From NCBI GenBank assembly GCA_902589965.1, contig CACIUX010000012.1:1-41287 (forward strand): a stretch of 41,287 nt of DNA, in the 5' to 3' direction. Below the pieces are notes generated by a model that saw only the letters and a program-made list of their open reading frames with translations, was not told the DNA's origin and did no database searches. This document shows positions 1 to 41,287 of the stretch, piece after piece. The first letter of the stretch is position 1, and each line of letters opens with the position of its first letter. Both the position numbers and the translations under genes were made by a program. The DNA is from an uncultured SAR86 cluster bacterium. GTDB taxonomy: Bacteria; Pseudomonadota; Gammaproteobacteria; Magnimaribacterales; AG-339-G14.

Positions 1-504
1 CTAAATAATAAAGATTATTCAAAAGCCTTTTCGTTAATAAGAGAATGCATAAAATTAGATCCTATCAATATCAATCTTCAAATATCCTTAATGGAAGCTC
101 ATATGAAAGCTGGAAATATCCTTGAGAGTGTTTCTTTAGGAAAAAATCTTATTTCCCTGCATCCCAATAATTATTCAATCTCCCTGTTGTTATCTAAAGC
201 GTTATTCAGAGATAAAAAATATGATGAAGCTGAAGAAATTTTAAATGACATTTCAAAAAAAAGACCTACCGACCCTTTTGTTTGGTATGAGTTAGCAGAA
301 GTGCAAGGCTTCTCAAATAACCTTATTGGATTGCATAGGTCTAGAGCTGAGTATTTCTTTTTAACGGGGCGGTTTGAAGCGGCAATCATGCAACTTAGAG
401 AGGCATCAAAGCTGGCTGCAAACTTCTTCGAGGTAAGTGAAAGTATCAGGAATAGAATGGAAGAAATTTATCAGACTACTGAAGCCTTAAAACGAATGGG
501 CTGA
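1..504 (+). CDS. M48 peptidase-type TPR protein, C-terminal part (5' end outside window)
   Basis: The reading frame is open from the first base, so the gene is cut by the window edge; the first ATG inside (91) is not a credible start. The visible 167 residues are helical TPR repeats. The segment with WYELAEVQG followed by HRSRAEYFFLTGRFEAAIMQ resembles the C-terminal TPR domain of BepA/YfgC-type periplasmic M48 metalloproteases, which assemble or degrade outer-membrane proteins. The HExxH catalytic domain would lie upstream and is not visible, so the peptidase assignment rests on the tail alone. The gene converges on hinT with no gap between the two stop codons. It could be another TPR protein. 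Confidence 0.6.
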   Translation, partial: LNNKDYSKAFSLIRECIKLDPININLQISLMEAHMKAGNILESVSLGKNLISLHPNNYSISLLLSKALFRDKKYDEAEEILNDISKKRPTDPFVWYELAEVQGFSNNLIGLHRSRAEYFFLTGRFEAAIMQLREASKLAANFFEVSESIRNRMEEIYQTTEALKRMG

Positions 505-855
505 TTAAGCTGGCAATAAATCGGAGAAATCTCTTCCAGCTAATAAATGTAAGTGAAGATGAAAAACAGTCTGTCCGGCTGAGGCTCCATTATTTATTAC
601 GACGTTAAATGAATCTTCTGTTTCAAATTTTCTAGACATCTCTCCGACAATAAACATCAAGTGTCCTAAAATTGATACATCCTCCTCAGAAGCATCTGAT
701 AATTTTGGAATTGGTTTTTTTGGAATAACAAGTAAATGTATTGGTGCCTTGGGATTTATATCCTCAATAACAATACATAAATCATCTTCATAATGAGTTG
801 TGGATGGTATTTCTTTATCTATTATCTTTTGAAAGATAGTTTTTTCTTCCGACAT
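505..855 (-). CDS. hinT: HIT-family purine nucleoside phosphoramidase (HinT-like)
   Basis: A 116-residue protein, the usual HinT length. It carries the histidine-triad signature HLHLHLLAG near the C-terminus (about residues 98-106), preceded by a conserved NNGASAGQTVFH stretch. Family members hydrolyse AMP-lysine and other nucleoside phosphoramidates in the cytoplasm and can clear aminoacyl-adenylates formed by lysyl-tRNA synthetase. The ATG start at 855 directly abuts the crcB stop, so the two are probably co-transcribed as the distal end of the tRNA-Lys/crcB unit. Confidence 0.93.
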   Translation of the reverse strand: MSEEKTIFQKIIDKEIPSTTHYEDDLCIVIEDINPKAPIHLLVIPKKPIPKLSDASEEDVSILGHLMFIVGEMSRKFETEDSFNVVINNGASAGQTVFHLHLHLLAGRDFSDLLPA

Positions 856-1212
856 CTAAGAAATCTTATAGCCCAAGTAAGTTGCACTCAAGCACAAAAG
901 TACATTTACTAAAATGTACAAAAAAGAATTTGTCATTCCAAATGTTTGATACAGCTCTAAAGACTCTTTGGTAAAAGCTGAAAATGTTGTAAATGATCCT
1001 AGAAATCCTATGATTAAGAAATTTTTTATATTTTCTGAAATCACTTCTGAAGTCTCTGAAATATAAAAACCAATAAAAAAACATCCTATGATGTTCACTA
1101 CCAGAGTCCCAATGGAGAAGCTTAAAATTGAATAGTTATTCAAAAATGAGGATATCAAATATCTTGAAGAAGCGCCTAAAGCTCCACCAAAAGAAATCAT
1201 TAAAATAGACAT
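856..1212 (-). CDS. crcB: Fluoride ion channel CrcB/Fluc
   Basis: 118 residues with four predicted membrane helices. The family hallmark GFLGSFTTFSAF is at about residues 69-80 and an N-terminal GGALGASSRY is present. CrcB/Fluc proteins form dual-topology dimers that export fluoride. The ATG at 1212 lies only 7 nt after the 3' CCA of the upstream tRNA-Lys, leaving no room for an independent promoter or a recognisable Shine-Dalgarno outside the tRNA. The mRNA must either read through the tRNA or be left nearly leaderless after tRNA 3' processing. The stop is immediately followed by hinT. I see no fluoride riboswitch. Confidence 0.93.
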   Translation of the reverse strand: MSILMISFGGALGASSRYLISSFLNNYSILSFSIGTLVVNIIGCFFIGFYISETSEVISENIKNFLIIGFLGSFTTFSAFTKESLELYQTFGMTNSFLYILVNVLLCLSATYLGYKIS

Positions 1213-1219
1213 ATTAAAG

Positions 1220-1295
1220 TGGTGGGTCGTATAGGATTCGAACCTATGACCAATTGATTAAAAGCCAACTGCTCTACCAACTGAGCTAACGACCC
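1220..1295 (-). tRNA. tRNA-Lys (UUU anticodon)
   Basis: A complete 76-nt cloverleaf read on the minus strand. The acceptor stem is GGGTCGT/ACGACCC with discriminator A and an encoded CCA, the D-loop has AGCTCAGTTGGTAGAGC, the anticodon loop is CTTTTAA (anticodon TTT), and the T-arm has GGTTCGAATCC. It starts 5 nt after the cpoB stop and ends 7 nt before the crcB start, so it looks embedded in a protein-coding transcript. A lysine tRNA downstream of cpoB is also found in Escherichia coli (lysT cluster), so the linkage is old. Confidence 0.98.
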
Positions 1296-1300
1296 ACGTA

Positions 1301-1987
1301 TTATTGAAACTTTTTCAATTCTTCGGCTGCGAGTATACCAGCTCCAGAGTCAGGGTGATTGTTAATTAAGTAATTAAAATATTCTTTTGCCTTATTAGAA
1401 TCTTCGGATCTTAAACTTATCATTCCTAATTTAAAATTTGCGTCTGGTACCCTGCTATGTTCTGCATAAGTGGAAATTAGTTCATTAAAGGAATCAGAGG
1501 AATCAATGTAATTCTCTTGAAGAAAATATATTTCACCTAACCAAAATAAAGCATCTCCAATGAAATTTCCTTCAGGAAATGAAAGGATCAAGTATCTTAG
1601 TTTTTCTGATGCTTCAGCAAATCTTCCATCTTCTATTAGTTGAAGAGAATCTGACCAAAGTTCAAATTCATTACTAGCATCATCTTCTTCGATTAATCCT
1701 GCTAAAGGATCTAATTCATCTATATTTGTTCCCTCTATTTCTTCTTGAACTAACAAAATACCTTCTAACTCATGGATTCTTTTATCCAAATCTACATATC
1801 TGAGCTGTTGCGTGTCTTCAATCCTATTTAACTTATAGTTAATTTCTTCAAGCTGATTCAAGAGTGTTTGAATTTCTTTTTCGAGGGAATTGATCTTATT
1901 TAATAACAACCTTTCCGACTCAGAATCTTGTGCCCAAGTCGAAGAGGTTATTAAAAAAAATAAAAGTAAAAGAGATCTTTTAATCAC
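1301..1987 (-). CDS. cpoB: Cell division coordinator CpoB (YbgF)
   Basis: 228 residues: a signal peptide (about 1-19, cleavage near STWAQ), an N-terminal coiled coil (about 23-75, trimerisation region), an acidic linker, then TPR repeats (about 108-225) of the YbgF type (DALFWLGEIYF, PDANFKLGMI). CpoB is a periplasmic partner of TolA that links outer-membrane constriction to PBP1B-driven septal synthesis. I take the GTG at 1987 as the start because it gives the complete signal peptide and lies 6 nt after the pal stop. It is the last protein gene of the tol-pal operon. Confidence 0.93.
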   Translation of the reverse strand: MIKRSLLLLFFLITSSTWAQDSESERLLLNKINSLEKEIQTLLNQLEEINYKLNRIEDTQQLRYVDLDKRIHELEGILLVQEEIEGTNIDELDPLAGLIEEDDASNEFELWSDSLQLIEDGRFAEASEKLRYLILSFPEGNFIGDALFWLGEIYFLQENYIDSSDSFNELISTYAEHSRVPDANFKLGMISLRSEDSNKAKEYFNYLINNHPDSGAGILAAEELKKFQ

Positions 1988-1993
1988 TTAAAC

Positions 1994-2473
1994 CTAGTAA
2001 AGAGATATCTCAACTCTCCTGTTAGCTTTATATGCTGATTCAGAAGAACCAAGCCTATCTGGTCTTTCTTCACCGTATGAAACGACATCAATCTTAGAAG
2101 ATGAGATACCGTTGACTATTAAAAATTCTTTAACGGATTGAGCTCTTTTTTCACCCAATGCTAGGTTATATTCTCTTGTGCCTCTCTCGTCGCAGTGCCC
2201 TTCTAATCTGATTGCCTTTGCTCTTTTGGCAAATCTAATGTATTGCTCCAAGGTATCCGTGGCATCATCACCAAGGTCAAAGTTATCAAACTCAAAATAA
2301 ACCTTATCAGGCAAATTTACATCCATTTTAGGTCCCATCTGAGCAGATTGACCAGAAACAGAAGCGTAGCTAGATGCAGATACATCGTCAGCCACATCAT
2401 TAGCACAACCACTACCTAAACATGCCAATATTGATATTAGAAAAATACTTATTGGTTCCATTTTTATCCTCAT
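1994..2473 (-). CDS. pal: Peptidoglycan-associated lipoprotein Pal
   Basis: 159 residues. The N-terminus is a lipoprotein signal ending at CLGSGC (lipidated Cys about residue 23), then a low-complexity linker. The OmpA-like peptidoglycan-binding domain (about 55-159) has the conserved EGHCDERGTREYNLALGEKRA and ends with NRRVEISLY. Pal anchors the outer membrane to peptidoglycan and is mobilised by TolB. Two starts are possible. The ATG at 2473 gives a signal peptide with basic residues R2 and K4. The ATG at 2461 has a better Shine-Dalgarno (GAGGAT) but leaves an n-region without positive charge. I keep 2473. Confidence 0.95.
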   Translation of the reverse strand: MRIKMEPISIFLISILACLGSGCANDVADDVSASSYASVSGQSAQMGPKMDVNLPDKVYFEFDNFDLGDDATDTLEQYIRFAKRAKAIRLEGHCDERGTREYNLALGEKRAQSVKEFLIVNGISSSKIDVVSYGEERPDRLGSSESAYKANRRVEISLY

Positions 2474-2514
2474 CTAGTTATACGTTCTTTTATGTTTGAC
2501 TCAAAATTCTTGAA

Positions 2515-3792
2515 TTAGTTCAAGAAAGGAGACCAAACAGGTTCCCGAATAGCGCCAATTTTACTAGGTATTTTAAACTTTGCCAGCCCATCGAGCGAAA
2601 TTCCTGCTAAATAGCCGTTTTCAGCATCTTTCGTGGCATAAATAATGAAGTTGTTATTAGGAGAAACGCTCGGAGATTCATCTAATGCAGTCTCAGTAAG
2701 CATCTTTAGACCACTTTTTCCGAGGCGTTTTATTGAAATATGAAACTTTTCATCTGATCTATGAACAAAAACAATATTCTTCCCATCTGGGAAATATCTT
2801 CCTCTGGCATTATAGTTTCCATCAAAAGTTATTCTTGAAATTTTTCTTGTAATTAGGCTAACTTCATAAAGTTGTGGAGTTCCTGATCTATTAGAGGTAA
2901 ATAGAAGTCTCCTGCCGTTTGCAGAGAATGAAGGTTCTGTATCTATTCCGTAATGCGCAGTAATTCTAGAAATCTTTTCCGTTTTTAAATCATATAAATA
3001 CACATCAGGATTGCCACTCCTGGAAGAAACAAAGGCTAAATAATTTCCATTTGGAGACCAAACAGGAGCACTGTTGATTCCCGGATACCTTCTTAGTGAA
3101 TCTCTTTTCCCTGAGGATAAATCTTGAATAAAAATTTCGGAATTACCATTCTCAAATGATACGTAACTTATTTTTTTCCCATCAGGAGACCAATCTGGAG
3201 ACATTATTGGCTCAGGTGAGTCAAACAAAGTAATTTCATTATCGCCATTGATATCACATATGTTTAATTGATATTTATCCTTTTCAGGATTGAGAATATA
3301 CATAAGTTTTGTTGTAAAAATTCCGTCCACTCCAGTTATCTGCTTGTAAATTCTATTACTCATTTTGTGCGATGAGAGCACGAGAGAATCTGCTGATGAC
3401 CTTGCAGTTCCATTGAGGAGATTTCTTCCTTGCCTTATATCAAAGAGAAAGTAATTAACAATGAATTTTGATGTATCCTCCTCAAGGCTTATGAATCCTG
3501 CTACGACGTAATCAATATCTAAAGTTTTCCAATCGTTATAAAAAAAATCTTCTGGAGATGACGGAAAGGCTATCAGATCGCTGTTAGCAATTATTTCAAA
3601 CTCTCCAAACAAAGATAAATTATCTGATATTTGATTAGTCAATAAATAAGATATTGATTGATCATCATAAAGAAAAGGAACAATAGCAATCCTTGGAGGC
3701 TCTTCTGTTCCCCTGCTGATTTCAATAGTTATATTTGAAAAAATAGATAACGAAAATAGAAAGATAGAAACAAAAAATACTTTAAGGCTCAT
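2515..3792 (-). CDS. tolB: Tol-Pal system beta-propeller protein TolB
   Basis: 425 residues. A signal peptide (about 1-22) precedes the N-terminal TolB domain (PPRIAIVPF onward), followed by a six-bladed propeller with repeated SPDW/SPDGKKI, APVWSPNGNYLAF and EPSFSANGRRLLFTSNR motifs. TolB is periplasmic and shuttles between Pal and TolA. The frame stays open upstream to 3873, but the ATG at 3792 is the right start: it gives a clean signal peptide and lies 1 nt after the tolA stop, whereas the longer version would run back through the tolA end and bury the signal. Confidence 0.95.
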   Translation of the reverse strand: MSLKVFFVSIFLFSLSIFSNITIEISRGTEEPPRIAIVPFLYDDQSISYLLTNQISDNLSLFGEFEIIANSDLIAFPSSPEDFFYNDWKTLDIDYVVAGFISLEEDTSKFIVNYFLFDIRQGRNLLNGTARSSADSLVLSSHKMSNRIYKQITGVDGIFTTKLMYILNPEKDKYQLNICDINGDNEITLFDSPEPIMSPDWSPDGKKISYVSFENGNSEIFIQDLSSGKRDSLRRYPGINSAPVWSPNGNYLAFVSSRSGNPDVYLYDLKTEKISRITAHYGIDTEPSFSANGRRLLFTSNRSGTPQLYEVSLITRKISRITFDGNYNARGRYFPDGKNIVFVHRSDEKFHISIKRLGKSGLKMLTETALDESPSVSPNNNFIIYATKDAENGYLAGISLDGLAKFKIPSKIGAIREPVWSPFLN

Positions 3793-3793
3793 A

Positions 3794-4384
3794 TTAATTT
3801 GAAGAAAATTGTAAGTTAAATTCTCTAAAATTTTTCTCAAAATCATTTCTTGAAATATTTTTAATAAAGTCAAAAGAGCTTATCCTATCAAGAGCAATCC
3901 TAATAGATCGATCGAAAACCTCATTGCCGCTTTTATTCAAAATTTCATAGTTAACAACTTCACCAGATGGAGCAATTGAGATGAGAACTTTAACAAATAA
4001 ATCTTCAGGCAGATTTTTAGGTTTTTGCCACAAAAATTCATACTCTGCTCTAATTTTAGCTGCTATTTTTAACACTTCTGATTGAGTAGAAATTTGTTCA
4101 ACTCTATCTCTATCTCTTTCAAGATTAGAAAAAAAAGAATTTACATCAGACTCAAAATCATTTTTTGATTTGGCATCTTCTGAAAGAGAGGATGAAGTGG
4201 TTTTGATATTTTTAGATGAAGATTTTTTTGGTTTAGGCTCTATTTTTTCTTCAAAGATTAGACTAACCGGTAGCTGAATGATCTTTTCTTCTGAATAATC
4301 ATTGAAATTAATGTTGAAAAAGAAGCTGAATAAAAATGCATGCAAAAAGAAAGAGCAAAAAAAACCCGCTATTAAATTAATCAT
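3794..4384 (-). CDS. tolA: Short TolA-like energy transducer of the Tol-Pal system
   Basis: 196 residues, less than half of E. coli TolA (421). One N-terminal membrane helix (about 5-24) is followed by a Lys/Ser-rich segment with PKPKK, a short helical region (about 75-115) and a C-terminal TolA/TonB-type domain (about 120-196; FVKVLISIAPSGEVV, FDRSIRIAL). The long helical domain II of enteric TolA is largely missing. The position between tolR and tolB makes the role clear: it transmits proton-motive-force energy from TolQR to TolB/Pal. The start overlaps the tolR stop by 8 nt. Confidence 0.87.
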   Translation of the reverse strand: MINLIAGFFCSFFLHAFLFSFFFNINFNDYSEEKIIQLPVSLIFEEKIEPKPKKSSSKNIKTTSSSLSEDAKSKNDFESDVNSFFSNLERDRDRVEQISTQSEVLKIAAKIRAEYEFLWQKPKNLPEDLFVKVLISIAPSGEVVNYEILNKSGNEVFDRSIRIALDRISSFDFIKNISRNDFEKNFREFNLQFSSN

Positions 4385-4799
4385 TTTTAATGGGATCAGA
4401 AATTAAATTGATTGATATTGGATCAAGATTCTGAATAACTGCTAAAAGTTTTAGGACGTTGTCATATTCGACATCTTTATCTCCCCTAATATAAACATTC
4501 AAATTGTTATTAATCTTGAATATGTCTTCCAATACAGGTTTTAAAGTATCAATGGAAAATGATTCATTTTTATAGGATTCAAATTCTATAAAAAACTGCC
4601 CTTTATTATCGATTGTTAAAGTAAGTTCTTCTAATTCACTCTCCTCAAGCACAGATGCAGTTGTTTCAGGTAAATCAATTTTTATTCCTTGAACTAACAG
4701 AGGTGCAGTTACCATAAAAACTACGAGCAAAACGAGCATCACATCAACATAAGGAACCACATTTATTTCATTAATTTGACTTCTGTCTGATTTTCTCAT
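4377..4799 (-). CDS. tolR: Tol-Pal system protein TolR (ExbD family)
   Basis: 140 residues. A single N-terminal membrane helix (about 17-37) carries the proton-conducting aspartate in NVVPYVDVMLVLLVVFMV, followed by the periplasmic ExbD/TolR domain with LPETTAS and YIRGDKDVEYDNVLKLL. TolR works with TolQ as the motor stator in the inner membrane. The ATG at 4799 directly abuts the tolQ stop and the 3' end overlaps tolA by 8 nt, which implies translational coupling. Confidence 0.96.
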   Translation of the reverse strand: MRKSDRSQINEINVVPYVDVMLVLLVVFMVTAPLLVQGIKIDLPETTASVLEESELEELTLTIDNKGQFFIEFESYKNESFSIDTLKPVLEDIFKINNNLNVYIRGDKDVEYDNVLKLLAVIQNLDPISINLISDPIKND

Positions 4800-5456
4800 T
4801 TACCTTGCCAAAAGATTTTGGAATTCTTCAATGAAACTCTCGTATCGATTTAAGATAGTATTGATTCTTTTCACATAAAAGTTGTAGGCGATTAAAGCTG
4901 GAATAGCAGCAAACAAACCTAGTGCTGTGGCAATTAAGGCTTCTGATATTCCCGGCGCAACTACAGAAAGAGTTGCTTGCGATGTTTGAGCCAATCCTCT
5001 AAATGAGTTCATTATTCCCCAAACAGTTCCAAATAAGCCAATATAAGGGCTTGCCGAGGCGACAGTTGATAGGAATGAAATTCTTGATTCTAAAAGATCC
5101 TCTTGGCGCATCAAAGAAACTTTTGAAACACGTTTAAATCTAGCAGTTAAGTCATCCTTCTGCAGCTCCTGACTATCTTGAGCTATTGAGTCTTCATAAA
5201 TCTCATAAAAAATTGATTCTATTCCAAGGAGATCTTCTTTTGCTTTTAGGTCATCGTAAATGTCATTCAATGATTCTCCTGACCAAAAAAATTGTTCAAA
5301 GAGAAAAAATTCTTTTAAAGCATTATTTGTGACTATCCATTTTTCTACTATTATCACCCAAGAGCCAATTGAAGCCAGCAGAAGAATTCCTATTACTAAT
5401 TGAACAACTATGCTTGCATTTAGAATTAAGGAATAAATTGAAAAATAATCAGTCAT
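4800..5456 (-). CDS. tolQ: Tol-Pal system protein TolQ (MotA/ExbB family)
   Basis: 218 residues with three membrane helices (about 13-36, 130-150, 168-190). The conserved MotA/ExbB segment reads ASASPYIGLFGTVWGIMNSF followed by GISEALIATALGLFAAIPA. It forms the pentameric inner-membrane channel that surrounds TolR helices and powers TolA. The 5' end overlaps ybgC by 8 nt, the classical ybgC-tolQ junction. Confidence 0.97.
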   Translation of the reverse strand: MTDYFSIYSLILNASIVVQLVIGILLLASIGSWVIIVEKWIVTNNALKEFFLFEQFFWSGESLNDIYDDLKAKEDLLGIESIFYEIYEDSIAQDSQELQKDDLTARFKRVSKVSLMRQEDLLESRISFLSTVASASPYIGLFGTVWGIMNSFRGLAQTSQATLSVVAPGISEALIATALGLFAAIPALIAYNFYVKRINTILNRYESFIEEFQNLLAR

Positions 5457-5865
5457 TGTTTTGCACCAAAGATTTCATTTTAACTCTTAATTCCTCTGGA
5501 ATTTTAGCAGGAGCATTTCTTTTTAGAGAAATACAGCCACAGTAAACCTGTCCTTTACAAAGAACTTGCTTCTCATCATTTTTAAGATTTGCCGATTGGG
5601 TGAATGTAAAAGAAACATTTTTTGAAGAGGATAAAATTGTTTTTATTACAATCTCATCGTCGAGCTTTGCTGGAGAAAAATACTCAATTTCTTGTTTCTT
5701 TACTACAAACGCAACATCTTCTTTTAATAATTCTTCTTGTCGATAGCCAATTTCTCTCAAACATTCCGCGCGCGCTCTTTCAAAAAAATTTAGATATTTG
5801 GAATGATAAACAATTCCTTGTGCGTCTGTATCTTCATAATATATTCGAAGAGGTAACTTGTGCAT
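5449..5865 (-). CDS. ybgC: Acyl-CoA thioesterase YbgC (4-hydroxybenzoyl-CoA thioesterase family)
   Basis: 138 residues, a single hotdog fold. The N-terminal YYEDTDAQGIVYHSKYLNFFERAR is the YbgC signature with its catalytic Asp in the DTDAQG segment. The family hydrolyses short-chain or ACP-linked acyl thioesters and is nearly always the first gene of the tol-pal operon, as here. The ATG at 5865 lies 4 nt after the stop of the upstream nuclease gene, so both are probably on one transcript. Confidence 0.95.
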   Translation of the reverse strand: MHKLPLRIYYEDTDAQGIVYHSKYLNFFERARAECLREIGYRQEELLKEDVAFVVKKQEIEYFSPAKLDDEIVIKTILSSSKNVSFTFTQSANLKNDEKQVLCKGQVYCGCISLKRNAPAKIPEELRVKMKSLVQNND

Positions 5866-5869
5866 TTAA

Positions 5870-6301
5870 CTAATACTGAAAGTCTTTCAGTTTGTTGTTG
5901 TGATTTTCTAAATCTTCAGAAAATTCAGTTTTTATCAGTGTAATAAAGTCCTCAAATGAAAGATCACAAGTTACGTTTTCGTTGAAACTGAAATTTTCAT
6001 TTAAAACTGACAATGGTACTCTCACCTTTATTGGCCTTCTATCAAATTTATAAATTAGAGCAGGAATTTTATCCTTCCCTGATGCTGATACTACTTGTTC
6101 CCACCAAGAATCCATTGGCTCATTGCCAGAACCATACCTTTTGCATTCCAGGTACCATCTTCCGAGAATTAAATCAGGTAGATGTTTTTCCCTAGTTTGT
6201 TCAAGGATTCTCTTAAGTTGATGCTTTAATTCAAGTCTTGCAGTTAATTCATTAGCAATTTCTCTTTCAAAAGAAGCACCTTTGTTTCTTGAATTAGTCA
6301 T
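5870..6301 (-). CDS. PD-(D/E)XK nuclease, Holliday-junction-resolvase (Hjc)-like
   Basis: 143 residues. The sequence shows a compact PD-(D/E)XK core: NKGASFEREIANEL with E12, HLPDLILG with D43, and YLECKRYG with E52 and K54, followed by a helix with WWEQVV and a strand ALIYKF. The order KGxxFERE...PD...ExK is that of archaeal Hjc-type resolvases and related phage endonucleases. It lies exactly between yebC and ybgC, where many gammaproteobacteria have ruvC-ruvA-ruvB, and abuts yebC without a gap. A junction-resolving role is an inference from motif order plus position; a restriction or repair nuclease is also possible. Confidence 0.75.
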   Translation of the reverse strand: MTNSRNKGASFEREIANELTARLELKHQLKRILEQTREKHLPDLILGRWYLECKRYGSGNEPMDSWWEQVVSASGKDKIPALIYKFDRRPIKVRVPLSVLNENFSFNENVTCDLSFEDFITLIKTEFSEDLENHNNKLKDFQY

Positions 6302-7033
6302 CTATGTTACTGATGCCTCACTTAGTTCAGCATTTGTATAAACATTTTGAACATCGTCTAAGTCCTCAAGAGTATCAATTAGCCTGATGACTTTTTCTGA
6401 ATCTTCATCTCCTAACTCTACTGAATTAGATGGAAGCATAGTAATCTCAGCATTTTCAATCCCTGCATTAGATTGCTCCAAAATTTCTTTTATATTTAAA
6501 AAATTATCAGGTTTGCAAATTACCGTAACAATCTCGCCTTGCGATTCAATTTCCTCTATATCATAGTCAATGACGAGCTCGAGAGTGTCATCTTCTGATA
6601 AACCTGAAATGGAGATTATTCCCTTAGATTCAAATTGATAGGCAACCGAACCATCCGTTCCAAGGCTTCCGCCAGCTTTTGTAAAAGCATGTCTTACCTC
6701 TGCAACGGTTCTATTCCTGTTATCCGTCATAGCATCAATTAATATCGCTACACCATTAGGGCCATAGCCTTCATATTTTATTTCTTCCAGATTATCAGCT
6801 TCTGAATTTCCAGCTCCCCTTGCAATCGCTCTATCAATAGTATCCTTAGGCATGTTGGCTCCTAAAGCTTTATCTAAGGCTAATCTAAGTCTGGGATTAT
6901 CTGCTGCAATTGGGCCTCCTAGCCTTGATGCAACTGTCAGTTCTCTAATAAATTTGGAGAAGATTTTTTGTTTTTTCTCATCTTGGCGACCTTTTCTGTG
7001 CTTAATATTTGCCCACTTGGAATGACCAGCCAT
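6302..7033 (-). CDS. yebC: YebC/PmpR family protein
   Basis: 243 residues, full length. It begins MAGHSKWANIKHRKGRQDEK, the family signature, and has the conserved GYGPNGVAILIDAMTDNRNR in the middle. YebC-family proteins were described as transcription regulators; some members relieve ribosome stalling at proline-rich stretches. Conserved between aspS and ruvC in related bacteria; here the downstream neighbour is a PD-(D/E)XK nuclease instead. Confidence 0.96.
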   Translation of the reverse strand: MAGHSKWANIKHRKGRQDEKKQKIFSKFIRELTVASRLGGPIAADNPRLRLALDKALGANMPKDTIDRAIARGAGNSEADNLEEIKYEGYGPNGVAILIDAMTDNRNRTVAEVRHAFTKAGGSLGTDGSVAYQFESKGIISISGLSEDDTLELVIDYDIEEIESQGEIVTVICKPDNFLNIKEILEQSNAGIENAEITMLPSNSVELGDEDSEKVIRLIDTLEDLDDVQNVYTNAELSEASVT

Positions 7034-7034
7034 C

Positions 7035-8798
7035 TTAATCTCCGTCAGGATCGGTTAATGAAATACCTAGCTCTTTAAGCTGTTCAGAATCCACTCTAGC
7101 AGGGGCATCCGTCAATAAACATAAAGCTGACTGCGTTTTAGGAAAGGGAATCACTGATCTAATCGAATCTGCTCCCATCATGAGCATGACTAGGCGATCT
7201 AAACCAAAAGCTATACCGCCATGGGGAGGAAATCCATAATTCAGTGCATCAAGAAAAAAACCAAACTTATTTTGTGCCTCGTTTTCAGAAATACCCAACA
7301 CTTCCAGAACTTTTGCCTGCTCAGAAGATTTATGAATTCTTATCGATCCACCTCCAACTTCAGTCCCATTTATAACAAGGTCATATGCATTGGCTTCTAC
7401 TGCTCCAGGGTCGGCCTCGAGGTGTTCTATTGAGCCCTTGAAGCTGGTAAAGGGGTGATGAGCAGGAGAAAGATCTCCTCCAATGGATTCTTCAAATAGA
7501 GGCCAATTTGTTATCCAAACCGGTTTCCAAGACTCTTCTATTAAATCAAAATCTTCAGCTATTTTGTTTCTTAGTGCTCCCATCGAATCAGAAACAATTT
7601 TTTTATGCCCAGCTCCAAAGAAAACAGTATCTCCATCTTTTACGTCTAGAAATTTGAATAAAGAATCAATTTCTTTTTGAGATAAAAATTTTAAAATTGG
7701 CGACTGCAATCCATCATTCCCTTTTGATAAATCATTTACCTTGATATAAGCCAAACCTTTTGCTCCAAACTTTGCAACAAATTCTGTATAAGAATCAATT
7801 TTACTTCTTGTAAGTTCTGAAGAAATTTTTAAAGCCACAACTCGACTATTTAGATCATTAGCAGGACCAGAAAAGACCTTGAAATCAGATTCTAAAAAGA
7901 TTTCCTTTACTTCTTTTAATTCTAAGTTGATCCTTAGATCAGGTTTATCGCTCCCAAACCTTTCTATGGCCTCTGAGTAAGTCATTTTTGGAAATTTAGG
8001 CAGCTTTATGTCGAGTAACTTCTTAAAAACGAACTTAATTAATTTTTCGGATAGATTGATGATCTCATCTTCATCGGTAAATGCCTTTTCTATATCGAGC
8101 TGAGTGAATTCAGGCTGTCTATCTGCCCGTGTATCTTCGTCCCTAAAGCATCGTACAATTTGATAATACTTCTCAAATCCAGAAGCCATTAAAAGTTGCT
8201 TAAATAATTGAGGTGACTGTGGCAAGGCGTAAAAGCTGCCGCGTGAAATTCTACTTGGAACAAGAAAGTCTCTGGCTCCTTCTGGAGTTGCTTTAGTCAT
8301 CATTGGAGTTTCAATATCTAGAAATCCTTCTTTGTCCATAAACTCTCTTATCGAAGATGAAACTTTTGATCTTGCTCTAATGTTATTTTGCATTTCAGAT
8401 CGTCTAAGATCTAAAAATCTATATTTTAATCTTACCTCCTCTCCTGCTGAAGAATAGTCATCAAGCTGAAATGGCAGAGGATCTGATTCTGATAAAATTT
8501 CAAATGAAGAAACTAGTAATTCAACTTCTCCTGTAGGTATTTGTTTATTAATAGTTCCATCAGGTCTTCTTCTAATTTTTCCATCCACTGATAGCACAAA
8601 TTCTGACCTACATCTTTCAGCCATAGAGAAGAACTCTTTATTTTCAGGCTCTACAACTACCTGGGTTATGCCTGTTTCATCTCTTAAATCTATAAAAATT
8701 ACACCACCATGATCTCTTACGCTATCAATCCAACCCCTAAGTCGTGTTGACTCTTCAACGTTGGCAAGATTTACATGACCGCAACTAGAATATTTCAT
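7035..8798 (-). CDS. aspS: Aspartyl-tRNA synthetase
   Basis: 587 residues, bacterial-type class II AspRS. It has an N-terminal OB-fold anticodon domain (about 1-105; RLRGWIDSVRDHGGVIFIDL), class II motif 2 in YQIVRCFRDEDTRADRQPEF, a GAD insertion domain in the middle (about 290-410), and motif 3 GGIAFGLDRLVMLM near the C-terminus. It charges tRNA-Asp in the cytoplasm. The ATG at 8798 is 3 nt after the fmdB stop, and yebC follows 1 nt after its own stop. Confidence 0.98.
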   Translation of the reverse strand: MKYSSCGHVNLANVEESTRLRGWIDSVRDHGGVIFIDLRDETGITQVVVEPENKEFFSMAERCRSEFVLSVDGKIRRRPDGTINKQIPTGEVELLVSSFEILSESDPLPFQLDDYSSAGEEVRLKYRFLDLRRSEMQNNIRARSKVSSSIREFMDKEGFLDIETPMMTKATPEGARDFLVPSRISRGSFYALPQSPQLFKQLLMASGFEKYYQIVRCFRDEDTRADRQPEFTQLDIEKAFTDEDEIINLSEKLIKFVFKKLLDIKLPKFPKMTYSEAIERFGSDKPDLRINLELKEVKEIFLESDFKVFSGPANDLNSRVVALKISSELTRSKIDSYTEFVAKFGAKGLAYIKVNDLSKGNDGLQSPILKFLSQKEIDSLFKFLDVKDGDTVFFGAGHKKIVSDSMGALRNKIAEDFDLIEESWKPVWITNWPLFEESIGGDLSPAHHPFTSFKGSIEHLEADPGAVEANAYDLVINGTEVGGGSIRIHKSSEQAKVLEVLGISENEAQNKFGFFLDALNYGFPPHGGIAFGLDRLVMLMMGADSIRSVIPFPKTQSALCLLTDAPARVDSEQLKELGISLTDPDGD

Positions 8799-8801
8799 GT
8801 A

Positions 8802-9077
8802 CTAATCGACCTTTTTTGATTTTTTTGTAGATTCTTTTTTTTCAGGTTTAGCCTTCTTTTCCTTAGGCTCAGATTGTACAAGGTTTTTCTTTGAACCTGT
8901 CTTAAAATCAGTTTCATACCAACCTTTACCGCTTAGTCTGAAAGATGGTGCTGAAATTACTTTTTTCGCCTCTGATTTCTCTGAACAGTCACAATAAACA
9001 ACTTCTTTGGAAGAAATAGGCAAAATCTTTTCAAATTTTTTGTTGCACTTTGTGCATTGAAACTCATAAATTGGCAT
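8802..9077 (-). CDS. FmdB-family zinc ribbon protein
   Basis: 91 residues. The N-terminal 45 form an FmdB/CxxC zinc ribbon: MPIYEFQCTKCNKKFEKILP, then YCDC in place of the usual second CxxC. The C-terminal third is a Lys/Glu-rich tail (KEKKAKPEKKESTKKSKK). The family is named for a putative regulatory protein but has no established function; it commonly precedes aspS in gammaproteobacteria, as here. It is the first gene of the leftward unit that runs to hinT. Confidence 0.9.
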   Translation of the reverse strand: MPIYEFQCTKCNKKFEKILPISSKEVVYCDCSEKSEAKKVISAPSFRLSGKGWYETDFKTGSKKNLVQSEPKEKKAKPEKKESTKKSKKVD

Positions 9078-9113
9078 TTTTTTTATTTATAGAAGGTATA
9101 GTTACTATTTTAA
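9078..9113. promoter_or_regulatory. 36-bp divergent fmdB/proS intergenic region
   Basis: Only 36 bp separate the divergent ATG codons of fmdB and proS. The minus strand has TATAAA about 11 nt before the fmdB ATG, and the plus strand has TATAGT (about 9097-9102) 11 nt before the proS ATG. Promoters for both genes must overlap here and the leaders must be very short. No convincing -35 boxes were identified. Confidence 0.35.
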
Positions 9114-10370
9114 ATGAAAACCAGCTCATATCACTATAAAACGTTAAAAGACTCTCCATCTGACGCTGAGTTAATAAGTCATAAACTCATGCTCAGATCT
9201 TCAATGATTAAGTTAAATGCATCAGGTATCTATACTTGGTTACCATTAGGATTAAGATCTCTAAAAAAGGTCGAGAACATAGTCAGAAAAAATATGGACG
9301 AAGCAGGAGCACAAGAAATACTAATGCCTATGGTTCAACCCTCTGATTTATGGGAGGAATCCAAGAGATTGTCGGAATATGGTCCAGAATTACTGAGATT
9401 TGTAGACAGAAATGATAGAAGTTTTGTATTGGGGCCAACCCATGAAGAAATAATTACAGATATTGCTAGAAAAACCTTGAACAGCCCTAAAGATCTTCCT
9501 GCTAACTATTATCAGATTCAAACAAAGTTTAGAGATGAAATTAGACCAAGATTTGGAGTAATGCGTTCACGTGAGTTTCTTATGAAAGATGCCTATTCAT
9601 TTGATATTGATGAGAAAGGCATGAAAGAAAGTTACGGTTTGATGAGAGATGCATATCAAAAAATATTCAATGCAATAGGGTTTGATTACAGAATAGTTTC
9701 AGCTGATTCTGGAGCAATTGGTGGATCTGCATCAGAAGAATTTCATGTATTAGCGGACTCAGGAGAAGATAAAATAATTTTTAGTGAAGATGAATTATTT
9801 GCAAGTAATCTCGAGTTATTTGAAGATAAATCTGATCAAGAAATAATTGATCAACTTCATAGAAAAGATGGGAAAAAATATTCAATTAAAAAAGGAATTG
9901 AAGTTGGTCATATATTTCAACTGGGTGATAAATACAGCAAATCATTATCTCTTTCTATTCAGACTAGTGAAGGAAATATAAATCCTTTAATGGGTTGTTA
10001 TGGAATTGGCATATCAAGAATTATTGCTGCTTCGATAGAACAAAATTATGATGAGGATGGAATTATCTTTCCAAGATCAATTGCACCATTTGAAGCAATA
10101 ATAATTATCATTGGTGATGATAAAAATCATCTCAGTGAAGCTGAATCTCTTCAAGACGACCTAACCAAAATCGGAATGGATTCGATAATAGATGATAGAA
10201 ATGAATCACCAGGAAAGAAATTCAAGGATGCAGACCTTACCGGCATTCCATTCCAATTAATTGTTAGTGAAAAAAACCAAAAAGAAAACCTTCTCGAGCT
10301 AAAGATTAGATCTGAGGGAACTTCGCTCAAAGAAAATAAACAAAATATTTTATCTAAGCTGAAGCCTTAA
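9114..10370 (+). CDS. proS: Prolyl-tRNA synthetase lacking the INS editing domain
   Basis: 418 residues against 572 in E. coli. The N-terminus is of gammaproteobacterial type ([20 protein letters not shown]), with GPTHEE at 107-112, motif 2 [20 protein letters not shown] (139-158) and motif 3 [14 protein letters not shown] (293-306), then the anticodon-binding domain to the end. Between [17 protein letters not shown] (about 205-221) and motif 3 there are only about 70 residues, so the roughly 180-residue YbaK-like insertion that deacylates Ala-tRNA-Pro is absent. This short form is known from alphaproteobacteria. The 3' end overlaps the convergent recA stop by 17 bp. Confidence 0.96.
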
Positions 10371-11370
10371 TGGCATCGAATAGTTTTTTTTCTATTTCTT
10401 GAGATATTTTTTGATTGGCATCTAAAAATTCACAGGCGTTTGACTTACCTTGGCCAATTTTTTCTCCTTCGTAGGAATACCAAGCTCCGGCTTTTTCAAT
10501 TATTTTCTTGTCGGCAGCCATATCGACAAGTTCGCCTGTTCTATTGATCCCTTTGTTATAAATTATTTGGAATTCAGCTTGCTTAAATGGAGGTGAAACT
10601 TTATTTTTTACTACTTTTACTCGTGTTTCATTTCCGGTTACTTCATCTCCATCCTTAACAGTTCCGATTCTTCGAATATCCAGTCTCACAGAGGAGTAAA
10701 ACTTAAGCGCATTTCCTCCAGTTGTTGTTTCTGGGTTACCAAACATAACTCCGATTTTCATTCTGATTTGATTGATAAAAATAACCAAAGTATTTGATTT
10801 TTGTATGCTTCCAGTTATTTTTCTCAATGCCTGAGACATTAATCTAGCTTGCAGACCGACATGATGATCGCCCATATCCCCTTCGATTTCAGCTCTTGGA
10901 ACAAGGGCAGCAACAGAATCAATTACTAGCACATCAACACTTTCTGACTTAACCATAATATCTGCTACTTCAAGAGCTTGCTCTCCTGTATCAGGCTGAG
11001 ATAAAAGTAAATCATCAACATTTACTCCAATTTTTTCGGCATAAGATGGGTCCAGTGCATGTTCTGCATCAATGAATGCTGCGGTTCCACCTGCTTTTTG
11101 ACACTCAGCGATAATTTGAAGGGTTAAAGTTGTTTTCCCAGAAGATTCAGGCCCAAAAATTTCAACCACTCTTCCTTTTGGTAGACCGCCAATTCCGAGA
11201 GCAACATCAAGACCTAATGAACCAGTTGAAATAGAAGGTATATTCTGAACCTCTCTGTCTCCCATCCTCATTATTGTTCCAGGGCCAAATTGAGTCTCAA
11301 TTTGACTAAGAGCGGACTGTAGAGATTTTTCTTTATCTTTTGTTTGAGATTCCTTTGAAGATTTAGCCAT
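10354..11370 (-). CDS. recA: Recombinase RecA
   Basis: 338 residues. Walker [10 protein letters not shown] is at 73-81, followed by Walker [15 protein letters not shown] and the L1/L2 region [11 protein letters not shown] and [28 protein letters not shown]. RecA forms nucleoprotein filaments for homologous recombination and triggers LexA self-cleavage. The C-terminus ends at FDAIKASA and lacks the acidic tail of E. coli RecA (353 aa). The ATG at 11370 follows AGGTG 5 nt upstream. A consensus LexA box overlaps the promoter. No recX follows; proS converges instead. Confidence 0.99.
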
Positions 11371-11378
11371 GATTACAC

Positions 11379-11394
11379 CTGTATATTTATACAG
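11379..11394 (-). promoter_or_regulatory. LexA (SOS) box of recA
   Basis: Sixteen bases reading CTGTATAAATATACAG on the minus strand, matching the gammaproteobacterial LexA operator CTG-N10-CAG with an AT-only core. It ends 8 nt before the recA ATG. Its downstream arm supplies the first bases of the Shine-Dalgarno (CAGGTG), and its core contains the probable -10 hexamer. Confidence 0.92.
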
Positions 11395-11413
11395 TATTTA
11401 ATAATACTTTGAA
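11386..11413 (-). promoter_or_regulatory. Probable recA promoter
   Basis: On the minus strand TTCAAA (11413-11408) and TATAAA (11391-11386) are separated by 16 bp. The -10 lies wholly inside the LexA box, so LexA binding would block RNA polymerase. The predicted leader would be about 10 nt. The -35 matches consensus at only four of six positions. Confidence 0.55.
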
Positions 11414-11416
11414 GAA

Positions 11417-11908
11417 TTAATCAATATTTTTTAAAAAATTAATTGTATCTTTTATTGCTGTTTCTGCAGACTGAGCTCTTACTTGATTTCTATCTCCTTC
11501 AAAGAAGTGTTGTTTAGATAAAATTTCATCATTATTCCCGATGCTGATACAAACGGTCCCTACAGGCTTAGACTTAGATCCACCTGTTGGGCCTGCAACT
11601 CCACTTATGGCTATTGCAATATCAGCAAGGTCATATTTTAGAACCCCCTTTACCATTTCATCTGTGACCTTCGTATCAACGGCTCCAAATTCCTTAAGTG
11701 TTTGTTTATTCACTCCGAGAAATTTAATTTTTGCGATATTTGAATAGGTAACAAATCCTTGGCTTACCCACTTTGAGCTTCCAGGAACTGATATCAAACT
11801 TGAGCCCAGTAGGCCTCCTGTACATGACTCTGCAAATGATATAAATAATTGATTCTTTAATAGAATTTTTCCAAGTTCAGTAGCATTTTTACCTAGGTTG
11901 TCATCCAT
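11417..11908 (-). CDS. pncC: CinA C-terminal-type nicotinamide-nucleotide amidase
   Basis: 163 residues, the CinA C-terminal domain alone. It has the catalytic region SFAESCTGGLLGSSLISVPGSS (about 26-47) and ISGVAGPTGGSKSKPVGTVC (about 106-125). Such proteins deamidate NMN to NaMN for pyridine-nucleotide recycling. The gene precedes recA, the classical cinA-recA linkage, and lies 46 nt from it. The ATG at 11908 is 20 bp from the divergent fdxA start; mutS, which often sits in this neighbourhood, is absent. Confidence 0.93.
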   Translation of the reverse strand: MDDNLGKNATELGKILLKNQLFISFAESCTGGLLGSSLISVPGSSKWVSQGFVTYSNIAKIKFLGVNKQTLKEFGAVDTKVTDEMVKGVLKYDLADIAIAISGVAGPTGGSKSKPVGTVCISIGNNDEILSKQHFFEGDRNQVRAQSAETAIKDTINFLKNID

Positions 11909-11915
11909 GAAACAA

Positions 11916-11923
11916 ATTATAAT
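11916..11923. promoter_or_regulatory. Symmetric -10 element shared by divergent pncC and fdxA
   Basis: The 20-bp gap between the divergent start codons contains the palindrome ATTATAAT, which gives TATAAT on both strands (11918-11923 on plus, 11921-11916 on minus). Each lies only 5-7 bp before its ATG, so both transcripts would be leaderless or nearly so. No strong -35 box was found on either strand. Confidence 0.5.
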
Positions 11924-11928
11924 GATTT

Positions 11929-12255
11929 ATGACTTTCGTTGTCGGGAAAGACTGTATAAATTGTAAGCATACAACTTGTGTGCAGGTTTGCCCTGTCGAT
12001 TGTTTTTATGAAGGCAAAAACATTCTTGTTATAGATCCAGAGGAATGCATCGATTGTGGGTTATGTGAACCAGAATGTCCTGTTGATGCTATTTTTGCTG
12101 AGGACGAAGTTCCTGCAGATCAATTAGATTTTATTGAAATTAACGAAAAATATTCAAAAATCTGGCCCAATATCACCGAAGCTAAAGATCCTATGCCAGA
12201 TTACAAAGATTGGGAAAAAAGAGAAGATAAAATAAGTTATTTAGAATTAGATTAG
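11929..12255 (+). CDS. fdxA: Seven-iron ferredoxin FdxA
   Basis: 108 residues, typical for FdxA. Two iron-sulfur cluster motifs are in the first 60 residues: [19 protein letters not shown] (3Fe-4S type) and [15 protein letters not shown] (4Fe-4S), followed by the characteristic C-terminal tail with [17 protein letters not shown]. It is a soluble low-potential electron carrier. In Pseudomonas it lies between mutS and rpoS; neither flanks it here. No Shine-Dalgarno is visible, consistent with a leaderless message. Confidence 0.97.
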
Positions 12256-12341
12256 TTATAGTAAAAAATTATTAAAAATATTTAAGTTTTTATAGTTTTT
12301 GTCACACAATTGCCATAATATAGTCACTAATAAGAGACATT

Positions 12342-12746
12342 ATGGGAAAAATATTATTATTGTTGATGTTCGTTGCAGGGCTTGTATCCTCTAACGATCA
12401 CCTCAATCTATTTGAAAATACTCAAAAATTATCAAATATTTCATCTGTTGATGCTCCTAAGGTAGAGGAACTTGATCAAAGAAAATTGAGAATAATGTGT
12501 GAAGGAAAAATGGCTGCATGCTTTAGGGCAGATCAGCCTAGTACTATTTTTATAGATAAAACACTTCCTAAAGAAATTAAGTCATTAACCTTAGTGGGTA
12601 TTTATGCAGATTATCTTCAATTTTCTAAATACAACTCCATTAAAGACCTAAGAAGTTGTGATATTCAAAAAGAATTTATTCAAGATTTAGATAATTTAAA
12701 ACTTGCAGCTTATTTTGAAAAAGGAAGTTGCTCAAAGTTCATTTAA
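12342..12746 (+). CDS. Unknown small secreted protein with four cysteines
   Basis: 134 residues; I do not recognise a family. A signal peptide is likely at 1-17 (GKILLLLMFVAGLVSS), followed by a mature domain with four cysteines (IMC and AAC seven residues apart, then RSC and GSC) that could form two disulfides in the periplasm. It is preceded by an 86-bp AT-rich region with a possible -10 TATAGT (12319-12324) and a weak AAGAG ribosome site. It occupies the place between fdxA and pcm where nlpD and rpoS lie in relatives. A helix-rich C-terminal half is suggested by KEFIQDLDNLKLAAYFEK. Confidence 0.7.
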   Translation: MGKILLLLMFVAGLVSSNDHLNLFENTQKLSNISSVDAPKVEELDQRKLRIMCEGKMAACFRADQPSTIFIDKTLPKEIKSLTLVGIYADYLQFSKYNSIKDLRSCDIQKEFIQDLDNLKLAAYFEKGSCSKFI

Positions 12747-12765
12747 TAGATTTTTATAAGGGGAT

Positions 12766-12792
12766 GAAGGGGTGGATTTAATCCACTCCTTC
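12766..12792. terminator. Inverted repeat between convergent genes (possible terminator)
   Basis: A 27-base near-perfect palindrome GAAGG-G-GTGGATT-T-AATCCAC-T-CCTTC with one off-pair in each arm (G-U on plus RNA, C-A on minus RNA). It lies between the stop of the unknown secreted protein and pcm, and covers the last codons of pcm. It lacks an adjacent T-tract on either strand, so it may act as a 3'-end stabilising hairpin rather than an intrinsic terminator. Confidence 0.5.
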
Positions 12793-13425
12793 TAACATCG
12801 GAACAAACAAAACATTCTCAACCAATTCTTCTTCAAACCCTTCTTTAGAGATTCTTTTTACAGTCATTAATTTTTGATTTTCTTGATCCCCTACTGGGCA
12901 TACTAGCTTTGCTCCTATGTTTAGTTGTTGCTTTAATTTTTTTGGAACTAAAGGAGCAGCTGCAGCACAAAGAATTCCGTCAAATTTTTTTTCAATTTTC
13001 CAACCTTCATATCCATCGCCATATTTAATTTCAAAGTTATTGATATTAAGTTTTTTTAAATTCTTTTTTGCAACAGCGCATAACTGTTCTATTCTTTCTA
13101 TAGCAAAAACCTTTCGACAAATTTTAGATAAGACGGCTGTCTGATATCCACAACCTGCACCTATTTCTAATACCTCTCCAAGTGGTCTATCTACAAAAGC
13201 AGTCTCTGATATAAGTAATTCTGTCATTCTTGCGACAATAAATGGTTGAGAGATAGTTTGCTTGTGTCCAATAGGTAGTGACATATCTTCATATGCTTGT
13301 GCATCAAAAACACCGTCAAGAAACTCATGTCGCGGGATTTCCAACATTGCTTGTAATACTCGAACATCGGATATACCTTTCTCGGAAAGGACTTTGACTA
13401 ATTTTTCTATTTTATTGGTTATCAA
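12778..13425 (-). CDS. pcm: Protein-L-isoaspartate O-methyltransferase
   Basis: 215 residues. It has the PCMT signature HKQTISQPFIVARMTELL (about 53-70) and the SAM-binding motif VLEIGAGCGYQTAVL (about 84-98). It repairs isoaspartyl residues in aged proteins using S-adenosylmethionine. The start is TTG at 13425, which overlaps the surE stop (TTGA), a coupling junction; no Shine-Dalgarno is visible. It is the last gene of the long leftward block. Confidence 0.96.
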   Translation of the reverse strand: MITNKIEKLVKVLSEKGISDVRVLQAMLEIPRHEFLDGVFDAQAYEDMSLPIGHKQTISQPFIVARMTELLISETAFVDRPLGEVLEIGAGCGYQTAVLSKICRKVFAIERIEQLCAVAKKNLKKLNINNFEIKYGDGYEGWKIEKKFDGILCAAAAPLVPKKLKQQLNIGAKLVCPVGDQENQKLMTVKRISKEGFEEELVENVLFVPMLEGVD

Positions 13426-14099
13426 TTGTTCAGTTTTTTAGTCCAAGAGCGAGCAATATCATTGTTATCATGAGAGTAAAGAATTGGCGTAAGCGCTGAA
13501 ATAGATATGTTTCCTTTCTCCAAACTTTTCCTGTCCTCTGAAATATTATTTTCATCTATTTCAAGAGATGGAACAGTAAATTCCACCTTAGGGTTATTGT
13601 TATCTGAGTAATTTGGAATGTTTACATTAAGGATGCATTGTGAATTAAATTCTAACTGATCAACTTTTCCAATGATTTCCTCTGATATTTTTACTTGATG
13701 ACTGTAGTCATTAAGTTCAAACGAATTAGCAGATAAAGCTATAGAAGGATATTTTAAATTTCTGCCTTCAAGGGCTGCTCCAACAGTCCCTGAAAGTAAG
13801 ATATCTGTTCCAAGATTTGGCCCTGGGTTTATTCCTGAGACAACCAAATCAGGAGTAAATGGACAATAGAAATTTATGGCGTATTTCACGCAATCTACTG
13901 GAGTGCCATTTAAACTGTGAATTCCATTCCCATGATTTTGAAAAGATGGCTGATCCCAAACAGTAATTGCCGATCCTTTTCCGCTCATATTTTCTTTTGG
14001 TGCTAAAAAAAATACTTCGTATTTATCTTTTAAAGATTCGTACAACTGCACAATTCCAGGTGCTTCAAAGCCATCATCATTTGTTAGGAGAATTTTCAT
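13422..14099 (-). CDS. surE: 5'/3'-nucleotidase SurE
   Basis: 225 residues, slightly shorter than E. coli SurE (253). N-terminal LLTNDDG carries the metal-binding DD pair, and NGTPVDCVKYA, VSGINPGPNLGTD and LSGTVGAALEG are the remaining active-site blocks. It dephosphorylates nucleoside monophosphates and polyphosphate. It overlaps ispF and pcm by 4 nt each. In E. coli truD lies between ispF and surE; here the two overlap and truD is absent. Confidence 0.96.
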   Translation of the reverse strand: MKILLTNDDGFEAPGIVQLYESLKDKYEVFFLAPKENMSGKGSAITVWDQPSFQNHGNGIHSLNGTPVDCVKYAINFYCPFTPDLVVSGINPGPNLGTDILLSGTVGAALEGRNLKYPSIALSANSFELNDYSHQVKISEEIIGKVDQLEFNSQCILNVNIPNYSDNNNPKVEFTVPSLEIDENNISEDRKSLEKGNISISALTPILYSHDNNDIARSWTKKLNN

Positions 14100-14578
14100 T
14101 TCTTTTGAATTAATGCTGAACAGTAACAGGCTATTCCTTCTCTGTTTCCAATTGCTCCTAACTTATCGGTAGTAGTTGATTTAATTGACAAAAACTCTTC
14201 ATTTAAATTCATAAGCTTTGATAGGCTAGATAAAATTTTTTCTCTATATTTGGAAATTCTTGGAACTTCACCTACATAGGTAATATCCAAATTTACAATT
14301 TGATAAGATCCTTTACTGATTAGATTTAAAACTTGATTTAAAAGGACCGAGCTAGATACATTCTCTGTTGACTCATCTTCTGTGAAGACCGTTCCTAAAT
14401 CTCCCATGCTGGCTGCTCCAAGTAAGGCATCGCAGATTGAATGAAGAATAATATCGCCGTCAGAGTGGGCTATGATTGAATAACCACAATCAATATCAAC
14501 CCCTCCAAGGATCATAGAATTGCCTTTTTGGATTTGATGATAGTCAACACCAAATCCGATCCTGAGATCAGATGTCAT
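14096..14578 (-). CDS. ispF: 2-C-methyl-D-erythritol 2,4-cyclodiphosphate synthase
   Basis: 160 residues, typical length. It has the metal-binding GFGVDYHQI (Asp and His, as in the DxH motif), HSDGDIILHSICDALLGA and STTTDKLGAIGNREGIACY. It forms the cyclic diphosphate in the MEP isoprenoid pathway, downstream of IspD, whose gene is immediately upstream and overlaps by 4 nt (ATGA). Confidence 0.97.
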   Translation of the reverse strand: MTSDLRIGFGVDYHQIQKGNSMILGGVDIDCGYSIIAHSDGDIILHSICDALLGAASMGDLGTVFTEDESTENVSSSVLLNQVLNLISKGSYQIVNLDITYVGEVPRISKYREKILSSLSKLMNLNEEFLSIKSTTTDKLGAIGNREGIACYCSALIQKK

Positions 14579-15285
14579 AATCTACCGATTTCTTTTAGTA
14601 TCTTTGTTGCAACTTCAAAATCTTCTTTCCTGGTAACTTTAAAATTTGATTTTGAACAAGGAACTGCGTGAATTTGACCTTTTAAATAATTACTCACTGA
14701 TGATACCTCATCAGAAAAAATCTTTTCTTCTGCTATTGCCGATTCAATAGAGCTATAAACATCTATCATTCTGAAGACTTGAGGAGTTGATGAAAGCCAA
14801 ATTTTGTTTCTTTCCAATGATTCTTTAACAGTACCGTTCGTAACTACATTTACGCTCTCTACTGGCTGATAAGCTAAAAAAGCACCATCTCCTTCATTTT
14901 TTATTTCTTCTTCCGCTTTAGAGAGTAATAGGTTTAATTCTGCTTCAATTAAACAAGGTCTTGCAGCATCATGAATGGCAATAAGTTCGTTTTTGTCCTC
15001 AGTTTCAAGCAGGCACTTTAAGCCAAGATGAACAGACTCCATTCTTGATGTTCCCCCGTCGCAAGTGATTATTTTTTCACTATTAGATATGGCAAGATTG
15101 TCCCAAATTTCGTCTTCTTCCTGAAGCACTACACAAATTTTTTGGCATTTTTCATCTCTAAGAAATGGCTCTATAGAATATTCTATTAAACATTTAGCTC
15201 CAATCTTTTGAAACTGCTTCGCCATGTTTTGTTGCGCTCTGCTGCCCATTCCTGCGGCAGGTATTAATGCTAAGTATTCTTCCAT
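14575..15285 (-). CDS. ispD: 2-C-methyl-D-erythritol 4-phosphate cytidylyltransferase
   Basis: 236 residues. The N-terminal nucleotidyltransferase motif LIPAAGMGSRAQQNMAKQF is followed by IAIHDAARPCL and, near the C-terminus, FKVTRKEDFEVA. It transfers CMP to MEP in the MEP pathway. It lies between ftsB (2-nt gap) and ispF (4-nt overlap), a conserved arrangement. Confidence 0.97.
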   Translation of the reverse strand: MEEYLALIPAAGMGSRAQQNMAKQFQKIGAKCLIEYSIEPFLRDEKCQKICVVLQEEDEIWDNLAISNSEKIITCDGGTSRMESVHLGLKCLLETEDKNELIAIHDAARPCLIEAELNLLLSKAEEEIKNEGDGAFLAYQPVESVNVVTNGTVKESLERNKIWLSSTPQVFRMIDVYSSIESAIAEEKIFSDEVSSVSNYLKGQIHAVPCSKSNFKVTRKEDFEVATKILKEIGRL

Positions 15286-15287
15286 TA

Positions 15288-15581
15288 TTATTTAAATTCT
15301 ACTAATTGCTCTCCCTTTTTTATTAAACCCCTTTCAGATCTAGCTAAGCCAATAATTGCTTCATCTTCATCTGAAAAAGATGCTATTTCAACTTCAAGGA
15401 TACTATTCTCTAATTCTAGAATCTCTATTGAACTCTTCAGGAGAGAAATTTCGCTTTTTACTTTTTCAATATTAGAAGAAGAATAACTTCCTAGCGTTAT
15501 TTTGTAAAAATTATTGAAAGTCAAAATTGAGAAAAAAATAAAAAAGCTCAACAACAATAATTTTTTTGATGTATCAATCAT
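15288..15581 (-). CDS. ftsB: Cell division protein FtsB
   Basis: 97 residues. One N-terminal membrane helix (about 8-26) is followed by a periplasmic coiled coil (about 38-70; SEISLLKSSIEILELENSIL) and a C-terminal segment IGLARSERGLIKKGEQLV, the usual FtsB ending. It forms the FtsQLB complex that activates FtsWI. The position between eno and ispD is the standard gammaproteobacterial location; its partners ftsQ and ftsL lie 22 kb away in the dcw cluster. It overlaps eno by 4 nt. Confidence 0.92.
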   Translation of the reverse strand: MIDTSKKLLLLSFFIFFSILTFNNFYKITLGSYSSSNIEKVKSEISLLKSSIEILELENSILEVEIASFSDEDEAIIGLARSERGLIKKGEQLVEFK

Positions 15582-16858
15582 TGTTTGATCCCATTCATTC
15601 CTTCAAAAGAAAAATTATTATCGCTGCTAATCATTAAAAGTCTGTTGTATTTTGCAGTTCTATCAGATCTGGAAGGTGCCCCTGTTTTTATTTGCCCTGC
15701 CCCTATTCCAACCGCTAAATCTGAAATAAATGTATCTTCTGTTTCTCCGGACCTGTGAGATATAACAGTATTAATATTATTTTGATTTGCCAAGCTAATT
15801 GTCTCTAAGGTTTCGCTCACTGTTCCGATCTGATTCACTTTAATTAGAATTGAATTAGCTGAGCCATTGTTTATTCCCTTTTCCAATATTTTTTTATTGG
15901 TAACGAATAAATCATCACCCACAATAGACACTTCATCTCCTATTTGCTTAGTAATAGCTTTCCATCCATCCCAATCATCTTCATCTAAAGGATCTTCTAT
16001 TGATTTAATAGGATACCTTTTGATAAGTTCTTCATAAATTTGAATTAAGCCTGAATTATCATGATTTTTGCCTTCAAAAAGATATTCTCCATTAATAAAT
16101 ATCTCAGACGCAGCACAGTCCATGGCAATAAAAATTTCTTCTCCCATTTTATAGCCTGACTTTTCAACTGCTGAACAGATAAAATCTAAAGCCTTTTTAG
16201 TATCAGAGATATCTGGAGCAAAGCCCCCCTCATCCCCTACAGAAGTTGAAAAATTATTTTCCTGCAACTCTTTTTTAAGATTATGAAATATTTCTATTCC
16301 TGCTCTGAGGCTTTCATCAAAATTCTCAAATCCAGCTGGTTGAATCATAAATTCTTGAAACTCAAGAGGATTGTTTGCATGAGCGCCGCCATTAAGAATG
16401 TTCATCATCGGCAAAGGTAATGAATAATCGCAATCAATTTCATATGCTTTTGCAATTTGATGAATGTATTGGAATAACTCCATATTTTCTGATTGTGAAG
16501 CTAACTTAGAAACCGCCATAGATGTAGCAAGAATCATATTTGCCCCAATATTTGATTTGTTCTTACTACCATCGAGCTCAATGAGACCTTTATCAATTTC
16601 TTGCTGATCCGATAAATTTTTTTGGGAAATTACATCAAATATTTGATGTTCAGTTTTCTTTATTACTTCTTTAAGTCCTTTACCAAGAAATCTTTTTTTA
16701 TTGTTATCTCTAATTTCTTGAGCTTCTTTTGAACCAGTTGATGCGCCAGAAGGAACCATACTTATAGATGAAAATTTACCAGAAAAAATCTTGCAGGCTA
16801 TTGTAGGATTCCCTCTCGAATCTATAACCTCATAAAACTTTAATTGATCTATTTTCAT
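15578..16858 (-). CDS. eno: Enolase
   Basis: 426 residues. Recognisable blocks are VIDSRGNPTI at the N-terminus, PSGASTG, SVGDEGGFAPD, SIEDPLDEDDWDGW with metal ligands, and the signature ILIKVNQIGTVSETLE followed by SHRSGETEDTFISDLAVG. It interconverts 2-phosphoglycerate and phosphoenolpyruvate. PEP is also the substrate of the neighbouring KdsA. Its ATG overlaps the kdsA TGA by one base. Confidence 0.98.
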   Translation of the reverse strand: MKIDQLKFYEVIDSRGNPTIACKIFSGKFSSISMVPSGASTGSKEAQEIRDNNKKRFLGKGLKEVIKKTEHQIFDVISQKNLSDQQEIDKGLIELDGSKNKSNIGANMILATSMAVSKLASQSENMELFQYIHQIAKAYEIDCDYSLPLPMMNILNGGAHANNPLEFQEFMIQPAGFENFDESLRAGIEIFHNLKKELQENNFSTSVGDEGGFAPDISDTKKALDFICSAVEKSGYKMGEEIFIAMDCAASEIFINGEYLFEGKNHDNSGLIQIYEELIKRYPIKSIEDPLDEDDWDGWKAITKQIGDEVSIVGDDLFVTNKKILEKGINNGSANSILIKVNQIGTVSETLETISLANQNNINTVISHRSGETEDTFISDLAVGIGAGQIKTGAPSRSDRTAKYNRLLMISSDNNFSFEGMNGIKQ

Positions 16859-17682
16859 CAGGACTTTGATAGTTCATCAAATTTTTTTAACTCTAAAAGT
16901 AAACTTTCAAATTCAGATAACCTCGTGGCTGAAGCTCCATCGCAAAGAGCATTTTCGGGACTTGGATGAACCTCGATAAAAAAACCTGCTAAGCCTATGG
17001 CTGCAGCTGCAGTTCCCAAAACTTTTGCTTGGGAGGACCTCCCATCCGCAGATTTTCCTTTGCCCCCAGGAAGCTGAAGCGAATGGGTGATATCTAAAAT
17101 GGTTGGGGCAATTTTTTTAATCTCATCTATCCCTAAAAAATCTACAATCAAATTATCATAACCAAAAATACTTCCTCGTTCGCATAGTAAAATATTTTCA
17201 TTACCAAAATGATTACATTTTTCAATAATGTTCATCATTTGCGCAGGCGATAGGAATTGAGCTTTTTTTACGTTTATCACCTTTTCTGTTTCACATGCAG
17301 CCTTAATTAAGTCAGTTTGTCTGGACAAAAAAGCCGGGACTTGAATAACATCGAGAACTTCTGCTGCTGTTTCCGCTTGTGAAGGCTCATGAATGTCAGA
17401 AATTATAGGAACATTAAATTCATCCTTTACTGTTTTTAAAATTTTTAAGCCTTGATCAATTCCTGGCCCTCGAAAGGAATCTATTGAAGATCGGTTAGCT
17501 TTGTCATAAGAAGCCTTGAAAATGAAATCGACATTATTTCTTTCGCAAATATTTTTGAGCTCTCCTGCGACAGAGATACAAAGCTCCTCTGACTCAATTA
17601 CGTTCATCCCAGCTATAACGATGGCAGGATCCATGTTGGATATTTTTCGATTATTTAATTGAACCTCAGTAATTCGTACCAT
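16858..17682 (-). CDS. kdsA: 3-deoxy-8-phosphooctulonate synthase (KDO-8-P synthase)
   Basis: 274 residues. Characteristic blocks are VIAGMNVIESEEL, FKASYDKANRSSIDSFRGPG, PIISDIHEPSQAE and a C-terminal FIEVHPSPENALCDGAS. It condenses arabinose-5-phosphate with PEP to give KDO-8-P for the lipopolysaccharide core, so the organism builds an LPS outer membrane. It starts 1 nt after the pyrG stop and is clearly in the same transcription unit. Confidence 0.97.
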   Translation of the reverse strand: MVRITEVQLNNRKISNMDPAIVIAGMNVIESEELCISVAGELKNICERNNVDFIFKASYDKANRSSIDSFRGPGIDQGLKILKTVKDEFNVPIISDIHEPSQAETAAEVLDVIQVPAFLSRQTDLIKAACETEKVINVKKAQFLSPAQMMNIIEKCNHFGNENILLCERGSIFGYDNLIVDFLGIDEIKKIAPTILDITHSLQLPGGKGKSADGRSSQAKVLGTAAAAIGLAGFFIEVHPSPENALCDGASATRLSEFESLLLELKKFDELSKS

Positions 17683-17683
17683 T

Positions 17684-19333
<1,650 letters not shown>

Positions 19334-19343
19334 TCAGAAGAAT

Positions 19344-19366
19344 TCAGATACTTCGCAAGTATCTGA
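19344..19366 (-). terminator. Hairpin between the diiron gene and pyrG (possible terminator or attenuator)
   Basis: A perfect 10-bp inverted repeat, TCAGATACTT and AAGTATCTGA around the 3-base loop CGC, lies 17 bp after the diiron gene stop. In the minus direction it is followed by AATTCTTCTGATAT, a poor T-tract, so it would be a weak intrinsic terminator at best. It could also be a dyad operator for pyrG. The rest of the 83-bp gap (19301-19383) shows nothing else I can support. Confidence 0.45.
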
Positions 19367-19383
19367 TTTTGAGATTATTAGAG

Positions 19384-20496
19384 TTAAATAGCTATGATTT
19401 CAGATTCTGAATTATCTTCGTTAGCATCAAGAGGTCTTTCAAGAGAAACCCAATCAATTTCGCCATCGTTGGGCCAACTTTCTAAATCTAAGACGCCCAG
19501 GTCGTCGTATAAAGGTCTGACTTTATCCGTAATGAGACCAATCTTCGAAAGATTTGGCATTACTCTAGTGAAAAGTAAATGCTGAAAGTTTGCATTCACA
19601 TCTGCTTTGCTCTGGAAAGCAACCGTTTCATCAATATCCCATCCAAAATTGGAGTAAACGTCGGCTGCCATAAGTCTAGAACGCATTACCACAGCTGCTT
19701 CGTAAGCAAACATAGCACGATCTTCTTTCTCCTCTTCAGAAAGGGTTTGCACAAATTCTTCAAGGTAATTCACGCCAAACGTTACATGTCTGGCCTCATC
19801 TCTGGTAATGAGATAAAGCATATCCTTGAAAACTGGATCATTTGTTCCTTGTCTTGCAACATTAAACGCAGCTAGCGCTAGCCCTTCGATAATGATTTGC
19901 ATGCCTATAAATTTTAAATCCCATCTAGGATCTGAAAGAATTTTATCAAGCAGAGATTTCAGGCCATGTCCTATTGGATAAGATAAACCAATTCTTTTTT
20001 GAATATATTTATTGAATGCTTCCACATGTCTAGCCTCATCAAAGGTCTGTGAAGCAGCATATAGTTTTGCATTGTAGGTTGGTGCACATGAAACTAATTG
20101 TGACGCCACTAACAGTGCACCTTGTTCGCCATGAAGAAACTGGCTAATAGACCAGGAAGCCCTGTGTTGAAGAAACTTGAATTTATCATCTGTAGAAAGC
20201 TTTTGGTAAGGCTCATACTCATCCCAGAAAATAGCAGGCGGATTGTCTTCTTTTTCTGGTAACGGTTGATCCCAATCAATATCCTTCTCTACATTCCAGT
20301 TCAACTCTTTTCCAAGCTCATAGAGTCTTTTAATACGATTATCTTGTATGGTGTAATCCCAATTGTATGAACCAGTCAGAGGAGTCTTAAAAATTTCTGC
20401 AACATCTTCAACTTCTTTTTCTGTTAAATTAAGATCGTTATCTAAAGGAAATTCTAAAACCTTCCTTGGAGTTTCTTCTAATAATTTTATTTTCAT
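19384..20496 (-). CDS. Ferritin-like diiron protein, probable oxygenase of unknown substrate
   Basis: 370 residues. A ferritin-like four-helix ligand set is visible: E124 (HGEQGA), E154/H157 (DEARH), E204 (IIIEGLA), E234/H237 (DEARH), with 30-50-30 residue spacing. This is the carboxylate-bridged diiron pattern of ribonucleotide reductase R2-like and AurF-like oxygenases. No RNR-specific partner gene or obvious radical-transfer C-terminus is nearby, so I do not call it NrdB. It starts 2 nt after alr stop without a Shine-Dalgarno and is followed by a hairpin. Its codons look somewhat less AT-rich than the neighbours, suggesting high expression or a different origin. The substrate is unknown. 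Confidence 0.8.
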   Translation of the reverse strand: MKIKLLEETPRKVLEFPLDNDLNLTEKEVEDVAEIFKTPLTGSYNWDYTIQDNRIKRLYELGKELNWNVEKDIDWDQPLPEKEDNPPAIFWDEYEPYQKLSTDDKFKFLQHRASWSISQFLHGEQGALLVASQLVSCAPTYNAKLYAASQTFDEARHVEAFNKYIQKRIGLSYPIGHGLKSLLDKILSDPRWDLKFIGMQIIIEGLALAAFNVARQGTNDPVFKDMLYLITRDEARHVTFGVNYLEEFVQTLSEEEKEDRAMFAYEAAVVMRSRLMAADVYSNFGWDIDETVAFQSKADVNANFQHLLFTRVMPNLSKIGLITDKVRPLYDDLGVLDLESWPNDGEIDWVSLERPLDANEDNSESEIIAI

Positions 20497-20498
20497 AA

Positions 20499-21575
20499 TT
20501 ATTTAATATATTTTCGCTTAACTCTTTTTGATAGTGAAGTCATAAAAGAGTAAGGAATATTATCTGTCAAAGAAGCCAACTCGTCTACTTTAAGATCTTT
20601 TCCCCATAAGATTATATCCTCCCCTAGTTTCACTTTTTTATTAGGAAGTTCAACAGCCATAAGATCCATAGCTACCCTTCCTATTACTTTAGCTTTAGCT
20701 TTATTAATTAAAACATAACCCTTATTACCATAATTCAAAGGGATACCATCGGAATATCCTATTGGTATGATTCCTATTGAGATATTTTTTTTTGCTTGCC
20801 ATAAGCCGTCATAACCAACTGTTTCTCCTTTTTTGATATCTTTAATTGCAATAATTTTTGAAACTAACGTTGTCACATTTTTTAACCTAAAATTTTTAGA
20901 TTTATTGTTAAAATGACTTCCGTACAAAGACAATCCTGGTCTTTCTATATCTGAAAATAAGTTATCAAAATTTAGAATTCCACCTGAATTTGAAACGCTA
21001 GTGAGGAAATTGCGCTGCTTCTGTTTTAAATTTAAAGTTGTTTTTGTAAATAAGTTAAATTGTTCATTAGTTATCTTCCTGGACATTTTTTTTCCAGATG
21101 AAGATTTAAGGTGGGTCATCAAGACTATCTTTTTTGAAAAGGGTTGCAGCCTATGCATCATATTTTCGATTTCATCTTGCATGAAACCTAGCCTGTTCAT
21201 ACCTGTATCAAATTTAAGCCATAAAGAAGGAAAAGAAAGTTTTAGCTTTTCCAAAAGGCTAATTTGTTCTTCATTATGGATAACTAATTCTAGTTTATGA
21301 GAATGAGCTAGTTTTAGATCTTGCTGATCATAAAAACCTTGCAAGCATAAAAGGGGTTTTTTTGAAAATTCTCTGAATTCATCAGCTTCTTCAATTGTAG
21401 CCACACAAAATCCATCCGACTTTTTTAGTGCCCCAACAACTTTCTTTACGCCATGTCCATAAGCATTAGATTTAACTACCGAATAAATTTGAGATTTGGG
21501 ACAATGTTTTTTTATAACATTAAAGTTATGCTCAATCGATGAAAGATCTATTATTGCAGTTGTAGGCCTAGGCAA
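20499..21575 (-). CDS. alr: Alanine racemase
   Basis: 358 residues. VVKSNAYGHG (about 33-42) carries the PLP lysine; the C-terminal half has RVAMDLMAVELP and a second catalytic Tyr region (IPIGYSDGIP). It makes D-Ala for peptidoglycan and so feeds the Ddl encoded 3 kb upstream in the same direction. The start is TTG at 21575, giving MPRPTTAIIDLSSIEHN, a normal Alr N-terminus, with GAGG 8 nt upstream inside the dnaB end. dnaB-alr is a standard gammaproteobacterial pair. Confidence 0.96.
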   Translation of the reverse strand: MPRPTTAIIDLSSIEHNFNVIKKHCPKSQIYSVVKSNAYGHGVKKVVGALKKSDGFCVATIEEADEFREFSKKPLLCLQGFYDQQDLKLAHSHKLELVIHNEEQISLLEKLKLSFPSLWLKFDTGMNRLGFMQDEIENMMHRLQPFSKKIVLMTHLKSSSGKKMSRKITNEQFNLFTKTTLNLKQKQRNFLTSVSNSGGILNFDNLFSDIERPGLSLYGSHFNNKSKNFRLKNVTTLVSKIIAIKDIKKGETVGYDGLWQAKKNISIGIIPIGYSDGIPLNYGNKGYVLINKAKAKVIGRVAMDLMAVELPNKKVKLGEDIILWGKDLKVDELASLTDNIPYSFMTSLSKRVKRKYIK

Positions 21576-21578
21576 ATC

Positions 21579-22997
21579 TCAATCCTCATAATTCGTTGGC
21601 ATTGACATTGCTGGATCGTTATCAGCTAAGTTTTCAAACTTTATTATGTTGGATGCAAAATGAAGTTTCACTTTTCCAGTTTTCCCATTTCTATGTTTAG
21701 CGATATTCACTTCAGCTAAACCTTTATTTTCTGGAGTCTCATTATAGTATTCATCTCTATACACAAAAGCTACTAAGTCAGCATCCTGCTCTAAAGCACC
21801 GGACTCTCTTAAATCTGACATAAGAGGTCTTTTGTTATTTCTATTTTCAACAGCACGGTTAAGTTGTGATAGTGCGATTACAGTAATATCTAAATCTCTT
21901 GCTAAAGATTTTACTGATCTAGATATCTCGCTCATTTCAGTAACTCTATTCTCAGAGTTTCTATCAGAATTCATAAGCTGAAGATAATCAATAATTATCA
22001 GTCCTAAGTCGGGATTCTCTCTTTTAACTTTTCTTGCGCGCGAAATCAGATTAGATGGACTTAGGCCGGGCGTGTCATCTATGAATAATTTTGACTTAGT
22101 GAGTATAGTTGAAGCATCATCAATATCCCTAAAATCTTGCTCTGAGAGGTTTTTGGCCTCTTGGAGTCTCTTGAAGTCTACTCTAGAAAAAGATGAAAAA
22201 AGCCTATACATGATGGATCTCGATGACATTTCCATGCTGAAAAGAAGAACAGGAACTTCATCCATTAATAAATTACAAGCTATGCTCATTGCAAAAGCAG
22301 TCTTCCCCATCCCTGGTCTCCCTGCAATAATAAATAAGTCTCCTTTCTGAAGCCCCATAGTCAGGTTATCGATATATTTAAAGCCGGTGCTATGACCGAC
22401 CAGGGGTCCCGATGACTTTAAATTTATATCGATGTTCTCATAAACTGGGCCAACAAGATCTTTAGCTATTTGCGGTCCACTTTTTCTTTCAATTGAATCT
22501 CTTAATTTTAATATCTTATCTTCAGCTTTAGTAATTGCATCATCACTGCTGAAACTATCTGTAGAAAACGCAGTTGATGAAATTTCATCAGCAGTTTCGA
22601 TAAGTTTTCTCAAACTAGACGTCTGCTTAACAATATCAACATAATTAGAAAAGTTTGAGGTTCCAGGAGTTTCTTCAAACAAATCTTTAATGTAAGAGGA
22701 AAAATTTAAATTTGAATTTTTTTTTATTTCTTCATCTGAAGAAACAGCTTCTATGAGAGTTAACGTGTCTAATTGAGTGCCTTGGTCTGAAAGCTTTTTA
22801 ATGGCTCTATAAATTATTTTATTTTCTGTTTGAGTAAAATCTTTTTCCTCAATTTGAGTAGTAAGATCATCCCACAAATTAGGCTCCAAAAGGAGACAGC
22901 CCAAAGCTGCTTTTTCTGCTTGTATTGATGAAGGTAAGGAATTTTTGTCTAAGTTCTTCACGTTTTCTATTCTCCCATTCGAATAAATAGAAAACAA
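21579..22997 (-). CDS. dnaB: Replicative DNA helicase DnaB
   Basis: About 460-472 residues. The N-terminal DnaB domain begins SIQAEKAALGCLLLEPNLWD; the RecA-like C-terminal domain has Walker A IAGRPGMGKTAFAM, Walker B LGLIIIDYLQLM and SRSVKSLARDLDITVIALSQLNR. There is no intein. It unwinds DNA at the fork. TTG at 22997 is the longest start. GTG at 22961, which follows a GGGAG nine nt upstream, is equally plausible and would remove 12 residues of non-conserved sequence. Confidence 0.97.
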   Translation of the reverse strand: MFSIYSNGRIENVKNLDKNSLPSSIQAEKAALGCLLLEPNLWDDLTTQIEEKDFTQTENKIIYRAIKKLSDQGTQLDTLTLIEAVSSDEEIKKNSNLNFSSYIKDLFEETPGTSNFSNYVDIVKQTSSLRKLIETADEISSTAFSTDSFSSDDAITKAEDKILKLRDSIERKSGPQIAKDLVGPVYENIDINLKSSGPLVGHSTGFKYIDNLTMGLQKGDLFIIAGRPGMGKTAFAMSIACNLLMDEVPVLLFSMEMSSRSIMYRLFSSFSRVDFKRLQEAKNLSEQDFRDIDDASTILTKSKLFIDDTPGLSPSNLISRARKVKRENPDLGLIIIDYLQLMNSDRNSENRVTEMSEISRSVKSLARDLDITVIALSQLNRAVENRNNKRPLMSDLRESGALEQDADLVAFVYRDEYYNETPENKGLAEVNIAKHRNGKTGKVKLHFASNIIKFENLADNDPAMSMPTNYED

Positions 22998-23003
22998 TGA
23001 AAA

Positions 23004-23453
23004 TTATTCTTCTGGAGAAACTTTTATATTTATTTTGGCTATAACTTCAGGATGCAATTCTATATCTATCTCAAAATCACCAAGGTCTTTAATTGGTCCT
23101 TCAGGAAGTCTGATAGCTTGTTTATCTAGCTCAAAACCAGCAGTTGTAATTTTCTCAATAATTTCATTAGTACCAACAGAACCATAAAGTGTATTTTCTT
23201 CAGTAACAGCAGATACAATTTCAAAACTCTGACCATTCAGTTGCTCATAAACAGATTGCGCAGACGCTTTCTTTGATTCTTCGGCAGCTAGAATTTGAGC
23301 TTTCTCTGCCTCATATTTCTCCATGTTTTCTTTATTAGCTGGAATGGCTTTTTTGCCAGGTAAAAGAAAATTTCTACCATATCCAGATTTAACTGTAACA
23401 AGATCACCTGGAGCTCCAAGGCCGGTAATTCTCTCTAATAAAATTACTTTCAT
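23004..23453 (-). CDS. rplI: 50S ribosomal protein L9
   Basis: 149 residues, same as E. coli. The N-terminal domain MKVILLERITGLGAPGDLVTVKSGYGRNFLLP is the L9 signature, followed by the long connecting helix and C-terminal domain. It binds 23S rRNA near the L1 stalk base. It follows rpsR after 3 nt in the conserved rpsF-rpsR-rplI order (priB is absent between rpsF and rpsR). Confidence 0.98.
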   Translation of the reverse strand: MKVILLERITGLGAPGDLVTVKSGYGRNFLLPGKKAIPANKENMEKYEAEKAQILAAEESKKASAQSVYEQLNGQSFEIVSAVTEENTLYGSVGTNEIIEKITTAGFELDKQAIRLPEGPIKDLGDFEIDIELHPEVIAKINIKVSPEE

Positions 23454-23456
23454 TTC

Positions 23457-23726
23457 TTAAGAATAATGACTATCTGTGTAAGGAAGAAGAGCAAGCTGTC
23501 TTGCTCTCTTGATAGCAGTTTCTAATTGCCTTTGATACTTTGCAGATGTTCCTGTAAGTCTTGCAGGAAGAATTTTCCCAGTTTCATTTATGAAGTCTTT
23601 TAAAAGGTTTACATCTTTATAATCAATCTGCTTGATACCGGCAGCAGTAAATCTGCATTTTCTCGATTGTTTAATTAAGGGCTCTAGACCAGTATTTTTC
23701 TTTCTCGTATCTTTTTTCCTTCTCAT
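23457..23726 (-). CDS. rpsR: 30S ribosomal protein S18
   Basis: 89 residues. It has the S18 core [31 protein letters not shown] and a C-terminal [14 protein letters not shown]. The Lys/Arg-rich N-terminus ([11 protein letters not shown]) is longer than in E. coli S18 (75). It binds as a dimer with S6 on the 30S platform. The ATG overlaps the rpsF TGA. Confidence 0.98.
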
Positions 23727-24283
23727 GATGTGCCTTTATCTTCTTTTAATTCGTTTTCTATTTCTAATTTTGTTTCATCGCCATCATTATTTTTTTCAGA
23801 ATTGTCTGTTTCGTCTGAAGTATCTTCTGATTGATCGGCTTCTTCTTTCACATCAGCTTCTTTGTCAGAAGTGGATTCGTCTATATTTTTAGTTGCCTCT
23901 TTAGGAGTATTGTCATTTTTAATAGAGGCTTCATATTCCTCAAGTTGAGTTTCCCCGTCTTCTTGAGTTTGTTTTAAGAGTGAAGAAGGTTCCGTTTCAA
24001 TCTCATCTTTTTTTACAATCAGATGTCTTAGAATTGCATCGTTATATTTGAAAGATTCTTTGAGGATATCAATTTGATGAGAATCACAGGTAACATTTAT
24101 ACAAAAGTAATTTGCTTTGTAACAATCTTGAATAGGATAAGCTAACTTTCTAGAACCGATATTCTCAGATCTATCTATAGTTCCATTGGAAGATTTAATT
24201 TGATCGCAATACTTATTAAGTATTGCCTCGGAGTCTGATTTTTGATCAGGGTGAACTAAAAAAACAATTTCGTAATGATTCAT
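23723..24283 (-). CDS. rpsF: 30S ribosomal protein S6 with long acidic C-terminal extension
   Basis: 186 residues against about 131 in E. coli. Residues 1-92 form the normal S6 fold ([39 protein letters not shown]). The remaining 94 or so are a low-complexity, Asp/Glu-rich tail (about 34 acidic residues) with Ser, Thr and Lys, predicted disordered. E. coli S6 receives Glu residues post-translationally from RimK; here an acidic tail is gene-encoded. Starts ATG at 24283 behind a candidate promoter; overlaps rpsR by 4 nt. Confidence 0.96.
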
Positions 24284-24295
24284 ATTTTCTTATGG

Positions 24296-24325
24296 TTTAT
24301 AGCTAAAATTTTTATATCTCAGCAA
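24296..24325 (-). promoter_or_regulatory. Candidate promoter for rpsF-rpsR-rplI-dnaB-alr
   Basis: In the 65-bp gap between ddl and rpsF the minus strand has TTGCTG (24325-24320), an 18-bp spacer and TATAAA (24301-24296), 12 nt before the ATG. The transcript leader would be very short, leaving no room for an S6:S18 leader structure downstream of it. I did not see such a leader in the rest of the gap. Confidence 0.5.
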
Positions 24326-24348
24326 GAAAGGTTGCGATTCTAGAGAAA

Positions 24349-25266
24349 TTAAGCTTTTTTGGCAAGAGCGTGATCCATAATGCTCTCCAGTAATTCAAGA
24401 TAGCTGAAGCCAGAGAGATGAGATGATTTTGGAACTAAACTAGTTTCTGTCATGCCAGGAACAGAGTTAAGTTCTATTAGGAAATAATCTATGCCATCAT
24501 CAATAATATCAATACGGCCCCAATTTTCGGCACCAACAAGTTCATATGCATTAATTACGAGATTATTCAAAGTATCCAATCTTTCTGATTCTAAAGCGTA
24601 ATCTAAATATTTTGTCTTATTGGAAACATACTTGGCATCAAAATCATAAAACTCTCCTTCTGGAATAATATGAATGGGCCTAAGGCATCTTTTGTTAATT
24701 ATCGGTACCGTTATTTCTTTACCATCTATAAACCTTTCTATTAATACTGAATCACCATATTTTTTAGCTAGATTAATTTTTTTTTGAAAATCCTCTTTCC
24801 CTTCAAAATTGTTATAAAAGGAAATACCGTTAGAAGATCCCTCTAAATTTGGCTTTATTACCCACTTTTCGTATGAGGATAAATTATCTATTAGAAAGTT
24901 TTCCTCATAGATAAAATATTCAGGTGTTTTAATATTGTTTTTCTTCCAAATTTCTTTGGTCTTTATTTTATTCATTGTAATTCTGGAAGACTGAGAATTT
25001 GATCCAGTAAATACAATATCATTTTCCTCAAAGAACTTTTGAATCTCTCCATCTTCACCTCCTCTGCCGTGAAGCAAAATAAAAACAAGATCGAACTCAG
25101 AATATAGCTCCTTATTGAATGCCTCATTTGCCGTTTTGACATCAATTTTTGAAACTTCATAACCGTTTTGTTTCAGACATTTGTATACAGAATCTCCGCT
25201 CTTTAATGAAATGAGCCTTTCCTCTGACCAACCTCCGCATAGTACTGCTATATTTTTTTTTATCAT
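24349..25266 (-). CDS. ddl: D-alanine-D-alanine ligase
   Basis: 305 residues, DdlB size. An ATP-grasp enzyme with N-terminal AVLCGGWSEERLISLKSG, FILLHGRGGEDG, ATP-binding KPNLEGSSNGIS and C-terminal LIELNSVPGMTETSLVPKS. It makes the D-Ala-D-Ala dipeptide used by MurF. It overlaps the murC stop by 4 nt. In most gammaproteobacteria ftsQ follows ddlB; here the dcw cluster ends at ddl and rpsF follows. Confidence 0.97.
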   Translation of the reverse strand: MIKKNIAVLCGGWSEERLISLKSGDSVYKCLKQNGYEVSKIDVKTANEAFNKELYSEFDLVFILLHGRGGEDGEIQKFFEENDIVFTGSNSQSSRITMNKIKTKEIWKKNNIKTPEYFIYEENFLIDNLSSYEKWVIKPNLEGSSNGISFYNNFEGKEDFQKKINLAKKYGDSVLIERFIDGKEITVPIINKRCLRPIHIIPEGEFYDFDAKYVSNKTKYLDYALESERLDTLNNLVINAYELVGAENWGRIDIIDDGIDYFLIELNSVPGMTETSLVPKSSHLSGFSYLELLESIMDHALAKKA

Positions 25267-26636
25267 TGATTTGATATCTTTCTTGCAAGCTCTGAGGTCG
25301 TCCCTGCTCCCTGAGTTATGATCACTTCATTTCCAGCGGTCATATTTTCAAGTTTTTCAATTACCTCAGTATGATTTTGACAAAATACTACGTTTGAGCC
25401 ATTCTTTTTTAGAGCTTTAAATAGATCTTTGCCTTCATAACCTTTAATTTTCTTCTCGCTTGCGGGATAAATATCAAGCAAAAGAAGGTTTTCTATATTT
25501 AAAAGAGTTTTTATAAATTCATCAAAAAGGTCCTTGGTTCGTGTGTATCTATGCGGTTGAAAAACAACAATCTTTTTTTTGTTTTTCCATATTTCTGATG
25601 CTGTGTCATGAGAATATTTGATCTCTTTTGGATGATGTCCATAATCGTCAACAAGAGTAATCTTTTTTGAAAAGATATCATCAGAAATAATTTCAAAACG
25701 TCTTTCTATTGAGGAGCAAGATTTGAGCGATTTTTTTATAATGGAGACATCAATATCTTCCTGAATAGCTGCAATAATCGCAGAAGTTGCATTCATAACA
25801 TTATGTTCGCCGTGCATTGACATGGAGAAGCTATAATCTTTTTTAACGAAATTATCTTTCAGCTTAAAACTTGTTCCTCTGATGTTTTGTTCTATATCCT
25901 TGATTTGATAGTCGTTACTTTTATCCTTTCCGAAGGAAAATGAATTCCTCGGTATGTTTTTTATAATTTTTTTAACCGATTGATCATCTCCATTGGCAAT
26001 TAAGTAGCCTTGAAAAGGTAATGAAAGACAAAATTTTTTAAAAGACTTTTTTAGATTATTAAAGTCATTATCGTAGGTACCTAAATGATCGTTATCTATA
26101 TTTGTAACTAAAGCTTTCAGAGGTCTGAGATTTAAGAAAGATCCATCACTCTCATCAGCTTCCGCAATGATATGCTCACCAAGACCTAGTTTGGCATTAG
26201 ATTCAAAAGACTTTACTTTGCCTCCAATGATGTAAGTGGGATCTAAGCCTGCCTCGGTGAAAATATGAGCCATTATGCAGGTTACGGTAGTTTTTCCATG
26301 ACTTCCTGCAACCGCTATGCTATTTTTAAGCATCATAAGATTAGCCAACATCTCAGCTCTAGCAATAACTGGTATGCCTATAGAAATTGCTTTTTTAAGC
26401 TCAACATTTTTTTTTGATATTGCCGATGAAATCACTACAAGATCTTTTTTTAAGACATTTTTTTCTTTGTGGCCTTTAAAAATTTTAATTCCTAGATTTT
26501 TTAGTCTTTTTGTAACATTTGTATCCTCTAGATCACTCCCTGAGACAGAATAGTCTTGATTATGAAGAATTTCTGCAATTCCGCTCATACCTGCTCCACC
26601 GATACCAATTAGATGAATATTTTTTATGCTGGACAT
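25263..26636 (-). CDS. murC: UDP-N-acetylmuramate-L-alanine ligase
   Basis: 457 residues. The N-terminal Rossmann segment HLIGIGGAGMSGIAEIL is followed by the P-loop VAGSHGKTTVTCIMAH, ADESDGSFL, and a C-terminal VVFQPHRYTRTKDLFDEF and ITQGAGT. It adds the first amino acid (L-Ala) of the stem peptide. The ATG overlaps the murG TAA by one base and the stop overlaps ddl by 4 nt, a continuous coupled operon. Confidence 0.97.
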   Translation of the reverse strand: MSSIKNIHLIGIGGAGMSGIAEILHNQDYSVSGSDLEDTNVTKRLKNLGIKIFKGHKEKNVLKKDLVVISSAISKKNVELKKAISIGIPVIARAEMLANLMMLKNSIAVAGSHGKTTVTCIMAHIFTEAGLDPTYIIGGKVKSFESNAKLGLGEHIIAEADESDGSFLNLRPLKALVTNIDNDHLGTYDNDFNNLKKSFKKFCLSLPFQGYLIANGDDQSVKKIIKNIPRNSFSFGKDKSNDYQIKDIEQNIRGTSFKLKDNFVKKDYSFSMSMHGEHNVMNATSAIIAAIQEDIDVSIIKKSLKSCSSIERRFEIISDDIFSKKITLVDDYGHHPKEIKYSHDTASEIWKNKKKIVVFQPHRYTRTKDLFDEFIKTLLNIENLLLLDIYPASEKKIKGYEGKDLFKALKKNGSNVVFCQNHTEVIEKLENMTAGNEVIITQGAGTTSELARKISNQ

Positions 26637-27706
26637 TAGATATTTAAATTATCAATGATAATTTTCGAGGAGTTAGTGAATGAATTCTTATTTAGTTGCT
26701 CATAATAACTTTTTACAGAAGTATTATCTAAAATTGATTCTCTGAGATTTGATATCAAGTTATTAATATCAGAATCTTGTTGAAAAACCTTTCCAAATCC
26801 TCTTTCTTCAAAAAATTTTGCATTTAAAATTTGGTGATTATCAATTGAATTTGGAATTGGAATTATAAATGCTGATCTTCTAACCTTGATCAATTCTGAT
26901 ACTGTCAGCGCGCCCCCCCTGCAAATGACAACATCGCTCCATTCATATGCTTCTCTCATATCATCTATAAATTCGCTTATTGTGAACTGGTTATTTATAT
27001 TATTTTTCTTATAAGCTTCTTGAGTGATTTCTCTATGTTTTAATCCACACTGATGACGGATTTTCAAGCTGCTCCTATTAATTCCTCCAAGAACTTTTGG
27101 AACCAGATGATTTAAAAACTCTGAACCTTGGCTGCCTCCAATTATTAGAAGGTTGTTGAACTGATCAATATTTTTTTGTTTTAAACCTAAAAGTTCATCT
27201 CGAATAGGATTGCCACTATCAACAAGAAAATTGACTTTGGTTTTTTTGAAATAATTAGAAGCCTGGCCGAAGCCCAAAAATACTTTATCAAGATATTTTA
27301 ACTTTGAAAGAATCCTTATTGCAGATCCAGGTATTGAATTTTGCTCTTGTGCATAGATTGTTCTTAAAGGGAAAAATAAAGCGATCAATGAAGTGTATCC
27401 TCCAAAAACAATCATTTGATCATTCTGACTGGAGAAAACTCTATATTTGAAAAAAAATTTCAATCCAGAGCGAAATAGTTTTAGAACTGAAGAAAATTTC
27501 TTAATCAAGCCCTTTCCTCTGAAACCTACCAAATCATATTCTATAAATTTGATGCCAAGCTTTTTACATATATTTTTCTCAGGTCCTCTGGCTGTACCAA
27601 TCCAGATTATGGAGATATCTTTTTTTAATAAATCTCTCGCAATTTGCTCAGCAGGAAATACATGACCTCCTGTTCCTCCAGCAACTATGAAGATTTTTTT
27701 AGAAAT
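26636..27706 (-). CDS. murG: MurG GlcNAc transferase, apparent ATT start codon
   Basis: 356 residues when started at ATT 27706; E. coli MurG has 355. It makes lipid II from lipid I on the inner membrane. In this frame the N-terminus is SKKIFIVAGGTGGHVFPAEQ after the initiator, containing the essential GGTGGH UDP-binding loop; further blocks are LIIGGSQGSEFLN and VVICRGGALTVSELI. Between the in-frame TGA at about 27723 and GGTGGH there is no ATG, GTG or TTG; the first later one (TTG 27532) would delete 58 residues including GGTGGH. ATT is 4 nt behind a perfect AAGGAGG. The start overlaps the ftsW stop by 8 nt. Confidence 0.9.
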   Translation of the reverse strand: MSKKIFIVAGGTGGHVFPAEQIARDLLKKDISIIWIGTARGPEKNICKKLGIKFIEYDLVGFRGKGLIKKFSSVLKLFRSGLKFFFKYRVFSSQNDQMIVFGGYTSLIALFFPLRTIYAQEQNSIPGSAIRILSKLKYLDKVFLGFGQASNYFKKTKVNFLVDSGNPIRDELLGLKQKNIDQFNNLLIIGGSQGSEFLNHLVPKVLGGINRSSLKIRHQCGLKHREITQEAYKKNNINNQFTISEFIDDMREAYEWSDVVICRGGALTVSELIKVRRSAFIIPIPNSIDNHQILNAKFFEERGFGKVFQQDSDINNLISNLRESILDNTSVKSYYEQLNKNSFTNSSKIIIDNLNI

Positions 27707-28871
27707 TTTTCCTCCTTGATATCACTTTATGTCTATCTGATTCATTTAATTCAAAATATATTCTTTGAATCAGTGAAATCAAAATAAAGGTCAAAAATAA
27801 ATTGGAACCTCCGTAGCTCAAAAAAGGCAAGGTCAGCCCTTTTGTAGGAAGTAGTCCGATGGACACGCCGATATTGATAAAAACATGCAACCCAATCAAA
27901 GTACCAATGCCATATGCAATAAATGAATTAAACATTTGATTCATTTGTCTTGCTAAACGTCCAATCATAAAACATCTTATGACTAAAACTAGAAAAATAA
28001 AAATTAAAATTAATCCAAAAAAACTACCAAATTCCTCCAAAATAATTGAAAAAACAAAGTCAGTTTGAGCGTCTGGCAGTAAGTTTAATTTCAACCAACT
28101 TTCTCCATATCCAGTGCCGAACCAGTCACCTCTGCCAATAGCAGAAAAAGATCTTGTCAGTTGATATCCTCCTTCTTGGGCATTTTCCCATGGATTCATA
28201 AATGTAAGTATTCTTTGAAATCTCCAAGGAACTAAAAAAATCATCAAAATAAATGTAAAAAAACCTACCATGGAGATTGCAATAAAATGAACAATAGGCG
28301 CACCCGCGATAAACATGATTGTGAGGGTGACCAAAAAGATAATTGCTGAAGAACCTAAATCTGGTTGCAATAAAATTAAAGAAATAAGTGAAACCATTAT
28401 GAAAATGGGCTTCCAAAAACCTGTCCAATTTGATTTGAATTCTTCTTTTTTCCTGATACAAAAAGATGATACATAAATCAATAATGATAACTTGGCTAAT
28501 TCAGCGGGCTGGAAACTAAAACCAAGGAACCTTATCCACCTCTTTGCTCCGTTTATTTCTGGTGCAAGATTTGGCACTAAGAGTATCAACAAAAGAAAGA
28601 GCGATAAAAAAATAAGATATAAATCAATATTTCTCCATGTACTCATCTCAAACCTGAATATGAAGAAGAAAAGAAAGAAACCCACCATCAAATTAAATAT
28701 GTGCCTAATGGTTAACTCGTTAAATGAAATGCTCGAAACCATCAAGATTCCAAAGAAAGCTAAGAAAATAGATATTGTTATTGTTGTGAAATCGAAATTA
28801 TCAAAATTAATGTTCCGATCGTGACTTCCAAATAAAATTCTATTTACAAAGTTTTGCTTTCTAGCCAACAT
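27699..28871 (-). CDS. ftsW: Peptidoglycan glycosyltransferase FtsW
   Basis: 390 residues, SEDS family, about ten membrane helices. Conserved blocks are NGAKRWIRFLGFSFQPAELAK, QPDLGSSAIIFLVTL, GYQLTRSFSAIGRGDWFGTG and GLLPTKGLTLPFLSYGGSN. It polymerises septal glycan strands from lipid II with FtsI. The ATG at 28871 overlaps the murD stop by 11 nt. Its last codons carry the Shine-Dalgarno of murG. Confidence 0.97.
   Translation of the reverse strand: MLARKQNFVNRILFGSHDRNINFDNFDFTTITISIFLAFFGILMVSSISFNELTIRHIFNLMVGFFLFFFIFRFEMSTWRNIDLYLIFLSLFLLLILLVPNLAPEINGAKRWIRFLGFSFQPAELAKLSLLIYVSSFCIRKKEEFKSNWTGFWKPIFIMVSLISLILLQPDLGSSAIIFLVTLTIMFIAGAPIVHFIAISMVGFFTFILMIFLVPWRFQRILTFMNPWENAQEGGYQLTRSFSAIGRGDWFGTGYGESWLKLNLLPDAQTDFVFSIILEEFGSFFGLILIFIFLVLVIRCFMIGRLARQMNQMFNSFIAYGIGTLIGLHVFINIGVSIGLLPTKGLTLPFLSYGGSNLFLTFILISLIQRIYFELNESDRHKVISRRKNF
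27711..27717 (-). promoter_or_regulatory. Strong Shine-Dalgarno deciding the murG ATT start
   Basis: AAGGAGG on the minus strand, fully complementary to the 16S anti-Shine-Dalgarno, inside the last codons of ftsW. A 4-nt spacer (AAAA) separates it from ATT at 27706. It is one of the best ribosome sites in the window, which fits compensation for a weak initiation codon. Confidence 0.8.
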
Positions 28872-30063
28872 ATTTTTTGATTAATTCTTTAAACTTAGAC
28901 CCTCTTTCTTCATAATTTTGAAATTCATCAAAACTTGAACAACCGGGAGAAAATAAGACCAAATCATTTTTAGTTGAATAATTTATAGCCTCTTTCACAG
29001 CTTGAGCCATACTCTCAAGCACGATTGGATTTAACTCTTCTATTTCATTTGAAATCTTTTTTCTGTCCGCACCATAAACAAAAACTTTCTTAGTTTTTCT
29101 CTTAAGAACCTCCATAAGCGGCCTAAAACTTAGATCCTTTTTTAACCCCCCCATAATTAAAATAATTTTTTCATCTTTATATTTATTTATTGCAGCATTA
29201 AGTGAATGTGGATTGGTAGATTTAGAATCATTTATGATGGTGAGGTATTTATTTAAAGAAATATCTTCAAGGCGATGGGGAAGTGGATCAAAGGTAAGTA
29301 TTTTTTCCTCAATGGATTTTTTTTTAAGGCCTATGTGTAAAAGAATCCTTTTTACAGCTTCTTGATTATAAATTTCATGATCTGTGATCTCAGGCATAAT
29401 GAAATCTAAATCTAATCCTATGCCCTCAGGTCCAATTTTGAAGTTTGAGTTTTCAAATATCCTTTTTTTTATTTTTGTGTACTGTTGAAAAGAATCGTGA
29501 ACATCTAAATGATCAGGAGATATATTTAATAATACAGAAACTAAGCTTGATAAAGACTTTGTCCTTTCTATCTGAAAAGAAGATACTTCGATTACAAAAT
29601 AATCCAGTTGATCTTCAATATGATTAAGCACAGGAAAACCATTATTTCCTATACTTTTAACCTTAAGTTCCAAGGATTTCATGATATGTTGAAGCAAAGA
29701 TACTACAGATGTTTTTCCGTTTGTTCCTGTAACAAGAATTGATTTTCTAGCATGAACTTTTAAAAATAGATCTAAATCTGAAAGGATTTCAATGTTATGA
29801 GTGTTCAACTTTTTTACTATTTCATGACTGATATTAAATCCAGGACTCACATAACACGATCGAATCTCATCAAAAGCTATCTCCTTGAGATTAGAAATGA
29901 TTAGAGGATTTTTACTTTTTTTAAGTAATTCTGTTTTGCAAGGAGGATCATCTCTGGTATCAAAAATAATTGGCTCTTGTTCAAATTTTATTAAGTAATT
30001 AAAAAGAGATAAGCCTGTCTGACCAAGTCCTAAAATAAGTGATCGAGAAGTTTTTTTTGACAC
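28861..30063 (-). CDS. murD: UDP-N-acetylmuramoyl-L-alanine-D-glutamate ligase
   Basis: 400 residues from GTG 30063. It has the N-terminal Rossmann segment SLILGLGQTGLSLFNYL, P-loop LVTGTNGKTSVVSLLQH and C-terminal LFSPGCSSFDEFQNYEERG, all MurD hallmarks. It adds D-Glu to UDP-MurNAc-L-Ala. I prefer the GTG because it gives a normal-length N-terminus and lies 4 nt after the mraY stop; a TTG at 30096 would overlap mraY by 29 nt and add 11 residues with no MurD counterpart. Confidence 0.95.
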   Translation of the reverse strand: MSKKTSRSLILGLGQTGLSLFNYLIKFEQEPIIFDTRDDPPCKTELLKKSKNPLIISNLKEIAFDEIRSCYVSPGFNISHEIVKKLNTHNIEILSDLDLFLKVHARKSILVTGTNGKTSVVSLLQHIMKSLELKVKSIGNNGFPVLNHIEDQLDYFVIEVSSFQIERTKSLSSLVSVLLNISPDHLDVHDSFQQYTKIKKRIFENSNFKIGPEGIGLDLDFIMPEITDHEIYNQEAVKRILLHIGLKKKSIEEKILTFDPLPHRLEDISLNKYLTIINDSKSTNPHSLNAAINKYKDEKIILIMGGLKKDLSFRPLMEVLKRKTKKVFVYGADRKKISNEIEELNPIVLESMAQAVKEAINYSTKNDLVLFSPGCSSFDEFQNYEERGSKFKELIKKYVG

Positions 30064-30067
30064 TTGG

Positions 30068-31150
30068 CTACCTAAGTCTGAGGGTAGCAAATCCAATAAG
30101 AATTAGAATTAATGTAATTATCCAGAATCTCACAATAATCTTTGGTTCTGCCCATCCTGATAATTCAAAATGGTGATGCAAAGGAGCCATTTTGAATACC
30201 CTTTTACCAGTTAATTTGTATGAAGTAACCTGAATCATGACAGATAACGTCTCGGCAACAAAAACTCCTGCCATTATCGCAAATACTATTTCTTGTCTTA
30301 TCATAACCGCAATTGCTCCTAGTGCTGCCCCTAAAGAAAGAGAGCCTACATCTCCCATAAAGACTTGTGCAGGATAAGTATTGAACCAAAGAAATCCAAT
30401 TCCAGAACCTACAATAGCTCCACAAAATACAAGCATTTCACCTGATAGTGGTAAATATGGAATATTGAGATAATCTGAAATGATTATGTTTCCAGATACA
30501 TATCCAAGAACCCCTAAAGCAGCTGCAATCATTACTGAAGGCATTATTGCAAGACCATCCAAACCATCTGTGAGATTCACCGCGCTACTTGAGCCAACAA
30601 TTACAAAATAAGAAAAGAAAATAAAAAATAAACCTAACGGCAAAGAAAAATCTTTGAAAAAAGGAATTATTAAGCTCGTCTCAAGGGGATTAGTGGAATA
30701 TGTATAAAAGATTATTATGCCGATAAAAGCTGATAGAGACTGCCAAAAAAACTTCTGCCTACTTGTAAGTCCATTGCTTGACTGAGTTTTTAGTTTAGTT
30801 AAATCATCTATCCAGCCAATTACCCCAAATGAAACCGTCATAAATAATACCAACCACAGGTACTTATTTGATAAGTCTCCCCAACAAAAAACTGAAAATA
30901 CTACAGCTGCTAAGATCAGCAGCCCTCCCATTGTTGGAGTTCCTTCTTTAACAAGATGTCTTTCGGGCCCTTCTTTTCTAATGTATTGATTAAACCTTTC
31001 CATTTTCAAAAAATTAATGAACCAATTTCCAAAAGATAGGCAAAAAATCAATGAAGTTAGAGTGGCTAAAATTGCTCTAAAAGTAAGATAATTGAAAATC
31101 CTCAAGGGACCATAGCTTTCAGCTAGAATTTCTAAAATAGGTAAAAACAT
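30068..31150 (-). CDS. mraY: Phospho-N-acetylmuramoyl-pentapeptide-transferase
   Basis: 360 residues, as in E. coli, ten membrane helices. Hallmarks are TPTMGGLLILAAV, the catalytic IDDLTKL and NLTDGLDGLAIMP, MGDVGSLSLGAALG and the cytoplasmic PLHHHFELSGW. It transfers phospho-MurNAc-pentapeptide to undecaprenyl phosphate to give lipid I. The ATG overlaps the murF stop by one base. Confidence 0.98.
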   Translation of the reverse strand: MFLPILEILAESYGPLRIFNYLTFRAILATLTSLIFCLSFGNWFINFLKMERFNQYIRKEGPERHLVKEGTPTMGGLLILAAVVFSVFCWGDLSNKYLWLVLFMTVSFGVIGWIDDLTKLKTQSSNGLTSRQKFFWQSLSAFIGIIIFYTYSTNPLETSLIIPFFKDFSLPLGLFFIFFSYFVIVGSSSAVNLTDGLDGLAIMPSVMIAAALGVLGYVSGNIIISDYLNIPYLPLSGEMLVFCGAIVGSGIGFLWFNTYPAQVFMGDVGSLSLGAALGAIAVMIRQEIVFAIMAGVFVAETLSVMIQVTSYKLTGKRVFKMAPLHHHFELSGWAEPKIIVRFWIITLILILIGFATLRLR

Positions 31151-32388
31151 TATTTAAAAATATTCATGCAGTCTTCTATTTTAACTGATCTAGATGCCTT
31201 AAATAACATGGCAGTATTTTTACTCAATAAAGATCCGATCTTTTCTTCTGCATTAGCAATATTTATTTTGACTACATTCTCCTTCGTGAGTTCAAATTTG
31301 GAGTTAAATAAAAAAACGTAATCAAATCTCTCACAGGCTTCATCGATTATTTTTTTCATTTCTTGCTGAAAGTCTTTACCTAGCTCTTTCATATCACCAA
31401 TAACACAAATTTTATTTTCCTTATCAGTAGAATCTAGGACTCTAAATGCCTCTTTAAATGAATCAGGATTTGCATTGTAAGTATCATCAATTATCAAAAC
31501 ACCCTTTGAATTATAGCCTTGCTCTGTCCTAGATGGGACAACAACATCTTTTGATAAATTATATATTTGATCAAAAGAGATATTTTCTATGCCTAAACTT
31601 ACTAGAATAGCTTCTACACACTTACTGTTTGATTTTTTTGCATTTAATCCATCACTAGAAAAGGATCTCATCTTTTTATCATGAGACTTTGCATGAAACT
31701 CACTGAGATGAGCATTAATATCTGGGAAGATGCAAGTTCCTTGAAGTAAAACATTTTTAAAAATATCAGATTTCTCTTGTGCAACTCCCTCAAGATTTAT
31801 TAATTTTTCTAGGTGAGCTTTTCCAATTGATGTGATGACTCCTACTTCGGGCTGCAATATTGACGACAATTCATTTATTTCACCAAAGTTATTCGTTCCT
31901 ATCTCAAAAATTCCAAATTTATGATGTTTTTTTAATTCTAGGAGACTAAAGCATAATCCGTAAAAATTATTCCAGTTTCCTGGTGATACATAAATTTGAG
32001 ATGGATCAAATTTGTTGGATAAAAGAGAGCTCAATAGCAATTTAGTCGAAGTTTTACCATTACTTCCAGTGATGCCTACAACTTTACCTTCAAACTTTTT
32101 TCTTTGATATTTAGCTAAAAAAGATAAACATTCATGAGTAGAATTAACGCCTAAAATTTTTTCATCTTGAGGATGATTTTTTTCAGAAATAATAAAAGAG
32201 GCTCCCCTATCCAGTGCTTCATCAATAAAATCATGCCCGTTGAAATTAGGCCCCTTTAAAGCAAGAAAACAATCACCTTTTGAAATTTTTCTAGAGTCTG
32301 TAACTATTTTTGAGGATACAAATTCTTTCGTAGGTTTCTCAAGGTTTAATTTAGCGGCTAATATTTGGTTTGAAAATTCAAATAGCAT
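31150..32388 (-). CDS. murF: UDP-MurNAc-tripeptide-D-Ala-D-Ala ligase
   Basis: 412 residues, rather short for MurF (E. coli 452). N-terminal FVSSKIVTDSRKISKGDCFLA and ALKGPNFNGHDFI, P-loop VGITGSNGKTSTKLLL, and the adenine-binding IIDDTYNANPDSFKEA are all MurF-type. It attaches the D-Ala-D-Ala made by Ddl. The start overlaps murE by 11 nt and the stop overlaps mraY by 1 nt. Confidence 0.96.
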   Translation of the reverse strand: MLFEFSNQILAAKLNLEKPTKEFVSSKIVTDSRKISKGDCFLALKGPNFNGHDFIDEALDRGASFIISEKNHPQDEKILGVNSTHECLSFLAKYQRKKFEGKVVGITGSNGKTSTKLLLSSLLSNKFDPSQIYVSPGNWNNFYGLCFSLLELKKHHKFGIFEIGTNNFGEINELSSILQPEVGVITSIGKAHLEKLINLEGVAQEKSDIFKNVLLQGTCIFPDINAHLSEFHAKSHDKKMRSFSSDGLNAKKSNSKCVEAILVSLGIENISFDQIYNLSKDVVVPSRTEQGYNSKGVLIIDDTYNANPDSFKEAFRVLDSTDKENKICVIGDMKELGKDFQQEMKKIIDEACERFDYVFLFNSKFELTKENVVKINIANAEEKIGSLLSKNTAMLFKASRSVKIEDCMNIFK

Positions 32389-33817
32389 TCTTAAACCTCA
32401 TCACCATTTCAAAATCACTAAAATCTTTTCTTAATCCATTCTCAAATTCTTGATAATTTTCATTTCCCTTGCCTGCAATTAATAATGCGGAACCGGGTTT
32501 ACTATTAACAAGTGATTCAAGTGATTCAAGAATAGCTTCTTTTCTATCAAAAATTACTTTTATATTCTTTGATGAACACTCTGATAATATATCTTCAACA
32601 ATTGTTTCAGGATCCTCACTCCTAGGATTATCATTGGTAACGAAAACCTGATCAGCTAAATTTTCTGCTATTTTTCCCATCTTTGACCTTTTAAATCTAT
32701 CCCTTTCACCGCCACATCCAAATAGACAAATTAAATTTCCAGAATGTGTGCTTCTTAAAGATTTTAAACTTGCTTCCAATGCATCAGGAGTATGTGCAAA
32801 ATCTATAAAAACATCTCTTCCATCAAAATCTATTTTTTGATTTCTTCCTTCAGGCAGGCTAAGGTCAAAAATATCTATGCTTGATAAATCAACGTCTTGG
32901 TTTGCAACCTTAAATAAAAGAAGAGCACAAACCAGATTTGAGAAATAATGATCTCCTTGGAAGTTAACATTAATTTTTTTCGGCAAGATATCTTCTGAAT
33001 CCAATAAAAATTTATTTGATGAGCTTTTATGTATGAATACATCAGCATCTTTATTATGAAATGAATATGAATAAGAATTTTTGTATTTTTGCTTAAGTTT
33101 TGCTCCTAAATAATTGTCTTCATTAAATACATATCCTTCTGACGAAAAATCATCAGAATCAAAAAAAGATTCTTTTATATCAGAATACTTCTCCATATTG
33201 CCATGGTAATCAAGATGGTCCTCAGAGAAACTTGTTAATCCTTTAAATTTGATTTCGATATCTCCGATCCTTTTTTGATGTATTGCATGAGATGAAACCT
33301 CTAGCAAACAATTCTCAATATTGTGTTCACTTGATATTTCTAAAAACCTATAAAGTTTAAAAATATCAGGAGTTGTCATATTTGAAGATCGTAACTCGAG
33401 GCCTGAACCTCCATTTTCAATAGAATTAAAAAAAGATACCTTCATATTTAGCTGTTCATGCAATTGTTTGAGAAAATGAATCGTGCTGGTCTTACCATTT
33501 GTACCAGTTATACCAAATATCTTTTTAACTTGATTAAACACATAGGCCTTATTTGCCAGATGTACTAGTTTTTCTTCTAACCCAGATACATGAATTATGT
33601 TTCTATTATCATTGGCATGGTGTATGCCAGTAAGCACGGCTAATGCTCCGTTATCAAAGGCATGATCTATATATTTATTTCCATCTCTTTTGGAAGAATT
33701 TTTCAATGCAACAAAAATATCTCCTGGATCTATGTCATTTGAATTGATGCATAATTTTTTAAATTGAATATCACTTTTTAATTTACTACCGTCTAATAAA
33801 TTCTTTAGATTTTTCAT
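32378..33817 (-). CDS. murE: UDP-MurNAc-tripeptide synthetase (meso-DAP adding)
   Basis: 479 residues. P-loop IFGITGTNGKTSTIHFL, then FTSFSEDHLDYHGNMEKY, and the substrate-specificity motif DNPR in FVTNDNPRSEDPE, which marks meso-diaminopimelate-adding MurE and therefore a Gram-negative-type peptidoglycan. Also VFIDFAHTPDALEASL and LIAGKGNENYQ. It overlaps the ftsI stop by 4 nt. Confidence 0.97.
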   Translation of the reverse strand: MKNLKNLLDGSKLKSDIQFKKLCINSNDIDPGDIFVALKNSSKRDGNKYIDHAFDNGALAVLTGIHHANDNRNIIHVSGLEEKLVHLANKAYVFNQVKKIFGITGTNGKTSTIHFLKQLHEQLNMKVSFFNSIENGGSGLELRSSNMTTPDIFKLYRFLEISSEHNIENCLLEVSSHAIHQKRIGDIEIKFKGLTSFSEDHLDYHGNMEKYSDIKESFFDSDDFSSEGYVFNEDNYLGAKLKQKYKNSYSYSFHNKDADVFIHKSSSNKFLLDSEDILPKKINVNFQGDHYFSNLVCALLLFKVANQDVDLSSIDIFDLSLPEGRNQKIDFDGRDVFIDFAHTPDALEASLKSLRSTHSGNLICLFGCGGERDRFKRSKMGKIAENLADQVFVTNDNPRSEDPETIVEDILSECSSKNIKVIFDRKEAILESLESLVNSKPGSALLIAGKGNENYQEFENGLRKDFSDFEMVMRFKNAI

Positions 33818-35442
33818 GAGGAAGCAAAAATTGATTTAAAAACATTAGAAAAGATTGGAGCTGCAACATCGGAGCCGCCTGAAACATCATTTTTTGGTTC
33901 TTGGACCATTATTGCTAGCAAATATCTCTCACTATTTTTTTCTATGAATCCTACAAATAGAGCATTTATAGAATCTTCATCATATCCTTGCTGTTTAGAA
34001 ATGAGGCTTGTCCCTGTTTTCCCACCAACAACTCCATCTTTTACTTTGGCTAGTTTTCCAGTCCCATTATTCACAGTATGGATTAAAATATTTTTTATCT
34101 TATCAGTGGTTTCCTTTTTAAGAATTCTTCTTCTTATTTCATTACTTTCTGATGAAATAATCTTTAGATTTGCTTCGATACCGTCGTTTAAAATTCCAGT
34201 ATATGCTTTTGCAATATGAAGCAAAGTTGTCTGGAGACCATACCCGTAACATAAACTAACTAAACCTCTTAAAGAAATATTCTGTACTCCAGGCAAAAAT
34301 CCCTCTCTATGATTTAAAAACATCTCACTAAAGAACTCTCCGATTCCAAAAGAACGTATTCCAGATATTACTCTTGATTTGTTCATTTGAGAGCAAATTT
34401 TTACAGTGCCTACATTGCTTGATTTAGCTATGACTTCGCTTACAGAAAGAATTCCATAATTTTTAAAATCCTCTGTTCTGTAATCCTCAAATTCAACCCA
34501 TCCAGGATTAGTATCAATCAAGGTATCTTCGTTAATTAATTCATCGTCTAGAGCTAAAGAAATACTAAGAGGTTTTAAAACAGAACCAGGTTCCAAAAGA
34601 GAAATCGATGCCTTGTTTGTCACTAAAGAAATATCTGATAAAGATTTTCTATCGTTGGGATTAAAGCTAGGATAATTAGTTATTGCTAAAATCTCTTCAG
34701 AATCTAGATCAATCATTATTGCTGAAGCAGTGCTCGCATTGTTTTCGATTACAGCTCTTTTCAATTCATCAAAAACAATAAATTGATAATCTGAATCAAT
34801 AGATAACTTAATTAAGTCGCCATCCTTCTGAGGGACAATAACTTCCTCAATAACTTTTCCGTTACCATCTCTTTTAAGATCTATTCTTCCATCTGAGCTA
34901 TCAAGACTTTTCTGAAAGCTAAGCTCAATTCCTTGAAGACCATCATTATTTATATCAGTGATCCCAATTAGTTGAGAAAAAGCTTCTCCTTCGGGATAAT
35001 TTCTGTAGAACCTTTCATCAAAAACAAGTCCTTGAATTTTTTCTTTTTTAAGCGCCTCTGCTTTTTCCCTATTTACTTTTTTAGAAATTTGAATGAATTT
35101 AAGCCTCTGATTAGATGATCTTTCTCTTAAATTTTGCTCCTCGATATTTAATAAATCGGAAATAAATTTTATCTCGTCTGGTTTGTACGAAAAATAATTA
35201 AGATCTATTCCAATATCGTAAAAAATAATATCTTCAGCCAATATTCGATCGTTTCTATCGACTATCTTTCCTCGTGATGACTTTATGACTTTACTTTGCG
35301 AAATTCGATTTTCAATTTTATCAAATGAAAATTCTGCCTCAGTTATTTGGAAAAATACTAATCTTACAAAGAGAAGTGAAAAAAGTACGGGAAGAAAAAA
35401 CCAGAGAACAAGTTCTCTGGTTTTTTCCGTTTGATGGCTCAA
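33814..35442 (-). CDS. ftsI: Septal transpeptidase FtsI (PBP3)
   Basis: 542 residues. One N-terminal membrane helix (about 12-31), a pedestal domain starting SSRGKIVDRNDRILAED, and a transpeptidase domain with SxxK in LEPGSVLKPLSI, SxN in AKSSNVGT and KTG in VGGKTGTS. It crosslinks septal peptidoglycan with FtsW. The start is TTG at 35442, 6 nt after the ftsZ stop, with no good Shine-Dalgarno. It follows ftsZ instead of ftsL, which is unusual. The first codons encode a perfect terminator-like hairpin that also codes for the start of the membrane helix. Confidence 0.96.
   Translation of the reverse strand: MSHQTEKTRELVLWFFLPVLFSLLFVRLVFFQITEAEFSFDKIENRISQSKVIKSSRGKIVDRNDRILAEDIIFYDIGIDLNYFSYKPDEIKFISDLLNIEEQNLRERSSNQRLKFIQISKKVNREKAEALKKEKIQGLVFDERFYRNYPEGEAFSQLIGITDINNDGLQGIELSFQKSLDSSDGRIDLKRDGNGKVIEEVIVPQKDGDLIKLSIDSDYQFIVFDELKRAVIENNASTASAIMIDLDSEEILAITNYPSFNPNDRKSLSDISLVTNKASISLLEPGSVLKPLSISLALDDELINEDTLIDTNPGWVEFEDYRTEDFKNYGILSVSEVIAKSSNVGTVKICSQMNKSRVISGIRSFGIGEFFSEMFLNHREGFLPGVQNISLRGLVSLCYGYGLQTTLLHIAKAYTGILNDGIEANLKIISSESNEIRRRILKKETTDKIKNILIHTVNNGTGKLAKVKDGVVGGKTGTSLISKQQGYDEDSINALFVGFIEKNSERYLLAIMVQEPKNDVSGGSDVAAPIFSNVFKSIFASS
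35394..35427 (-). terminator. Intrinsic-terminator-like hairpin inside the 5' end of ftsI
   Basis: A perfect 16-bp inverted repeat: AAAAAACCAGAGAAC and GTTCTCTGGTTTTTT around an AA loop, closed by one more G-C pair. In either direction this gives a 9-bp stem (5 G-C pairs) flanked by A6 and followed by U6, the form of a bidirectional intrinsic terminator. It begins 22 nt after the ftsZ stop and covers about codons 6-16 of ftsI. Ribosomes starting at the ftsI TTG could disrupt it, so it may act as an attenuator. Confidence 0.8.
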
Positions 35443-35448
35443 AGAAAT

Positions 35449-36576
35449 CTAATCTATTTGTTTTTTAACGAACGATGGAATATCTAGATATTCTGAATCC
35501 ATTAAATCACTAGACGAAACTTTTTTAACTTCCCTAGAAGAATGAGAAATATCTGGTTTAGGAAGGATGGGTTCAACCGATTCAAATTCAAAAGTATTTT
35601 TTGGCATCTTTTTAGATGCACTTCCGCCAAGGCCAGTTGCTACTATTGTCACCTTTATGTCTGCTCCCATAGAGTCATCAAACGCCACACCATGAATGAT
35701 TGTTGCATCTTGAGCAGCAAATTCTCTTACTAAGGCAAGAACTTCCTCAATTTCACCAGTTTTCATATCTGGCCCAGCAGTAATATTGACAAGAACTCCT
35801 TTTGCGTTTTCTAGATTGATATCTTCTAAGAGTGGACTTCCAACAGCTGCAGAAGCTGCCTCTTTTGCTCTGCTTGTCCCATTTGCAATTCCCGTTCCCA
35901 TCATAGCCGTTCCTTTTTCTGACATTACTGTTTTAACATCTTGAAAATCAACATTAACAAGTCCGGTTTGTGTGATGATGTCTGATATACCTCTAACAGC
36001 TCCTAATAGAACATCATTTGCTTGCTTGAAGGCATCAAGAAGACTATGTTCTCGCCCAAGAACTTCCAATAATTTTTGGTTAGGGATTGCGATTAGTGAA
36101 TCAACTTCATCAGTAAGTTCTTTTAAGCCAACATCCGCAATTTGATCTCGCATTTCAAGCTCTAATGGCTTGGTAACTACTGCAACTGTCAAAGCACCTA
36201 TTTCTTTAGCAGCTCTGGCAACAATTGGGGCTGCACCAGTTCCTGTTCCGCCACCCATTCCTGCTGCAACAAAAACCATATCTGAGCCCTCAAGCAAGGT
36301 TTTAATTCTTTCAAGATCATCAAGAGCAGCATCTCTTCCAACCTCAGGTTTCCCTCCTGCTCCAAGACCGTTCGAAATACCGGTTCCAAGAGTAATTTTT
36401 AATTCTGCTAAATTGGTATCAAGCGCTTGCTCATCTGTATTAGCACAAATCATTTGAACGCCTTCGATGCCACTTTCAACCATATGGTTGACTGCGTTTC
36501 CTCCAGCTCCACCTACTCCAACTACTCTTATAAGAGCAGATGATTTAGTTTCATTTTCTACAACGGTCCAGTTCAT
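35449..36576 (-). CDS. ftsZ: Cell division GTPase FtsZ
   Basis: 375 residues. The tubulin signature GGGTGTG is in VFVAAGMGGGTGTGAAP, with N-terminal VVGVGGAGGNAVNHM and a short linker to the C-terminal peptide EYLDIPSFVKKQID that binds FtsA and ZipA. It polymerises into the Z ring. The ATG at 36576 has an excellent AAGGAGG. It lies 18 nt after ftsA. Unlike the standard order, it is followed by ftsI rather than lpxC. Confidence 0.99.
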   Translation of the reverse strand: MNWTVVENETKSSALIRVVGVGGAGGNAVNHMVESGIEGVQMICANTDEQALDTNLAELKITLGTGISNGLGAGGKPEVGRDAALDDLERIKTLLEGSDMVFVAAGMGGGTGTGAAPIVARAAKEIGALTVAVVTKPLELEMRDQIADVGLKELTDEVDSLIAIPNQKLLEVLGREHSLLDAFKQANDVLLGAVRGISDIITQTGLVNVDFQDVKTVMSEKGTAMMGTGIANGTSRAKEAASAAVGSPLLEDINLENAKGVLVNITAGPDMKTGEIEEVLALVREFAAQDATIIHGVAFDDSMGADIKVTIVATGLGGSASKKMPKNTFEFESVEPILPKPDISHSSREVKKVSSSDLMDSEYLDIPSFVKKQID

Positions 36577-36594
36577 AGTCCCTCCTTATTTAAA

Positions 36595-37824
36595 TTAGAA
36601 ATTGTTTTGGATCCATCTAAAAGCTTTGTTAAAAATGTTCTTATCTTTCATGAACAGATAGTTCATATGATCTTCTTCTTGTGATTTCTGGCTATATAAG
36701 ATCAAACCTACAACAGTTGCATATATTGGATTCCTTAATATATCGCTCAATCCTATCAATCCTGATGGCGAACCAATACGAACAGGAGCATTAAAAACTT
36801 CTTCTGCTAATTGAGATACTCCTTCCATTCTGGATGTTCCACCCGTGATTACAATCCCGGCGGGAATATTATTTTCTAAAGAAGATAAGTTAAGTTTTTG
36901 TTTAATTAAGCCAAAAATATCTAAATACCTTTGCTCAATTACACTGGCTAGAGCCATTCTTGAGAAAATTTTATTTTTTCTTCCTGCCATGCCTGGAACC
37001 TCAATTGTTTCATTTTCATGAATTATCGAACTTGAAGCACAGCCATACTTCTTCTTAAGTTCTTCTGCTTGCATACTTGGGGTTTGAAGAGCTCTAGCAA
37101 TGTCTTTAGTAATATGATCACCTGAAGTTGGAATATTGGCAGTATGACTTATTGCTCCATTTTGAAAAACTGCAACGTCTGAAGTTCCGCCGCCCATGTC
37201 AATTAAACAGGTTCCCAACTCTTTTTCATCTTCTGATAGGACGGAGTAACTTGACGCTAGTTGCTCCAAAACAAATCCTTCAACAGTAATACCACAAGCT
37301 TTCATGCAGGAGGATATGTTTTGAGCAGAGTTCCTGTTACAGGTGACTAGATGAACTTTGGTCTCCAGTCTGACGCCAGCCATTCCAAGAGGTTCTTTAA
37401 TACCATTTTGTTGATCAATAATATAGTCTCTTGGAAGAACATGAAGCAATTGAGAGTCATCTGGAATAGCATATGCTTGTGCGGCAGTGATGACTCTATC
37501 AACATCACTAACTTTGACTTTTTTATCTTTAATTCCTACAACACCTTCAGAATTTAAACCATTGATATGACCTCCGCTTATACCTACAAAAGCTGAAGTA
37601 ACTTGTTTACCAGACATCAATTCTGCATCATTTACCGCGGATTCTATTGCGGATACAGTTGATTCAATATCAACAATCACACCGTTTTTTAAACCTTGGG
37701 AAGTTTGGCTTCCTAAGCCGATAACTCGTAATTCGTGATCAACATATTCGGCGATTAGACACACGACTTTCGAGGTGCCTATGTCAATACCTACTCTGAT
37801 GTTATTTGATCCGTTGCTGGCCAT
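36595..37824 (-). CDS. ftsA: Cell division protein FtsA
   Basis: 409 residues from ATG 37824. Actin-like ATPase with VGIDIGTSKVVCLIAE, phosphate-2 loop LIDMGGGTSDVAVF, adenosine motif IVITGGTSRMEGV, and the C-terminal amphipathic membrane-targeting helix NKAFRWIQNNF. It tethers FtsZ filaments to the membrane. The ATG is one base after the ftsQ stop; a TTG at 37842 in the same frame would add six residues overlapping ftsQ and is less likely. Confidence 0.98.
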   Translation of the reverse strand: MASNGSNNIRVGIDIGTSKVVCLIAEYVDHELRVIGLGSQTSQGLKNGVIVDIESTVSAIESAVNDAELMSGKQVTSAFVGISGGHINGLNSEGVVGIKDKKVKVSDVDRVITAAQAYAIPDDSQLLHVLPRDYIIDQQNGIKEPLGMAGVRLETKVHLVTCNRNSAQNISSCMKACGITVEGFVLEQLASSYSVLSEDEKELGTCLIDMGGGTSDVAVFQNGAISHTANIPTSGDHITKDIARALQTPSMQAEELKKKYGCASSSIIHENETIEVPGMAGRKNKIFSRMALASVIEQRYLDIFGLIKQKLNLSSLENNIPAGIVITGGTSRMEGVSQLAEEVFNAPVRIGSPSGLIGLSDILRNPIYATVVGLILYSQKSQEEDHMNYLFMKDKNIFNKAFRWIQNNF

Positions 37825-37825
37825 A

Positions 37826-38377
37826 TTAATCTCTAAACCCAATTGCTCCTTTGTTTTGATACCTTAAATCTAAATATGAAAAGGTATCTTTTATGTTGTT
37901 AAAGTATTCGCTCTTGAGAAATGTTTTAAGGTTTTCTAATTGATTTTCTATTTTTGATTTATTCATGTGAAACCTTAAGCCAGAGTTATCCTCTAAGGTC
38001 ATTAAATCAAAATCTTCAATTAGAATTCTATTTAGAACCAAGTTAGACCCTTTCAAAATTTGATTGAGTTCAAAAAAATACCTTAAGACAAAATCAATAT
38101 TATTTCTGTTTGCTTCAATATTGACTAACTTCAAATTTTCTTTGGTTTTAAATTTGAGGAGGCGACCAGATTGGGTCAGTATCTGGTCTTTTCCCCAAAA
38201 AACAAGCGGTTGAAATTCTTTCACGTGCAATCTTTTCATTGGCCAAGAATTGACTTCCTTAGATGATTCAACAAAGTTAGGATTATCTTTTGAAAATAAA
38301 GGTTTAGGATCTTCAAAAACTTCGGATAAAACAAAGGTTGAAGAAAATATCATTATAATCAAAGTTAAGAATTTCAC
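37826..38377 (-). CDS. ftsQ: Reduced FtsQ-like division protein lacking most of the POTRA domain
   Basis: 183 residues against 276 in E. coli. An N-terminal hydrophobic stretch (about 2-18) is the membrane anchor or signal. Residues about 45-183 match the FtsQ beta domain: PMKRLHVKEFQPLVFWG, LVLNRILIEDFDL and the terminal YLDLRYQNKGAIGF, which corresponds to the FtsQ DLRY strand that binds FtsB. Only about 25 residues separate the two, so the POTRA domain is essentially gone. It lies directly before ftsA, the standard ftsQ position. The start is GTG (38377) with GGAG 7 nt upstream, overlapping ftsL by 4 nt. Confidence 0.8.
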   Translation of the reverse strand: MKFLTLIIMIFSSTFVLSEVFEDPKPLFSKDNPNFVESSKEVNSWPMKRLHVKEFQPLVFWGKDQILTQSGRLLKFKTKENLKLVNIEANRNNIDFVLRYFFELNQILKGSNLVLNRILIEDFDLMTLEDNSGLRFHMNKSKIENQLENLKTFLKSEYFNNIKDTFSYLDLRYQNKGAIGFRD

Positions 38378-38652
38378 TTTTCTGCTCCTTGAATCAAAAC
38401 AACGGATTCAGGCAAAATCATTCCGTATTCGTCAACCGTTTTTTCTTTTACTGAATTGTGAGAAGTTAGATTTAATATCTTATTCTTGAGATAAACTGAT
38501 TCCTCATCTAGTTTTGACTTATAGTCGTTTAAAAGATATTTTTCTGAGACTAATTGCTTGTAACTAGCATTCTTATTCAACACTAAGTAGGAACTAAAAA
38601 AAGTAGTAATCAGAGATCCTAAAATAAATATCAATATCATTTGATTAAACAT
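38374..38652 (-). CDS. ftsL: Cell division protein FtsL
   Basis: 92 residues. One N-terminal membrane helix (about 4-25) followed by a periplasmic coiled coil (about 32-70) with the typical late-divisome organisation and a short tail ESVVLIQ. It pairs with FtsB and FtsQ. Sequence conservation in FtsL is low, so the call rests mainly on size, topology and position after rsmH (8-nt overlap). Confidence 0.85.
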   Translation of the reverse strand: MFNQMILIFILGSLITTFFSSYLVLNKNASYKQLVSEKYLLNDYKSKLDEESVYLKNKILNLTSHNSVKEKTVDEYGMILPESVVLIQGAEK

Positions 38653-39499
38653 TTTTTATCGCAATTCTCATTATTGCGCTCCTTGATCTCGGATTAGACT
38701 TAATTTCATTAATTGTTGGCTTAATAGGCTTTCCTTGCTTTTTTAGATTAAGATTTTTTGCTTCTTCTGATCTAAGAAAGTTTTTAGCTATTCTGTCTTC
38801 TATGGAATGAAAGCTTATGATGATTAATTTTCCATTTTGCTTGAGAAGGCAAGCTGCTGATTTAAATCCATTGATCATCTCTTCAATTTCATTGTTTATA
38901 TGCATTCTAATTGCTCTGAATACATTAGTTGCTGGATGACGCTTTTGTGAACTGCTATATTTCTGAATAAATAAAGAAAGCTGTGCCGTGCTTTTAAACT
39001 TGGTCTTTTTTCTTGATTCAACAATTTTCCTGGCATAAAACCTAGATTTTCGCTCCTCGCCTAAATGAAATAACACGTCACTTATTTCTTTCTCTGTTGC
39101 AGTATTTATCCATTGCTCTGCTGTGATTTCCTCTTCTTTATTCATTCTCATATCAAGAGGGCCGTCCTTTTGAAAGCTAAATCCTCTTTCTGGATCATCT
39201 AGTTGCATGGAAGAATTCCCTAGATCAAAAAAGATACCATCTAGTCTTATATCTAAACTTTCAATTTTTGAAAAATTTAGATTTTTAAAATGAAATCTTT
39301 TATCTTTTATTTTTTGTGAATACGAGACAGTTTCTTTGTCTCTGTCTATTGCGATTAATCGGCCATCATCGTTAAGGTTTTCTAAAATCTTTTTTGAATG
39401 TCCCCCTAAGCCAAAAGTACAATCTAAATAAGTGCCGGCAGGATCATGAACTAAATTTTTAATAGTTTCGTTGATCATTACTGGCTGATGAGTGAACAT
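38645..39499 (-). CDS. rsmH: 16S rRNA (cytosine-1402-N4)-methyltransferase RsmH (MraW)
   Basis: 284 residues. N-terminal HQPVMINETIKNLV, SAM-binding LDCTFGLGGHSKKIL, GIFFDLGNSSMQLDDPERGF, RAIRMHINNEIEEM and C-terminal IISFHSIEDRIAKNFL are diagnostic. It methylates N4 of C1402 in 16S rRNA; RsmI, encoded 1 kb upstream, modifies the 2'-O of the same nucleotide. The ATG is 4 nt after the mraZ stop. Confidence 0.98.
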   Translation of the reverse strand: MFTHQPVMINETIKNLVHDPAGTYLDCTFGLGGHSKKILENLNDDGRLIAIDRDKETVSYSQKIKDKRFHFKNLNFSKIESLDIRLDGIFFDLGNSSMQLDDPERGFSFQKDGPLDMRMNKEEEITAEQWINTATEKEISDVLFHLGEERKSRFYARKIVESRKKTKFKSTAQLSLFIQKYSSSQKRHPATNVFRAIRMHINNEIEEMINGFKSAACLLKQNGKLIIISFHSIEDRIAKNFLRSEEAKNLNLKKQGKPIKPTINEIKSNPRSRSAIMRIAIKNV

Positions 39500-39503
39500 G
39501 ATG

Positions 39504-39983
39504 CTAAAAAGGGATCTCCTGGACGTTAGAAGGTAAGTCGATATCTAGTTTTTCACCTTGAATTTGTTGACCTTTCTCTTTTGCAAGCCAATTTTTTTCA
39601 TTCCATACTTCAAATTTCTGACCCATACCAATCAAAGATACTTTTTCTTTAACTTTTAATTGGGCGTAATCTCTTAAGCTTTGAGGAATAAGTATTTGCA
39701 TCCGATCATTGACTTCAAAATCAATTAAATTTGCATATCCAAGAAAATTCCACTGAATAGATCTAATTTTTGAATCTAGGCCTGATAAGTTTTCAAAAGC
39801 TTTCGATATGGTTTTCCATAAACTGCCTGGATAGATTCTTAAGGAAGGATATTGTGGGTCCCTAGTTATGACCAAAGAACCCTCTGAAACTTCTTTTAAA
39901 GCTTCTTTATACTTTGCTGGCATTGCAATTCGTCCTTTAGAATCCAATGCCAAACTACTGTATCCATAAAGTCCTATAGCCAT
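39504..39983 (-). CDS. mraZ: Transcriptional regulator MraZ
   Basis: 159 residues. Two AbrB-like MraZ repeats: LDSKGRIAMPAKYKEAL (about 14-30) and DRMQILIPQSLRDYAQL (about 95-112), each with the DxxGR/DxxQR-type motif. MraZ forms ring oligomers that bind direct repeats upstream of its own gene and control the dcw cluster. ATG at 39983 is taken as start; a TTG just before it would add one residue. Four 10-bp-phased GTG repeats lie upstream as expected targets. Confidence 0.96.
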   Translation of the reverse strand: MAIGLYGYSSLALDSKGRIAMPAKYKEALKEVSEGSLVITRDPQYPSLRIYPGSLWKTISKAFENLSGLDSKIRSIQWNFLGYANLIDFEVNDRMQILIPQSLRDYAQLKVKEKVSLIGMGQKFEVWNEKNWLAKEKGQQIQGEKLDIDLPSNVQEIPF

Positions 39984-40001
39984 CAAACAAGACCCCTTTT
40001 A

Positions 40002-40036
40002 CACACATAGATACACAAATGTGCACTTCAGCACAC
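40002..40036 (-). promoter_or_regulatory. Putative MraZ operator: four direct repeats at 10-bp period
   Basis: On the minus strand GTGTG (40036-40032), GTGCA (40026-40022), GTGTA (40016-40012) and GTGTG (40006-40002) are separated by exactly 5 bp. MraZ in E. coli and other bacteria binds G-rich pentamers spaced by 5 bp, so spacing and location fit, although the pentamers are GTGNN rather than TGGGN. A fifth in-phase GGGGT is at 39996-39992. Confidence 0.75.
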
Positions 40037-40063
40037 TTTAGACATTTGTATAATCACTGTCAA
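40035..40063 (-). promoter_or_regulatory. Probable mraZ (dcw) promoter
   Basis: A perfect TTGACA (40063-40058) followed after 17 bp by TAAAGT (40040-40035), a four-of-six match to the -10 consensus. The -10 overlaps the first GTG repeat, so MraZ binding would repress. This would be the main promoter of the dcw cluster; I saw no equally good one downstream before rpsF. Confidence 0.6.
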
Positions 40064-40109
40064 GAGGTTTAGTCCCAAAAGATAAGGGTTTTAAAGATAT
40101 TTATTATGT

Positions 40110-40440
40110 GAGCTGACCTATAAGCCGGGTTCTGTAATTAGTAATCATTCCTCTGGGATTTATGTTGCCATAAACCTCTAGCAACCTACCCTGACCTAAT
40201 GCGAGAAACATTAACAGGTCTCTATTTGGTCTTGCTCCTGATGGGGTTTGCCAACGACTTTTGTTACCAAAAGTCTGGTGCGCTCTTACCGCACCTTTTC
40301 ACCCTTACCTTTTAACACAAGGCGGTTTATTTTCTGTTGCACTATCCGTTACTTCACAGCACCCAGACGTTATCTGGCATCATTCTCTATGGAGCCCGGA
40401 CTTTCCTCTATCTATTTGACAGCGATTACCCGGTCAGCTC
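40110..40440 (-). ncRNA. rnpB: RNase P RNA (type A)
   Basis: About 331 nt. The 5' GAGCTGACC and 3' GGTCAGCTC form a perfect P1 stem. Universally conserved pieces are present in order: GAGGAAAGTCCGGGCTCC near the 5' end, GTGCAACAGAAAATAAACCG, AAGGTAAGGGTGAAAAGG with GTGCGGTAAGAGCGCACC, GGAGCAAGACCAAATAG, and ACAGAACCCGGCTTAT near the 3' end. It is the catalytic RNA that matures tRNA 5' ends. Exact termini are uncertain by a few bases. It lies between rsmI and mraZ as in other gammaproteobacteria; no clear terminator separates it from mraZ. Confidence 0.97.
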
Positions 40441-40447
40441 GGCGATC

Positions 40448-40475
40448 ATTATAAGTATTTAGATTTATTTGTCAT
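40448..40475 (-). promoter_or_regulatory. rnpB promoter overlapping the rsmI 3' end
   Basis: ATGACA (40475-40470), a 16-bp spacer and a perfect TATAAT (40453-40448), with the RNase P RNA 5' end 7 nt downstream of the -10. The -35 lies within the last codons of rsmI. Confidence 0.8.
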
Positions 40476-41287
40476 TCTTTGATTCGCTGAAAATTGAGTA
40501 AATCTCTTTTGAGGTTTTTGAAGAAATCTTTGACACAATTTTAGATGCTGCCTTGGTTCCGTTTAGTTTTTGGATCTCTTTAAAGAGGACTTTCTCATGT
40601 TCGACTGAAATAAGTTGCTTCTCTTTGGAGCCTTCAATCACGACAACCATCTCTCCTTTTTTTAAAGTTTCATCTTTTATTATTAATTCATGAATTTCTT
40701 TAGCCTCATCTGTTATGACCCTCTCAAATTTCTTTGTGAGCTCTTTTGCTAAGGATACTTTCCTTTTAGGGCCTAAAATTTTTACAATCATCTGCATCAA
40801 TCTTTCTATCCTCTTTGGAGATTCAAACAGAATGATAGTTTTCATCTCAAATTTTAAATTTTTTAAGAACGTTTCTAGCTGACCCTTTTTTTTTGGAGCA
40901 TAACCTTCAAATATAAAAGAACTTGTTGATAAACCTGACGATATTAAAGCTGAAATAACAGCAGAAGGTCCTGGTATTGAAGTAACTTTAATTTTCTCAT
41001 CAATGGCTTTAGCAACTAATTCGTATCCCGGATCAGATATTAAAGGTGTTCCTGCATCAGAGATTATGGCCAAAGAGGCTCCTTCTTTAAGTATTTTTAG
41101 GAAATAATTAATTTTCGAAACATTCGAGTGATCATGATAAGAGAGTAATTTATTTTTTATGCCTAAATCTTTTAAAAAGATACCCGATTTTTTTGTGTCC
41201 TCGCATAGAATGATATCAACTGAGGAAAGCACATCTTGAGCCCTTAAAGAAATATCTAATTTATTTCCTATCGGTGTACTGACTAAA
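40465..41287 (-). CDS. rsmI: 16S rRNA (cytidine-1402-2'-O)-methyltransferase RsmI (5' end outside window)
   Basis: The frame is open to the window edge and reads STPIGNKLDISLRAQDVLSS just inside it, matching the start of RsmI (P-T-P-I-G-N-L-D), so only a few codons are missing. Further hallmarks are ILCEDTKKSGIFL, SYHDHSN, IISDAGTPLISDPGYELV, IPGPSAVISALISSGLST and ILFESPKRIERL. It 2'-O-methylates C1402 of 16S rRNA in the decoding centre, the same nucleotide modified by RsmH downstream. The GTG at 41232 is internal and not the start. Confidence 0.96.
   Translation of the reverse strand, partial: LVSTPIGNKLDISLRAQDVLSSVDIILCEDTKKSGIFLKDLGIKNKLLSYHDHSNVSKINYFLKILKEGASLAIISDAGTPLISDPGYELVAKAIDEKIKVTSIPGPSAVISALISSGLSTSSFIFEGYAPKKKGQLETFLKNLKFEMKTIILFESPKRIERLMQMIVKILGPKRKVSLAKELTKKFERVITDEAKEIHELIIKDETLKKGEMVVVIEGSKEKQLISVEHEKVLFKEIQKLNGTKAASKIVSKISSKTSKEIYSIFSESKNDK

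Follow-up and report, generated by a model that had tools for sequence, protein, structure and literature searches.

The dcw cluster of gammaproteobacteria canonically runs mraZ-rsmH-ftsL-ftsI-murE...ddl-ftsQ-ftsA-ftsZ-lpxC. For rods, published work describes strong conservation of the dcw gene order (PMC7761207 and PMC5089854, in the portions available). A second close comparison is the minimal Mollicute cluster mraZ-mraW-MG_223-ftsZ, in which, according to the available portion of its description, the wall genes are gone, ftsZ stands close to the promoter, preceded by direct AAAGTG[T/G] repeats that form the MraZ site, and MraZ represses ftsZ (PMC8475190). Our literature search returned nothing on division gene order in SAR86; the dcw papers that it found do not name SAR86 in their titles or in the opening of their abstracts.

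We analyzed a stretch of 41,287 nucleotides from an uncultured SAR86 cluster bacterium (contig CACIUX010000012.1), hereafter the window. Its dcw cluster resembles the canonical one in having the same genes on a single strand, mraZ at the head, and the rsmH-ftsL and ftsI...ddl order unchanged. It differs in that ftsQ-ftsA-ftsZ stands between ftsL and ftsI instead of between ddl and lpxC, that ddl is followed by rpsF-rpsR-rplI-dnaB, and that lpxC-secA lies elsewhere. As in Mollicutes, ftsZ is near the head behind a candidate AAAGTG-type site, but here it has been relocated with all mur genes kept.

Gene order in the window

Profile (HMM) and open reading frame evidence confirmed the order given by an earlier sequence-only reading, from mraZ to ddl-rpsF with ftsQ-ftsA-ftsZ between ftsL and ftsI. 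All genes are on the minus strand, and the full order is rsmI-rnpB-mraZ-rsmH-ftsL-type-ftsQ-ftsA-ftsZ-ftsI-murE-murF-mraY-murD-ftsW-murG-murC-ddl-rpsF. Directly 5' of the cluster lies the class A RNase P RNA gene rnpB (40105 to 40441; Rfam RF00010, 323 bits), which that reading had overlooked. The gene mraZ (39504 to 39986, with its likely start ATG at 39983) scores above the PF02381 cutoff and 84.8 bits against TIGR00242, below the cutoff of 98.35. It is followed by rsmH (mraW; 38645 to 39499; TIGR00006) and by a 92-amino-acid ftsL-type frame (38374 to 38652) without a family match in NCBIfam and Pfam profile searches, named from its position and its relatives, with the C-terminal GMxxP motif kept. 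Next come ftsQ (37826 to 38377; 183 amino acids), ftsA (36595 to 37842; TIGR01174), the relocated ftsZ (35449 to 36576; TIGR00065), and ftsI, a PBP3-type transpeptidase (33814 to 35442; PF00905 and PF03717) that starts 6 bp past ftsZ. The genes murE-murF-mraY-murD-ftsW-murG-murC-ddl follow in their usual order (24349 to 33817). Of these, murE, murF, and mraY were assigned with NCBIfam, murD and murC scored above the cutoff, and ddl was assigned with Pfam; ftsW and murG were best matches with scores below the NCBIfam cutoff. After ddl, where ftsQ-ftsA-ftsZ-lpxC would usually come next, the window has rpsF (23723 to 24283; PF01250).

From mraZ to ftsI, successive genes are separated by 4, -8, -4, -17, 18, and 6 bases, and given these short gaps the cluster looks like a single transcription unit. 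A Shine-Dalgarno sequence, AAGGAGG, precedes ftsZ; none is found ahead of the listed ftsI start.

Conservation among close relatives

The sequence-only reading had proposed that the order be compared across relatives and mapped on a tree. Close relatives carry the moved order and not the standard one. In the SAR86 family of the window (f1) and in a second family (f2), ftsA-ftsZ, mostly with ftsQ, lies between ftsL and ftsI at the loci of 20 of 20 other f1 genomes and six of six f2 genomes read, and ddl adjoins rpsF at every locus where that end was read. Where mraZ and ftsZ are listed on the same contig, they are 2.3 to 3.1 kb apart in 29 of 29 f1 genomes, the window included, and 3.2 to 3.4 kb apart in 28 of 28 f2 genomes. 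Distances agree with the read orders in 106 genomes of f1, f2, and f3 (a third family, treated below); this survey set aside eight genomes (four f1, two f2, and two f3) with ftsZ present and no MraZ among the matches listed, as well as G030, whose two genes are on separate contigs, and family f4, for lack of a MraZ match.

It is therefore hardly conceivable that faulty assembly of the window contig produced the order. The window is indeed a single contig from an assembly that is fragmented and 86% complete, and one relative with the same order (L058) has an inverted piece past ftsI at its contig end. Against this, the order recurs in 26 other genomes, including one-contig and three-contig assemblies, and 57 genomes, the window's included, agree by mraZ-to-ftsZ distance; because relatives carry the same order, misassembly is effectively excluded. 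Several of these relatives have AG- or AH- names, which we take to denote single-cell genomes.

The window's own genome has a single ftsZ match. FtsZ was matched in 134 genomes of the SAR86 order, of which just two, G076 and G081, show two entries, both of them partial pieces; a second ftsZ copy was rejected on these grounds. The gene lpxC was not found in the window's 86%-complete assembly. Loss of lpxC is ruled out, as 54 of the 61 genomes in the relatives search carry it and the assembly is incomplete; in the 20 genomes whose lpxC and ftsZ share a contig, the two genes are always 137 to 174 kb apart and on opposite strands.

Separate relocations of ftsZ

The sister pair of families f3 and f4 has a different order, with ftsZ alone just before rsmH at 14 of 14 loci read (8/8 f3 and 6/6 f4 genomes). 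MraZ was not found in f4: none of the 115 SAR86-order genomes with a MraZ match belongs to it, and at least 12 f4 genomes are without a match. In a tree of 12 proteins, built from 25 of 41 SAR86 genomes and every second outgroup with all 12 genes (18 genomes), f1 groups with f2 and f3 with f4, with SH-aLRT support of 100 each, which allows a single origin for each of the two orders.

A tree of ftsA and ftsZ has long branches, and one outgroup genome (G153) falls inside the SAR86 families; thus, a single SAR86 group is not confirmed by this gene pair taken by itself. This placement is what could be cited for horizontal acquisition of the head block from a lineage with that order. We regard such a transfer as very unlikely, as f1 and f2 form one group in both trees and no donor of this order appears among 51 loci of the class.

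Those 51 loci, picked for long contigs from 76 non-SAR86 genomes with an FtsZ match in a sample of 84 class representatives, have ftsA and ftsZ adjacent in 48 cases. This canonical-type arrangement elsewhere in the class, the moved order in close relatives, and the single ftsZ bear out the earlier claim that the block moved from the tail of the cluster to its head. Where rsmH and ftsZ share a contig (52 class genomes; in 21 of 73 they are on different contigs and were not judged), the two genes are at the canonical distance in 49, at the head in two, and broken in one, with none mid-cluster. One head case, G184, belongs to a family with ftsI-ftsZ-murE at 11 of 12 loci read; in two related families, ftsA precedes ftsZ at 4 of 4 loci. 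The other, G198, reads rsmH-ftsZ-orf105-ftsI in a split cluster, with ftsA far from ftsZ. The moves are clean, and in both G184 and G198 the tail now reads ddl-ftsA-lpxC, with the gap closed. As a separate observation, G241, of G184's family and outside SAR86, has two ftsZ entries on different contigs.

Counting the two SAR86 moves, ftsZ has thus entered one of the first four cluster gaps about four times, separately and in a different gap each time. These cases resemble the window in that ftsZ gave up its tail position for one of those gaps; they differ from it in that ftsZ moved alone, to the gaps before rsmH (f3 and f4), between ftsI and murE (G184's family), and between rsmH and the ftsL-type frame (G198).

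Such moves could be neutral, arising as side effects while the genome shrank and drifted, with head slots simply the places where insertion does least harm. We consider this a serious possibility, though one that we tend to doubt. SAR86 assemblies are small (0.8 to 1.8 Mb, many incomplete), as is that of G184 (1.1 Mb), and other erosion, of FtsQ and MraZ, occurs within the same SAR86 order. However, all four moves fall in the first four gaps (a chance of about 0.012 if 12 gaps are equally likely, with a small n), and genes in the window remain closely spaced.

The mraZ leader

A promoter-like site, TTGACA-17-TAAAGT (40035 to 40063, minus strand; 10/12 in a consensus scan), lies upstream of mraZ and is kept with small changes within the window genus. 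The scan as a whole yields 41 sites against a shuffle mean of 68.5, so a promoter-like site alone is weak evidence. The leader also holds a 10-bp repeat in four copies, with GTG in phase (40001 to 40040, minus strand); of 300 random sequences with matching dinucleotide makeup, none reached four copies. With the mraZ gene behind them, these direct repeats of about 10-bp period make a candidate MraZ operator, akin to the Mollicute site. Three to four strict repeats occur in 8/8 window-genus, 6/6 f2, and 5/8 f3 genomes; 13 other f1 and three f3 genomes have only two, with degenerate neighbors. Outgroup leaders, with ftsZ not moved, have three to four repeats in 22 of 38 cases. In f4 leaders the repeats are gone, though ftsZ is at the head.

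The sequence-only reading held that the move put FtsZ and FtsA directly under MraZ. On these features, MraZ control in the window is plausible. That placing ftsQAZ under MraZ repression was the purpose of the move is improbable, despite the repeats before mraZ across the window genus, f2, and most of f3 and despite the Mollicute precedent: unmoved relatives have the same repeats, and in E. coli MraZ reportedly acts on a cluster of the usual order. Since f4 keeps ftsZ at the head with neither a MraZ match nor repeats, we reject MraZ control as a general cause. What the same reading says of dosage does not hold, as operon position leaves dosage unchanged; transcript level and order may change.

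Erosion of FtsQ

FtsQ is normally counted as an essential division protein. The window FtsQ gives a weak profile match (PRK10775), covering positions 114 to 256 only. Its AlphaFold model has the strands of the beta domain (residues 57 to 181), and the best PDB matches of the model are FtsQ chains (6h9o, 8hhf, and 8bh1; E values of 1.8e-8 to 3.5e-8). No POTRA domain is apparent after the membrane anchor, where residues 18 to 51 have a pLDDT of <50 and the profile is unmatched before position 114. This FtsQ has thus lost its POTRA domain.

In g2, a neighboring f1 genus, the FtsQ profile search found no FtsQ in any of seven genomes. The same search found all 12 f1 and f2 controls and only one of three f3/f4 controls, so FtsQ absence outside f1 and f2 cannot be read from it. 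In one distant SAR86 genome (G045), ftsQ is missing from its slot at the locus. The POTRA loss in the window and the FtsQ not found in g2 speak against the sequence-only reading's view of a move without lost genes.

The window ftsB (15288 to 15581, minus strand) matches PF04977, with no match in an NCBIfam search at 1e-10, and in the window genus the C-terminal segment of FtsB that contacts FtsQ is still present. Both g2 and G045 have lost C-terminal segments of FtsB and FtsL. PF04977 leaves FtsB unmatched in 10 of 61 genomes, among them G045 and G018 and G021 of g2; most of the others are incomplete assemblies, and FtsB sequences were read from part of the remaining genomes. We think it probable, with some reserve, that some SAR86 divide with FtsZ, FtsA, FtsW, FtsI, FtsB, and FtsL and without FtsQ. 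On at least two occasions, the membrane-distal contact module (FtsQ and the FtsB and FtsL C-terminal segments that meet it) would have been deleted as a whole, so that only the transmembrane coiled coil of FtsB and FtsL is left of FtsQBL, the activator of FtsWI; in the window genus, the POTRA-less FtsQ would be an intermediate, after the block move. Our literature search, with most subscription papers outside its reach, found no relevant report of FtsQ absence.

Discussion

The explanation that we favor, at about even confidence, is that the move made ftsZ promoter-proximal on the dcw transcript and was favored by selection, with a single move and vertical inheritance in f1 and f2. In their common ancestor, the ftsQ-ftsA-ftsZ block would have moved once within the genome, from the tail after ddl into the gap between ftsL and ftsI, perhaps by duplication into the head and loss of the tail copy, and then have been inherited vertically; in f3 and f4, ftsZ alone would have moved independently to just before rsmH. 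Freed from promoters buried near the cluster end, ftsZ would be read early from a transcript starting between rnpB and mraZ, before all mur genes, and a higher need for FtsZ may be met through transcript position and its own strong ribosome site.

The order, distance, and tree data, the two further head moves, the operon-like spacing, and the AAGGAGG before ftsZ all argue for this explanation. Against it stand the weak promoter predictions, the small sample of four events, one of them the split cluster of G198, the 21 of 73 class genomes with the genes on different contigs, and the placement of G153 in the tree of ftsA and ftsZ; insertion may also be better tolerated at the head. The G198 locus has 45% GC and is not AT-rich; hence, streamlining is no uniform background of the moves.

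A 2026 metatranscriptome study, in the portion available, uses the ratio of ftsZ to RNase P transcripts as a growth index, with RNase P taken from Rfam and SAR86 included (PMC13349992). In eight SAR86 loci checked, ftsZ follows rnpB on one strand, at a distance of about 20 bases (f4) to 3.7 kb (f2); given this proximity, the two transcripts may not be independent in SAR86. The paired loss of FtsQ and its contact segments would make it testable how little of FtsQBL switches on septal wall synthesis. About four separate moves of ftsZ from tail to head within one class provide a natural experiment on why the order of this cluster is conserved.

Gene order in SAR86 and other class genomes

On the minus strand of the window, open reading frames (ORFs) and HMM searches give the order rsmI-rnpB-mraZ-rsmH-ftsL-type ORF-ftsQ-ftsA-ftsZ-ftsI-murE-murF-mraY-murD-ftsW-murG-murC-ddl-rpsF, with spacings from mraZ through ftsI of 4, -8, -4, -17, 18, and 6 bases. 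PF00590 and position identify rsmI. For the ftsL ORF, which has no family match, the name comes from position and relatives, and for ftsQ, which has a weak one only, from position, relatives, and fold; ftsW and murG are best matches, yet lie under curated cut-offs. The murG gene (26636-27706, minus strand) has the apparent start codon ATT. The frame that codes for the conserved GGTGGH N-terminus is without ATG, GTG, or TTG, an AGGAGG site just 5' of the in-frame ATT is kept in all seven genus loci read (window included), and translation from ATT gives a MurG profile match over nearly the full length.

The sequence-only reading had placed ftsQ-ftsA-ftsZ between ftsL and ftsI, away from the canonical place after ddl, and comparison with relatives, found by tblastn with window proteins as queries, bears this out. 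The window is a single entire contig of a 1.12-Mb, 86%-complete assembly, and FtsZ proteins 97 to 100% identical to its own occur in SAR86 cluster genomes such as AG-337-I17, AG-453-B11, and AH-736-O06, names of a type that we take to denote single-cell genomes. In the window's family (f1), the order rsmI-mraZ-rsmH-...-ftsA-ftsZ-ftsI recurs in 20/20 loci of other genomes, and 6/6 genomes of a second family, f2, have the f1-type order with the tail ddl-rpsF-rpsR-rplI-dnaB. The rearrangement is true and old. In two f1 loci (L054 and L058) the contig runs out before rpsF; L058, from genome G003, carries an inverted mraY-murF-murE piece after ftsI where its contig ends, which may be a chimera made during amplification.

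Two further families of the order have a different arrangement, in which ftsZ is at the head of the cluster and ftsA is at the tail: mraZ-ftsZ-rsmH-...-ftsI-murE...ddl-...-ftsA-rpsF in 8/8 f3 loci read (the head block of G047 is inverted versus the rest) and rsmI-ftsZ-rsmH-ftsI...ddl-...-ftsA-rpsF in 6/6 f4 loci read. Order-wide searches agree: among the matches listed with both genes on one contig, mraZ and ftsZ are 2.3 to 3.1 kb apart in 29/29 f1 genomes, 3.2 to 3.4 kb in 28/28 f2 genomes, and 69 to 319 bases in 49/49 f3 genomes.

Outside SAR86, 76 class genomes had an FtsZ match, and loci were fetched for 51, picked by long contigs; ftsA is immediately 5' of ftsZ in 48 of these, the exceptions being G183, G198, and G184. 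Across named loci outside SAR86, ftsA precedes ftsZ in 62/65 and ftsZ stands alone in 3/65. Genome G198 reads mraZ-rsmH-ftsZ-orf105-ftsI and G184 mraZ-rsmH-orf90-ftsI-ftsZ-murE; in both, the tail is now ddl-...-ftsA-lpxC, with ftsZ gone from between (L251, L252). The order ftsI-ftsZ-murE is found in 11/12 loci of the family of G184, the twelfth (G241, two ftsZ rows) having ftsZ alone, and ftsA precedes ftsZ in 4/4 loci read from two related families. In a set of 84 class genomes, rsmH and ftsZ were both present in 73 outside SAR86, with both on one contig in 52; the distance between them is 12.4 to 20.8 kb in 49, below 6 kb in two (G198 and G184), and broken in one (G186). In G183 (L190), ftsZ-lpxC is present, ftsA was not seen 5' of ftsZ, and an FtsA family search gave weaker matches only.

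Number and age of the moves

In a 12-protein tree (4752 columns; 25 SAR86 and 18 outgroup genomes), the groups (f1,f2) and (f3,f4) both have an SH-aLRT of 100. Since letter composition is uneven among the tree rows, we make no claim about the deep position of SAR86. In an ftsA+ftsZ tree each family holds together and f1 joins f2 (99); G153, a long-branched outgroup row, is placed inside SAR86. Because genomes outside SAR86 have the canonical order, the most parsimonious account has a single move of ftsQAZ in the ancestor of f1 and f2 and a single move of ftsZ in that of f3 and f4.

Loss of lpxC from SAR86 is ruled out, as 54/61 genomes have the gene. It adjoins secA in 9/9 SAR86 loci read (L212-L220), and in 20/20 genomes with both lpxC and ftsZ on one contig the two are on opposite strands, 137 to 174 kb apart. 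The break between ftsZ and lpxC thus probably dates back at least to the order's ancestor, and the arrangement suggests that an old inversion had a breakpoint at this junction.

All four ftsZ moves landed within the first four gaps, with no gap used twice. The main rival to a selective explanation is that neutral rearrangement explains these head moves; if 12 gaps were equally likely, the chance of four head landings would be about 0.012, a rough figure from four events. Internal promoters help expression of Escherichia coli ftsZ. In the canonical order, ftsZ comes late in a series of about 15 genes; at the head it would be transcribed early regardless of downstream events. In the window, ftsZ has the leader AAGGAGG-GACT-ATG, and ftsI, 6 bases after ftsZ, has no AAGGAGG-type sequence 5' of its listed start, so that a shared transcript could yield the two proteins in unequal amounts. 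We prefer, as an unproved reading, that selection favored a promoter-proximal ftsZ.

Probable control by MraZ

Between rnpB (40105-40441) and mraZ (39504-39986), both on the minus strand, lies a promoter-like TTGACA-17-TAAAGT and, 3' of it, an array of four 10-bp repeats that share an in-phase GTG (40040-40001). Runs of three to four strict GTG copies occur in 8/8 genomes of the window's genus (g1), 6/6 of f2, and 5/8 of f3; the 13 other f1 and three f3 genomes have two strict copies beside degenerate ones, a number that random sequences reach in 1 to 9% of trials. Three to four copies are also found in 24/40 outgroup leaders (22/38 leaving out G184 and G198). The Mollicute MraZ site is reported to consist of direct repeats AAAGTG[T/G], and the ftsZ transcript to rise there without MraZ (PMC8475190). 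MraZ control of the dcw cluster here is thus likely but old.

A MraZ match was found in 115/151 genomes of the order, none of them f4, and none was found in the six f4 loci read. The f4 leaders have one GTG copy in 6/6 tested, which is chance level; both MraZ and the repeat array are missing from this family (L080-L085); in two f4 loci checked, rnpB ends about 20 to 30 bases 5' of ftsZ. In this family ftsZ has stayed at the head despite the loss of MraZ control.

Erosion and probable loss of FtsQ

The ORF before ftsA has 218 to 220 amino acids in f2, 204 to 216 in f3, and 205 to 208 in f4 except G045. Within f1 it has 183 in g1, 165 to 166 in genus g3, and 155 to 164 in g4, and it is absent from g2: in 4/4 loci read, an ftsL-type ORF of 68 to 74 amino acids stands alone between rsmH and ftsA (loci concerned, L059-L062 and L236-L240). 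The window FtsQ (37826-38377, minus strand) is a shrunken, POTRA-less form: its model has a helix, then 34 residues (18-51) of very low confidence, then a beta domain that matches FtsQ structures (E about 1e-8), with no POTRA domain seen in the prediction. In the f2 loci L033, L034, and L036, the FtsQ N-terminus has a lipobox-like LLASC or LLAGC, not a plain membrane anchor, so this FtsQ may be a lipoprotein, judging from its sequence.

An FtsQ profile built from f1 and f2 matched 12/12 other f1 and f2 genomes and 0/7 g2 genomes (two of the seven at least 93% complete; G009, at 97%, a single contig); it picks up just 1/3 f3/f4 controls. In 5/5 g2 genomes read, the FtsB ORF stops short of a segment, ARxELGLIKxGE, seen in other genomes; FtsB of G009 and G012 is still flanked by ORFs that look eno-like and ispD-like by sequence. 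The FtsL of g2 has likewise lost its C-terminal contact segment. The f4 genome G045 has a ddl-ftsA gap of just 72 bases (L050, 9699-9770) with no FtsQ in the slot, and the C-terminal ends of its FtsB and FtsL are likewise gone; synteny points to FtsQ loss here too. The FtsB segment is present in 17/17 genomes with FtsQ (15 plus two of f2; G059, among the 15, has a variant form missed by the pattern) and in 0/6 without, where FtsB was read, and visual inspection shows a C-terminal motif of FtsL in 36/36 with FtsQ and 0/5 without. When aligned with FtsB from solved divisome structures, the FtsB segment corresponds to the C-terminal part of that protein, and E. coli FtsB residues E65, E69, R72, and F84 are reported to lie within the FtsQ contact (PMC10076392). 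Two independent FtsQ losses, in g2 and in G045, are well supported but not proved.

What is new here is a variant arrangement of the known dcw cluster, not another sort of system. The weight of the finding lies in its recurrence in about four lineages and in the loss of FtsQ nearby.
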